This document shows, piece after piece, positions 1 through 64,000 of a stretch of DNA of 64,000 bases. Under the pieces are notes generated by a model that worked only from the letters and a program-made list of their open reading frames with translations, was not told the origin of the DNA and did no database searches. A program made the translations under genes and the position numbers. This DNA is from Isoetes taiwanensis. Taxonomy: Eukaryota > Streptophyta > Lycopodiopsida > Isoetales > Isoetaceae. Positions within the stretch are counted from its first letter, which is position 1; the number at the start of each line of letters is the position of its first letter. The stretch is taken from positions 372,001-436,000 of the forward strand of contig JAJEKV010000187.1 of NCBI GenBank assembly GCA_021234155.1, read 5' to 3'.

Positions 1-210
1 AAGAGAATCGGGGATGGAGGATCTAGTGTGGTGGACTATCTATTAGTCGCTGAGCAGGATGTACATTTGATCAACCACTTTCGGGTAGGCACAGACAGTA
101 GAGATGAGGAGACCAGCTCAGATCACCTTCCACGCTACACCGCAATTGGCTTGGCGGTACTAGAACCCCTTCTATGGCGGCTCCTCGTTATACCTCACTT
201 GCGATTGGAT
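1..210 (+). pseudogene. LINE endonuclease (APE-type) C-terminal fragment
   Basis: The frame from the window edge contains a VVDYLLVAEQ stretch and, about 25 residues later, SSDHLPRY. In LINE apurinic-like endonucleases the domain ends with a DYILVS-type strand and an SDHLP motif, which supplies the catalytic His and Asp. Only this end is present. It precedes the RT fragment at 579, in the order expected for a LINE ORF2. Frames are lost after about position 240. Confidence 0.65.
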
Positions 211-578
211 TATGAGCGGGCAAAGGATTATCTTTGATATGCTCATAGAAGACCTTTCGAGGAATTTTGCGGGCCCCCACGCTAGAAGCGACAAAGCGGG
301 TCGGTGATTGAGCTACTTGGTGCTTGTCGCCGAAAAAGATGTTTTGGGATAACATGCACCGCGAAGTATCACGGGGGCAAACATTCCCGCGTATCGGTGG
401 TTTGATCTTTGAGTGTAAGGAATACAAATGCGGCTCTGCCCGGATCCGCGAGATCTGCCAATGCACCCACATGCCACCACCGCGGTATCGTGCTTTCTTG
501 AAGGCAAAGAAATCTCGATTACATTGCACGTCATCAAAGGGAAATGTTTTACATGTTGGAAAGCCATCCTAGAACCTT

Positions 579-1882
579 TTGGCGCAAGGTTCTTCGCAAA
601 ACCCAGCCCGACCTACGGGGAACATCACTAATGAGCGATGGGAACAATACTTGCGGCAACTCTATGATCCTCAAGGGACACAAGCACTCATACCCCCCAC
701 GAAATGGTGCGACATTAGAAATCCGCAGAGGATGATGTTACCCGAGGTCTGCGCGTTTGGCCAATGGGAAAGCAACGGACTGGATGATATCTGCGGCGAG
801 TTGCTCAAGTGGGCGGGGGAGCCTATGGTACCGATCCTAACCACTATGTTCAATAGGCGCTCTGAGGAAGGATTCCCCGCCCGATGGACTACAAAGCGAG
901 TTGTCACCATTTACAAGGCGGGAGATCCACATAGTCCAACCAATTACCGAACAATCATGGTCGGGGTTCGGTGTTTGCCAAACTTTTGGCATTATTGAGC
1001 AACAATTAACCCGGTGGGCGGAAACAGCAGGCGTCTTGAGCTCTCACACAAGCGGGGTTCGGACCCCGGCATTCAACCATTGATCATATCTTCACATTGA
1101 GGACTTTGGTTGAGGATAGCAAAAACCGTCGGCGGGACTGTATTGTTGCTTTGTTGACTTTGCGAAGGCTTTTGACAACGTGCCTCGGGGAAAAGTTATG
1201 GGAAAGATTCGCGGCAACTGCATGTTCTGTGGATATGCAAAATCGCGATATATAGATTGTAGGAGAGTTGTTCATGTCAGATGCGGGTGACGGGACAACC
1301 ATTCACTAGCAATATTGGGGTCCGCCAGGGATGTCCTCTTTCCCAAACATTGTTTGGTCTGTACATTGACCAGTTGGAACACTGGCTCATGGACAATGGG
1401 GGTGGCGGGACCCAACTTTTGCATTAGGTCATCAAGCAACTCATCTATGCAGATGATGTTGACCTCTTAGCTCATACTCCAGAGGATATGCAGTCTCACC
1501 TAGATGCTCTGGATACATTCTGCTAGGCAACAAACATGAACGTCAATCTAGCCAAGACTAAGGGGTGGTCCTAATCTCATCCTCGCACCATCCAAGGCCC
1601 CCTTCATTCACTTATCGAGGGCAACAAGTGGAGGTGACACCCACCTATAAGTATCTGGGAGTGGAGTTTCCTTCTACACTATCTTTGGGACACTTCCATA
1701 AGATTGCGTGTAGCGGCCGGTGGAAAGCACTTTATGCAATGCGAACAACAATAACCCGCAGGCGGTTGTATGATTGGGGACATCGGGCACATCTGTTCGG
1801 GGGTATTGGTAGAGCCCGTTCTTTTTCACGGGGGTTGAAGTCAGGGGGCCCGATGGTGTCCATTGCTACTTGGGCGACTTAG
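579..1882 (+). pseudogene. LINE reverse transcriptase, frameshifted
   Basis: LINE RT motifs appear in order but in changing frames. There is an N-terminal block with GLDDICGELLKW and later a GDPHSPTNYR motif (to about 960). Next is FVDFAKAFDNVPR, the motif A region, at about 1147-1190. GVRQGCPLSQ, the motif B region, is at about 1317. LIYADDVDLLAHT, the catalytic YADD, is at about 1438. NMNVNLAKTK and YKYLGVEF follow near 1535-1665. At least three frameshifts and in-frame stops interrupt the domain, so no active enzyme is encoded. The order and the YADD box identify it firmly as a non-LTR RT rather than an LTR-element RT. Confidence 0.85.
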
Positions 1883-2639
1883 AGCAGTGCGAGAAGGCCT
1901 TCTTAGCAATGCACTTTCGGTGAAATCCACGGTCCCATATCAAATTTTGTTGCGGGAGGCGGGTTTCACGCCACTTCCCAAATGACCCCTTGATAGACAC
2001 ATCGTCTATTTCGGGAAGGTGGTAAATATGGATGATGATCATCTACCGGCTTGGCTTATCTGCGGTGGCAATGGGACCACAAGCGACTCAAGAATTGTTG
2101 GAAGGATAAAAGAGTGCGATGGCTAACTAGATGGAATGTCGAGGAGCACATGTGCATCGGGTAGAAACAGGCCGGTCGCGGCGGCTGAGATGTTACCTTG
2201 ATGCTTGTTTCTCCGGCAAGCTTTGGGATTCCAGGGCCGGAGCAAGTCAAAACAGCACATTACAAGCGACACATAAATCCCACATTAGAGCGAGGCCCAC
2301 AGGCTACCTCGTTCACATCGCCCATGAAAAGCGCGGGCATATCGCCTCCATTCGCCGCAGGTGCCCACCATCTCCGGATTGAGGCAGTCGATGGATTGGG
2401 GAGCCATGTCGGGGATAGGGTTTGTCGATCTTTGCCCGGGCGGGAGCTGTTGAGGATGAGTGTCACACTTTCGAGCTGCCCGGCATATGATCGGTTCGGA
2501 CCGCTATGCTCGATTGATTAGACGATGAGCCGCTACACAATCTTTGGGCATGACTTCGGTGCGCTCACTTGGATCATACATTCAGGAAGTACTGGACTTG
2601 AGGGCTCAGATATGCCCCCAATCAACCATTTAATCATTG

Positions 2640-2795
2640 CCAGCAGTCTTATTGCTGCCACAATTTTCCCTTGAAAACCCTTCGGGGCAGGGGTTTTTTA
2701 ATCCGGGCAGTAATGTGACTGCTGCGCTTATTGGGTCCCATAGGCCGATTGGTCTCCGTGGACGATAAAAACAATTCTATTCTATTCTATCAAGT
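2640..2795 (+). repeat. LINE 3' untranslated tail with ATTCT repeats
   Basis: This block ends in tandem ATTCT units after GTGGACGATAAAAACA. Its reverse complement recurs at 36997-37165, including CCCTTCGGGG-C-GGGGTTTTTTAATCC, GGGTCCCATAGGCC-ATTGGTCTCCGTGGACG and the pentamer tail. The shared block marks the 3' end of one LINE family whose tail is a pentanucleotide repeat rather than poly(A). Confidence 0.8.
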
Positions 2796-3012
2796 AAACT
2801 TTTAAAATTTTAAGAGGTAGGCGGCCGTTCACTTTTTAGTTTTACCGCGCCTCCGCCCGCTAGGTCTGACGCCCGCCATAGCTACCGGACCCGACCTTGC
2901 TTTCCACCCTTGGTTCTTCTCTACCGCCTTTTCGACCCCTAGCGCCTTCTCTACCGTCTTCCTAAACGCAAGCGCCTCACTGCCCGCCGCCTTAGACCCC
3001 AGTGCCATCGCT

Positions 3013-4279
3013 ATGGCCAACACCAAGAGTACCGTGGACCCCGCTACCCTCACCATAGCCCAGATTTATGCCTTAATCGCGCAGCATATGGCTACTGACC
3101 CTGCCTTGATTGATATACTTCTGGATGAGTTGGTAAACAGATTTGCTAACGACGATAGGATACCCTATCCCATCTACCATTACTCGGAGCAGTTTTTTGG
3201 TCAGGCTGAATCTCCGACAGCTTCCTTATACCATGGCCGAGCAACCTGACTTGGTCATGATGCTAATTAAATTTTACCCTCTCGAATGCGAGGGACACAC
3301 TGAGGAGGAGGACATAAGAACAGAGGCCGACCGTATCCGGAATTTGGCCAGGGAGGATGACCACAGGGAAGTGGAACGAGCCGATACGGCGGCTCGAGAT
3401 AGGGAATACAGGTATCTAGGGGATGGAGTCGCCGTCATTGATGGCAGGGCCATCGAACTTCCCCCATATGAGTGGCATGAAGCTTCCCAGAGCTTCATGT
3501 GGGGACAGATTCCTGACATCAGCCTGGATTATTTGACGACGATCCAGATTGATATGAACCAGCGGCCCGATCGATACCACGCCGAACTCCTTCGCCGCAT
3601 TGTAGAGAGACGGTACAATGAGATTGAAGAAGACCTCAGGAGAGCTCGGGAGTTCCGGGAGGAGCAGGAAAGGATCCAAAAGGAAAAGGAGGAGAAGGCC
3701 CGACAAGAACAGCAGGACCAGCAGGGTAATGGGAGGCCAGAGAATGAGCAGGGGCCAAACCAGACGGAAAGGACGCCCATTAAGCACTGGAGAAAAGCCG
3801 TTGCCCGAAAGTCCGGCAGCCAGTACAAGGAGAAATTGAAGACCGTCGGAGCTTTTGGGAAGAACGTGAGTTCCAGCCGGAGGCAGGAAAGGGTGGATGC
3901 CTCCCAGCCCCGTCCTGTTGTTGGGGGCAAGGCGATACCACGGCAAAGGGGCCCGCCTCCCAATCCTGCTCCACCAAGGAAGCCCCACCGGTATAGACCC
4001 GGTACCGTGGCCTTACGGGAGATCCGTAAGTTCCAGAAGTCCACGCAACTTCTGATACAGAAGCTGCCTTTTCAAAGGTTGGTTCGGGAGATAGCCCAAG
4101 AATTTAAAACCAACCTCCGTTTCCAGACCTTCGCCATCCTAGCACTTCAAGAGGCTGCAGAAGCCTACTTGGTGGCACTTTTTTGGTGATGCAAATCTTT
4201 GCGCTATTCACGCAAAGAGAGTCACTATAATGCCAAAGGATTTGGCCCTCGCCCGCAGGATTCGGGGAGAGCGTCCTTA
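3013..4279 (+). pseudogene. ORF1: histone H3 fusion with long tail insert (copy A)
   Basis: The first frame starts MANTKSTVDP, resembling the H3 start MARTKQTARK, and runs to about 3230. A shift moves reading into a frame open to 4189. Next come an acidic and charged region, a Glu/Lys/Gln-rich helix likely to be coiled coil (about 3620-3720), an ARKSG motif, and GGKAIPRQ resembling H3 GGKAPRKQ. From about 3984 there is a near-canonical H3 core: [16 protein letters not shown], then [12 protein letters not shown] and [13 protein letters not shown] single extra T near 4180 shifts the last part, where [12 protein letters not shown] and RRIRGERP stop at 4279. By eye the core is about 84% identical to plant H3, without the loop-1 insertion of CenH3. 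Tyr at position 41 and Leu at 90 resemble H3.3. Function is unknown; nuclear, nucleosome-related action is inferred. Confidence 0.85.
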
Positions 4280-4317
4280 GGAAATTTTTGGCGAATATCT
4301 GCATTGTAAATATTTTT

Positions 4318-4345
4318 TTTTGTTATATTAAATAAAGATCTATAT
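4318..4345 (+). terminator. Likely poly(A) signal after ORF1 (copy A)
   Basis: T-rich sequence followed by AAATAAAGATCT lies about 50 bases after the H3 stop codon. A very similar AATAAAGATCT stretch recurs at 6722, just before gag. This suggests that the accessory genes end their own transcripts. Confidence 0.45.
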
Positions 4346-4367
4346 TTTGTCCTTGTATTGTGTACGA

Positions 4368-4400
4368 AAATGCTGACGTCAGCATAAATAAAGGGATAAA
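4368..4400 (+). promoter_or_regulatory. Palindromic bZIP-type site plus TATA-like box before ORF2
   Basis: GCTGACGTCAGC is a perfect 12-bp palindrome containing TGACGTCA, the core bound by plant bZIP (TGA/CRE-type) factors. It is followed at once by ATAAATAAAG, a TATA-like stretch, with the ORF2 ATG about 75 bases downstream at 4471. The arrangement fits a separate promoter for ORF2. Confidence 0.5.
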
Positions 4401-4470
4401 AGGATCCTTAAAGTTTCATTTTCATTTGTTTATATCTGTCTCTCTTCCTTCCTCCTCCCTTCCAGCGCCC

Positions 4471-5482
4471 ATGGCTGCCACCGACCTACTTGCATGCTAC
4501 CAGGATGGAGAGCATTGGGATCCACAGGTGCCCTTCGACCTGTTACAGCCCTTTCTATGACAGCGCCTTGACCTCATCTCTAATATGCAGCGGCACCCAG
4601 ATTATGCCGGATTCTTAGAGTTTTATACAGAGGAGATGCTTCCTCTGTGTATTCCTCTTGGGGAACGTCCCCAGTTGTATCTAGAACGGGATGTAGTCCG
4701 AGATATGCTAGGGGGTGACACCCACACATATGATGTGCTGAAGGGCAAGCTTAGATGGGGCAAGCAGTTGCCAGTTGTGCAGCATCAGGGGCGACAACAT
4801 CTTGAAGTTGCCTTTGCCCTAGCCATCCTCATGGATCAGTACGTTGAGGATGAGACATTGCCCCGCTGAGAAAAGGCGAACTTCCTGAGTCTTCCGAGGA
4901 GGAAGAGGATGAGCACATAGGCATGGGTGACTTCGCCCGTTGGAAGCAATTGGCAGAGGAGATGCCACCACGTCGGGAACAAGCTGCACGCTTGTCCGGG
5001 CTAGACGCCCTTCCAGTTGTGTATCACCAAGGGCAAGAGTATCTTCTCTTGGATGATATCATCTGGACTTATCACATAATGGCGGGTTTAAAGCGCCCGA
5101 TGCAAGGACCATGTATTCTATGAGTTAGCGATCTTGTATGGATGACTTCATCGACTTAAGCTCCTAATGACCTTCCCGGGAGAGTGCAGGCGACTACTCA
5201 ATTCCACGGGGAGACCATAGAGCCGGTGAGACCTTGCTACGGCTTCGGGAACTGGTGATGCAGGATCCGCCATCTCAACCTTCACCGGATGCCTTTACAG
5301 CTATGGGACCTCATGTCCCAAATATTAATATGGTCGGAGTTCCCTCCGGTTCGGATGAGGAGGGAGAGGATCTATACCATAATCCCCGCTCATTTGAAGG
5401 AAGGAAGCGGCGGGAACTTAGGGAAGAAGAAGTCCCTATGGACTTGGATAAGGAGGTTGCCACGTCGGAGACCATAGAGTGA
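4471..5482 (+). pseudogene. ORF2 of H3-chromovirus (copy A), unknown function
   Basis: The start MAATDLLACY is followed by one in-frame TGA at 4558. The frame then stays open to 4867 and continues after a small shift (SSEEEEDEH) to about 5122, with a last part at 5234-5482 ending in an acidic and basic stretch. Two segments look like repeats of one module: LPVVQHQGRQHLEVAFALAI and, about 80 residues later, LPVVYHQGQEYLLLDD. Copy B has a matching start (MATSDF) and a matching module (GTKYFFFNTALAIFL), so the gene is conserved between the copies. No known family was recognised. It lies between the H3 fusion and ORF3 and seems to have its own promoter. Confidence 0.6.
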
Positions 5483-6119
5483 AGGTATTGGGGAATCACC
5501 TCACCCGCTTCTTCCCTATCGGCGTTTTGCCGGGGGCAAGTCCTTTTTGTAGCTTCGGGACTTAGGGCGGGAGGCCGGCTTCATGGTGGACCATCGTGCT
5601 CTTTCCACATTGGCGGGGCACAAGAAGCTTCCCCTATCGTGCGGCTTGCTTTCGTACTCGTTCGGCCCGGTATCTTGCCCTCACCTTTGCATTGGGGCGG
5701 GATATTGCACCCTGGATGAGTATGAAACTCCTTACGGCGGCCCCATTGGCTACTGCCTATCCCCCAGAGGTTGCCTCCATAGCGGCTGCCACAGTAGACC
5801 CAGGGGTGACTTTGTTACGACAATCGACCACCGCCACCACCTCCTCAGCCTAGGGACGAAGAGGAGGGACCTAGTTCTTAGATATTTGCATTACGCATCT
5901 TGTACTGCGTATAGTTGTAAATTTTGGTTTGGCATTTTCTTTAGCCATTTTATAAATTAGGATGTGCCATCTTCTTATCAATTATGACTATTGTATCAAT
6001 GAATACAATTAAATTGTTCTCTTCCATGATGCGTCCTTGTATCTATTAGAGTTTAGAGTATAAGAAAATTGTTCAATGTTCTATATTCATTCCTACCGTC
6101 TTACAGACGAGGGACTCGA
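5483..6119 (+). other. Degraded spacer between ORF2 and ORF3 (copy A)
   Basis: The first half (to about 5853) has two overlapping open frames of 85-125 codons with no recognisable motif and no agreement with copy B. They are probably decayed accessory coding sequence. The second half, 5860-6110, is AT-rich with no gene seen and may hold the ORF2 3' end and the ORF3 promoter. Confidence 0.4.
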
Positions 6120-6580
6120 AGAATATGAAGAAAGAATCACCAACCCGGTCTGAAGGGGCGATCGGGGCCTCCCGAACAGGGACTACGACCAGCGGTATGG
6201 GGCGTGCACAGGCGAGACGGTGATTATGAGGTAGGGGAACCTGAAGAAGAAGGAGAGCCCTATGATCCCGCTAAAGGCTTGGAAGTAGTTAATATTCTCA
6301 GAGAACGGGCCTTTGAGGACTTCACAACAAACTCTTAAATCAAACATGGGACTATTGGGACATGACAAGGCATGAAGCTTTTTGCCACGGCCTAAGCGAT
6401 CACTTGTGGCAGATTTTCTATGCTCTAAGAAGGCTCTTTAATCTCCTCATCATTAGCCCCACCTTTGGACTACCAACTTTGTTATCGTCCGGGCACGGGC
6501 TCGCTACAAGTTAGTGAGAGCTGTACGCGAGAGCGTTCGCTACTCTATCTTGTACCCTTTTGCGCAGCCCTAGGTCCGGT
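6120..6580 (+). pseudogene. ORF3 remnant (copy A)
   Basis: No long frame survives, but short stretches recall copy-B ORF3. One is an acidic GEPEEEGEPYDP segment near 6240. Another is YKLVRAVRESVRYSILYPF near 6510-6570, which lines up with the copy-B stretch YAILVKRAVALDVFDFAIPY. The resemblance is weak and judged by eye. Position between ORF2 and gag is the same in both elements, which is the main support. Confidence 0.35.
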
Positions 6581-6639
6581 CCACTCAGTTTTGTTTTCTA
6601 TGTTATGGGTGAGTTGAAGAATTGCCCAATGTAAAGTGT

Positions 6640-6760
6640 CTACCTCTGTATTATATAAACTTTAAGTTTTGTAACTGCCTTCAATGTAATGACCTTCAAT
6701 GTAACGATTGTTCTCACTTATAATAAAGATCTTTTCTATTGTACTCTTCTATTTACTCTC
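6640..6760 (+). promoter_or_regulatory. Poly(A) signal and likely gag leader region (copy A)
   Basis: The stretch contains TATTATATAAAC, a direct repeat of CTTCAATGTAA (6680 and 6695 regions) and AATAAAGATCTTTT at 6722. The latter matches the signal after ORF1. It probably combines the ORF3 transcript end with sequence leading into gag. Confidence 0.35.
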
Positions 6761-6839
6761 TCTCTAAATACTATCTGAAATGACATTCTTTGTGAGACTT
6801 CATGTCACTATAATTCTGCTTATACCTTTTTATACTCAA

Positions 6840-7970
6840 TATAGACGGTGCACGCAACGCCGCATGGCAGACACCCTTGAATGCCAGTCGACTAACACCT
6901 GAGCAGGAACTTATGTTGATGAAGAGACAATTAGTCGAGTTACAAGCTTATGTGCTAAACGCCAACCCACCACAGCATATGCAGGAAGACGGACCGGAGT
7001 TACCTCCGTTACCGCCAAGCCCACCACCACAGCAGCCACTTGCACCTGAACCAGGCCCCGTGCCTGCACAACGGAGGCACCATTCCAAACGTCGTCGGAG
7101 TTCCTCTAAGGACAGTGCCACCTCCTCACAATCAGCCACTTCGGTGTCCTCTGGGTCGTCTGTATCATCCGGTGACCATGCAAAGCGCCGAGACAAGGAG
7201 TACCATAAGACGGTTGATATGGCCATAACTACTATATGGAAGAATAGGAAACTGGCCCAGTTTGATGGGAAATCTAGGGGCGGACTGAATGCAGAGTCTT
7301 GGTTGGATGAGATGAAGGAGTTTGGAAAATCCTACGGTATATGACGAGAAAAGGATCTGAGGAAAGGTTGCCACCACAAACCTTCTGAGGAGCTACCGTA
7401 TTTGGTGGAAGGGCTATGCGAGCCAAGCATCACGGACGGGGAGCGGATGCAAGTTTAAAAAAGTTTGCCAAAGCCTTTAAGTAGCATTCGTGCCTCGTGC
7501 GCACAAATGCCAACAGATTCAAACTTTTGCGGTTGGAGCAAAAAAGTATGTCGATTCAGGCCTACAGATGAATTCATGCGCTGAGGCTATTTGTCTTAGG
7601 GTATGAATGAAAAGAGAGGCGGTGGAGGTTATATTGAAGGGTTGGCCCCATCAATTAAGCGAATGGTTAAGGCCATAGACCCCAAGTCGGTTGCAGAGGC
7701 TGAGGCTAAGGCTAAGGCATTGAGCCTTGAAGAGGACGGACCCAAAGCCGGTTACCAACGCCCGACACCTTACTCCCGATACGCCCGTACACACCTTATA
7801 AGGGCCGTTCACCCAGTCTGGGACCCTCTCAGCAGAACTCTTCCGGCCGCTAGGAAAAGAAAGTCACCTTCAGCACGCCCGATAAACCGAACAATGTCGG
7901 TAAAGAAGTTCAGAACCTCTTGCAGTCCATTCCCAAAGAGGCTCGAGAAACGACTCGGCCAGAGATAAGG
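6840..7970 (+). pseudogene. Gag of chromovirus copy A, broken
   Basis: The frame open to 7344 has LTPEQELMLMKRQ, a Pro-rich stretch, a basic and Ser-rich segment and then AESWLDEMKEFGKSYGI. The last matches copy-B gag (AEAWLDEMSEYGNAYGM). Later pieces (YIEGLAPSIKRMVKAI, 7625-7680) match copy B (YIEGLNEEIRKLVRAI) in another frame. The CCHC zinc knuckle near 7975-8030 is ruined: only a C..., ANCPYV pattern remains where copy B has CFRCFQPGHRTTNC. Several frameshifts and stops make this non-functional. Confidence 0.7.
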
Positions 7971-8039
7971 CATGCCCTGCGGTGTATCGCGGCCCCGCAC
8001 TTCATCTGCGAATTGTCCTTATGTCCGCATGAGGTTGCC

Positions 8040-8520
8040 GGTGGCCATGGCCGCCTCGATTGGGATGACCTCGAGTCCACATCACCTATCGAGGAGGAGG
8101 CTCCCGAATACATTCACGGTGAGTCCCATATCCTTGCAGCTATTGAAACCGGCAATGCTGAAATTCAGCCTGCCGTTATTTCCACCATAGGTCAAGTAGA
8201 CAGCAAACCTTTCATAATTCTGATGGATACGGGTAGTACACATAATTTTGCTTCTCCTAGAATGGCCCGGTATTGCGGCTTGACACTTTGAGGTCCCGGC
8301 CAAAGCTGTCACTTTAGCCCGATGGTAAGATCGACACACTCATGGCCGTTGCATTAACCTTAAGATGCAGTTGCCAGGTGCACCAGTTGCCTTGGGTGCC
8401 GAGATAATGGATATTGGCAAATATGATCTTATTGTTGGTATGGAATTCTTGGCATCTGCAAAGGCCAATATAGACTGCAAGAAACGGGAAGTTACCTTCA
8501 ACGCCGCTAATGGAGCGTGA
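8040..8520 (+). pseudogene. Retroviral-type aspartic protease, copy A
   Basis: A frame to 8291 contains FIILMDTGSTHNFASPRM, the DTG active-site loop typical of LTR-element proteases. After a shift, KYDLIVGMEFL (about 8420-8450) matches the conserved (I/V)(I/L)G(M)(E/D)-L motif of the second half. Copy B has the same layout (DSGSSHNFASPRM, then YDLIIGMEYL). At least one frameshift separates the two halves, so the enzyme is broken. Confidence 0.75.
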
Positions 8521-9690
8521 CTATAAAAGGTGATCCATTCAACCCTATTATGCAATCTATGTCCATCAGGCAGTTAGAAAAAGCTATACGCAAGGATAAG
8601 CTCCTCTGCATCATTAGACTTGCCTCCATTGAGTCAGATGCTAAGCAGAAGCAACTAATCGATACCTTACCAAAGGGGATTGCTAATCTTCTCCAGAAAT
8701 TTAGCGATCTTTTCCCAGATGAGATCCAGAAGCTTCCTCCTTTTAGAGGGGTAGAATGTGAGATAGCTCTAGAACCAGGTACTAAGCCTACCAAAGAAGG
8801 CCCGTCTGCGCATGAGTCCCCGAGTTGGCGGAGCTTAAGAAGCAACTTCGGGAATTACTAAACCTAGGTTTCATTAGGCCTAGTGTTTTAGCCTTTTTTA
8901 GGCGCTTCTATCCTTTTGTTAAGAAAAGGATGGCTCCTTGAGGATGTGTATTGATTATAGGCAGCTCAATAAGCATACCATCAAGAATCGTTAAACAGCC
9001 TAGAGGCGGATGATCTAATGGACCAATTGCAAGGGGCCAAATATTTCTCAAAGATTGATTTACGCTCCGGATATCATCAAATAAGGATTAAGGAGGAGGA
9101 CATCCATAAATTTGCTTTTCACACTAGATATATGGGCATTATGAGTTTACGTTATGCCTTTTGGATTAACTAATGCCCCACTTTTATGCGGTTAATGAAT
9201 GATGTCTTACGTCAATACTTGGATGACTTTGTTGTTATTTTCTTTGATGACATTCTCATCTATAGTAAAACTCTAGAGGAGCATGAGGCCCATCTTAAGC
9301 TTGGCCTACAAAAGCTAAAACGTCATCGACTCTTTGCCAAGTTCTCTAAATGCAAGTTTGCCACTCCCAAGGTGGATTATTTGGGACATATCATTTTAGC
9401 AGAGGGAATTGCTACAGATCCAGCAAAGATAGAGGCAGTAAGGGATTGGCCTATTCCAGGTAATGTTTCAGAAGTCCGAAGTTTCTTAGGACTAGCGGGA
9501 TATTATCGGAAATTTGTTAAGGATTTTGCAAAATTGCCGCACCTCTTCTTGATCTCACAAAGCGAGAAGGTGAAGGATTGGATTGAACATTGGAAAGCAA
9601 AAGTCCAGGTAGGCTTTCAAAGGCTTAAGGATGCTCTAACGTCAGCACCAGTCCTCACATTGCCCGATCTGAAAAGGATAAATTAGTGGC
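8521..9690 (+). pseudogene. Ty3/gypsy reverse transcriptase, copy A
   Basis: Motifs appear in order: FPDEIQKLPPFRGVECEI (RT entry) near 8712, [14 protein letters not shown] near 8946, a broken [17 protein letters not shown] near 9058, and MRLMNDVLRQYLDDFVVIFFDDILIYSKT (9186-9270) with the FFDD catalytic box. KVDYLGHIILAEGI and SEVRSFLGLAGYYRKFVKDF follow. The second half (9186-9686) is open; the first half is shifted. Sequence agrees well with copy B, so both belong to one chromovirus lineage. Confidence 0.85.
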
Positions 9691-10040
9691 AACGGATGCG
9701 ATAAGATTGCTCTGGGGTGGAGTCCTAATGCGGGAGGCGGGGGGGGTTGTGCATATGATTCAAAGAAGATGAACAACGAGCAATGATACCCTACCCATGA
9801 CCAAGAGTTGTTAGCAGTTGTCCAAGCTCTGCGTATATGGAACACTACCTCCTTGGTAGAAGATTTCCAGCTTGATCTGAGATCATCGAGTCCCGTTACT
9901 TATCCACCCAGCCAAATCTCAACCTCCGTCAGAGAAGATGGATGGAATTTCTGGAGGAGTATGACTTTGAGATTATATATAAGCCTGGGAAGCACAATGT
10001 GGTTGTGGATGCATTGTCATGCCATCCCTTGGTAACCTGA
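9691..10040 (+). pseudogene. RNase H domain remnant, copy A
   Basis: Between RT and integrase lie small pieces of the usual Ty3/gypsy RNase H: LVATDA near 9686, a degraded acidic segment near 9800, and DFEIIYKPGKHNVVVDALS near 9965-10020. They are spread over frames. No continuous domain remains. Confidence 0.6.
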
Positions 10041-10100
10041 ACCCATTGTAATGCAATTTCCACACTCACCAGTGAGTTTGGGAAACAGATAGAACAAACC

Positions 10101-11614
10101 TTGGCCACGAATTCCGAGTTCCGTGATGTTTGGGGTAGTTTGAATAAGGAGGCTTGCACAGATAAAGAACGTGAAGCTTTCCGTTCGTATAAGAAAGAGG
10201 GCAACTTGTTATATTACAAGGATAAGTTGTGTGTACCTGAGACTTCAGGAGTGCGTAAGCTAATTCTCCATGACATGCACAACAGCCCTATAGCTGGACA
10301 TGCAGGTTTTATGAAGACCTACTTTAAGATCCGCTCCAGTTATTTCTGGCCTTCTATGAAAAAGGATATTGCTAGGTACATTAAGCAGTGTCAGGTGTGT
10401 CAGCAAACCAAGGCTGAGCAATTAAGAATTCCAGGAGAGTTGCAACCTCTGGATGTGCCCAACGCTAAGTGGGAAGTGATAACCATGGATTTCATTGTGG
10501 GCCTTCCACGTACTCTCCGTGGATATGATGCATTGATGGTAGTGGTCGACAAATTGTCGAAAATGGCTCATTTCTTGCCATGTCATACCACGGATACAGC
10601 CTTCGATACTGCTCTGCTATTTGCAAAAGAGATCTTCAGATTGCACGGAATGCCTCGAGTTATTGTATCCGACAGGGATCCCAAATTCGTAAGTGTATTC
10701 TGGAAAGATTTCTTTGCCACCATCCAGACAAAGCTTGCTATGAGTACGGCCTATCATCCTCAGACGGATGGTCAGACAGAATGTACCAATTGTATTATAG
10801 AGGATATGCTACGAAGTTATGTGTGGAGTAAGCAATCACAATGGGCTGACTATATTTATCTAGTCGAGTTTGCCTATAACAGTATGAAACAGGAATTTTC
10901 CAGAATGTCTCCCTTCATGATAAATTATGGTTATCAATGCCTTACTCCAGACACATGGCATAACCCAGTTTCTAAGGTGGAGGTTTCTCAACAACTTCTC
11001 TTACAAATGCAAGCTTTGGTTGATGAAGTTCGGGGTTACTTATTAGCTGCACGCAGCCGTCAGAAGAGTGTAGCAGACAAGCACAAAACCCCACGAATCT
11101 TCCAGTGGGCGACTCAGTTTGGCTTAAGATTAAGGTAAAGCAGGCCAAACTTAAAATTGGTAACTGCAAAAAGCTGGCACCCAGATGGGCTGGGCCATTC
11201 AAAATCATTGAACGTGTTGGAGAACAGGCATATCGCTTGGAATTGCCACCCCGCTTGAAGATCCACAAGGTCTTTCACGTGAGTCTTCTGAAACAACACA
11301 CCCCTGATCCAGAGGAGGTTTTGGATATCCCAACCCTCCTAGAAATGACAGAGGAGCAGCTGGAGGTAGTGCCTGAAGCTCTTCTTGATCGAGCTTATAA
11401 ACAAACCAGAAGGACTCAAATGTTGCAATATTTGGTTAAGTGGAAACACTTACCAGTTGAGGATGCTACCTGGGTGATGGAGATAGACCTTGAGAAGCAC
11501 TATCCGGACTTCATGCGGGAATCTCAGGGCCGCACCATCAACGATGCTATCAACCCCGCAGCCGGCGGTAAGCTTGAAAGCTTGATTGCCAAGGGTAACG
11601 CTCTAGAGGGGTAG
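10101..11614 (+). pseudogene. Integrase with C-terminal chromodomain, copy A
   Basis: The frame 10101-11138 holds the H2C2 zinc-binding part (HDMHNSPIAGHAGF, then CQVCQQTK). The catalytic core follows with Asp in MDFIVGLP, Asp in VIVSDRDPKF and Glu in TDGQTECTN. A shift near 11100 leads to the frame 11105-11614. That frame holds the GPY/F-like segment (APRWAGPFKIIERVG), HVSLLKQHTP and a chromodomain, LQYLVKWKHLPVEDATW, followed by acidic DLEKHYP. Chromodomains in this position define chromoviruses and target integration through histone-tail marks. A single frameshift near 11100 separates the catalytic core from the C-terminal part. Confidence 0.9.
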
Positions 11615-11635
11615 ATGCATCGTAAGTAACAATAG

Positions 11636-11800
11636 TTACCGATGATGAGATCACCTTGGTGTTCTCTAGGATGTGGTGTACTGTCGATGTTGACATGACC
11701 ACGAATTGCTTGCAGAGCATGTAGTTGATAGGCTGCGCGTTCATCTCGGCTATAATGGGAATTTGACCATTCCTTATGCCGCAATGAATTGCAAACTATA
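11636..11800 (+). other. Conserved non-coding block after pol (copy A)
   Basis: GTTACCGATGATG-GA-CAC, CTCTAGG-G-TGGTGTA-TGTC and CATGACC recur in the same order at 26080-26150 after copy-B pol. A second similar patch (CGGC-ATAATGG) lies at 11745 here and 26380 in copy B. No long frame spans it. Its retention beside diverged surroundings suggests a 3' untranslated signal of the element. Confidence 0.55.
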
Positions 11801-11820
11801 GACATGATAGGTTCCCTTGT

Positions 11821-12639
11821 AGATAGGGTTTTCTTTTAGTTATTATAGGGGGTAGTCCCTTCAACCACAATCTAATTATATTATTCATATATACTGATAT
11901 ATTGACATGTGCAGACCAGTAAGCAGTTTGTGACCTGCCCATGCATAGAGGGTTGCTGATGGCCCGACTTTTTCAGATCCGTTTTGTCTACATATGTTAA
12001 TTTTCGTTGTTTATGATGTTTTGAAATGGGACTTTAGTCCTTAAACTTTCTTTGATGATAAGTCTGTAACATGCAGACGAACACCGGTTGGATTGGAATA
12101 GTAGTAAAGCCCTTTCCAGACCAGATAAAACCAGATAAAACCAATGACCTACTGCTAAGAAAATGTAGGCATCTAAAAACTTACCAGTCGGCAGATAACT
12201 TGAAGCCAGAAGATCCAATTACAGCTTGAAAGTCATGATATGCCTTTGTAAACTTCTTCAACAATCGCTGAATTACTTGTAATTATTTTGAGAGTCATTT
12301 TGGGTCAATTCATTTTGGGTTGCAGACTCCAAAATGATTTGTGGGTTTGTGACCGGGTGGATTACCACCTGCTGCTTTCACCTGTTTTCATTTTTTCACT
12401 GATAATGTTCTGAGAGTCAGCTTGATAGCAATTACAGCTTGAAAGTCATGCAATGCCTTTGTAAACTTCTTCAAAAGTTGTTTTGCAGCATTTTCATATA
12501 GTATTGAATTGAATATATATTATTTCCGCTTTGAGGTATTAGCAACAGGGAGCTTCTGACTGCATTTTATGAATTCCGAATAGTTGTAGGACTTGTAGGA
12601 AATTTTCCGAACAAGGTTTGAAAGTTTCCCCAACGCTGG
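11821..12639. other. Unassigned AT-rich spacer with a 46-bp direct repeat
   Basis: No gene or LTR was recognised. A segment starting CAATTACAGCTTGAAAGTCA and ending AAACTTCTTCAA occurs at 12216-12261 and again at 12429-12474, nearly identical. The spacer may contain the lost 3' end of copy A and pre-insertion host DNA. Confidence 0.5.
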
Positions 12640-14070
12640 TGGAAATCCGCCGAGTCTATTTTTTGCTGTATGCCTGTGGGATATTCATCCTGGTTTTTCT
12701 TCAAGAACCCTAAGAAAATTGATGGCAAGATCTAGAAATCTAGCCTAACTAATAGGCAAATCATGACCAAACCGGCCCGATTTAACCCTTTTCATGCCAA
12801 GAACTTCGCCAAGAACAATAAAAACTCCATTTGTTACTGTCAGAGATAGAAATCGAGCCACGTAAGGGGTTTCATTCGAAAAGGGGACATCAACTTCTAA
12901 GGCAATCATGGCTACAGCACCTCAACTGACTATTCTACAGGTCAAGAAAAATTTTAGCAGGCATAAAAGGCCAAATCCAATCTATTTCACCAAGAACCGA
13001 CCAGAAATTGTCGGGTTTAAGAGAATGATCGGGCTTCAGGGATTCTTCGAGCACCACAGTGCCTTGAGTGATCAAATCCAGCATCCTACTGATTGGAATG
13101 ACCTCTGTTTGAACTGCATTGCCTCCTTGTGTCAGATTTCTTGAAGATCTGATGCAATAAGGTCTTATATTATCCTTTGAAGTTATGTATTACCTTTGAT
13201 TCATACATTTCGTGAATTTTCCTATGCCAAATTGCTGGGGAATTCATTCATTGTAAACCTTGGAAGCTCCTTTAAATGAAAATTTGAAGTTGTGTGCATT
13301 GTATTGATCCAAAGTTCGAGTATTGGAAGCACCATCTATGCCATAGCAGTGCCCGAGTCTCAACAACAAAAGTGTCTGTGGTTTGTATAACTTATCTGGG
13401 TTTAAATATTAATCTAGAGTGCACATTTCATTACTGCATTGTTTAGTTACTGGAAATTCATTCTAAAATAAAAAAAATTAGCCAAACAACATTTTGTGTC
13501 AAGTCTTGTTCACCTACAGCCTGCACCCATCTCTAGCAAGTTGTTTCCTATTCATAAAAGTCCAAAAAATCATGTTGAGCCTTATCTCAAAGCTTGTTTT
13601 CTAGCTCTGTCTCAGACTGTCACAAAAAAACTGCATTTTTGCACACAGTAGCAATTTTTTGTTGTTTTAAGTTGATGCACATGTCCTACATGTTAGACAG
13701 AGGGTGTCAAAGAAAGAAATTCTGAAAGAATCCTCACACTCTCTCATCTGCAAATTCGAGCTCTCTGCCAGTTCTATTGACCAAAAATTGACCCAGTCAG
13801 AAGGCGTATTTTCACCTAGTTCTGGTCAACCTTTTGCCTTTGACTTTTGCAAGAATCTTCCAGAGTCTTCTGAGGATCTATTGCAAGTGTTTCCATCAAA
13901 AAAGAATCTTCCTATCTCATTTGGCAATCAAAGTTTGGTGGACAGTTGTTTCTTGTTTAGGGTAAATTTGAGTTGATTTGTGCAGGGATCTAGCTACAGA
14001 TTGGTTGCCTTAAGCAACCTGGAGGTTCTCAACTACTGAGGTTGAAGGTTTGCCAGGAATACCTTCAACA
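12640..14070 (+). repeat. Element C 5' LTR
   Basis: It starts TGGAAATCCGCCGAG and ends ACCTTCAACA, so TG...CA. It matches 35294-36688 along its length with small indels, about 93% by eye. It is followed directly by the primer-binding site. A 78-codon frame (12908-13144) within it also exists in the other LTR. Confidence 0.85.
12908..13144 (+). other. Small ORF inside element C 5' LTR
   Basis: A frame starting MATAPQLTILQVKKNF and containing GFKRMIGLQGFFEHHSALSD is present here and, with a few changes and a shifted end, at 35558-35791. Its presence in both LTRs follows from LTR duplication, so it is not independent evidence of selection. No family was recognised. Confidence 0.25.
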
Positions 14071-14073
14071 TCT

Positions 14074-14091
14074 TGGAGGTCCTACCGAGAT
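14074..14091 (+). promoter_or_regulatory. Primer-binding site of element C (tRNA-Gln-like)
   Basis: TGGAGGTCCTACCGAGAT begins three bases after the LTR. It is complementary to a tRNA 3' end of the form ...GGTAGGACCTCCA, which fits plant tRNA-Gln from memory with about one mismatch. Start with TGG and position fit a minus-strand primer site. Confidence 0.6.
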
Positions 14092-14190
14092 CTTACCTGG
14101 ATCTTGGAACTCATGGCTCCTAGAAGAATTGCTTGATGCTCTTGAACATCTTGAGCCACCGAAAAACCCCTCGTCATCTTCAATAATCGC

Positions 14191-15248
14191 ATGTTACCCT
14201 ACCAAATGGTTTTTGAGCTCAATGTTGCTACTTCTATTCCTACTTTTGAGCCAAGCATCAATGCCAATAACTTTCTAAAAACCTTTGAAGAATACTACCA
14301 AGAGTATGGCTACAAGAAGGGAAGTAAGTTTGCTGAATTCAAGAAATGCTTTAAGAATGAAGAGGTTAGAGCTTGGTTAGAATATGTGATTAGTGATGGT
14401 GCTAACACCTGGGAAGAGATTGTCAAGAAGTTCTTGACCAGGTTTAGTAGACATCTTGAGCCTCAAGATTTGGTCTTTGAGCTGCAGAACTTTCATATTA
14501 AAAATGGTGAAACAATTCACCAATATGTTGAAAGGTTTAATTGCTATCTCACCAAGTGCCAAGTCCACAAGGTGCCTAATCACACTTTACATTTGGTTGC
14601 CTCTTTTATCAGGGGATTAAGCAGCAGACCTCGAGTTTACAGGAAAATGCTGAAGCTGGAGAAGCAAGAAGGTTTTGACACCATACAAAAGGCTTTTACA
14701 AGATCAATTGAAGCCTCTGAAATGCTAGCCTACCTCCCAGATGACTTGCAAGCTTCCAATGATCCTTTTTTCCCTGATTATGACCAAGAATACATAGGCT
14801 CTGCTCCTGTACCTGTCTATGCTATCCAAAAAGAAAAAAAAGGCCTAAGACTGATGATGCAAACTGTTCTGAGTCAGATATGAGATCAGACCTCAACAAA
14901 GTCACTGAGGCCTTGGCTGAGGTCACCAAACAACTTATGGAAATGAAGGCCAGCCAGCCAAAGAGGAGAGTTTATCCAGCATGTGCTCACTTCACCAGAA
15001 ACACCCATTCTTCAGACTACTGCTGGTATAGGACGTGTCTAAAATGTGGTAAGAAGGGGCACTATGGTAAAGAGTGTCCCCTTTGTGCTTTCTGCAAAGC
15101 TATTGGACACTACGAAGATAAATGTAGTGTCAAAGAATATTTTGCTAGGCAAGAAAAAGCTAAGGCCAGTGAGCCAAGTGCTTCTGTTAAGTTTTTGCAG
15201 GAAGAAAAATATTTTTCAAGACCTGAGTCTTCTTCCTCCATCAGATAC
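14191..15248 (+). CDS. Gag of element C, interrupted by copy B
   Basis: The first frame (14191-14883) is a retrotransposon gag domain: FLKTFEEYYQEYGYKKGSKF, later AWLEYVISDGANTWEEIVKKF and YVERFNCYLTKCQV. A shift near a run of A residues around 14830 moves reading to a frame ending at the insertion. That frame has two CCHC zinc knuckles, CLKCGKKGHYGKEC and CAFCKAIGHYEDKC, which would bind RNA for packaging. The open frame downstream of 15248 is LTR sequence of copy B and not gag. The start is uncertain: 14191 is the first ATG of the frame and leaves only 120 bases of leader after the LTR. Confidence 0.8.
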
Positions 15249-16811
15249 TGTGACGTTCCAGCACAGTATACGGTCCCAGGACGCACACTGTACTGCCCCG
15301 TCACGCGTACACGCCACCCCGACTGATGTGTAGCCAAGTGGGTAGCCCCTAGGGGGCAACTTACTAGGTATGTGCATTTATTATTAATGTGCACATTTAC
15401 CAATGTGCACATTAATGTGGGCACACCTTTCCATGTGGGCACATTTTGCCACCTAACTATTAAAGGCAAGTGGGCCCATTCCCAATTATCCCACATGCTT
15501 AAAGGGATAATTGGAAACCCTAGCCCTAAACCCTTGTCTATTTAGGTTAGGAAAACCCTAACTTGCCATTTTCGTCCATAAGGTTTTAGAGCTCTGTTTT
15601 GGCTGCCCCATGAGCCAAAACCGCCTCCCAGAAGCTGTGCAAGCGAATTGCACCATTAGTTCTCCTTGATTCGGGCAATTCAGCAGGATGGTGGAACTCA
15701 GGTCAGGAGGAGCCACTCAAGGATCAGGTATGTAGTCAAATTAATAGTCTAAACCTTCTTCCAGTTCTTATATCAGTAGGTTTAGCCTATTACCTCGCCC
15801 TTAGCAACTATCTAGACCTCTAGATACCAGACTCTAACTAAAGAACCTAATTCTATGACATAGATTAGATCTAGTTCTTTAGCTCTCTGTGTTGTATATG
15901 GATGATGTATATCTGTGAGCTCCTTGTATTGGGAAGGGGGGTAGAGACCTCAAGTTTGGTAGTAGATGCTCCTATAGATTAGCCTCTCTAGCACACTGTA
16001 GATTCGGCCTGTGTACAAGAACCACACCTGGTTGTGGGTGAAGGGGCCAGACTGGCTAAGAAGGGGGTTCATGTCCTGACTCTTGAACGATCCCTCTGGT
16101 GTGTAAGGCCTACCAGGGATCATTGTGACTAGGTCTAATGGCTTACCACTGAGTGCGGGTGAGGCATGGACTCGACACCCGTGAAGTGGTGTACACTTTC
16201 CAGTGGGTTCAGTCGAAGACGGGCAGTGGCCCTCTAGTCACCTTGAGTCAGCATGTAGATCTCTGGAGGGAGTGATCCCTTCCTGCCCCATCGGAACTGG
16301 GAGGATGAGACCCAGGAATAGCCCCTTTGGCTATGCATCCGGCGGGCTACAGTCAGGTCCCGACACTTTTCAGCCTACTCTGCAAAGTGTGCACAGGAGG
16401 GGCGGATGGAGTGGACAACCCTATGCCATGTTCTTAGGCCTGCCAAATCCATTGCCATGAATTCTGTCTGCAATAAACTCTGGGGGCCCAAGCTGTCAGT
16501 CATCCCTTCGAGTCTGAGCCTTGGGTAGGACCCCTATGTATGATGCTGATCATTGTCTATGCAGATGTTGATGCACCACCCTTTGAGGTGGATATATGAT
16601 TATGTTGTATACTGACATGTATGTTTACGCTTCCGCAGCTAGGTAGGCCCTGAGGGAGACGGGGTAAAATGACCCCTTCACTCTTCCCACTGGAGACCCA
16701 GTACGGTCACAGTGATATGTGGAGGGCCCTGTATCAGCATGGAGCTGGTATGGGGGAAGAACTCCTGTTTGTATACGATGCGAGCACCGTATACGAGTGG
16801 GGGACGTCACA
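15249..16811 (+). repeat. Copy B 5' LTR
   Basis: It begins TGTGACGT and ends ACGTCACA, a perfect 8-bp terminal inverted repeat. It equals 28138-29700 in length (1563 bp) and is nearly identical to it except for the first 80 bases. The region 15378-15445 has repeated TGTGCACATT palindromes. It is followed at once by the primer-binding site. Confidence 0.85.
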
Positions 16812-16971
16812 GTGGTATCATAGCAATGTTATTGGAGACCAAGAGCAAAGCACTGACCATGCTCCCAGTAGCACTAACTTGATAGGATCCTCAAACCTCG
16901 AAAATTGGGAAATTTTTTTCTCATTTTTGTAGTTTATGCTAAGCTAGCAACAGTTAAGTGAATTGGAACGT
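16812..16971 (+). promoter_or_regulatory. Primer-binding site and leader of copy B
   Basis: One base after the LTR is TGGTATCATAGC, one mismatch from TGGTATCAGAGC, the plant initiator-Met tRNA primer site. The 160-bp leader ends GGAACGT. The whole 160-bp block occurs again directly after the 3' LTR (29701-29860), there with the perfect primer site. Confidence 0.75.
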
Positions 16972-17015
16972 AATAAGACTAAAAAGAATGAACCAAAACC
17001 TTCTCAGGTAAGGTG

Positions 17016-17082
17016 GTCTCACAACTCGCGCCTGGTCAAAGAACTACACTTTAGTTTTTGAGCAGGGCGCTACCTGTGAGAC
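17016..17082. repeat. 67-bp inverted repeat, copy 1 (upstream of H3 gene)
   Basis: The unit runs GTCTCACAACTCGCGCC ... GGCGCTACCTGTGAGAC, with a central AACT-A-ACTTTAGTTTTT. The arms are complementary, so it can form a hairpin or bind a symmetric factor. It is one of four units, all exactly 67 bp long. Confidence 0.85.
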
Positions 17083-17197
17083 ATCGAGCCAAGAACACAC
17101 TAAACTTGATGAATTTGACAAAAGTAATATGGTAAGGCTAGTTCCAAGGTAAGAATTAGTTAGAATAGCATGTTTAAATTACTTAAAAATGTGTAAG

Positions 17198-17264
17198 ATC
17201 TCATAGCTAGCGCCTGGACTAAAAACTAAACTTTAGTTTTTGAACAGGGCGCTACCTGTGAGAC
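17198..17264. repeat. 67-bp inverted repeat, copy 2 (upstream of H3 gene)
   Basis: It starts ATCTCATAGCTAGCGCC and ends GGCGCTACCTGTGAGAC, with centre AAAAACTAAACTTTAGTTTTT. It lies 182 bp from copy 1 and 102 bp before the TATA box of ORF1. Confidence 0.85.
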
Positions 17265-17365
17265 CAATAAGTAGGAAAAGTCTGAAATAAGTGTAAGTTT
17301 TAAGTAAATATGTGCCTTGGCATGTTAAATAGAGCTATTTGAATTTCGACCTAAAAATTGCCAAG

Positions 17366-17474
17366 CTATAAATAGAAGTAGACCCCCTCATTTGGACGTT
17401 CCCACCTTAGAAATCTGCTCCAGCTCCCTTAGGCGATCTTTGGGCGGTGATATCCGATCGACGAACCGTCAAGC
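17366..17474 (+). promoter_or_regulatory. TATA box and 5' leader of ORF1 (copy B)
   Basis: CTATAAATAGA at 17366 is a strong plant TATA box. The leader contains CTCCAGCTCCCTTAGGCGAT and leads to ATGGCA at 17475. The same order, CTATAAATAGA, then TGCTCCTGCCCCCTTAGCCGAT, then ATGGCA, occurs before ORF2 at 19378-19500. The two promoters are therefore duplicates of one module. Confidence 0.7.
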
Positions 17475-18772
17475 ATGGCACGAACCAAGCAGACTGCCAG
17501 GAAGCCTCGTCCAGGCGAAACCACGAGCGCCACAGACGCCAACCTTATTCGGCAGATGCTTCGTGAGAGGCTAGCAAGGGGGGGCCGTTCGCCTTCGAGC
17601 GAGGACGACATCCCAGGAGATCAAGATACATCTGATCTGATTGATGTTTTCAATCAGCAGGTGGATCAAGATGAGGCCGCATCACCGACTTCCATGGACG
17701 AGGAGACAAGGGAAGTTTACGAGGAGATAGAGCGGGAGATTCAAGAGCAGGAGGGGAAAGAGAACCTCTCTGATGCAGCAACAGAGATCCTCGAGGAAGA
17801 GGAGGAGGGAGTACAATGGGAAAGGAGAACAAAGGAGCGGCAAGAGCACAACGGGCCAAGGCTCGAGCCAAGCGAAGAAGAAGACCTCACAGCATGGATT
17901 GCGAAACATGAGAGGAAACAACGGCGCCGGGAAAGCAAGAAGAGGAAGAGGGAAGAGGAGGCGAAAGCGACAGAGGAGAAGAAGAAGGCAAAGGGAAAAT
18001 TCGTGGTGGGCGAAAGGAAGCTCAAGCAGGGGAAGGGCCCGAACTCCAAGATCGTCATCACTGAACGGCCACCTGATCAACCACCGAACTCCTCCGACGA
18101 CTCCTCCGACGAAGACTTCAACCCCAACACCGGAGGTGGAAGCTCTTCTAAACCCCCAGCGACGAAAGGGGTAGTAACGGAGGCATAAACGCCTCGAAAG
18201 GGAGCAGCCGGGCCAGTACGTAAGCCCCTCCTTATCCGGCGGGACAGAAGAAGCAACCACGGCCCGCCCGAGTCGTATGTCACGTAATCGTCAAAATCTA
18301 TGAGCTAAGATGAGAGAGAGCACGAGGCTTACATGAAGGAGTGGAGGCTTACAACTCCTACTACCGAGAGAATAGGATCGTAACCATCGAAGGGGGACAC
18401 CCAACAAAGCAAAGAGACCCTAAGACCGGGCCGCCACCAAAGCCCAAGGTCCCAAAAAGCCAAAGAAAGAAGAAGCTTACCAGGAAGGAGGCCGAGCAGA
18501 AGGCACTACGGGAGATTCGGCACTTCCAGCGCAGTTATGGCCTCCTAATCCCCTGTGCCCCCTTTGCCCATCTAGTCAGAGAAGTGATGCAGGACTTCAA
18601 GACTGACATGAGGGTCACGGATGAAATGCTACTGGCATTACAGGAAGCGGCGGAGCAGAAAATAGTACAACATTTTGAAGACTCGACGGCTTGCACTGTT
18701 CATGCGAAGCGAGTGACACTGATGAGGCAAGATATGCAACTTGCTACTCGCATCAAGGGAGAGCGACCTTGA
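17475..18772 (+). pseudogene. ORF1: histone H3 fusion with native H3 tail start (copy B)
   Basis: The protein starts MARTKQTARKPRPGE: after Met, residues 1-9 equal the H3 tail, including Lys4 and Lys9, while Ser10 is replaced by Pro. A 237-codon frame follows, with an acidic region, a strongly basic stretch (KQRRRESKKRKREEE) that may be a nuclear localisation signal, and a Ser/Asp-rich end, stopping at 18188. After about 150 bases with shifts, a frame open to 18772 holds a basic linker and a divergent H3 fold: [47 protein letters not shown] and RIKGERP. Identity to the copy-A fold is about 57% by eye. Both folds share a final Pro (GERP) and Phe for the H3 Tyr in RRYQ. ATG 17475 is 99 bases after the TATA box. 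Confidence 0.85.
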
Positions 18773-18920
18773 ACATTTTGCAAATAGTTAAAAAAAATTT
18801 TTGTAATATAATCAATTTTGAATACTTTATGTGTGTCTGAACTTGTTTAATTAGGACAAATTAGCAGGATCTAGTACTTGTTTTAGTGAAATAGGACATT
18901 TGCAGACCGAAAGGTGAGAT
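18773..18920 (+). terminator. Probable transcript end of ORF1 (copy B)
   Basis: After the stop codon the sequence is A/T-rich (AAAAAAAATTTTTGTAATATAATC) as expected for a 3' untranslated region. No canonical AATAAA was seen. It lies between the H3 gene and the next hairpin pair. Confidence 0.3.
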
Positions 18921-18987
18921 GTCTCACAGGTCGCGCCTGGTCAAGAAACTAAACTTTAGTTTTTGGACGAGGCGCTAGCTGTGAGAC
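18921..18987. repeat. 67-bp inverted repeat, copy 3 (upstream of ORF2)
   Basis: It runs GTCTCACAGGTCGCGCC ... GGCGCTAGCTGTGAGAC with centre AAACTAAACTTTAGTTTTT. It is the most symmetric of the four units. It lies downstream of the H3 gene and upstream of the ORF2 promoter. Confidence 0.85.
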
Positions 18988-19120
18988 CTTGTCCAAACTT
19001 GCCCAAAACAGCTCCAAATTGACCAAATAAGGGGTCAATTCTACCTGATTTGATGAGTTCGTCATCCTTACACCCTTAAGTTACCTAAATTGGACACGTT
19101 TTGATCAAAATGGGACTGAT

Positions 19121-19187
19121 GTCTCACACGTCGCGCCTGGTCAAGAAACTAAAGTGTAGTTTTTGAGCGAGGCGCTAGCTATGAGAC
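19121..19187. repeat. 67-bp inverted repeat, copy 4 (upstream of ORF2)
   Basis: It runs GTCTCACACGTCGCGCC ... GGCGCTAGCTATGAGAC. It lies 200 bp from copy 3 and 191 bp before the ORF2 TATA box. Confidence 0.85.
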
Positions 19188-19377
19188 CTCCTACCATTTC
19201 TTCACCAGAACTTGTCCAAATGATCCTCAACCTGTTGTGTTAGCATCCTTAGGTAATCCAGTCATGCCCAAATCCTTAAATTAGTCTTCAAACTCCCATT
19301 TTGACCTCAGTATAGGCTAAAATTGCCCAACCCCAAGAATTTTCCAAGTCACCCAAAAATTAGGGTTTTCCCCTTTT

Positions 19378-19499
19378 CTATAAATAGACCCTTATTTTAC
19401 ACATAGCACCCTCCAAATTTGCTCCTGCCCCCTTAGCCGATTTTCCAACTCCCTGAGGCGCTCTTGCAACCGTTTGCTACTCTCTTCCTCACTAAACTC
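19378..19499 (+). promoter_or_regulatory. TATA box and leader of ORF2 (copy B)
   Basis: CTATAAATAGA at 19378, a leader with TGCTCCTGCCCCCTTAGCCGAT, then ATGGCA at 19500. This mirrors the ORF1 promoter in sequence, spacing and its pair of upstream hairpins. Confidence 0.7.
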
Positions 19500-20130
19500 A
19501 TGGCAACCTCTGATTTTTGCAGATGGTACAGCGCCAGCGCTCATGCTGCCGAGGCTGACATCGATGAGATTTTCCGTGTCTTTCGGAAGGAGATAGATGT
19601 CCAAGCAACCTTGCATGCAACCCCAACCTATATAGCGAGTCCCGTCCAAATTTCAAGCTAGGGTAGAGCCATCACTAGTGCAGCTTCCACCTTCGTAGGC
19701 TACTTTGTTCCTAGGCAATCCCTTCAAAAGCGACTTTAGGCGATGTTCCAAACATTGCCAAGTATCTCACAAATAAGGCCCAAATAAGACGCTGAGCCAA
19801 TGGTCCCCGATCACAACGGGACCAAATACTTCTTTTTCAACACTGCCCTAGCAATTTTTCTTACCCACCGTGTAAAGAACCCCATGGGAGAAACCTCCAT
19901 TCCACCCATGGACGGGACCCATTAGCCACAAAGAAGAAGACTAAACAGACTCCTTACGCGCCAGCATCTAACAATAAGGAAAAGAAGAAGACGAGGAGAC
20001 GGAAAGAAGAGGATGAAGACTACGTCCGAGCTCACCCAGTAAGAAGAGCAAAAAGCGAGAACAAGAGTGGCAAGACTTGAAAGAAGCCAGCCGCGTAACA
20101 AAGAGTGGCGGGATCGATCGCCACCCCTTG
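19500..20130 (+). pseudogene. ORF2 of H3-chromovirus (copy B), broken
   Basis: The start MATSDFCRWY parallels MAATDLLACY of copy A. The first frame ends at 19661. Later pieces in other frames include NIAKYLTNKAQIRR and GTKYFFFNTALAIFLTHRV, the latter aligning with the copy-A stretch GRQHLEVAFALAILMDQYV. A Lys/Arg/Glu-rich segment (KKKTRRRKEEDEDY) follows, like the acidic linker in copy A. No known family was recognised. Conservation of start, central module and position in both elements supports a real gene. Confidence 0.5.
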
Positions 20131-20237
20131 GGCTAGGCATCACAAGCCTAGCCCCCATCGTTGTCGAGGGCTAAGAATTTTTTGCTCTAAAGCGACATCC
20201 AAAACCTCGGTGCGGGGAAAGGGAGTATCGACCTGAG

Positions 20238-21029
20238 TTGCCGCACCAACTCCCGAGAACGGACATCACGACTTCATCGTCCGGAACCTCCCGACTTCCC
20301 CCTCCAAGTAAAGGAAGTCCGACACTTACACGCCCGGAGAGTCGACCTCAGATATCCAAGCCTACAACAACATCAGGCATTATGGAGGCGGACCAACCAC
20401 CGACAGAAAGAGTTCCTTGCTCTACGAGAAACCATGGGGATCCGCCCGCGACCTCGAACATTTTAACGGCAAGCTCTTCGGCAACGCCTCCCCGGGAGAG
20501 AAGAGGCGAGTTCGACCCCAGAAGAGCTTCAGCAACAGTCAGAGACTACAGGGAGCTCACCACGGTGGAGGTTGATGACTATCGCGAGGCGGAACCGCAG
20601 GGAGGCCGGCGAGGGCGAGGATCCACGCACGGCAGTCGTTCGCGGTATTACCTTCCCCTGCTGATGGATGGAAGAATAGCGGTAATTCACCGCAAATTCA
20701 CCCCCAGGGGCGAGGAAGGAGTATCGATGCTAATTGCGCTCTCAGGCTTTGGCCGGCATGCTCGGCTACCCCTCAACACCGAGTATGCCATCTTGGTGAA
20801 GAGAGCGGTAGCACTCGATGTTTTTGACTTCGCCATACCTTACAGACGGCAGGGAAGACTGGCAGTGACCGCCGCCTATACCTCCGAGCGCAGGATAGAA
20901 GAGTTGGCGAGAGCTTTGCAGGGGGGATCTTCAGTCAACGTCCTTAGGAACTTAGGTCATTCAGTGGGAACAGCCCAAGTGAAGAAGTTCCTAGAGGATA
21001 ATCCATCCTACCGGCGATATCAAGAATAG
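20238..21029 (+). CDS. ORF3 of H3-chromovirus (copy B), unknown function
   Basis: This 263-codon frame is intact, but its start is uncertain: the first codon that fits the 20238 start is TTG or similar, and the first clear ATG is near 20383 (MEADQPP). The N-terminal part is Pro/Ser/Thr-rich and looks disordered. The C-terminal 130 residues look folded, with YYLPLLMDGRIAVIHRKF, YAILVKRAVALDVFDFAIPY and NVLRNLGHSVGTAQVKKFL. No family was recognised. Weak matching pieces occur in copy A at 6120-6580. It precedes gag by 288 bases. Confidence 0.5.
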   Translation: MPHQLPRTDITTSSSGTSRLPPPSKGSPTLTRPESRPQISKPTTTSGIMEADQPPTERVPCSTRNHGDPPATSNILTASSSATPPRERRGEFDPRRASATVRDYRELTTVEVDDYREAEPQGGRRGRGSTHGSRSRYYLPLLMDGRIAVIHRKFTPRGEEGVSMLIALSGFGRHARLPLNTEYAILVKRAVALDVFDFAIPYRRQGRLAVTAAYTSERRIEELARALQGGSSVNVLRNLGHSVGTAQVKKFLEDNPSYRRYQE

Positions 21030-21316
21030 TTAGGAATCTTGATCCCGTAAGTCTTTTTGTAACTTCTTTTTGCACTTTAAATGTTTTGTTGATGTATTTT
21101 TGTTCCACAACTATACCAACATCACATATAATGCAAGAGAACAAATAAAACTAACTATATAGCCATGAACTACTTGTGTATGCAGCTAGAGGCCTAGGCT
21201 CAGGGGAACGACAACGCCGAGACCATATGGAAGAACAGTCTCCGCCCAGGCCACCCCCGGCAAGGAACTTGTTTGAGGAATTCGGACCCATGACCCCGGA
21301 ATAGGAAATATCACAG
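21030..21316 (+). other. Spacer between ORF3 and gag (copy B)
   Basis: T-rich sequence (CTTTTTGTAACTTCTTTTTG) follows the ORF3 stop, then AACTAACTATATAGCC and a short leader to the gag ATG at 21317. No gene was seen. It may hold an ORF3 transcript end and a gag leader. Confidence 0.35.
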
Positions 21317-23302
21317 ATGAGGACAGACCTTGAACAGATAAAGGCCTTGCTGGCAGCACAAGCAGGAGCGGGTTCGGTGGGCAACGCTCAGTTGCCGCAA
21401 GCATCAGCTCGGAAAACAGGAAGAGACAAGAAGAGGAGCAAGAGAAGGAGGTCCTCCAGCTCGGAATCATCCGACTCAAGCTCAGATTCGGACTCCGACT
21501 CCGAGGAAGAGGAAGAGCAGGCCCAAGACCGAACGGATGGAAGGCAAAGGAACACAACAGACGCAAGGCACAGGGACACCATAGATGGACGACAAAGGGA
21601 CACCAGAGCCTCTGACTACCGGAAGAAGGTAGATTCTCGCGACCGGCAATGTATGGAAGGCCCAAACTCCCAACAGCTTCCTGGGGAGAACAGTCGTCGA
21701 TTAGAAGCAGAGGCATGGCTGGACGAAATGAGTGAGTACGGCAATGCATATGGCATGAAGGATAAGGACAAAGGTAGAGTGGCTATAGCTAACTTGAAAG
21801 GAGCCGCACGCATTTGGTGGAAGGGTTATGTAAAGGCCCACGGGTTGAGCAGGGATGCTTGCAAATTCAGAAAGTTTGCTAAAGCCTTCAAGCGCCATTA
21901 TGTCCCAAGAGAGCACAAGTCCAGCATGATGCAGCAGTTCTACAGGTTGCAGCAAGGCAACAAATCAGTCCAAAAATATACAGAGGAATTCATGAGGCTA
22001 AGGCTTTATGTGCCAAAGTTGGGCGAAAAACATGCAGTGGAGAGCTACATTGAGGGGCTGAACGAAGAGATCCGCAAGCTTGTAAGGGCAATAAACCCTA
22101 AGACAGTATCAGAAGCGGAGTCCAAGACAATAAGCTTGCAAGGAACGGGGCCGCATAATAGCGGGCAGAGGCAGCAGTATCACCAGGATAAAGGCAAGGC
22201 AACAGGGAGTTATAGCCCTAGAGCAGCCAGTCCGGGTCCAGCTAGAGCCCCATATGGGGGCAACCAAGGGAAGCAGCAAGAGAAGAAGCAGGTGTCCTTC
22301 AAGGACAAGCAGGAAGGGTCAAACTACTCCAAAGCAGTGAGGTCCTTTTTGCAGGCAATGCCCAAGGAAAAGAGGCAGGAGTGCATAGAAAAACAGCTTT
22401 GCTTCAGGTGCTTCCAGCCAGGCCATAGGACAACGAACTGCCCCTACGTCATGAGTGCAGCTTTAGCAGAGTTGGCAGATTGGGACACGCTGTCTGACGA
22501 CGACGGCGAGGCAGCCCGCGACTACATTCAGGGTGAGTGTCATATCTTTGCCGCAATAGATACAGAGCAAGCAGAGAGCCAGTATAAAGTAATTTCCACA
22601 GTAGGAAAGGCCAAGGCCAAGTCCTTCATAGTCCTGATAGACTCGGGAAGTAGCCATAACTTTGCATCCCCCAGAATGGTTCAAATGTTGAAGTTGAAAC
22701 CACTAAAGTCAAAGCCGAGACCCGTTGTCTTAGCAAGTGGAGCAATAAGGCAGACGGCAGGTAAGAGAATTAATTTCGACATCGACTTGCCAGGGATTAA
22801 TATCCAGATGGGGGCAGAGGTAATGGGCATTGGCAAGTACGACTTGATCATAGGAATGGAGTATCTTGGACCAGCAGGGGCCATTATTGATTGTGGAAAG
22901 CGGAAGGTGACCTTCCCAACGCCCGACGGCAAGATCATTGAGATCACAGGTAAAGAAGTTATTCCCATCATGCAGTGTATGTCTTCTAAACGGCTGTTCA
23001 AGTGCATCAAGAGCGAGCAAGTAGCATACATCTTCAAGCTTGAGATTGATGAGCCGGAGTCAGAAGAAAGCAAAGAAGACAAGGTGCTCAGCAAGCTGCC
23101 GAAGCAAATAGCTAACTTGATCACGGAGTTCCATGACCTCTTTCCAGATGAGATCAAGCAGCTTCCTCCTTATAGGGGAGTCGAGTGTGAGATAGCACTC
23201 GAACCGGGAACAAAGCCGACAAGTAAGGCTCCATACGTAATGACGAATGCAGAGTTGAGTTGGCCAGCTAAAGAAGCAATTGCGGGGAGTTGCTCGACCT
23301 AG
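21317..23302 (+). CDS. Gag-protease and start of RT, copy B
   Basis: One 661-codon frame. Residues 1-90 are a leader with an acidic Ser-rich tract (SSSESSDSSSDSDSD). Gag proper has AEAWLDEMSEYGNAYGM, IWWKGYVKAHG, FAKAFKRHYVPREHKSSMMQ and YIEGLNEEIRKLVRAI. A CCHC knuckle, CFRCFQPGHRTTNC, lies near residue 360. The protease follows with FIVLIDSGSSHNFASPRM (about residue 440) and YDLIIGMEYL. The RT entry FPDEIKQLPPYRGVECEI is near the end. The last 20 residues are out of frame with the following RT part. Gag-Pro-Pol as a single frame is usual in chromoviruses. Confidence 0.9.
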   Translation: MRTDLEQIKALLAAQAGAGSVGNAQLPQASARKTGRDKKRSKRRRSSSSESSDSSSDSDSDSEEEEEQAQDRTDGRQRNTTDARHRDTIDGRQRDTRASDYRKKVDSRDRQCMEGPNSQQLPGENSRRLEAEAWLDEMSEYGNAYGMKDKDKGRVAIANLKGAARIWWKGYVKAHGLSRDACKFRKFAKAFKRHYVPREHKSSMMQQFYRLQQGNKSVQKYTEEFMRLRLYVPKLGEKHAVESYIEGLNEEIRKLVRAINPKTVSEAESKTISLQGTGPHNSGQRQQYHQDKGKATGSYSPRAASPGPARAPYGGNQGKQQEKKQVSFKDKQEGSNYSKAVRSFLQAMPKEKRQECIEKQLCFRCFQPGHRTTNCPYVMSAALAELADWDTLSDDDGEAARDYIQGECHIFAAIDTEQAESQYKVISTVGKAKAKSFIVLIDSGSSHNFASPRMVQMLKLKPLKSKPRPVVLASGAIRQTAGKRINFDIDLPGINIQMGAEVMGIGKYDLIIGMEYLGPAGAIIDCGKRKVTFPTPDGKIIEITGKEVIPIMQCMSSKRLFKCIKSEQVAYIFKLEIDEPESEESKEDKVLSKLPKQIANLITEFHDLFPDEIKQLPPYRGVECEIALEPGTKPTSKAPYVMTNAELSWPAKEAIAGSCST

Positions 23303-24010
23303 GCTTCATTAGACCCTAAGCGTTTTTCGCCCGCTTGGAGCGCCCATTCTTTTTGCAGTTTGAGGATGTGCATAGACTATAGGCAGTTGAACAAGCACAC
23401 CATCAAGAACAAATATGCGCTCCCCAGATCAGATGACTTGATGGATCAGCTCCAAGGTGCAAAGGTCTTCTCCAAAATCGACTTAAGGTCAGGCTATCAT
23501 CAGATCCGGATAAAGGAAGAAGATATTCATAAAACCGCTTTCAGAACGCGGTATGGGCACTACGAATTCACGGTAATGCCTTTTGGCTTATCAAACGCCC
23601 CAGCAACGTTCATGAGGCTCATGAACGACATCTTCAGGGAGTTCCTAGACACCTTTGTGATAGTTTTCTTTGATGACATTCTGGTGTATAGCAGATCCCT
23701 TTGAAGAGCATGTGCAACACCTTAAGGAGAGTCTTTGGAAAAGTTGAAGAGGCACCGGTTATGCGCCAAGTTGTCGGTGCCACTTCCGCCTTGAGGAGAA
23801 GGTGGAATACCTTGGTCATGTGATCTCAACGAAGGAATCTCGACGGACCACCTTAAAGATTGAAGCCGCCATTCAAAGGCCCGCACCGAAGAATGTGCAT
23901 GAGGTCGAAGTTTTCGGCCTAGCGGTACTACAGAAGTTCGTGAAGAACTTTGCTAAGATAAGCGCCCCGCTAACGGACTTAACGAGGGCGGAGAAAGTGA
24001 AAGATTGAGC
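23303..24010 (+). pseudogene. Reverse transcriptase core, copy B (frameshifted)
   Basis: The frame 23360-23704 carries [58 protein letters not shown] and [10 protein letters not shown] with the FFDD catalytic box. Beyond 23704 the thumb and connection region is present only as short pieces, for example VEYLGHVIS and ISAPLTDLTRAEKVKDW, separated by single-base shifts. Copy A has the same region open, so the breaks are specific to this copy. Confidence 0.85.
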
Positions 24011-24700
24011 GAGCATTGGCACAAAGAAAGCCCAAGAGGGTTTGAATTGTTGAAGGAAGCATTAACAACCGCCCGGTCTTAACCACGCCGACCCGAGAAA
24101 GATAAGCTTGTAGCCACCGCAGATGCAGTAAGATAGCTTCACAGTGCGGTGCTCATGCAAGAAGAGCGTGTGGTAGCCGCATTTACTCGAGAAGATGAAC
24201 GATGCGAAACGCCGCCACGGCCGACGACGATCGGGAATTGCTTGCGCAGTTGTCGGGGCATTAAGAATTTGGAGGCATTATCTTTTGGGAAGGAAGTTCC
24301 AATTGGATACGCAACCATCGAGCCTCCGGTATGTATTCACGCGAACCACACCTTAACCCGAGGCGAGAGAAGGTGGATGGAGTTCCTTTGAAGAGTATGA
24401 CTTTGATATAGTCTACAAGCCCGTGGAAGCTTCAATGTGGTAGCCGGATGCTCTCAAGGCACCCGACAACTAGAGTGCATTGCAATGCAATATCGACGCT
24501 CTCCAAATGACTTTGGTAAGAAGATTGAAGAGTCCTTGCCAACGGATGTGGATTTCGGGGAAGTATGGGCAAGCCTCTCTAATGAGGCTAGAACGGATAA
24601 AGAACCGGAAGCCTTCAAACACTATAAGAAGGAGGGCAACCCGTTATACCATAAGAACAAGCCGCGGCGCGTCTCAATCATCGGGGGTAAGGAAATTGAT
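24011..24700 (+). pseudogene. RNase H and linker, copy B (frameshifted)
   Basis: Pieces match a Ty3/gypsy RNase H. ATADA lies near 24115. VLMQEERVVAAFTRE at 24149 corresponds to the V.MQ...VVAFASR region of the family. WRWMEFLEEYDFDIVYKP-like sequence lies near 24370-24420. Small indels break it throughout. The stretch 24540-24690 (DFGEVWASLSNEARTDKE) matches copy A (EFRDVWGSLNKEACTDKE). Confidence 0.65.
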
Positions 24701-26019
24701 CCTCCATGACACACAACAGCCCAATAGCTGGCCATGCGGGATTCATGAAAACATATTTCAAAGTCTGCCGCAGCCTATTATTGGCCGAAATGAAGAAGCG
24801 GTAGCTTCGCTACATCGAATGTCGGCTATGTCGCCAGATGAAGGCGAGAAAGCAGCAATTCCAGGGCATTAGAGCCATTAGCGGTGCCAAAACGCTAAGT
24901 GGGAGGTGATCGACATGGATTTCATTACTGGGGCTTCCAAGGGACGGTAAGAGGGAAGGATGCCTTGATGGTAGTGGTCGACAAGTTGTCGAAGATGGCA
25001 CATTTTGTGCCTTTGCGAGGACCACGATCTGGCTATGGATACAAAGAAAGCTCTTCACCAAAGAGATCTTCGGCTTCATGGCATGCCAAGGGAGATTATC
25101 TCCCACAGGGATCCAAAGTTCATGAGTGCCTTTTGGCAAGACCTCTTCACGACCATTAGGGGCGAAGCTATCCATGAGCGCGGCATATCATCCTCGAACC
25201 CCGGATGGCCAAACCGAGCGGACCAACGGGATTACGGAGGACATGCTACGGAACTATGTCTGGAATAAGCAAGGTATGTGGAAAGAATTTATTCACTTGG
25301 TGGAGTTTGCTTACAATAGCACCAAGCAGGAATCATCCCAAATGTCGCCGTTTATGATTAATTACGGCTATCAATGCCTAACTCCAGACACTTGGCACAA
25401 CCCCGTGTCAAAAGTAGAGGTTTCGCAGCAGATGTTGTCCGACATGCAGCAGCTCGTGGAAGAAGTTCGAGGATATCTGCTAGCAGCAAGAAGTCGACAG
25501 AAGAGCATCGCCGACAAGCATCGAACAGTCAGAGAGTTCCGAGTTGGAGACGATGTATGGCTCAAGATCAAGGTGAAGCAGGCGAAGCTCCGCATCGGTA
25601 ATTGCAAGAAGCTTGCTCCAAGGTGGGCTGGACCCTTCAGAATAGTCAAGAGAATAGGTAATCAATCCTACAAGTTAGACTTGCCAGCACACCTAAAGAT
25701 TCATAAGGTCTTCCACGTAAGTTTGTTGAAGAAGCATACTCCAAATCCAGACGAAGTCTTGGACACTCCAACGTTGTTGGAAATGACGGAGGAGCAGCTG
25801 GAAATAGTCCCAGAATTGATTCTTGATAAAGCCTTCAAGAAAACGAGGAGATCAGAGTTCCTCCAATATTTGGTCAAGTGGAAACACTTGCCAGTGGAAG
25901 ACGCGACATGGGTACTTAAGAAAGATCTAGTAAAGCAGTACCCACAGTTTATGGAGCAGTGGGACGGCAAGGTCATCTACGAAGAAATCGGCTCAGGCAT
26001 GTCGATTTGTGTAGATTAA
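24701..26019 (+). pseudogene. Integrase with C-terminal chromodomain, copy B
   Basis: The zinc-binding and first catalytic parts (24701-25126) are frameshifted: pieces include IAGHAGFMKTYF, DALMVVVDKLSKMAHFVP and a DPKFMSAFWQDLF segment. From 25126 to 26019 one frame holds the rest: DGQTERTNGITEDMLRNYV with the catalytic Glu, MINYGYQCLTPDTWHNPVSK, APRWAGPFRIVKRIG, HVSLLKKHTPNPDEV, and a chromodomain LQYLVKWKHLPVEDATW. Identity with copy A over this part is roughly 80% by eye. Chromodomains of this class recognise methylated H3 tails, notable beside an element-encoded H3. Confidence 0.88.
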
Positions 26020-26078
26020 TTCTATGTGTAGTTAAGATTAATCTACGCATGCAACCTATGCTAGGTATCGGTCGCATG

Positions 26079-26420
26079 CGTTGTTACCGATGATGGGACC
26101 ACTACGGTGATCTCTAGGGCGTGGTGTAATGTCAATGTAGGCATGACCGCATTTCCGCTTGGATGAGTGGAAGGTAGATTAGAAAGTCTACTTCGACCTC
26201 GAGAGAAAGGAGGTCATTAAGGAATGCATTGATAGGAGAGGCACCTTTAGCCCCATATATGCTTTGATAGGAGGAATCTATCCTTCACGCCCCATATACG
26301 GGAAGGATATCCTCCACGCTGGGCAACTAGAGGTGTAGGCATGAGCGACATATAGGCATATCGGCGCTGTCTCCACGGCCATAATGGAAGATTCACCCTC
26401 TTCCTACGCCGGGAGATTAG
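26079..26420 (+). other. Conserved non-coding block after pol (copy B)
   Basis: GTTACCGATGATGGGACCAC, CTCTAGGGCGTGGTGTAATG and GGCATGACC match the block at 11636-11700 of copy A, and CGGCCATAATGG near 26378 matches 11745. No frame is shared. It is probably a 3' untranslated element. Confidence 0.55.
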
Positions 26421-26849
26421 CCATGCATCCATGTAGATAGGTGGGGTGGTCACCATATAACCAAAATTTTTATTAATAATTAAATGGTACTAACGTAGTG
26501 TCGACCTGCAGGCCAATAGAGCGCTCCGGAGGGCAAGGAGGTCGAACTACGAAGACTTGCAACACAAATTTTGTTGGAATGTGTTGCAAGGAATGAAGAG
26601 TACCTCGAACGATAATTATATATATGAAATGTTAAAATTTTGATAAATTAAATTGTCATGATAAGTGAATTGTTGAGTAACTTGTTTTAAGGATGTTATG
26701 AATTGATAAGTGATTTCATAAGTTAAGGGCGTAATAATGTTCTAAAAATATTACCTTAGGGTAATTTTAATAAATGTGTAGGTATTATAGTAGTATATTT
26801 AAATTTAAATTTAAATATATTGATCAAGCCATTTAGGCCCCCAGGCCTC
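26421..26849. other. AT-rich spacer, no gene seen
   Basis: The sequence becomes A/T-rich, with a TTTAAATTTAAATTTAAATA run near 26800. It lies between the copy-B 3' block and the inserted LINE. No motif was recognised. Confidence 0.4.
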
Positions 26850-28010
26850 TATGGCAAAATTTACAACATGTTCAAAGCACTAGTCTAGTGCACCACTGGC
26901 TTCAATCAAATGAGCATGTATAAAAAGCTCTAAGATCTCCTCTCTTTCTTTAAAAACCTCTTTTATATAGGTGCTCAGATTACACGGTGGTAGGTTAAAA
27001 AAAGAATATAAATCTGTAACATCAATATTATGCTTAGCACGTATATGTGCATATGCTGGACAGTATAGAAGTGCATGTTCCTCTGTTTCAACTTCTAGCT
27101 CCAAACAACTATAACAAAACCCTACGGTGTGTTGGTGTCCCATCCCATCTACCCGCTTCAATGTGTAGATGATGAGATGAAAGCCTGACTCGAGATATGA
27201 GAATCCTGTTCCGTCTGCTAATTTGTGAGAGTAAATAGTCTTGTTCCTTATACTCATGCATCGGATTAATATGCATCATATAGTAGTGCTTCTTTTTATC
27301 AGAACTTTCATCAAGCATCCATAAACCTTTAATAAATAAGTTTACGTAATGTACCCCTACGCATTACCTCCCGAAAAAACGGTTATGGTTGGCCATTCAG
27401 CATCTCCGATCCACTTCTTAGTCCATTTCACCACATCTGCAAACCAGCCACTATATTGAGATTGGATGAGCGCTTGATGAGGAAGTCTATCATCTGGCAT
27501 GGCCCTAATCCTGTTCACATATGTCACCGTGTGACACAATGCCTCCAGTTCTAGAGGAAAAAAACCTGCTTCGGCAAGCATCATGTGATATGGTGTCTGC
27601 GGCTTTACACCAAGTTCCTCTAATAGGAATCGTTTTTGCACTTTTCTATTTTTTTTCCCGGCTCTTTTGTGACAAACCCGGGCCCCGACCGGGCTTCCAT
27701 ATAACATCCATGATCTGATTTTTTACTCCGTAGAGCATTCTCCTTAATTTCCAATGTAAGAAATTATTGGCTCGGCATATGTTTAGCATGCTATATAGAG
27801 TTCTCAACCCACCCGATGCTCTTTTTATTGCTGCTGCATTCCATTTGTAATTATTGGAGAACTCAATCCCCAAGTATTTATACTCTGAAACCTTTTCTAG
27901 GGTCGTATCACCAACCTTAAAATCAGTTTCATCCTTTCCCCCAACCACCACAATTTTGGATTTATTCACATTAACCTCCATCTTTTCTTGTCACAAAACT
28001 CCTTGGGGAC
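26850..28010 (-). mobile_element. 5'-truncated LINE inserted in copy B
   Basis: On the minus strand, RT sequence begins with FCDKK/MEVNVNKSKIVVVGG (the end of the RT fingers after YADD, 28010-27940). YKYLGIEFSNNYKW and RTLYSMLNICRANNF follow. A C-terminal zinc-binding pattern, CYSCLELEVETEEHALLYCP (CX2CX9HX4C), ends with a stop at 26880. This is the C-terminal part of a LINE ORF2. Everything 5' of the RT palm is missing, as is usual after incomplete reverse transcription. One shift lies near 27980. Sequence differs from the LINE at 1-2795, so it is another subfamily. Confidence 0.8.
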
Positions 28011-28137
28011 ATCAAATGGCTATTGGACCTTCCAAGCTGACCTATATTGTATGCATCAAGTTGGTTGCAGGTTAGAACGTCCCCAGGGTGGGGAGAACCA
28101 CGATGCTGCGGACAACATCATTTCAAGGTGGGGAGAA
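28011..28137 (+). promoter_or_regulatory. 3' end of copy B internal region with polypurine tract
   Basis: AAGGTGGGGAGAA directly precedes the 3' LTR and fits a polypurine tract priming plus-strand synthesis. A nearly identical AGGGTGGGGAGAA lies 40 bases upstream (28085), so the tract may be duplicated. Confidence 0.7.
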
Positions 28138-29700
28138 TGTGACGTTCCGGCCAAAGATTATCTGGTCCCGGGGCGCTTTGCTATCTTGCCCGTCAATAGC
28201 ATTACCGCCACCGTGACGATGTAGCCAAGTGGGTAGCCCCTAGGGGGCAACTTACTAGGTATGTGCATTTATTATTAATGTGCACATTTACCAATGTGCA
28301 CATTAATGTGGGCACACCTTTCCATGTGGGCACATTTTGCCACCTAACCATTAAAGGCAAGTGGGCCCATTCCCAATTATCCCACATGCTTAAAGGGATA
28401 ATTGGAAACCCTAGCCCTAAACCCTTGTCTATTTAGGTTAGGAAAACCCTAACTTGCCATTTTCGTCCATAAGGTTTTAGAGCTCTGTTTTGCTGCCCCA
28501 GGAGCCAAAACCGCCTCCCAGAAGCTGTGCAAGCGAATTGCACCATTAGTTCTCCTTGATTCGGGCAATTCAGCAGGATGGTGGAACTCAGGTCATGAGG
28601 AGCCACTCAAGGATCAGGTATGTAGTCGAATTAATAGTCTAAACCTTCTTCCAGTCCTTATATCAATAGGTTTAGCCTATTACCTCGCCCTTAGCAACTA
28701 TCTAGACCTCTAGATACCAGACTCTAACTAAAGAACCTAATTCTATGACATAGATTAGATCTAGTTCTTTAGCTCTCTGTGTTGTATATGGATGATGTAT
28801 ATCTGTGAGCTCCTTGTATTGGGAAGGGGGGTAGAGACCTCAAGCTTGGTAGTAGATGCTCCTAGATTAGCCTCTCTAGCACACTGTAGATTCGGCCTGT
28901 GTACAAGAACCACACCTGGTTGTGGGTGAAGGGGCCAGACTGGTTAAGAAGGGGGTTCATGTCCTGACTCTTGAACGATCCCTCTGGTGTGTAAGGCCTA
29001 CCAGGGATCATTGTGACTAGGTCTAATGGCTTACCACTGAGTGCGGGTGAGGCATGGACTCGACACCCGTGAAGTGGTGTACACTTTCCAGTGGGTTCAG
29101 TCGAAGACGGGCAGTGGCCCTCTAGTCACCTTGAGTCAGCATGTAGATCTCCTCGGAGGGAGTGATCCCTTCCTGCCCCATCGAATCGGGAGGATGAGAC
29201 CCAGGAATAGCCCCTTCGGCTATGCATCTGGCGGGCTACAGTCAGGTCCCGACACTTTTCAGCCTACTCTGCAAAGTGTGCACAGGAGGGGCGGATGGAG
29301 TGGACAACCCTATGCCATGTTCTTAGGCCTGCCAAATCCATTGCCATGAATTACATGCGCAATAAACTCACGGGGGCCCAAGGCGCCAGTCATCCTTCAG
29401 TCTGAGCCTTGGGTAGGACCCCTATGTATGATCTTGATCATTGTCTATCACGGATGTTGATGCACCACCCTTTGAGGTGGATATATGATTATGTTGTATA
29501 CTGACATGTATGTTTACGCTTCCGCAGCTAGGTAGGCCCTGAGGGAGACGGGGTAAAATGACCCCTTCACTCTTCCCACTGGAGACCCAGTACGGTCACA
29601 GTGATATGTGGAGGGCCCTGTATCAGCATGGAGCTGGTATGGGGGAAGAACTCCTGTTTGTATACGATGCGAGCACCGTATACGAGTGGGGGACGTCACA
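28138..29700 (+). repeat. Copy B 3' LTR
   Basis: TGTGACGT...ACGTCACA, 1563 bp, the same length as the 5' LTR. It is almost identical from about 28222 to the end. The first 80 bases differ strongly between the two LTRs. Several small differences near 29350-29460 sit at CAG/CTG triplets. Confidence 0.85.
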
Positions 29701-29860
29701 GTGGTATCAGAGCAATGTTATTGGAGACCAAGAGCAAAGCACTGACCATGCTCCCAGTAGCACTAACTTGATAGGATCCTCAAACCTCGAAAATTGGGAA
29801 AATTTTTTCTCATTTTTGTAGTTTATGCTAAGCTAGCAACAGTTAAGTGAATTGGAACGT
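29701..29860 (+). repeat. Extra leader copy after the 3' LTR
   Basis: The 160 bases after the 3' LTR repeat the primer site and leader found after the 5' LTR (16812-16971), here with the perfect TGGTATCAGAGC site. Both copies stop at GGAACGT. Element C coding sequence resumes directly afterwards. A normal insertion would end at the LTR, so this is a remnant of a second, tandem copy or of recombination. Confidence 0.8.
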
Positions 29861-29865
29861 GGTAG

Positions 29866-30417
29866 CAAGTTGTTTTTACCAACCATATAGCTGAGCAAAT
29901 GCTAAAACAAGAAGAGCATGATCCTGGTCCTTTCACCTACACTGCAAAGGTTGGTAACCAGATCCTAAACAAGGTATTATTAGATGGAGGTTCACCTTTG
30001 AATGTCATGCCACAACATATCATGAAGCTCAGTGGTTTGGAAGTAGACAAAAAAGCCCCTATGATCTTAAAATCCTTCTCAAACTCAAGAATCAATCCTT
30101 TAGGTATGGTGAGTGATGTGGCAATTGACAGTGAAGGAATCAAAGTGGCTGCAAATTTTGTTGTTGTGGCATTTGAGGTAGCTAATGAAAAGTCAGAAAT
30201 TTATGACTTGCTATTGGGGAGAAGATGGCTATCAACTGTGGATGCAAGACCAGCTTGGTCAAAGGGAGAATGTACCATCTCGGATGGAAAGAGAACTGTT
30301 ACACTTTTCAACAAACTAGGTGAGTATGAATCTTACCACTTTATTCAAGAGGAGATGTTGATTCCCAGGCAAATTGGAGAGTACTTTGTCGAGACTAGAG
30401 GAGGAAATGCACCTTAG
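29866..30417 (+). CDS. Protease region of element C
   Basis: The frame is open from 29866, in phase with gag across the insertion. It contains QMLKQEEHDPGPF, then VLLDGGSPLNVMPQHIM. There the usual D(S/T)G loop is DGGS, as in many Tat/Athila-type proteases. YDLLLGRRWL marks the second half. The frame stops at 30417, so pol continues only after a break. The first internal ATG is at 29899, but the domain clearly extends upstream. Confidence 0.75.
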   Translation, partial: QVVFTNHIAEQMLKQEEHDPGPFTYTAKVGNQILNKVLLDGGSPLNVMPQHIMKLSGLEVDKKAPMILKSFSNSRINPLGMVSDVAIDSEGIKVAANFVVVAFEVANEKSEIYDLLLGRRWLSTVDARPAWSKGECTISDGKRTVTLFNKLGEYESYHFIQEEMLIPRQIGEYFVETRGGNAP

Positions 30418-30489
30418 AGCTCACAAAAGAACCTTTTGAAGGAGAACCTGCCCTTGGAGGTGCACAAAGGTATGCAAAAAGAAATGAGT

Positions 30490-30880
30490 GCTTACATGTG
30501 GTTTGATGGGGGTGTGTCAAAAAGCATCTGCTGCAATAATAAAAGACAAAGATAATAGATTGTTAGCCAAGGTAAGGAGAATCTATCAGAATCTGACTTC
30601 AAATATGGCAGAATATAAGGCACTAATTGCAGGACTTCAAGAAGCTAATCATTTAGGTGTGACTAACCTTGTTGTCTTTGAAGATTCTCAACTCATATGC
30701 AGGTAGATTGAAGGACAATACCAGACAAAGAATGAAGAAATGATAAAACTCAAGGATCAAGCACTGGAGGCATTAGCAAAGTTCTCAACATGGGAATTGC
30801 AGCACATACCATCTGAGGCAGATTCCCTATGCAGAGATGTACTTTTGGAGCATCTAGCTGAAGGAGCCATCAAGGAGGAA
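30490..30880 (+). pseudogene. Additional RNase H placed before RT (element C)
   Basis: Pieces make a bacterial/archaeal-like RNase H fold: WFDGGVSK with the first catalytic Asp, KASAAIIKD, SNMAEYKALIAGLQEA with the Glu, VVFEDSQLIC with the next Asp, EGQYQTKNEEM, and IPSEADSLCRDVL with the last Asp. One frameshift near 30515 and a stop at 30704 interrupt it. Tat-like plant elements carry such an extra RNase H, but in the ones I know it lies after the RT-RNase H pair. Here it lies between protease and RT. Confidence 0.7.
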
Positions 30881-32117
30881 GATTTGGAGGATGAGGAACT
30901 TCAGCAACTCTATCCAATCTTGGTAATCAATGCAAGCTCTGAAAAAGTGGTAAGGGAAATCAAGGTGAGAAAGAATAATGAAGATAGGGTCTTGTATGTA
31001 GGAGATGTGTTCAAAGAAGAAGAGAGGGAAGCATTTGTAAGTTTTTTTAACACTTGGAATGATGTTTTTGCTTGGGATTACAAGGAATTGTTAGGAATAG
31101 ATAAGAGTGTTTGTGAATTTGAGATTAAGATAAAAGAAAAATCAAAGCCAGTTGTGCAAAAGCTTAAGAGAATTAACACTTCTTTGTTAGATCTCATTAG
31201 GGAAGAACTTTTCAAAATGAAGGATGATGGAGTTATAAAGGAAATCATTATCCCTGATTGGTTATCTTGCATTGTGCCTGTTGAAAAAAAGAACAAAACC
31301 ATTAGGATATGCATTGATTATAGGGATTTAAACAAAGCAACAATAAAAGACTGTTACCCTTTGCCTTTTCTTGAGGAGGTATTGCAAGCAGTTGCAGGGA
31401 AGGAAGTCTATTCATTCTTGGATGGCTTCTCGGGTTTCAACCAGATCAGCATCAAAGAAGAAGACCAAACCAAGACATCTTTTGTCACGCTTTGGGGAAC
31501 TTTTGCCATGAAGAGAATGCCCTTTGGGCTCATGAATGCATCTGCCACATTTCAAAGAGCAATGGACACCATTTTCAAGGATATGGCTCCTAATTTATTC
31601 AGAGTTTACCTAGATGATATTTGTGTCAATACTAAGCTAAAAGATCACATGACATACCTCACACAACTTTGTTCTTTGTGTAGGAAAGGGGGAGTAAGTT
31701 TAAACCCAAGAAAATGCATCTTGAGATTTGCTTGGGCATGAAGTCTCAGATCAGGGGATCCAGGTAGCAGAGAGCAAGATTCAAGCCCTCAGGAACTTGG
31801 CACCACCCGAAACCATCAAGCAAGTCAAGAGCTTTCTAGGCATGACAAGTTTCTTAAGGATGTATGTGCCACATTTCTCTCACACATTCTATCCTATTAC
31901 AAGCTTGACCAAGGGAAGGAAGTTTTCAAAGAAAGAAAGTAAGTTCATACCTGTAGAGTGGACAGAAGCCTGTCAAACGTCCTTTGAGGCAATCATTGAG
32001 GCCATCTGCAAATCAACCTTGCTCAAACCACCAGACACATCTGAACCCTTTCAAGCCTACCTGAGTGTGACCAAGAAGGCTGTAGGCCTTGCTCTGATGC
32101 AAGAGACAACATTGTGA
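30881..32117 (+). pseudogene. Reverse transcriptase of element C
   Basis: The frame to 31741 has ICIDYRDLNKATIKDCYPLP, YSFLDGFSGFNQISIKEEDQ, MPFGLMNASATFQRAM and VYLDDICV with the YLDD catalytic box. It shifts near 31735 into a second frame (GHEVSDQGIQVAESKIQAL, VKSFLGMTSFLRMYVPHFS) ending 32117. The domain is otherwise complete. Motif sequence separates it clearly from the chromovirus RT of copies A and B. Confidence 0.88.
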
Positions 32118-32587
32118 CCTTTTCCAGCAAATTTTGGTCTGATACTGAAATGAGATATGCCAGACTTGAGAAAAGTCAAAGCTCACTCGATGTATTTGTT
32201 TGACAAACAGGGGACACCGATCCAAAACAAGAAAACTCAAGTGTTCACGAAGCAAAACCCATTGCCTCTGCTCTTTGCAAAGAAGCCACAGAAAGCCAAA
32301 CTATGCAGGTGGGCTTGCAAAGTGCAAAATTATGATATAGACATCCAGGTAACTCATAAATCTATAGATCCTAGTTCTTGTCTTACTAATGTTTTGTTTG
32401 AGCATGAAGACTTGGAGGATTTAGACAAAGACTCACAAAGAGGCCACAATTGGCCTACTTGAAGAAGAAGACGGCAACAAGCTATTAGAAACTTTCTTGA
32501 AAGGGAAGAACTCCCCAAAGAATCGAAACTCGAGCCAACACGGAGATTCAAAGACAAGGCCAAGAAATTCGACTAATTGGTGATATT
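32118..32587 (+). pseudogene. RNase H remnant and linker (element C)
   Basis: VTFSSKFWSDTEMRYA-like sequence at 32117-32160 fits the NRHRYS-type end of a Ty3/gypsy RNase H. CRWACKVQNYDIDIQVTHKS near 32300 fits the WL..YDI.... segment before integrase. Much of the domain is missing or broken. Confidence 0.5.
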
Positions 32588-33497
32588 TTGTGCAGGGTAA
32601 ATAAAGAAGGAGTTTTACTAAGATGTGTGGACAACTTTGAAGCAGAATTGGTACTAAAAGCCTGCCATGAGGGTGTATGTGGAGGTCACTTTGCTGCAGA
32701 CACAACTGCCAAAAAGATACTTAGATCAGATTACTATTGGCCCTCAATCTTCAAAGATTGCTTTGAAACCATCAGAAGTTGCCACAAGTGCCAAATCTTT
32801 GGGAAAAGGATTCTTCAGCCCGCTATCTCCAGGACCCTTCCAGGTCTGGGGATTAGACTTTATAGGTCCTATAGACCCTCCTTCTTCTGCTCTTCATGAG
32901 TTTATATTGGTAGCCACTGATTATTTCACAAAATGGGCAGAAGCTGCGCCACTGAGACAAGCCAATGCCCTGACAACAGCCAGGTTCCTTCATGAAAACA
33001 TATGTGCCAGATTTGGCATTCCCTTGAAGCTAATATCAGACAGAGGTTCACAATTTGTCAATGAAGTGATTGACAACCTACTTTGCACCCTCAAGATCAA
33101 ACATGCAAAGAGTTCAACATATTATCCTCAAGGAAATGGCCAGGCAGAGTCAACAAACAAGGTACTTAAGTCAATTCGCAAAAAAAAAGTAAGCATATCC
33201 ATAAAGGATTGGCATTTAAGGTTAACTGATGCATTATGGGCCTACAGAACCACCACAAAGCATGCTACTAAGCATACCCCATTCAGTTTGGTTTATGGCA
33301 TTGAAGCTGTACTGCCTATAGAGTTAGAATTGCCTTCTTTAAGAATGGCACATATTATTAACCTCAAAATGGAGGATGCTTTGCAAGACAGGTTCATTAG
33401 GTTGATGCAACTTGAAGAACACAGGTATGATGCTGAAAATGCAGTCCTGTTAAAGAAAGCCAAGGATATGGCAGCATTCAAGGCAGCTCACAGATAG
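32588..33497 (+). pseudogene. Integrase of element C
   Basis: Zinc-binding residues appear in ACHEGVCGGHFAADTTAKKI and SCHKCQIFG (first frame, to about 32800). A shift joins the frame 32667-33497. That frame has WGLDFIGPIDPPS with the first catalytic Asp, KLISDRGSQFVNEV with the second and NGQAESTNKVLK with the Glu. The family motif TKHTPFSLVYGIEAVLPIE follows. One frameshift near 32780 and a stop at 33497 keep it from being intact. Confidence 0.85.
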
Positions 33498-33520
33498 GCA
33501 CCATAAAAATAGGAGAACTT

Positions 33521-33727
33521 GTGTTAAAGTGGAACAAGGCCAGAGAAAAGATTGCAAGAAAGTTTAAAAATCTATGGGAGGGAACCTATGAGGTCATTGG
33601 TGAGGCTGGCAGGGAGTCTTATTGGCTCAAGGACCTCACTGATGGCCAAGAATTGCCAAATCCCTTCAATATCCTTCACTTAAAGAGGTACTGGCAACAA
33701 CATGTTGCCTTGAGTCTATTTGAATAG
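33521..33727 (+). CDS. Integrase C-terminal segment (element C)
   Basis: KFKNLWEGTYEVIGEAGRES is the GP.-type C-terminal segment of this integrase family (usually KL...WEGPY.V). It ends NILHLKRYWQ, the normal end of Tat-like pol. No chromodomain follows. It is separated from the core by one stop at 33497. Confidence 0.7.
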   Translation: MLKWNKAREKIARKFKNLWEGTYEVIGEAGRESYWLKDLTDGQELPNPFNILHLKRYWQQHVALSLFE

Positions 33728-35293
33728 TCCTACTTACAGAAAATTAGGTAGTTGTAGGATAGATCAGACTTAGCTAGGCCTAGGTTTACTTTCTTTTATG
33801 CAACAGTACTTTCCTTACTTCCTAACTATGTGTGCTTCTCAGGAAAATAGAAAACAGACCTTCAAACATGCTTAAACTAATAGCAGGTCACACACTTTAC
33901 CATGCAGGTTCACCCTTCAAAGCACTCACAAACATATGATCTGCTCAGAGTTGGCAAAAATCCATCACAAGCCCCGCCCCCATCTCCATTTCCTTCAAAA
34001 CCAGGTTGAAACTGCCACCATACCTCCATATGGCAGTCACATTCCTAACAAGATTATCATTTTGTCATGCAGGTTCACCACTTGATTCATTCATATTCAT
34101 CTGACCACTCAAACAGCCTTTCTTCCATCACCCTTGCTCCCATACACACACTCTTTGTCCCTAAGCATTGCCAACCATTTCCCCACATTGGCAAGCTCTT
34201 TTGGAGAACACTACATCCATTTCACACCCCCTCTATTTGTTTAGCATGATGCTGCCACTTTGTGGCAGCATGTAAGAACAACTTCACAAGAAATCACAAG
34301 GAGATCAAGTTACATGCACAAGACCTTCCTTTTTGGAGCTCATTGTTTAGGTATGAAGACAAGTTTTAGCACCAAGTTGAAGACCAATGGAGAACATGCA
34401 AAGGAGCATCCAAGTTGGCAAGAAGAATTAAGACGTGAGTCAAAGGCTAAAAGAGAAGTCAAAGAGAGAAGACCACTAGTCAAAGATTGGAAGACCCCCA
34501 AAGAGTATGATATTTTGTCACCTTTTGAGATTTTGGCATGGCATTGTTCACATCCATACTCACACCTCATATCCCTTCTTCATCCCATTTCCATAGCTCA
34601 AAGCCTTTTTTCCTAGGTCAAATCTCACACACTCCATACTTCATGCTCATGCACCATGTGAACACATCCATCACATACACACTTCATAATCCATCACCAT
34701 GCACATGAAAAGCTTGAAAAAAATTGCTCCAAGATGGTCACTTTCAAGCCAATCTCGTCATTCTCTCTCTAAAAAAGAAAGGGAAGGTCAAAAGATTCAT
34801 CACATCATTGCTTCAAAACCAAAGAAATGGTCAAAGACCAAGTCTCAAAGATCCTAAGTTGATTAGCTCAAAAAAAGGCTAGGTCAAAGTCGAAAAGTCT
34901 TTATTCATTGCCACCTCACCATCAAAATCATTTACACCATCCACATCATCACCAAATCACCTCACACGTGTCATTCACACTTTTGCACACCTCATCAAGA
35001 TTTGACCTAGGGAAACTTTCTTTGACACCTTGCCTTCCACATCACCATGCCACATCATCACCATTGCCAAGTCATCACCCTTATGCCACTTCACCTTATA
35101 CACCATGGAAAAAAGGGACAAAAAATGAAGTAGCTTATTTTCAAATTTTGTTTTTTCCACCTGAAGCTTGTTTCTAGCCCTTGATTTAGGCATTCTCGGG
35201 ATTCGCGCCACACCCCATTCTTGCAAAAAATTACTTTGGCTGCCCCCAAAAAAAAAATCCACTTCATTTTCTGGCCAACCCCATTTCGCCGCA
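33728..35293 (+). other. 3' non-coding region of element C
   Basis: No gene was recognised in 1.5 kb. It contains CA-rich low-complexity sequence (CACCATCACC types near 34900-35090). A poly(A) run lies at 35245. A conventional polypurine tract next to the LTR is not obvious. Confidence 0.5.
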
Positions 35294-36688
35294 TGGAAAT
35301 CCGCCGAGCCTATTTGTTGTACGCCTGTGGGATATTCATCCTGGTTTTTCTTCAAGAACCCTAAGAAAATTGATGGCAAGATCCGAAAATCTAGCCTAAC
35401 TAACATGCAAATCATGACCAAACCGGCCCGATTTAACCCTTTTCATGCCAAGAACTTCGCAAGAACAATAAAAACTCCATTTGTTACTGTCAGAGATAGA
35501 AATCGAGCCACGTAAGGGGTTTCATTCAAAAAGGGGACATCAATTTCTAAGGCAATCATGGCTACAACACCTCAACTGACTATTCTACAGGTCAAGAAAA
35601 ATTTTAGCAGGAAGAAAAGGCCAAATCCAACCCGTTTCACCAAGAACCGACCAGAAATTATCGGGTTTAAGAGAATGATCGGGCTTCAGGGATTCTTCGA
35701 GCACCACAGTGCCTTGAGTGATCAAATCCAACATCCTACTGATTGGAATGTCAGTTTGCCATGCATTGCCTCCTTGTGTCAGATTTCTTGAAGATCTGAT
35801 GCAATAAAGTCTTATATTATCCTTTGAAGTTATGTTTCATGAATTTTCCTATGCCAACCTTGGAAGCTCCTTTGAATGAAAATTTGAAGTTGGTAAAGTA
35901 TGTGCATTGTATTGATCCAAAGTTCGAGTATTGGAAGCACCATCTATGCCATAGCAGTGCCCGAGTCTCAACAACAAAAGTATCTGTGGTTTGTATAACT
36001 TATCTGGGTTTAAATATTAATCTAGAGTGCATATTTCATTACTGCATTGTTTAGTTACTGGAAATTCATTCTAAAATAAAAAAATTTTAGCCAAACAACA
36101 TTTTATGTCAAGTCTTGTTCACCTACAGCCTGCACCCATCTCTAGCAAGCTGTTTCCTATTCATAAAATCAAAAAAATCATGTTAAGCCTTCTCTCAAAG
36201 CTTGTTTTCTAGCTCTGTCTCAGACTGTCACAAAAAAACTGCAAAAAATTGCATTTTTGCACACAGTAGCAATTTTTCTGTTGTTTTAAGTTGATGTACA
36301 TGTCCTACATGTTAGACAGAGGATGTCAAAGAAAGAAATTCTGAAAGAATCCTCACACTCTCTCATCTGCAAATTCAAGCTCTCTGCCAGTTCTATTGAC
36401 CAAAAAATTGACCCGAAATGAAGGCGTATTTTCACCTAGTTCTGGTCAACCTTTTGCCTTTGACTTTTGCAAAAATCTTCCAGAGTCTTCTAAGGACCTA
36501 TTGCAAGTGTTTCCTATCTCATTTGGCAATCAAAGTTTGGTGGACAGTTTTTTCTTGTTTAGGGTTAGCTTGTTCACAAGCAAATTTGAGTTGATTTGTG
36601 CAGGGATCTAGCTACAGATTGGTTGCCTTAAGCAACCTGGAGGTTCTCAACCACTGAGATTGAAGGTTTGCCAGGAATACCTTCAACA
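35294..36688 (+). repeat. Element C 3' LTR
   Basis: TGGAAATCCGCCGAG...ACCTTCAACA. It pairs with 12640-14070 and is 36 bp shorter through small deletions. The flank on the right is the purine tract. The left flank of the 5' LTR is not purine-rich, so no target-site duplication is seen. Confidence 0.85.
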
Positions 36689-36990
36689 GAAGGAAAAAGG
36701 GCGTGGAAAATGGAAAGAGAAAAGAAGGGGAAGGAAGCAAAAAAGGACACTAAAAAAGAGGAAACGGGTGGGAAAAGGTAGAAAAGAGAAGGGAAAAAGG
36801 GGAAGAGAAAAAAAAGAGAAAGAAGGGAAAAGAAAAAAGGAGGGGGAAAGGGGAAAGGAACAGAAAAAACGGCAAAAGGAAAAGAGGAAGGGAAAAAGGA
36901 AAGAGAGAAAGTGTAAGAAAAAGGGAAAAAGGAACGGAAAAAGAATAAAGGAGGAGGAAATGGAAGGAAAAGGCCATGGGAAAAAGGGAA
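36689..36990 (+). repeat. Polypurine satellite-like tract, part 1
   Basis: About 300 bases of nearly pure A and G on the plus strand (AAGGAAAAAGGG types), starting at the end of the element C LTR. A GGAGGAGGAAATGGAAGGAA block and GCCATGGGAAAAAGG near its end recur in part 2. Confidence 0.85.
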
Positions 36991-37434
36991 TACAATAGAA
37001 TAGAATAGAATAGAATAGAATAGAATAGGTTTTTAGCGTCCACGGAGACCAATTGGCCTATGGGACCCAAACAAAAAGAGAGCAGCAAGCATATTACTGA
37101 CAGGATTAAAAAACCCCCGCCCCGAAGGGTTTTCGAGGGAAAAACCTTAGCAGTAATAAACATGCTGGCACACTGTACAATTGCATAGGACAGTTCAATA
37201 CCGTCCCGTAGGACACAAACGAGTCCGTGCATCCATAACCTCCTGGAGGTACGACCCCAACAAACCCACTGACGCCATAGTCAATAACTGATGCAACGGC
37301 TGGCCAGGCACTAGTAATCGAACATATCGCTCTCAGATATGGGCAAATACTGGGCAGATTTGGAGGGCATGACATTCATCCTCAATCGCGCCCTGGTGGC
37401 AACACTGGCAAGAAAGGGTGGGACAATGAGAGGA
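36991..37434 (-). mobile_element. LINE 3' fragment inside the purine tract
   Basis: On the minus strand it starts with CQCCHQGAIEDECHALQICP (the CX2C...HX4C zinc pattern of LINE ORF2 ends) near 37430. It ends with the same 3' block and ATTCT pentamer tail as the LINE at 1-2795. It is an extreme 5' truncation of that family, with purine tract on both sides. Confidence 0.8.
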
Positions 37435-38560
37435 AAAAAAGATACTATAAAATGAGGAAGAAAAAAAAAGGTGGGGAAATGGGAAGGGAAACAAGACATG
37501 AGAAAAAGAAAATGAAAAGAGAAAAGAAAAAAGACGGGGAGATGAGGACATGGAAGGGAGAAAGAGCCCGTGAGAAAGTGGAAGAGAGAAAGGTGGAGAG
37601 AGGAGGAAAATGGAGGGAAAAAAGGCAATTGAGAAAAGGGAAAGAAAAAGGCAAAGGGTGAAAAGGAAGCAAAGGAGATAAGAGAAAAAGAAAGTCGAAA
37701 GGAAAAAGGGCACGGGGAAAAGGAAAAAGAGAAGGGAAAAAAAAGGAAGAGAGAAATGGTGAGGAGAGGGAGAAAGGGAAGGCATGGGAAAAAGGAAACA
37801 GAATGGGAAAAGAACAAAGGAGGAGGAAAGGGAAGGAAAAAAAACCATGAGGAGAAGGGAAAGAGGGAAATGGTGGTAAAAAGGAAGGAAAATAGGGGAA
37901 TCGAAAAAAGGTGGGGAAAAGGAAAGGGAAAAAAGGCATGAGAAGAAGGAAGAGGGAGGGGAGAGGAGGAAATAGAAGGGAAAAATGACACAGAAAAAAG
38001 GGAAAGCAAGAAAGAGTGGGGAGAGAAGGAAAAGCGAGGGAAAAGGAAACTGAAGCGAAGGAGAGGGGAGAAAAGAAAAATAAAAAAAGGTAAAAGGATA
38101 AAGAAAAGATGTGAAAAGGGTATAGGAAAAAAGGAAAGGGGGAAATAAAAAAAGGCAAAAAGGGAAAAGCTAGGAGTGGGAAAATAGAAAAGGGAAAAGA
38201 GAAATGTAAAAAAAAAGGGGGAAAAGAGAAAGGAGAATGGGAAAAAGAAGCATGGAGAAGGGCAAATGGGAAAGGGAAAAATTAAGGGTAAAACGAGAAA
38301 ATAAAAAGGAGAGAGGAGTGGAACAAAACGGAAGAGAAAAATAGAAAAAAAGAAAAGGAAAAAGCGGGAAATGGGAAAAGGGAATAGGAAAAATGGGAAA
38401 AAGGGCAAAGAAAGAAATGACAAATAAAAATGAGAGAAAAGGGAAAGAAAATAGAAAAGAAAAAACAAGGAAGGGGAAGACAAAAGAGGAAAAACGAAAA
38501 TGGAAAAAATAGGATAGTGGAAAACGGAAAAAGGTAAATGTGGAAATGTAAAAGAGAAAA
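37435..38560 (+). repeat. Polypurine satellite-like tract, part 2
   Basis: Over 1.1 kb almost entirely A and G on one strand. Recurrent blocks such as GGAGGAGGAAA-GGAAGG and CATGAG/CATGGGAAAAAGG at irregular spacing suggest a diverged higher-order repeat. Long frames on the opposite strand (up to 390 codons of Phe/Ser/Pro/Leu) are a composition effect, not genes. Confidence 0.85.
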
Positions 38561-38579
38561 GGGCTTCTGGTGTGGCCTA

Positions 38580-40380
38580 CCCAAGAGCTGGCGTGGCATC
38601 AATAAGGAACCCAGATTGAACCATTTCTTCTAAGGTGCGATGAACATCCACGGGGAGAAATTGGCCATCAGCGAGAAGAAGTGTTTCAAGTCCAAAAGCA
38701 GCACTCGGATTACAGTGAAAAATAGGTCGCCATTGATTTAAGGAATTCATGAGGGCGATGGACAGAAGGATCTAGAGAAATGGCAGCTTTTGTCAAGAAT
38801 TGTGTCAAGCCAGACACAACATTTGTAAGGGTCTTCCAAGACTTTTCATTGGAGGATAGATCCAATTGGTGGTGTTATTCAAGTTAAATTAGTATCCTTC
38901 CAAGCATGAGGCGAACAAAGCAGGGATCCCAACGAAGATCCGTGGTAATATGTGTGGGTGTCCACTCTGCATGAGTTGCCAAGGTGCATGTCCAAAAGGA
39001 AGCGTGCCAGTATGTAGTGAAATACTCATGGCATGGAGGTGCACCAAGGGAAGCATAGGAGCTATCATGAGGTGGCGGATGCATTCGATCTTTCTTTGAT
39101 TGGGCCCGAAAGTCTGCAACAAGGGCTGGATCCAACTGTTTGCAAAGAGCATCCCAATCCTGGCATCCAAGTGTCCGGAGGAGAGGGTTCCTAATCAAGT
39201 GGTATTACCTGATTTTCAAGATATGAGAGGAGGATGCTGAAAATGCCAACATGTAGCCAATCCCATAATTTTCTTGCAACTGTTTTTGAGCACTGTGTAG
39301 AGCTTCCTAAGCCCAAAGGGTCAGGTGTGAATGGAGCTCAAGCATGTAGTCCTTTTGAAGAGCAGTAGCCCAAGTGGGATCAAAAAGATATTTGTTATCT
39401 TGTTGGAGTAACAAAACTGCTGTCCCATTGTCACTGAATGCAGAAGGAGGGCCTTTAGAAAAATTGTCTTGAGAGTGTGTGGGATTAAAATCATGTAAGA
39501 CATAGGCCATGGGTGGAACAATGCGTAGAATAAAGAAATCAGGATCTTCAAAGGCGGTAAGGCACAAAAGAACACCTCTTTCCTCGACTGTAAGGTCGGA
39601 CCATAGACGCAAAAAGTCAATGGTGAGTGAGTCTTCCACAGAACCAGATGCACTGAGCCATCTGATGAGGAAAATATGACGTCTTGCCTTGACATGATTG
39701 AGATAGCCCATTGGTTGAGGAATATGTAGCAAAATAACTGGGGGTTCCAGGGGGAATTGATATAGATGTAAAAATTAACAATTCCTAAAACCATAGATCA
39801 TATATCCCTAAAACAATTGAATAATGGGTTGTATATATAAAAAAAAAAAAAAAAAAACATAGATTCAAGATAAACAATAATCACATTAGCTCACTGGGTA
39901 CATTGGTTAAAGTAGTTTTATTAGGATATTCCCTCAAAACCTTAGGCGAAATCGTATTCATATTTCAAAATCATAGGCATCGGAGTTCTTTGATCTTTCA
40001 TTGAGCATGAGTAGCATGAGAGGGTGAAGCACCCATAGAGGAGACCTGGAGCTGAAGACCAACGATTTCTGTATCTATTATATTTCACAGAATTTTGCAA
40101 TTGAGTTTCCAAGGATTTGGCCTGAAGTTGGACAATAGCCAGCATGCCCTCAAGTGTGGTGATGCGAAGCTGACACTGATTAGTAGCATTTTGTTGAGCA
40201 CTAAATTCTTCTTTAAGACCCTGGTAGAGTGCCAAAGCATCCCCGAGAGTCTGCTCCTTTGCATTGAGTTGAGCCATGAGTGTATCCACTGGAGAGGAGC
40301 ATGGAGGGCCTCAAGAGTGGCCTTAGCCTCTTGTTCCTTCCGAAGTTCCTCATGGGTCCTCGAACATCATAACTAGTTTA
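38580..40380 (-). pseudogene. Unidentified minus-strand pseudogene
   Basis: Reading minus from 40379, a Glu/Lys-rich coiled-coil stretch (EELRKEQEAKATLEALHA, then LMAQLNAKEQTLGDALALYQ and ITTLEGMLAIVQLQAKSLE) is split by one shift. From 39732 to 38884 one frame runs with only two stops. It includes DFLRLWSDLTVEERGVLLCL, TALQKDYMLELHSHLTLWA and LGCQDWDALCKQLDPALVAD. Further coding-like sequence (FLTKAAISLDPSVHRPHEF) follows to about 38750. No family was recognised. It could be a dead host gene or part of an unrecognised element. A 20-base A run lies within it at 39838. Confidence 0.4.
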
Positions 40381-41411
40381 AGGAAAGTGATTTCGATAAC
40401 ACAATTTGTATTTCATGCTAGACATGGTGCAGAGGCTGTGCTAAGAAATAGAAGCAGTTGGTTCTACTTGGGAAATGTTAATATTTGCTATCTGTTTTTG
40501 AAACTAAGGAGGAGGGTATTTGCAAACATGCATTATTTTGGTTTATTGTGTTTGCCAAGAGATGCAAATTGCTTAATCGAAGAGTGTGGAGAAATTCAAG
40601 CATATGGACATATAGAAATAGCTGTGCTCAACATTTTGAGTGAAGCTTTATGATTCAAGCAAAATCCATAATCTTCCACCATCATATAAGATAAGGAATT
40701 GCATCTGCGCTGCGTTTTGGCATGCGGATAAGCATGAATCCCCAAGATCATGCAACCACTGCCACGACACTCCCCACCAGTGCAACAAGCCCTCATGGCC
40801 AAATAACCTACGGCCCTAAATCTAGAGTACCCAAGCCTAACCCAAGAATGCACCAATGTCCATGAGGGACAAACAAAATTTGACAAACGTTAGCCAAAAC
40901 CCTAGCTTCGAACAGCTTTATCATGGTCGTTATATATGCATAGGCCCAGATTCCGTTTCATGATCTTCCACCCTAAATTAGAGCCACCTATCCTGTTCCC
41001 ATCTGGATGTAGCTGCGTAGTTTTGAAAAAATTCCCGCAGATTCCTAACAAAGAACCAGCAGAGTAAAATCTCTGATTGTTGTGCCACATCAGGAACTGC
41101 CCGACTGTAATAGAATGCCAAAACTCAAGAACTTTACTATGGTGAAAGTCTGCAATTCGTCTAAGAATTTCCGGGTTAGTGGAATTTGGGCCTTAATCTA
41201 TTGTCAACATGGTGGTGTTTTAAAGAGGACTAGACTTAGTTGCTTGTGATAAGCAAACGATTACCTATCTTAGACTTTTCTAGTGGAATCAAGCGGCAGG
41301 AGCTCTATTTTCCTGAACGCAGGCAGTTCCGGCAGAACTTAGAATAGCCACCTGCTGCAGTGCAATCTCGCCTTATGAATTTTGAGCTTTTGGGGTTTCA
41401 CACTTTTGGGT
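40381..41411. other. Intergenic region with a decayed minus-strand frame
   Basis: On the minus strand 41130-40600 is almost open (two adjacent stops near 40900) and reads, for example, FYSAGSLLGICGNFFKTTQL and WTLVHSWVRLGYSRFRAVGY. No family was recognised. The plus strand should contain the promoter of the URI gene. An ATG at 41375 starts a short upstream frame that overlaps the URI start out of phase. Confidence 0.35.
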
Positions 41412-44400
41412 ATGGCTTCCAAGTCCAGCGCCCCAAAGGGCACTGTAACACCACTAGCGCAACTTCTTCCTCTGGATGCCCTCCAAAAGGCCAGACAACA
41501 CATAGACCAAGCCATTTGTGACAATACCACAAAACTGAATGAGCTTCAGCATCACTTTTTGGAGAACAAGACCCTCATGAAGACTATTTCAAGTCTCCCC
41601 GATGTCATTTCTTATGATATCATGGTTAGTTCTCAACAAAATCACCAATGATCAAACCTTTCAGGATTATCTTAACAGTCGTTAACACTAACACTTCAGG
41701 TGCCTTTTGGGAAAGCAGCCTTCTTTCCAGGACGTTTGATTCATACAAATGAGCTGATGGTTAGTATAATTTACCTTAACATATGATATAATTAAATGTG
41801 TTGCTACTTTGAACTTAGCAATCTCTTCATCTCTTATAATACTAGAGCAAAATCATGCATAAAATTGCGATTATACAATGCGAAGAGTTCATCCGAGGGT
41901 CACCTGTATTATTATGAGGAATATAAAGCGGCAAACCTAAAAGATCATGAACAACGTGCAGTTCTATTTTTGCACAATGCATATATATTGGCTTTGGATT
42001 CATTTTGCACGTGGCATAAAGCGAGCCAGTTTTTCTGTAGATATGTTTATAACATCTTCAATCACTGCATTTAGGGATGCACCATGTTCATATTATGGTT
42101 GACTGCAGTGTATTGGTAGTCCAGGTTTTGCTTGGAGAGGGTTATTATACAGAACGCACAGTTAAGCAAACACTGCAAATTTTGAGAAGACGAAGTGAGT
42201 TCATTGAGTCTCAAATGGGGAACCTGAGGTCACAGATTTCAGATCTCGAATTCGAGGAAACTTTTGCTAGTAGAACTGCATCTGAAGCAGCTGTAAGTAG
42301 TTCAACTCATATCTTATAGGTAGGTTTTAATTTCGAATCAAAAGTTAGGTGTTTGGTCCTGCCCCCTTTTTATTACAATTTTTGTTGTGGATGCAAAGAA
42401 ATAACATGGATGCATAATTAATAAGAATGCTATGGCCCATGAATGCAACAATTCATGAGTTAAGATACTCTATGAGTTAAGATATTCCATTACTTATTGC
42501 TGATCTGGATGGTGGAAAGAGATGGACTTTTACTATGCGAGTAGTAATCCTTATTATATATCATTGTAAGATCCATAACGGGGGTCGCATATCTGAGTAT
42601 TTAAAGCATTTGATCTAAATGTATATTCATGTCCCTTCTTAGTTCAAAAGAATTGTCTGTAAAGCCTTGGTTGTCTGTAAAAACCCTAGTTTCTGTAACT
42701 TTGGCAGGATGGAATTTTGGAAATCCGGGAGGAATACATAGAACCAGCTTCAGAATGCCCTGTGAGACAAGCAGGTACGCTTCATAATAGGGCATCTGAT
42801 GAAGAATAAAAGGAAAATCAACTACTGTATAATAAGGATGGTTTTTGTTTGTGCTTGTCAACTTTCTTCAGACTTAAGGGAAACCTAGTTGGTCGAAGAG
42901 TCAAAAGAGCGGCAATCTAATAACCAGTAGAATAATCTGAATTTTTGCTCTTCCTGCAGAGAAGTCTATGGGTTGTCTCTTCTGAAGGTCTGCAATGCTC
43001 GACACTAGACTTAAACTCAAAGTAGAACTCAGCATGTAGACAATGGTTCGAGCTATAATTGTATCATTGGCCTTATTAGGGTGTCGATCCTGCCACTGGC
43101 AGACATGCCGGAGCATTCGTAGGACTGTTTTACACCACCGATCAGGTGTCCCTAGATCAGAAAAAATATTGGAAAAAGATGCCAATGTACGCCATTGCTC
43201 TTTGCAGGGCTGCGCTGTTCAAATTGTAAGAAGTTGCTTGTCTATAATTTGGCAGGCTGTAACATGATAGCACGTATATTTTCGGTAAAGAAAATTTACT
43301 TTCAGGTCCCGTGTTTGGAAATCAAATGTATCATTGTGTTTTAGTTCTTTCGTGTTCATACACATCATAAGCGTCTTACGATATATTAAAGATAAAGTCC
43401 AAGTTTTAATTATTCACACTGCTGCATTATTCCCAAGAGAAGGTAGGCAGCATTTTGATGAAGCTTAATGATTATTGTCATACAATGGAATCCTCAGTTT
43501 TATATTGCCGAAAGATTACTACGATTGGCTAACCATGGTATCTTATAATTTGCTTTGCTGCAGATGGTGAATCCAAACACTTTCAGAAGATTGATAGCTT
43601 TGAAAAAGAAGCGGATATGGCAATTCTGCATGATGACAAGGAACATACGCAGATTATGGGCCGTCTTTCAGAATTAGAGCTTGCAGAAGAAGCTGGTGAT
43701 AGCTGGAATGAGGATGACAAGAACAACATAGAGAGTCAAAGGGATTTCGATTACGAGGTCAGATTTGAAAATGGTCAAGATGATGCAAAGTCCTCTGATG
43801 ATCGTTGGCCTCTTGGGCATAAAGGATATTCTGACATTGCAAAATCATTGGGAAGAGATGCCAGTGTACGCCACTTCGGAAATGCACAACTCAGTTCAAA
43901 AAGCTCATTAAATGTATGGAAAAAATCACCGTCTGATTATATGAAGGAAAATACAGATGACTTGCTGACTATAAAAAGCCCAGCAGATGTGGTTCAGGTA
44001 AAGCATCTAACCTGATGTTTAGGTAAAGCATCTAACCTGATGTTTAAACATTACCAAGCATGTATCTGCTCTGGCGTTTCTTGGAACTCTTACACATGCA
44101 TATCTGTGTTGCAGTTGGAACTCTGGAAGAAACAGAAATTGGAACAGGGTATAGACATGGCTTAACTAAAGATGTTGTATTAGTGTGGCTGGAGAGCTAA
44201 GTTTTGAGTATGATCATGCCAATTATTTAGAGAAATTAGTTAGATGTGCTTTGTATCTTCTGTTATAAGCAGAGTTTGTTGAAGCATCATGCGTGTATGT
44301 TACTTTAACAGTGCAAAGAGATTATGTTTATTTACCTTGCCACTTGCTTGCTTGTACTGCTCATGAAATCTGACAGCGACTAGCAGAATGTCACGTTTAT

Positions 44401-45194
44401 AGAAACTTTCCTAGTTTTCTCGGAAATCACAGTTGTCGTTTTCTCGAAAATCACAGTTTTCAGGATATCCAGTGTTGAATTACCGTTGATGCATTTTTGA
44501 CGGCTTTTCCTGTAATGGGCAGGTTCAATAGAGGAAGTCATATCTTATGATGCCGTGGAGCAAGTGGGCTCTGCAAAGGAAAGATCCTTGATATCATCAA
44601 TTTCGGCTTCTCATGGTCGTAGTAAAGTGCCAAAGGACAAAATGCCCCTGTTAGTCCAAAAGGTTTGTCTTCTATAGTTCTCAGTGATATGATACTCCAT
44701 AGCTAAATCAACAGACAACATTAAGAGTGATTAGATTTGTGCACTGGAGGTAAGATTCCGATTTTGGCCCTTTTGTAGTAATCACTAGTGGTTTTTGTTG
44801 AAGTTGTGTTGATAGAAGTTCTGAACTGGACCATCTACGTTTTGAAAGAAAATGATAATTTGTCACACTCTGTCTAATTATTAGACTATTTTCGAACCAG
44901 GAAAGTGGCTTCTCATGTCTTTGTGGTTGTTTAGAAAAATGTTTTATTGGCTGTTTCTATTCTGCTTAATTTGGTTATTTTTGGGATGTTCCAGCAGGCA
45001 TTTACTGGATCGATAATGGAGCGCACAGATGCGGTAACCCACGCAGCTGTTATTAGCACGGTCTGTTTTCTACCATATCCAATTTGCAAACTACCACATT
45101 GCAGTTGCTTTGCCGGCTTACAATGTTTTTGCAGGAAATGGAACCTAAACAAGCAAAGCCGGTATCCAGATTTAAGCTTCGCCAAGGTAGATAA
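41412..45194 (+). CDS. URI / prefoldin-like gene (RPB5-interacting prefoldin homologue), nine exons
   Basis: Exons, all with GT...AG introns in phase: 41412-41624, 41700-41759, 42125-42292, about 42707-42774, 43564-43997, 44115-44148, 44523-44662, 44998-45060 and 45135-45194, giving about 412 residues. The prefoldin-alpha domain reads LPLDALQKARQHIDQAICDN, VPFGKAAFFPGRLIHTNELM, VLLGEGYYTERTVKQTLQIL and DGILEIREEY. Further markers are HTQIMGRLSELELAEE, and near the end AFTGSIMERTD and PVSRFKLRQGR, both typical of URI proteins. URI is a cochaperone that binds RNA polymerase subunit RPB5 within a prefoldin-like complex. The reading is intact through every junction, and exon 4 joins exon 5 as G/AT (Asp). 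A 25-bp tandem repeat at 43998-44048 directly follows the exon 5 donor. Confidence 0.85.
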
Positions 45195-45399
45195 TTTGAG
45201 AAGACTAAAGCAGGACATTGTTAAGAGGAATGCTTGCTTCTTTATATGGGAGGTCAATGTTGCTCCCTGGTTTTGCCAGTATTTTAACATGTAATTTTGG
45301 TTGCAATCGATCGTTTTTGGAAAATCCTTCTAACACAATATTTGTACCCTATTTCCGCATGATCCATTGGAGTTAGCTTAGCATGTTATAGATGATTAT

Positions 45400-45545
45400 A
45401 TTAGTAAAGGTAGGTAGTATTTTTATGTCATACCACATTGGCAGCCTCCATGAGGACATATGACGAAACCCAGAGACTTGAACACAAGATCTCTTAGTTA
45501 CTCACCCAATGGACTAACCACTAAACCGAACCAAGGGGGAAAAGC
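45400..45545 (-). mobile_element. tRNA-derived SINE-like element
   Basis: On the minus strand, TTTAGTGGTTAGTCCATTGG resembles a tRNA box A and GTGTTCAAGTCTC resembles box B (GTTCRANNC), about 35 bases apart. This is the internal pol III promoter layout of a tRNA-derived SINE. The body continues to about 45400. Ends and target duplication were not resolved. Confidence 0.5.
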
Positions 45546-46681
45546 TTGGTTGATCAGATCGGAAATGTAGAGAGCATAGCCACTAGCTTATGACATATTG
45601 GAAGACAAGTGAATGAAAAATACGAGTTAAGACGATTTAGTTTGATGCACTTGTTACGAAAGGTCAGTGGAAAGCATTAAGCATTGATCACAGGAGGCGT
45701 CGGTAGTTTTAGGCTTGGATTCAGTTTTGCATTTGATTGAGTTAGCTTGTTGAGGAAAACATTATCAAACAAATTATTAGTTAAAAGAATATCCAAATTA
45801 AGCATTTAAGAATGGATTAAAACCATGAAAACCAATATGGCAGCCACTAAATAGAATATGCATTTATAGTAGGCAAATGAAATGAAAAGGTATGTACCAT
45901 TATAAAAGTACATTGTATATGATGGGTGTTATAACATTCGTTTTTTCCAAGTATTATGGCGTCCCGTTCAAGTTTTATTCCCAACCATTGATCTGGCGAA
46001 TATTCTAGGTATTGTGCCGGCCATTAGAATTTTGAGAGAAAAATTGCATGCCAATGTCAATGGTGTAGAACGAACCTATGGTTCCAGCTAAAAAAAAAAA
46101 AGAGGCAACATAAAAAAAAACCCAATGGTGCCAGTGCAGCCAGTGCTGCCATAGTATAAATTGGCAGGGCCTTCTGCCATAGCGCCTGCTCCTACTAAAA
46201 GCCACCATAGCTTCAACACCTTTCGTATAGTTGAGAGCAGAATCCGATATGATCCTCTCTTCTTCAAATTCAGTTTCTGAAAAACACTCTCCCAACACGA
46301 CCCATATAGTGTGTAAGTCAGCAGAGGCGAGCTAAGTAGCGAAGCAACTGTACACTCTGATTTGGCAAATCTGGCGAGCAGCTCCAATCAAGTAATCATT
46401 AATCCAGTGCCCTCCTCTTCCTTCTCCTCCTTCTGGAATCCCTGGTATCTACATCATCTTCCTCCATTATACACGGAAGGAAACGAAGCAGAAAGGAAAG
46501 ACTGGGAACTTGGATGCTTCTATCAGCACATTCCTAAGGGACCGTCGGAGCAGACGCGGCCTTCTTCTGCTTCTATTCCTGACTTGTTTTTGTCCGACCC
46601 ATCAGAGCCCAACAAGCGGACGAGAGACGTGAGCCATTTTCTCTTCTTGGAAAGCCAAAAAAGGAGAAGACCAAGCCAAAG
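45546..46681. other. Intergenic, little recognisable
   Basis: Mostly AT-rich. A 110-codon plus-strand frame at 46362-46691 shows no known motif. Short A runs lie at 46091 and 46112. No gene can be supported here. Confidence 0.4.
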
Positions 46682-46760
46682 ATGGATCTGACGAAGGGCC
46701 CGGAAGTCGCCGAACCGAGGGAGGAAGCAAAGAGCAATTTTGTGCCCAAAACGAGTAAGT
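46682..46760 (+). other. Possible first coding exon of an unknown gene
   Basis: MDLTKGPEVAEPREEAKSNF is followed by ACGA/GTAAGTG, a good splice donor near 46756. The frame is also open about 100 bases upstream. No next exon could be joined with confidence; one candidate is at 48930-49047. Product unknown. Confidence 0.25.
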
Positions 46761-47399
46761 GTGCAATCTTGTGTAAGCCTAATCGCAAGCCCTGCAACTC
46801 CATCGGAAGCCCAGGCCCATGGAGCTCAAGCGGAGGACCTGGAGCAATCGATTCCCCTGGTACCAGGAAACCTACCAGGATTCTTATGCCCTGTGCCTCT
46901 CCTCCGCTGCCCTTGCCAAAAAAAGAAGGGAGCATGCCTTCTTATCCACGCCCTAAAAAAACGGCGCCAATTTTTTTTTCTACTCTTCTTAACCTTTCCA
47001 AAGAGCGTTTGCAAAAACATCCATTGAAAAAAGGAATTGCCGAGCACCCAAAATAGCAATAACCATCCAAGCTCCTCTCACATGGCAAATTATACCATTT
47101 TTTTTATACAATAATGATACCGAAATCATAGTCCCCACCATTGCCGTAATACCCTCCCCAAACCCAAAACGAAATTAGCACACTATATATGGGCTTCTTA
47201 TATGGTTGGGATTTTATACGAGGCTCATAGAACCAATGGGGGTACAAGTCATGATCTGTACTTGAACAATCTCTTCATTGAGTTTATGATTATACATGCA
47301 AATCACAATCATATGCATATAGCTAAATTTCCACGTAGTTAAATATAATATATGTGCATGGACAGTGATGCTAATGTGCAATCCAAGAACCATTGATGA
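46761..47399. other. Intergenic, no gene seen
   Basis: Open frame to 47056 with Pro-rich low-complexity sequence and a run of Ts at 46970 and 47100. Nothing recognised. Confidence 0.35.
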
Positions 47400-47640
47400 C
47401 TTAGGGTACATTCTCACCCGCGGTTAAGTTAAGTTAAAATATGGTTTTTAACTAAATTTACATTCGCACCACTAGTTAAGTTAGCATATAGTTAAGAAAA
47501 ATAGTTAAGAATTTAGTTAACTTTTTTAACCAAAAACACTAACTAAACTTGTCTTCGCACCTTGTTCAGTTAAGTTAGCAAAATTAACTAAAGGTTAACT
47601 AAATTAACAAGGTGGTTGCCCTCAGTTTCCCATGGGTAAA
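47400..47640. repeat. TTAAC-rich MITE-like repeat, copy 1
   Basis: Dense repeats of GTTAAGTTAAGTTA and AACTAAA. It starts TAGGGTACATTCTCACCC. A related sequence in opposite orientation lies at 55390-55655, whose end reads, reversed, TAAGGGCCTATTCGCACCC. Two related, self-complementary copies suggest a non-autonomous DNA element. Target duplications were not resolved. Confidence 0.5.
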
Positions 47641-47753
47641 GTGGCTTAAATCAAACCGTGTGGAATCAAAATTTCTACTTCAGACCCCCCACCATATCTG
47701 TCGACTCAATATTTAAATTAAACTAGACCCCACTAATCAAACATTATTTATGG

Positions 47754-48071
47754 ATGTCAGGTCTCAAGCACATTGAGATTGAATACAACTGGTGACAACA
47801 AGGTCGTGAAGCGTTCAACAAGGTAGTATCAGATAGTCTCTGCGACATGTGCGGGAACGACGACATGACGGAAGAGTTAACAATCTTCGGTGACATTGAC
47901 ACTGCATCCAAGACGCTACATGTCACAATGGTAGGAGCATTGCTTGATAAATTTGTTGGTTATCCATTAGGAGGCGCATTAGCTACAATGAAGGCAGATC
48001 CTGGAAGCCCGGGTAAATGCACGTTCGAGCTCAACCACGGACTCCAAATTATTACCTTCAACTGGGCCTAG
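47754..48071 (+). pseudogene. Small unknown gene with one in-frame stop
   Basis: MSGLKHIEIEYNW is followed by TGA at 47793. The same frame then runs on as QQGREAFNKVVSDSLCDMCG to a stop at 48071, with DIDTASKTLHVTMVGALLDK and PGSPGKCTFELNHGLQIITF. Only the stop breaks a 105-codon frame. No family was recognised. It could be one exon of a larger gene or a decayed copy. Confidence 0.35.
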
Positions 48072-48550
48072 GCTCAGAACTCGACCTATAACTATTGAGC
48101 AACAAAAGACATGCCTTTGCATTTTTAAGTAGCTTAAGTTTGCTTGCAACTTCCATGTATTCATGCTATTAAATTCTTAGCAACCTTCGTTAATTTATAA
48201 TATCGAGTTCTTCCTCATATCCTGAACAAAATTGCATGCAAAACAATTAACAGTTCCTAAGTAGAAAGCTACTTACTTGCCAATTTTCCCAAAAGTGCTG
48301 AAGTGGGTGAAGCGTAAATACAGACCTGGCAATGCTTTTCCAACTCTAGGCATGCTTATCTGACTCATTGAAATTTGCAATTCCTCATCACTCATCACTC
48401 AAATAGCGTCGAATGCATTCCTTTGCAGGGCACTCTGCTTTTGCTTCCAGAATCACTCCGCTTTCGCTTCGCAAAACTCTGAATATGGGCGCTGACGTGG
48501 AAGATGCGACACGTGTCCAGAAATCATTGGCTACACGTGGCTTACGTTTG
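48072..48550. other. Intergenic, no gene seen
   Basis: AT-rich up to about 48390, then a more GC-rich stretch leading into the hairpin at 48551. No frame or motif was recognised. Confidence 0.35.
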
Positions 48551-48662
48551 GGAACGTTCCACCACTCGGTCGTTTCCAGGTGGGAACCAGCTGGCGGCAC
48601 CGCGCATGGTGGAGCCTCCAGCTGGTTCCCACGTGGAAACCACCTCTTGGTGGAACGTTTCC
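48551..48662. repeat. Long foldback (45-bp arms, short loop)
   Basis: GGAACGTTCCACCA ... GTGGGAACCAGCTGG pairs with CCAGCTGGTTCCCAC ... TGGTGGAACGTTTCC. The arms are 48551-48595 and 48618-48662, with about six mismatches and a 22-base loop. It resembles a short foldback element or a small-RNA precursor. Confidence 0.65.
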
Positions 48663-49263
48663 TAATACATAATGGACTTCTATAATTTTGCTATCTCTAG
48701 CAGAAATGGAGATTTTCCACCAAGATATGATCTTATAACACGAGTGTACGTTTGGTTAACATAAGCAAAAGATTTACATTTATCTGCTGTGATTTGCTTC
48801 ACAAATAGACACAACTATAGTGATCCGAGGTGAATCTAAATTTCATTACGCAATGCTCATAAATGTAAAATGAGATATTAATTGGGGGCTACTTCCATTT
48901 GTATCTTTTTAAACTTGCCACATTCAGGAGAGGATTACGAGGAGAAAACGGTTCAACCTTCATGGCCCACTTGAGGAATCTAATTCAGCTATTAACCTAC
49001 AAGCTAGGGAAGAAGAAGGTTCTCTAATTGATCTATCATCGCGCAGGTATTAGAAAATTCCAAAACACCCTCAGATGTTGAAGGGTTGGCATGTTTGTTA
49101 TGCAAGGCTCGAGTGAGCTTCCCATATGATCGGCCATATAGATGCTGCACATTTTACAGAAACGTGTGTGTAATTAGAAGACAATCTACTAATTTGTCTT
49201 TGCTTAGAAATCACCACACAATAAGTTATCTGCAATGCATGCTTATGACCAATATACCCGTTC
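48663..49263. other. Spacer with a possible plus-strand exon
   Basis: Between an acceptor-like TTGCCACATTCAG (ends near 48928) and a donor-like CGCGCAG/GTATTAG near 49047 a frame reads RRKRFNLHGPLEESNSAINL and EEEGSLIDLSS. This could be an exon of an unknown gene. The rest is AT-rich. Positions 49256-49263 are the left target duplication of the hAT-like element. Confidence 0.25.
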
Positions 49264-50220
49264 CAGTGTTGTCAGGTACGTTTAGTACGGTATGGGTATT
49301 ATATGTACTTAACGTATTAATACCGTATGCATACCTCTCATTTAAAAAGTACTTTAAATACGTTTTTTGGAATTATAAAATACTTATTAAATACGTAAAA
49401 TACGTACTTTACGTATAGTACGTTAAGTACTTCTTGTAATTTTTTGGAACTATTATTTCTTGTATTGCAGTTGAAATAGTTGCAATAACAACTAGTATGA
49501 AGAACTTCAAGTTTTAAATAATGAATCAGAATATATTACTCTAGAAAATTAAGCATTTCTCAAAGTTTTCAATCCAAAATATATCTATTTAAGAGTGATA
49601 TATTCCAGTTTGCAATCTACACCCACAGACAAATAAATTTAAGTAATTGTTGCTCATTTGTTGCATCCGGAGCTATTAACTGCCGCTGATCTCTGTATTT
49701 CTTTCCTGGCATGAATGCAAGCTAGTGAAGTATTAAGGAGAAGATCTTCCTCCTGCCATGACAAAACAAGGAGAAAGGTTGGTCTGCTTCTCCATCTCCA
49801 TTATTCGATTCGAAGAAAGAGGGGGATAAGAAGAAAGGGGGGAAAATCCCTTGATTTTTTTGGGTTTTATTTGCAAGAAGATTCTTTTTTTTTTTTTTTT
49901 TTTTTTTAAACACTACAATTCCATAATTTCCCTAATGTCTAAAGTCTCCTAATGTGTTTTTCACTCCTATTCTATAATATATAATAATGTACTTTTTCTA
50001 ATGTATAATTTTACCAATTCTATTGATCTAATGTCATTTGAACGCTTTTTTTTTTTTTAAGTACGTATCATACGTACTGTACATATTAATACGTTAAGTA
50101 CGGTATTAATAAAACAAGAGCTCAATTTGACCTGTCAACTTATAGGTATAGTACGTATAGTACTGTGAGGAAGGTACGGGACGTATGTAAACGTAATATA
50201 CGGGTACGTAAACAACACTG
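49264..50220. mobile_element. Non-autonomous hAT-like DNA transposon with perfect 8-bp TSD
   Basis: It begins CAGTGTTGT and ends, reversed, CAGTGTTGT, a 9-bp perfect terminal inverted repeat extended by imperfect TACGT-rich arms. ACCCGTTC lies immediately outside both ends (49256-49263 and 50221-50228). An 8-bp duplication and CAGTG-type termini are hallmarks of hAT elements. The 957-bp body has no transposase frame but many TACG/CGTA motifs, a 21-base T run near 49888 and another T run near 50047. The insertion lies at the edge of a broken minus-strand gene. Confidence 0.88.
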
Positions 50221-50228
50221 ACCCGTTC

Positions 50229-51840
50229 ACAGCATGGCTGCCTTGCATAACTTCACTCATATCAGGCTGAATTTCCTCCTTAATTTTATAATCAGGTCTC
50301 CTCTCAAAGACTTGCACGTTGAAACGTGCCTTGTCCGTGTGTAGCAATATAGGCCTACTTTCCTCCATCTGATATTGTTCTTTACTTTGTGCATACAAAT
50401 CAACGCCTCCCTAACAGGAAATCATTTGTAGTCAGGAACAACAAAGCTATTTTTCTAATCCGTGTACACCTAAAGAATTACACAGTCAACAAGTTCTGGA
50501 AGTGAGCTTGCATTCATCTTACGCTTTAAGTTTTCTTTTGCTAAATGTGCTAACTCAGAGGCTCTTCCAGCTATTTTTGAAAGCACATGATTGTTTTTGA
50601 ATGGAATAAAACCCTGCATAATCAATCTTACTCAGTAACCTAAGGACTCATTTGCTACTTGAACATAAGGAACATGGAAAGTATTTCAAATTTATTTAGC
50701 TACACCAAATTGCTTCTCTTTTTCTTAAGATGATGTTTTACTAAGTAGTTTTTTTTCTCCATGAACGTGAAATCTCATCATTTCTTTTCAAAAACTGAGT
50801 TCAAATCAAAAGTAAATGCTCTTAAGTTGGCATCTCAATCAGGGATTGGGTATGCTAGGGGCACAGTTTAAAAATGTAATTATACATCAATTAAATCTCA
50901 CACACTTAAAGCCAAAATATTATTAGGGACAAAATAGGGGAGGATGCAAATGGTACTTCATAAGCTCCATATTGACTCTGCCCGAAGCAAAAGCTTAGTC
51001 TACAGGTGGGTGCCGCTTGCTAGGACGTGGCACCAGTTCTTGTCTATCCAAGTTCTCATATCCCATTCTAGCTGTTTGAGCGTACATGAAATCTCTTCCT
51101 TGTGGTCGAGACTCCACAGTCTAAAAAGAACCACAAATTAACTCCTCTTAGTGCTTTCCACCAAAAAAGAATTAATCTTTAGTTAAGGAAAGCATATCAT
51201 ATACTCTAATTGCCGCCGAACATCGATCTGCTAGTGTCACAACCATTCTTATTCTGATCATTGGTAATATCATACAAAACAGTGAAGCTCGGAACATCTG
51301 CCATTCCTGTATACTCCAGATTTCCAATCATACTTCTAAAAAATAAGACAAGAATGACAATACCACTACTACACGCTATTGACATACTTCAGACTCTGCA
51401 TGCAACAAATAAATCACATTAGGCACTAAAAAATCTAATAAAAAACAACATGCAAGAAAAATACTTACCTAGATTAGAATCTAGGTTCAGAAATTCCTCC
51501 TACAGGTCGTCAGACTCGTCCTAGGACTCTGAATGTTGAAGTTGAAGGTGCACTTGCTGAAAGAACCAAAAAATAAAAGGTCAGAACCAAGAATACCAAA
51601 ATCTAGTGCAAGAATAAAAGATTCTTACTCAAAGAAGGCGTTCCAGTTGAAAAAGCGACGAAAATGTCCAGAAAGACACAAGAAAACAAAGATCCTTCAA
51701 AAACTATGAGAATCTCAGGCGCTCTTCTCAAAATCACATTAAAAGAAAGAGCAGAATGAGGCGCTTCAGAAAATGTAAACAATGGCCGAATCGATGACGC
51801 GTAGAGCTCTGCCGTCACGACGACGCAATAGTCGGAGCTC
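50229..51840 (-). pseudogene. Broken multi-exon gene of unknown function
   Basis: Several minus-strand pieces carry splice signals. A first exon at about 51835-51630 ends in a GTAAGA donor. A piece at about 51555-51469 reads QLQHSESxDESDDLxEEFLN (two TAG stops where CAG is likely) and ends in GTAAGT. The next piece, about 51316-51215, has MADVPSFTVLYDITNDQNKN, joins the former in phase, and stops. A piece about 51122-51006 follows. One at about 50412-50229 has KEQYQMEESRPILLHTDKAR, FNVQVFERRPDYKIKEEIQP and DMSEVMQG, and runs into the hAT-like insertion. Stops and the insertion suggest a dead gene. No family was recognised. Confidence 0.4.
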
Positions 51841-51917
51841 GGCCAGCCAGAGTAAAATTATGACGTGGCACAGAAAATACCCCACTACAAATTTCATGTG
51901 ACATTAATGTCCACGTA

Positions 51918-52012
51918 TCGCAAATTCCGGCCAAAAAATTGGCCTCCCAACCAGAAAATTGGCCTCCGCGCATTGGCCAATTTTCTACGCCGGAATTTGC
52001 TCCACGCAGACA
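51918..52012. repeat. Short inverted repeat around AATTGGCC motifs
   Basis: GCAAATTCCGGC ... AAATTGGCC pairs with GGCCAATTTT ... GCCGGAATTTGC. AAAATTGGCCTCC is also repeated directly inside. It is probably a foldback remnant. Confidence 0.5.
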
Positions 52013-52959
52013 TTCTTGTATACGGAATACAATACATTATGACAAGGTGCATATAATATTGTGTAGAAACATGTATTTATGGTACTACTTTTTTGAATTT
52101 GTGTTCTCGCCCTATTTGGAATAGAAAACTAGCATAAGGCCTCACTATTCCGGAATGCTGTGTGTAGTCTTATTTTTGCTATTCCATATAATAACTTGTG
52201 CTCTTTAACTAATGCGAGTTGGCTAGCTCATTTTTTCCTTTCCTTTTAATTGGCTTCCTTGCAACAAAAGCCCACTAATCAGATTCTTACTCTAGCTTGC
52301 GATTATTGGATTTCCACGTTTGAGCATTTACATTTGCAGCATGTAGTGGGTTCAAGATGTGAAAAGTTGGTCCATCTTATATCATACATGACCACAGCAC
52401 ATGTAGACAGCAAGCATATATGTTGTAAAGATAGCATGCATAGCCTGCAAGAACTTCAACTCCTTTAGCTGAAGCTCACTTCTTAATTCCACATAGATTA
52501 CCTGCAAGAAAGAAAATAATGCCGCTAGCAAGGCATGGAACATGGAAGTTCATTCAAAAGCTGTATTTGAAGGGGCATTCACACAACCAACCTGCAACGT
52601 CTTTACTGCAAGTTGAAGTGAGTTGTGACCCCGATGGCGGCAAACGATTAAACATGCCTAATCGCAAGACCTAATAAATTATCTGTCTTCACAAAAAGTG
52701 CCAAATAATTCTTCAGTGTGTACGCAAATGTCTAGCATGTTCACTAGACCACAATATAATGGTTGAGCCAAAACTGTAGGCCAAGGACAGCTTCAAAAGC
52801 AAAAACCGCTTCATTTCACACATATACTACAAAATGCCTCTGGTTAAGAAATGGTAACATGAATTTGTGATGGTAACATGGCTTAGTATCTGTTGGTGGT
52901 TTATAATTGTCTGCATTGTCTCATTGATGTAACTGCAAAAGTGTCCTCCAATCGCTTTG
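52013..52959. other. Intergenic, no gene seen
   Basis: AT-rich sequence between the foldback and the PPR pseudogene. A few short frames only. It may include the former 3' region of the PPR gene. Confidence 0.4.
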
Positions 52960-55230
52960 CTAACGATCCATCTCCAGCAAATATACTTGAGAGTTCCCAT
53001 ACATTCCAAAAACTGCAGTACCGATCATGGTTTTCAGATCAATGCTATTGGTGGTGACAATACTGGCGTGAATAAGCTTGCCCTCTGCCAATGGCATTGT
53101 ACTACTGCATGGACGTAGAAGATTCAAGAAGGTGATCTTGTCTACCTCAACAGATTCCACCACCATTTGCCAGAAAAGCTGAAAAGCCTCCTTGGGAAAG
53201 CCATACTGAACGTGTGCTGCAATAACCAAGTTCCATGATACACGGTCTGGTTGAGGCATAGCTTCAAATACTTTACATGCACCGATTAATGTCCCCTGTT
53301 GGGCATGAGCTGCAATTACTTCGTTCCAAGACGTGGCATTACAATCAGACATTTTCTTGAACGTCACTTCTATGTCTTCTAAAGTTCTGAACATTCGGTA
53401 TACTTGAAGAAAAGAGTTCCCCAAAAATACGTCTGTGTTAAGCCCACTTGAAAAGATGCAAGCATGTATTAGTCTGACCTCCAGCTATTACACACATTCA
53501 GTATGTTGGCAATAAAAACCTTAGCAGTTGGTACCATGCCATTTGCCAGCATTCGTTGTAAAAGCTGGAATGCTACATATCCCTGGCCAGATTGAGCATA
53601 AGCTTCAATAATAACAGACCATAAAAGCAAATCTTGTTCATGTGCAAGATCAAATACATCACGAGCATCACGCATGCTTCCAAACTTCCCATACATTTTC
53701 AGAATATTAGTGCAAATAGCAGCATTTGAATCACAACCACATCCAATCATGCATGCATGCATAATCTTACCTTGTGTTAAATTGCAACATGTGATGCAAA
53801 GGCTAGTGCACATCGTCTCATGTACACCCATGCCTTCTTTGCAGATTTGGTGAGGAAGCTGAATGATGTTATTCTGGTGTCCATGAGCTCCAATCATGGA
53901 ATCCCACAATGTGAGATCCCTCCCAGCCATCAGGCTGAACATCCTCCAAGCTCTTCTAAGATCACCATTGCTGATGTATGTCAATATCATCACATTCCAG
54001 GATATGGGGTACCCCGGCAGCTTACTAAATGCCTTTACTGCACCCTCCACATTACCATATTTGCTATACATGCGCATGATGCCATTTCCTAGGCATCTAA
54101 TTTTGACCTTGCACCAAGAAGACTGATGAAGATAAGAACAGGGCTAGGTTGCTAAATTTCGATACTATTTGGACACCAAGTTACCTTCCATAATGAAAAT
54201 GAATGCATTCTTTACAATCATATCAAAGCCTACCCCACTATGAAGAATAAATGCCTGGATGGATCTGCCTACATGCATTCGTAACATTAATGTTGGCTCC
54301 ATCGTCTGCCAGTATTAAGGCTGGCAGCCTTCCCAAATAAAAGATGGTAAAACTATGGTATCCCAAAATGCTAGAAGCAGATACAACAATGTGTTAAACG
54401 CCCTAACAGCATTTTCCAAGCTCACAACACAAGTGCTTACACCATTCAGTTGTGTTTGAACTACGCAAAACATGGGCATCAAGCGATTTACCTTGCCAAA
54501 CCTTTGCTCTTGCGGAATACCAATGACACTTAATTGATCGATTACTGCTGCTGGCCTGGTTATAGTTTTCTTCTGCAGAGCAGTCTTTCCACCGTTTTCA
54601 AGCATTTCATTATTTGGGGCTACATGACTTGTCCATCTCCCCTTCTCCTCTACTTTTTCCATTTTTCCTTGTATTCCATTAAACAACGTATTTTCCAATT
54701 TGAACTCACAGTAACATAGGTCAGGACACCCTTGGATTCATAAAAAAGCGATTGTCACTGTTTTTTGTAAGAAAATCAACAGGCCAGTTCTTCAGTCCCA
54801 TGTCTGCAGTGCAACGAAGCAGTCTTCTGATCCGGCACCGACTCATGGGCCAGTATACGTTTTGGATAACAGTACTCTGCCAGACATATTTCAAAAAGAT
54901 TGGTGGCAAAACCGTATCGAGAATGGTGGATCAAAACTTCGCAGACCAGATGGGTTGATCACAATACCAAAGCTTACAGCTACAGCTTCTACCGCTTTCA
55001 GAAGAAAATGCCCCTGTTGGGCATAGCCATCTATGATTGCATTCCACGAAATATGATTGCATTCCACGAAACAACATTATGATTAGGCATGTTCTTATTT
55101 CAAGGGCCTCCTCAAGCAGCCCTTGTTGCGTATACGATGAAATGAAAGCAGTCCAGGAGATGACATTTTGGTTCAGGCATTCTTCGAAACAGTAGCCAGT
55201 TTCAAAGTGGCTGCCCAGAAACAGCGGCCA
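52960..55230 (-). pseudogene. Pentatricopeptide repeat (PPR, PLS-type) pseudogene
   Basis: Reading minus from about 55230 there are PPR pieces: QNVISWTAFISSYTQQGLLE (near 55170) and SLENAVRAFNTLL (near 54410). Next is GRSIQAFILHSGVGFDMIVK (near 54270). A 202-codon frame 54077-53469 (RMYSKYGNVEGAVKAFSKLP, PISWNVMILTYISNGDLRRA) follows, then, after one shift near 53470, LIHACIFSSGLNTDVFLGNS and a frame to 52960 (ATSWNEVIAAHAQQGTLIGA). PPR proteins bind organellar RNA in a base-specific way. Repeated shifts, a truncated end without E or DYW domains and a 21-bp tandem duplication near 55050 show it is dead. Land plants have hundreds of PPR genes. Confidence 0.85.
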
Positions 55231-55389
55231 CCGCCAGTTTACACCCTATAGGAGGCTTTTAGCAGTCATTAGTATATTCTGAGCATATACTGGCACATAC
55301 CAAGAATATGCTATAAACCCACATCAACGAGGGCTTGCCCTCCTAGGGGCAACCCAAAAATTAGCACTAAAAGTTAAATGACCTATAGA

Positions 55390-55655
55390 GATCACTTTAA
55401 GTTTAGTTAAATGTGCTTATAATTTTTTATGCCTAACTTAACTAGACATGTTCGAAAGCATTTAGTTAGCTAGTTAAGTTATTTTTTAACCAAATTTTTT
55501 AACTAAACGAGTGCGAAATAGTTTTCCGTTAAGTTAGCCTAACTAAAATTTTTAACTAGCTTTGGTGCCAAGGCAATCACCCGGTTAGTATTAACTTAAC
55601 TTAACGGTAAAAGTTAACTTAACTAAACTTAACTATGGGTGCGAATAGGCCCTTA
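55390..55655. repeat. TTAAC-rich MITE-like repeat, copy 2
   Basis: AGTTAAGTTA, TTTAACTAAAC and GTTAACTTAACTAAACTTAAC runs, ending ATGGGTGCGAATAGGCCCTT. It is related to 47400-47640 in opposite orientation. Confidence 0.5.
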
Positions 55656-56799
55656 CAAAAATAAACATCTAAGTTATATGATGACGTTGTATGTTTCACA
55701 TGTGCGAAGCCATGTCATTTTGTGAAAGGACTTTTGTTGAAATTATTTATTTCAAGTAGTGAAATGTAGAGATCATTGGTGAAATGCCTTTTTTTCACAG
55801 TAGTCGCAAGGTTTATGAAGTTACAAGATTATCTATGCAGATTTTCCATGCATGTCAGCCTATAATATACGAACATCTCCATCTGTGTTCATAGATGCAT
55901 TCCGACATTGTATCTCTCACTTAGTTGGAGCATTCTACTTGTTTCTTTCAGTATCAAGAAATCAAATATAAAAACAAGGAGCAATATATCTAGACATTGC
56001 ATTCTGCCTACTCACAGAATGTTCAAAATAGAAGGTAGTATAATCATGTAGGTTGATGCAGTTTCATATGGTCAACAAAGGACTTGATTCAATATATACT
56101 TGGAATGCAATCGCTCTAGCATGAAGCATGAAGCATATCTGTAGATCACTGAAATTGAAAAACGAGAAGTACTAAAATTGTCAAGTCAAGTTGGTTAAAA
56201 GTGTCAAATATCCTGATCCTGATGGGCTTAAAAAGTTCATAAGGACATTAGATTTTTCGAGTCATTGTGTGCTTCTAGTTGCACGATGAAATAAGTTATG
56301 GTTGCACGGTGAATAAGTTACAGTAATTATACTTGCTGAGCAACTTACACATTAGAGATCCACATTAGGAACTAGTAATCTTGATGAGGACATAAGAGCA
56401 TCTTAGATTTCTTAATTAAGGATTCCATTGGAACAATTACCACCTTAAAAGATTTATGTCAAGTACTGGCAGATTGGGATTCATAAAGGCTCCAAATTAG
56501 TATTTATCAGTTGAAACTATCATTCAAGCAATCAAAGCAAAAGATGATGCTGATCTGCAAGCTTGCCTTACAAAAACAAGTGCAACAAAATTTAGCATCA
56601 GAGAATCTGCCTACATGCCTTAGACAATAACCTAGTACAAACCAAAGATGATTTTTTTTCCATCGTGTGATTCTACTTAGCAAATAAATTATCTTACTCA
56701 CAAGTATTAACAGCACAATGATAAGGAGTGCATTATAATATCTTGCAGATAATATCAATTTACATACCAGATTTTTCGTGTATCTAAAGCTTAAAACAC
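55656..56799. other. Intergenic or intronic, no gene seen
   Basis: AT-rich with no supported frame. It may be the 3' region of the minus-strand gene whose likely last exon is at 56800-56956. Confidence 0.35.
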
Positions 56800-56956
56800 T
56801 CATAAGCTAACTTGAATAGGTTCGCTCCACATGCCAACATCTGGTCTTGTATCCATAGCTCCTTGCTTTCTATCAAGATCGTCTCTAGCATTTCTGGCCA
56901 TGTAATCCACCTTACTGTTCTTGTCAGGCCCACTAGGATACGCTTTGTTATAGCAT
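56800..56956 (-). CDS. Probable last exon of an unknown minus-strand gene
   Basis: After an acceptor, TTTACGTGCAG, the phase-1 frame reads YNKAYPSGPDKNSKVDYMAR, NARDDLDRKQGAMDTRPDVG and MWSEPIQVSL, ending in TGA. The composition is strongly coding-like and the splice site is good. Earlier exons should lie at higher coordinates. One candidate (AQIVDWPGISSTDAEL, before a GTATGT donor) is at about 59077-59030. The protein was not recognised. The alternative frame of the same length is less protein-like. Confidence 0.4.
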
Positions 56957-57259
56957 CTGCACGTAAATGAAAGAAATCAATAGCAGACAGACCGTGGCAC
57001 AAGAATGTATTCGATTACAGACTGAAGACGCCAAAACATTTCAGCCAGAGCTTATTTGAAGCCAGAGCTTCGATATAAAACCAGAAGAAGATCGAAGGTC
57101 TTTTGGAATCACATAAGCTGAATCGAAAAAGTAATACCAGAGCTTAGGCTCAAATGCAGATCCTGTTCCGGAATGTTCCGTGGTGTGTTGCAGATGATAG
57201 CCGAATACTGATGCAAAGTGAGATTTGTAGTGATGATAGTCCTAGCTTTCTAAAATGGA

Positions 57260-57290
57260 CTAGAAACCTGTGCCCGGCGCGGCGCCGGGC
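57260..57290 (-). mobile_element. Helitron 3' terminus (minus strand)
   Basis: On the minus strand the sequence reads TGCCCGGCGCCGCGCCGGGC, a 10-bp perfect stem, then ACAGGTTT and CTAG followed by T. A GC-rich hairpin about 10 bases before a terminal CTRR, inserted before T, is the standard Helitron 3' end. The 5' end (TC...) was not located, so the element's length is unknown. Confidence 0.7.
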
Positions 57291-60200
57291 ATTAATCATG
57301 GACGACTTGAATGGGTAGTTGTAACGGAGTTTGCATGTGGAATACAAAGATAGTAAATGTCTATGAGGCAACGGAGTGTGAAATGTGAAGGGTTTAGGAT
57401 TTGTGTGAAAGGATTTAGGGTCTAAGGATGTTAGGCATTAGCCCTTTTTTTTTGGGTGGTGAGGGGGGTAATGGAAAATATAAGGTGGAATTGAATGGGC
57501 AAACATAATGGGTGCATAGAGTTTAGAGTATTGTTGCTAGACAGTAGTGGTCTTGTTGTGATCTTTCTTGTAATGGGCTCCACATGCCTTCTGATATCTG
57601 TAGACAATAAAAATTAATTCAATTCAATATAATAGTCCTATCAATCTACTTGCCTAAAAAATGTTGCTTCTTCATGCAATGACCTGCTTTATGAATGCAT
57701 ACCTTAAACAAACTCTAAAGCCATAGTTGATAGAATTATGTGCTTCATCTATGTACAATCCTTCAAGTTCTCCATAATTCATAAAGTGCTAAGTCCTTGA
57801 ACCCTAAACCCATAAATTCTAACCGTAGACCGTAAACCATAACCCTATAGAACACTCTCTGCAACTCATTTTAATTTTGTGATTAGCATGGAGATCCAAT
57901 ACATTTAATGTAATGTAGAATAACAAAGGTGATTCAAGTTTCCACTTTCACCAACATCTTTCGAAACATCTGTGGATCAATGATTAGTAGTACGTTCATA
58001 TATGTTCCTGGCATATTACAACAATATGCAGGGCATAGGGGGGTTTAAGACATGCTGGATTTCGTGCAAACAATACCAACTTAAGGCATTATGTTGAAAT
58101 AACATTATAAATACAAATTATCAATTGCAACAATGAAGTTATGGAGTTGTTTTATTCTTGCAAGTTTGATATTTAACTATTCATGTCTCACTCAATTTCA
58201 TTTCGATAGGTTGATATTTTAAGTGCTCATTTGATTACCAAATCAAATATCCAAATAATATTTTACAGAAAAAAGGTACTTTAACAAACATATGGAGCCC
58301 TAGCCCCTCAACAGAGAAGAGAAAAAACTTATATATATGTAAATGAATCAAGTTCAACATGCAAAAGATGCTTAGATGATAATAAAATATTGTTTTGACA
58401 AATCAGATGCCATTAGTATTTCTTGGGATATTAGCTTCGAGTCAGTTTAAATTTGCAACTTTTGATAGTTGCCATTGGACAATGTCCAAAGTTTTTAGTA
58501 GATTAGATGCACTAAAATTACATGTCTTTTCCAGTAAAAAAAACAATGCACATCCATCCCAAAGCTGATACGATTCTGTTAAAGAGACTATACATCACAT
58601 TTTAACTTTTGTTTCAGCACAAACCCAAAATTCTCTTAATATTCTTACCTTCAACCTATCGCCTTGAATTGGCCCTAGACATGCAAGAACTATCATGGAT
58701 TAACTCCACACCTACAAGGACAATCTAGGGGGTAGCTCAAACATGTACAATTATTAGTAGACAACAACTGTAAAACAACTTGCAGAAGTGAATGGATGTA
58801 ATGGGTACGTGTGATCAAAGTTGAATATGGAATGCACGTGCGCTTTCCTCAACAGACCAAATGGTTATCAAACAAATAAGATTAAAAAAATACAATATTT
58901 ATAAATTGGGATATTGAACTTACAATCAATTGAAATTTACCTTATTTCCTCCAAGTCTAAAAAGGATTTAAAGATTTAGACTGGGGACAATTCTTCAAGC
59001 AAGAATCAAGTACAAAATGACATACCTAATTCGGCATCAGTGGAAGAGATCCCCGGCCAGTCAACGATTTGAGCTAAAAGTATAACTTTTCTTCCAGATT
59101 TGTTTTCCCCTTTTTTAAAATAAAAAAACCGCATTCCTATATAAGCATTGTGGAAATCAGAGATTCCATAAAGCCAACGGCATTCCTGGCACAAAGTTCA
59201 AAGCCCTCACTTTTTAAAAAAGAAGATGCTGGTTTTTCCTTATCTACTATTTATCTATCTTATTAAGCATACTTCCCGTGTATGTGAGATACTTGGCAAA
59301 GGAAGATAACAATCCAAAAGTTTGTTTGCAAATAATCTATTGAAGTTAACAATTAACAAACTTATAGGCTCAAATAGATATTTACATGATGTATCATGCT
59401 GCGACTGCGCTTTTCAATTTGGCGCCTTCAAAAGAGTAAAACAGCTAGCCCTTTAGTCACTGCTAATTTGAGCTGCAAAATGCAAAGCACATCATGAACA
59501 AAGAATAAACATTGTCAATATTTTAAAAGCTATATAAACTCAGGCCACAAATAAAGGCATAAAATTCTCAGAACTGTTAACAACAAACAAAGTACAACAA
59601 CATCTCTTCCACCTACTTTATGCCACAATTAGCAATCAGTAGCTCCAAAAACTGTAGATACCAAAATGGCAAGGATCACATGTAAACATGCCAAAAAGAA
59701 AGAATCGCACTGGAATCTTTTCTTTTTGAATTTGTCATATGCAGATATTGAAGCAATCCGTGGCCAATGTAGGTGCTCACAAACACTAATGAAATTTGGT
59801 TGGCCAATGTGATAATTCGGGCCAAAATGCACTCAATGTGCTCAATTATCAGATACGTTGTTACCAATCCATGTTCAAAATTGGGAGGCAAAGAAGGACC
59901 TTGAAGTGCATCTTAAGTTAATTTTATAACTGCTGAAATTCCTTCTCAAGTTCCTTCCATATCCTATTTTTGTTGCAGCAAAGATACGCAATGGAGTACA
60001 TAGAATGCATCAGCCTTTTACATGGTGGATCTCACAAAGCTGCTAGGGAGATTAGTTAACATGTCACGCAAATGAGCTTAGTGCTGCTTTAAAGAGGAGA
60101 TATACAAAACATATTAGAATGTCTATTAAATTTTCCAGCCCATATTGAGGAGTTAAAGAGGGAAGTGATGTGGCTAGTTTTCTTGTTTCCGTTACAATGT

Positions 60201-62262
60201 TCAAGAAGTAGGCCAAAGCTGTTAGAATTAGCTCCCGCAGATGATATCTCTTTGCATTCTTGTCTCTTGGCAGACTCCAATTGGTCATAAACATTTAGGA
60301 AAGAAATACAATGAAAGTGCAATTCATCAAACTAAGTCACATCAGTGGTGGTTAACAATGCACATCCCCTACTGGAATGTGATACATGCAAGTGCTTCAA
60401 CAAATAAGATTATCTTTGCATGTGTAGGTTCTGCTCTAATATAACAGCAAACACTATGGATGCAACAAACGTGTTCGATGAAAAGCCCAAAAAAAACATA
60501 GATAGACCCAGAAAACAAAACATAGATAGCGATGAAAACACAGAGAAACAAAACGTAGATAGAGAGATAGCTTCAGAATGCTCAATAAATGCAGGTATAT
60601 CAGAGTGTGCCCAAAATGCACATCCTAATTAGCCTTACTTACATAAAATACCTTGTATACTTCTCGAAGAAAATAATTTGAGAACCCATTCGCTTGAACA
60701 GAAACTCTGCATAATCTACGCGTAAGCTTTTACGAACTATGGCATGCTATTCTAAATTAGCAAATGTGCACTCAGACATTATCCCTGGAAATTTGATTTG
60801 ATGCATGATTGATGTTTTGCATACAGGAAGAAGGAGTAGATCCAAACATTATTTTTTGTTGCAAAAAAGAAGTCAGATTGCAGAATCTTTTTGAGTAAAA
60901 GGATTGACAGCCAATTCTCTCGTGTGTGTTGCATACCATTATGGAAATGCAATATTCATTGTAAGCATGCAGAAGTAGAAATATGTCACCCAAGTTAATG
61001 CCACTAATATTATGAAAGAAATCGTCCAACTTGTATTATGCATATATTATTAGGCAGTATATCTTTTCAGCTCAAGGTACTGCCTACATTGATGTAAAAT
61101 TTCAGAATTAAGTTGAGATAATAATTTCAAGTTTTTCATGCAAAATGATGACACTATTACAAACCCTGGAAATTCCTATTCACTAAAACATTATGGAACT
61201 CGTGTATTCAAGGAAAAAGATGAAAAAGCTAATCGTCAAGATCTTATCTATCAGAAATAATAAGCTGCAGCGGATTGATGCTTAATGCTGTGTCCGGACA
61301 ATAGAATCTGGCAAAACAATTTGAGAATTTATCAAATGTTCCATTTGTTTGCATCTGTTCACAACTACAGTTTTCAACCTCTACGAAATTCAGCTTGAAA
61401 TACATCAGAAAACTATATGATATGGTGTGCAATGTATACCTGCTTCAATGTTTAATGGCAGGCTGAACAATGCAAGTTGAACAATGCAGACTGCTATGGT
61501 CCCTGAATGTCAAACTCTTGATAATCCCCTGCATGTCAAATTGTTAAAAAAGGCAAACATGGAGATGAAAAACTTGGTGAAGAATCTTACCTTATAATAT
61601 TGGCTCCAGAAGTTGCAGAAATATAACTCCACAGTCAAAATTCGAAAGGCCTTCTGTATCTAATTCAGTGAAAAAGGTGCCCACAAAAATATAAAACTCA
61701 AACGTGCTTACAAAAAATGTGCTCACAAACGGTCTGTAGAAGCAAGTGAAGAACTCCAAATGCCAGGCCCTGGACCTTACAAATGTCTTCATTAATTTTA
61801 GAAACATCAGGCCCTGCTGAGACGACCAATGCAATGTACTCACGTTTCCAAGAACCGACCCAGTCTTGGCGAAAATAAGACCCAGCTGAGAAACTTCAAA
61901 TGCTTTCAATTCTGGAATAAAAAAAGCTTCAGTAGTTTCAGGAAGATCTGGCCCAGCTGATCAAAACAATTCGGGAAGATCCAACTCAATTGAGCAGAAA
62001 AATGTGATGTTCTACTCACGTTTGCAAGAAAAGTGCTATGTTCGACCCAGGTGAGGCGCCAAAATGAGACCAAAACGGCAAAAATGAGACGAAGAGAATG
62101 CTAGTCGATGGAATTTCGTAGAGCACTTAGGCCATCCAAATTTCGTCATTCAAATTCGTATGAAATAAATCATTCAATGCCGGTGCCTGAGTTTGAAATC
62201 TTGGGCATTCTTGGCATTCAATTCGAGCCACCAGCGTCCCGCTAAGGGAAACACAAACTGGA
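57291..62262. other. Long gene-poor stretch with scattered exon-like pieces
   Basis: Five kb without a supported gene. The first 340 bases may belong to the Helitron ending at 57260. At 57600-57632, GACAATAAAAATTAATTCAATTCAAT resembles a LINE tail. At 59030-59077 (minus) a short frame ends in a GTATGT donor. At 61600-62080 (minus) two CAAAC/GTGAGTA or GAAAC/GTGAGTA donors and a GTAAGA donor suggest 5' exons of a minus-strand gene. Nothing recognisable is encoded. Confidence 0.35.
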
Positions 62263-62300
62263 AGGGAACGCCGCATGCGGCGTAACATGCGGCGTTCCCT
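62263..62300. repeat. Perfect 15-bp inverted repeat
   Basis: AGGGAACGCCGCATG, 8 bases, CATGCGGCGTTCCCT. The arms are perfect and GC-rich in an AT-rich area. Confidence 0.8.
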
Positions 62301-62716
62301 GGCACGAACCCAACCCAATCCAAAAATAAAAAAGAAGATGCACAGAATGTGCATATATTGCAAGACTTGGTTGTAGAAATACCATTTTGTTGGAACTCTA
62401 ACGTGAAGGCTCGTACATTACCAGAATATACTTTGAATAAAAGCTAATCTCCCAAAGAATACAAAGAATGTGAGGCTAACGTTTAAGTTGGTGTTACGAC
62501 AATTAGAAAGAACATGACGTGGGTCCTTGCCCTAGTGACTGCTTTAGGGTTACGTGGAATTGTGATACAAACCTTGAAATTTTAAAATGCCACTGGCTTC
62601 TTTAAGAAACCCACATCCCATATTCGATACCCTTGTTTTGCATTGTCTTCATATGTTTAAAGTATTTGGTCATTTTAATTGTTGCTGGTTAATTGCTTAA
62701 CCGAGGCAATTGATAA
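62301..62716. other. Intergenic, no gene seen
   Basis: AT-rich host sequence up to the Helitron start. Nothing recognised. Confidence 0.4.
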
Positions 62717-63970
62717 TCCTATCCTATATTATAAAGTTATCTTGTATGTCCATTCTCCATCAAACCCTAGATTATGCCAGGTGGCATTCTAATGTCACGT
62801 CATTAAACCCTAGATTGTGCATGCCACATCATCAAGCCCTAGATTGTAAACACGTGGTACAATCTAGGGTTTGATGATAAAGTTATCCTGTATGTATGTC
62901 CATCTTCCATCAAACCCTAGATTATGCCACCTGGCATTTTTAATGCCATGTCATCAAACCCTAGATTGTGCATGCCACGTCATCAAGCCCTAGATTGTAA
63001 ATGCCATGTGGCACAATCTAGGGTTTGATGATGTGGCACGTAACCATGTGGCATTTCGTATTGCCATGTCATCAAACCCTAGATTTTATGTGCCACATCA
63101 TCAAACCCTAGATTGTGCCATGTGACCTCTACAATCTAGGGCTTGATGATGTGGTATGTACCATCTAGGGTTTGATGACGTGGCACTTTTTTCATGAAGT
63201 TATGGTGTATGTCATGCATCAAACTCGAGATTAAGCCACGTGGCATTTTGTATTGCCACATATTAAACCTTAGATTTGTGCCACATCATTATGTAGCCAC
63301 ATAAAAGCCACGTTGCATTTTTAATGCTACATCATTGAACCCTAGATTGCACCAGCCACATCATCAACACAATCTAGAGTTTGATGATGTGGCACACACC
63401 ATCATGATGTGGCACTTTTTATGAAGTTATGGTGTAGTCATGCACCAAACTCTAGATTGTGCCACGTGGTATTTTGTGTTGTCACATCATCAAACCGATA
63501 GATTATGCCATGTGGCATTTATAGTGCCACGTCATCAAACCCTAGATTGTGCGTGCCACATCATCAAATCCTAGATTGTGCTATGTGGCATTTTATATTG
63601 CCACGTCATTTAAAGCGTCACGCATCAAATCCTAGATTGCCACATCATTTAAAGTGGCACGTCATCAAATCTTAGATATGCCACATCATCAAACTCTAGA
63701 TTGTGCCACGTGGCGTTAGACTACAAAACTTGAAACACAATCTTAGTTGTATTTGGAATCAAGGTTCAAGGCGTTATTAACTTACAACAATTGCCAAAAT
63801 AATAGTTGCACACTTTCAATATGCCAAAACAACTTCAAATCTTTGTGGTTTCTCCATCGTGTTAAACAACATTGCGTGTTTCATTATAACACATCACTAC
63901 CCCACATATTAATACCCCACTTCTGTGATCAATCACATGGAATGCCCACCAAGGGTGGGCAATTTTCTAG
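62717..63970 (+). mobile_element. Non-autonomous Helitron with internal minisatellite
   Basis: It starts TCCTATCCTATATTATAAAG after an A. It ends with the hairpin TGCCCACCAAGGGTGGGCA, ATTTT and CTAG before a T, so it is inserted between A and T as Helitrons are. The 1254-bp body has no helicase frame and is filled by the repeat at 62760-63720. A second Helitron end with a different hairpin is at 57260. Confidence 0.8.
62760..63720. repeat. Minisatellite of AAACCCTAGATTGTG and CCACGTGGCA units
   Basis: About 20 units combine (C)AAACCCTAGATTGTG with GCCACGTGGCATTTT or GCCACATCATC, in both orientations (for example CAATCTAGGGTTTGATGATG). The array is therefore partly palindromic. AAACCCTAGA contains the plant telomere heptamer sequence only by chance; units are not tandem heptamers. 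The array lies entirely inside the Helitron. Confidence 0.8.
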
Positions 63971-64000
63971 TTTTCCATAATAAAGTCCCAAATTACAGAT

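Follow-up and report, generated by a model that had tools for sequence, protein, structure and literature searches.

Does the histone H3 sequence found beside the gag-pol genes of a chromodomain-bearing retrotransposon in Isoetes taiwanensis belong to the element, or does it adjoin the element by accident? Both chromodomain elements recognized in the 64,000-nucleotide stretch of DNA that was analyzed (the window), designated A and B, carried H3, an outer element described below lying outside this count. The reading we favor, with a probability of about 0.55, is that H3 is a resident gene in a lineage of Ty3/gypsy chromoviruses, placed 3' of the primer binding site (PBS) and 5' of gag, and that this gene was captured, extended in its tail and turned to altering chromatin.

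Histone H3 sequences of elements A and B

The main ORF of element A (3137..4189, + strand) encoded a charged N-terminal region followed by alphaN, alpha1 and alpha2 of H3. It matched Pfam family PF00125 over 3137-4186 with 85.6 bits (cut-off 26.4, E 4.3e-24), and its best PDB match was 7ux9_E, 'Histone H3.3' (E 3.9e-34, residues 224-317 of 318), the next H3 in the ranking standing only 2 bits below. Chance similarity to H3 was rejected at such values (E 1e-24 to 1e-34). The initial annotation had described a near-canonical H3 fold behind a long charged N-terminal region, at the end of a 350-residue ORF upstream of gag. The fold (window 3974-4280, +), the charged region ahead of it and the placement were all recovered, with the gag-pol of a chromodomain element downstream on the same strand. 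The 350 residues are correct as a length from stop to stop (3137-4189), while from the ATG at 3233 there are 318 codons; likewise, most of the quoted fold lies at the end of this ORF, except for HAKRVTIMP, which is read in another frame.

This separate frame (4185..4280, +) supplied the remainder of the A histone (loop 2, alpha3 and a GERP end), with 26 of 31 residues as in canonical H3 and 59% identity over 32 residues to B 18674-18769. Over the whole core, 81 of 95 residues were identical to plant-type H3.3. Further upstream, a possible tail-tip frame opening with MANTKST (3013..3246, +) was picked up by the pattern MA.TK.T; only MA, TK and T agreed with H3, and R2, R8 and K9 were not retained. 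In A, candidate tail tip, main ORF and last helix each occupied a frame of their own, so that the gene is disrupted in this copy and extends beyond the 350-residue ORF.

Element B harbored a tail ORF of 237 codons (17475..18188, +) that opened with MARTKQTARKPRPGE, the exact H3 tail tip through K9 (MARTKQTARK), and went on for about 227 charge-rich residues (43 K+R versus 55 D+E in the ORF as a whole). No PDB relative at E 1 and no Pfam family above cut-off were obtained for this ORF. A complete H3 core of 152 codons followed in a different frame (18314..18772, +; PF00125, E 4.4e-29), and was aligned to PDB H3 without gaps through the fold (E 4e-28). The 125 nt between tail ORF and core contained stops in both relevant frames; this break may be an intron or a lesion, and a single protein comprising tail and core is presumed. 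The B core was diverged, with 53 of 95 residues as in plant-type H3.3 and 42 of 95 differing, and its single-sequence structure model was poor (mean pLDDT 50.9).

An H3-type histone fold was displayed by both A and B, without gaps relative to PDB H3 as far as each piece extends. The tail tip ARTKQTARK was exact in B and in partial agreement in A, whereas canonical H3 length and the K14-K36 tail were absent, no canonical sequence being found after K9. The residues C110, H113, R116 and D123, which are important for the H3-H3' interface, were all present in the two cores as read from aligned blocks. By eye, LLIP and RHFQ in the B core appeared to be CENH3-like substitutions. In plant CENH3, loop 1 is longer than in H3, whereas B was aligned to H3 without a gap at loop 1. 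An identity as CENH3 was rejected, with no loop-1 insertion in A or B relative to H3; no CENP-A or CENH3 name occurred among the best 60 of the 175 PDB matches of the B core, these 60 being H3.

Organization of the two elements

The initial annotation implied a second copy and proposed looking for LTR elements with H3 between the 5' LTR and gag; element B, first noticed in a self-comparison as directly repeated sequence at 15.3 and 28.2 kb, is such an element (1563-bp LTRs, PBS and polypurine tract), its H3 at 17475-18772 lying between the two LTRs. It spanned 15.2-29.7 kb with all genes on the + strand, in the order LTR, PBS, H3, gag-protease (PR), reverse transcriptase (RT), integrase C-terminus, chromodomain, polypurine tract (PPT) and LTR. 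The 5' LTR (15249..16811, +) and the 3' LTR (28138..29700, +), each of 1563 bp, started with TGTGACGT, ended with ACGTCACA and differed by 32 substitutions over 1548 aligned positions, with 30 gap columns (K2P 0.021, or 2.1%). The PBS TGGTATCATAGC (16813..16824, +), presumably of the initiator tRNA-Met type, adjoined the 5' LTR, and the PPT GGTGGGGAGAA (28127..28137, +) was recognized by eye.

No duplicated flank was found as a target-site duplication of B. Past the 3' LTR, 160 nt of B internal sequence including the PBS (29701-29860) were present, with TGGTATCAGAGC at 29702, after which the outer element resumed; this arrangement may be a tandem or template-switch product. The outer element surrounding B was itself an LTR element, with repeats of about 1.4 kb at 12640-14070 and 35294-36688 (89% identical) and its own gag and RT.

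The gag and protease of B were encoded at 21305..23302 (+; PF03732, 5.9e-18; PF19259, 6.8e-16; PF08284, 2.8e-9), followed by a piece of reverse transcriptase (23303..23704, +; PF00078, 2.8e-27) and by the C-terminal part of the integrase with the chromodomain (25126..26019, +; PF24626, 1.4e-22; PF22938, 2.8e-6; PF00385, 2.9e-10), the integrase core being located by alignment to A and not by Pfam. The pol of B (23303-25126) was spread over several frames despite the LTR difference of about 2%, through old lesions or assembly indels. With pol in several frames past the first RT piece, B is not intact either.

In element A, gag and protease were found in broken frames by alignment to B gag-PR (6814..8291, +), with segments 7075-7341, 7361-7474, 7603-7761 and 7854-8270 in the same order as in B at 32-45% identity; by itself, 6814-7341 gave no gag family in Pfam. 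The end of the protease and the counterpart of the B reverse transcriptase (8332..9686, +) were recovered as blocks 44-90% identical to B 22748-24005. Integrase and chromodomain followed at 10041..11614 (+; PF17921, 4.4e-21; PF24626, 2.7e-23; PF00385 Chromo, 4.5e-9), the integrase core PF00665 scoring 1.1e-7, 0.1 bit under its cut-off. Neither LTR of A was found within the 64-kb window. As gag and pol of A were in pieces to the same degree as its H3, the breaks in A are those of a dead copy. Both elements displayed the gag-PR-RT-integrase order of Ty3/gypsy chromoviruses with a chromodomain after the integrase, in broken frames, and B had LTRs, PBS and PPT as well. No protein or element in the window was intact, the H3 of A, the tail and core of B, the gag-pol of A and the pol of B all being frame-broken.

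Extra non-gag ORFs, none with a known domain, were present between H3 and gag in both A (4471-5479) and B (20175-21029), and H3 may not be the only additional gene of the element. In B, a broken ORF2 starting MATSD (19500..19658, +) matched no Pfam family, and ORF3 (20175..21029, +; ATG at 20382, 215 codons) showed no known domain. The second non-gag ORF of A was reduced to remnants in broken frames (4471..5479, +; pieces 4471-4557, 4561-4866, 4854-5120 and 5171-5479), the last three of which matched no Pfam family above cut-off. Similarity of these pieces to B 19788-19922 was weak (equalled by 3 and 8 of 200 shuffles, among 16 pairs); in the best of the 16 pairs, 3, 8, 12 and 13 of 200 shuffles were as good. 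Two blastp matches between an ORF2 piece of A and the B LTR (E about 1e-3) were treated as noise.

The H3 gene may be a separate transcription unit within the element, judging from signals in the sequence. A TATA-box-like site, TATAAATAG, lay 108 nt 5' of the H3 ATG in B (17367..17375, +) and another lay 121 nt 5' of the ORF2 ATG (19379..19387, +). The leaders of the two B genes were alike (score 57 versus a maximum of 38 among 200 random sequences), while all five leader comparisons involving A fell below their own random maximum, the leaders of A being unlike those of B. Two imperfect palindromes of 72 nt were found on the + strand 5' of H3 in B (17013-17084 and 17195-17266; z -5.5 and -7.0 as RNA) and two more 5' of ORF2 (18918-18989 and 19118-19189; z -8.7 and -4.4). 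As RNA, none of the four was equalled in folding by any of its own 200 shuffles, and a window search with one of them returned only these four copies. An AATAAA was located 51 nt past the H3 stop in A; no exact AATAAA occurred in B between 16812 and 21143.

Sequence judged by eye to be LINE-like occupied 1-2790, ending in ATTCT repeats just upstream of A (573-995 matched no Pfam family), and, reversed, 26840-28000 (minus) inside B. Elsewhere in the window, pieces of a PPR-repeat protein were found at 52960-54143 (minus; PF01535, E 2e-17, at 53472-54143), which together with the kinds of element present point to a land-plant host, and a long purine-rich low-complexity tract with internal repeats and many mechanical ORFs extended over 36690-38580.

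Shared architecture and constraint on the core

Elements A and B were similar in spacing on both sides of the H3 core, with 979 nt (A) and 1010 nt (B) from tail tip to core, the distance between the end of the core and a gag anchor being 2798 nt (A) and 2659 nt (B). Their protease-pol blocks were collinear in order at 41-90% identity, and integrase C-terminus plus chromodomain were 64% identical over 173 residues. GPPPxP preceded both cores, and both ended in GERP rather than GERA. The pattern MA.TK.T, chosen post hoc once both sites were known, occurred at only two sites in the six frames of the window (3013 and 17475) and at none in 60 first-order Markov windows. According to the initial annotation, the link would be refuted if H3 lay beside gag-pol only by chance insertion; within the window, the collinearity of A and B contradicts this outcome, and a host H3 simply adjoining gag was rejected on element B.

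The shared architecture makes a single capture more likely than two, without proving it. Two independent captures, or recaptures at a favored site, in place of one ancient capture would be the less expected history, which we consider improbable at present, and the core sequences themselves lend it some weight: A was closer to canonical H3 than to B, with which it was identical at only 51 of 95 residues, and F54 and the terminal P were the only core residues shared by A and B against H3.3, few enough for two captures to keep a share of the probability. The inserts between tail tip and fold also appeared unrelated in sequence. Blastp without composition correction gave 22% identity over 151 residues (E 7e-4), but the score was equalled by 32 of 500 shuffles, so that homology of the inserts was not accepted despite this E value. 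Against two captures stand the near-equal spacing on both sides and the linker, terminus and tip motifs common to A and B. The proposal that a host H3 was captured and its tail grown by an insert is thus upheld in part: the gene order of B and the core at the same place in A support it, while the inserts were not detectably homologous.

The H3 core showed a third-position excess among A-B codon differences, with 46 at first, 28 at second and 67 at third positions over 95 codons (chi-square p 3e-4). Corresponding counts were 50/33/111 over 173 codons of integrase C-terminus plus chromodomain and 9/3/29 over 42 codons of RT. No stops were found inside the 95 core codons, A and B each being read in its own frames. 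Host H3 hardly changes, and most of the divergence of B should therefore have arisen inside the element, with the core frame kept open. Such constraint points to a function within the element; it is drawn from two sequences whose third positions are near saturation, and could partly predate capture. Given the collinear spacing and the third-position bias, H3 has the appearance of a gene that resides in this chromovirus lineage under constraint.

Proposed role, alternatives and known systems

In the favored reading, a chromovirus would have captured a plant H3.3-type gene once, and a long charged insert of about 325 codons would have displaced or split the region linking the tail tip (ARTKQTARK) to the fold. 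An internal TATA-containing promoter of its own would drive the gene, and the long-tailed H3, its fold intact, would pair with H4 and be loaded into nucleosomes by host chaperones. There it would alter chromatin, either on element DNA itself or where the element inserts. Because B lacks a canonical tail beyond K9 and has a net acidic charged arm instead, weakened silencing would be the likeliest benefit to the element. Anti-silencing is accordingly put forward as the first choice of role, with targeting as a second, and the chromodomain of the element would be an obvious possible partner of the H3 tail tip.

Alternatively, H3 could be a passenger, transduced from the host, functionless for the element and decaying in both copies. 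Plant LTR retrotransposons do hold captured genes, such as the 1343 transduced sequences reported in sorghum (PMC13317346), and the H3 frames were interrupted in A as well as in B. The gag-pol of A was equally broken, however, which assigns the interruptions to a dead copy, and a passenger would hardly be expected at equal position and spacing in elements differing at about a third of residues in integrase C-terminus and chromodomain, nor with a third-position excess and a B core open over 152 codons with 42 of 95 residues unlike H3.3. We regard this explanation as doubtful.

A role in integration, with the element H3 acting in the pre-integration complex as a tether, or marking sites for integrase and chromodomain (e.g., newly assembled or H3.3-rich chromatin), also appears unlikely. 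A chromodomain was encoded in both elements, the tail tip of B keeps K4 and K9, and the best PDB match of A, by 2 bits, was H3.3, the replication-independent type. The tip of A, by contrast, lacks R2, R8 and K9, and both chromodomains were matched best by a Chd1 chromodomain protein (2dy8), not by HP1. We take 2dy8 to be the second chromodomain of yeast Chd1, which fits the matching of 2h1e at 121-174. As judged by eye against HP1, two of the three HP1 cage aromatics, the first and the third, appeared to be missing from both A and B. Group II plant chromodomains likewise lack these aromatics and have no known ligand (PMC3350952).

The favored role and targeting could be combined in a private chromatin mark, which the element would write with its own H3, carrying a chromodomain-readable tail tip, and also read, the resulting nucleosomes marking its DNA or landing sites, recruiting integrase and resisting silencing through the charged arm; this is the more speculative proposal and is given a somewhat lower probability than either H3 targeting or a passenger gene. 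Although the region is heavily nested, a host gene or pseudogene hit or flanked by unrelated elements is a very improbable source of the H3 core, since the LTRs that enclose the H3 of B are 98% identical and accompanied by PBS and PPT, and A shows the same arrangement. An origin from a DNA virus or pararetrovirus was rejected, as B has LTRs, a PBS and a chromodomain.

Among the matches listed in a literature search, restricted mostly to papers outside subscription, no LTR retrotransposon with a histone gene was described. The string 'retrotranspos' was absent from a 2022 review of viral histones, as was 'histone' from a 2026 review on genes captured by transposable elements of plants (PMC13317346). 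Scans of viral contigs with the H3 of A, the H3 of B and the integrase C-terminus plus chromodomain of B returned 52, 11 and 51 pattern matches, respectively, with no confirmed relatives. If intact expressed copies exist, the lineage would offer a natural experiment on manipulation of the nucleosome, the host's own silencing unit, by a genomic parasite. An H3 whose tail tip and fold are separated by more than 300 inserted residues would in addition make nucleosome tolerance directly testable.

In the order of gag, PR, RT, integrase and chromodomain, A and B resemble those plant chromoviruses whose chromodomains are of group II (e.g., the CRM, Tekay and Reina types) and which have a tRNA-Met-type PBS; we know of no histone gene in plant chromoviruses. 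Ogre/Tat elements similarly carry an additional ORF between the 5' LTR and gag, but they belong to a different lineage and their ORF is not known to be a histone. To our knowledge, captures of host sequences by plant LTR elements are mostly single and recent. Bs1 and Rider also hold host sequence within an LTR element (PMC13317346), whereas here the position is shared by two diverged elements.

Histones of DNA viruses are already known (PMC9145170). The H3 of a xenomavirus, of Dishui Lake phycodnavirus and of a sylvanvirus share the conserved H3 fold with the element histones, the xenomavirus tail being 35 residues longer, but these are DNA viruses with much shorter tails and without LTR, gag-pol or chromodomain (PMC9145170). 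Closest in kind, and the best-studied parallel known to us, is the bracovirus H4 (CvBV-H4/CpBV-H4), a host-like core histone with an added N-terminal tail in a mobile genome: with its 38-residue extension it enters host nucleosomes, and its effects require the tail (PMC5423620, PMC9145170). It differs in being H4 rather than H3, with 38 residues compared with about 325 codons, and in being encoded on a DNA virus segment that acts in the parasitized insect, while the H3 described here is carried by an LTR retrotransposon.
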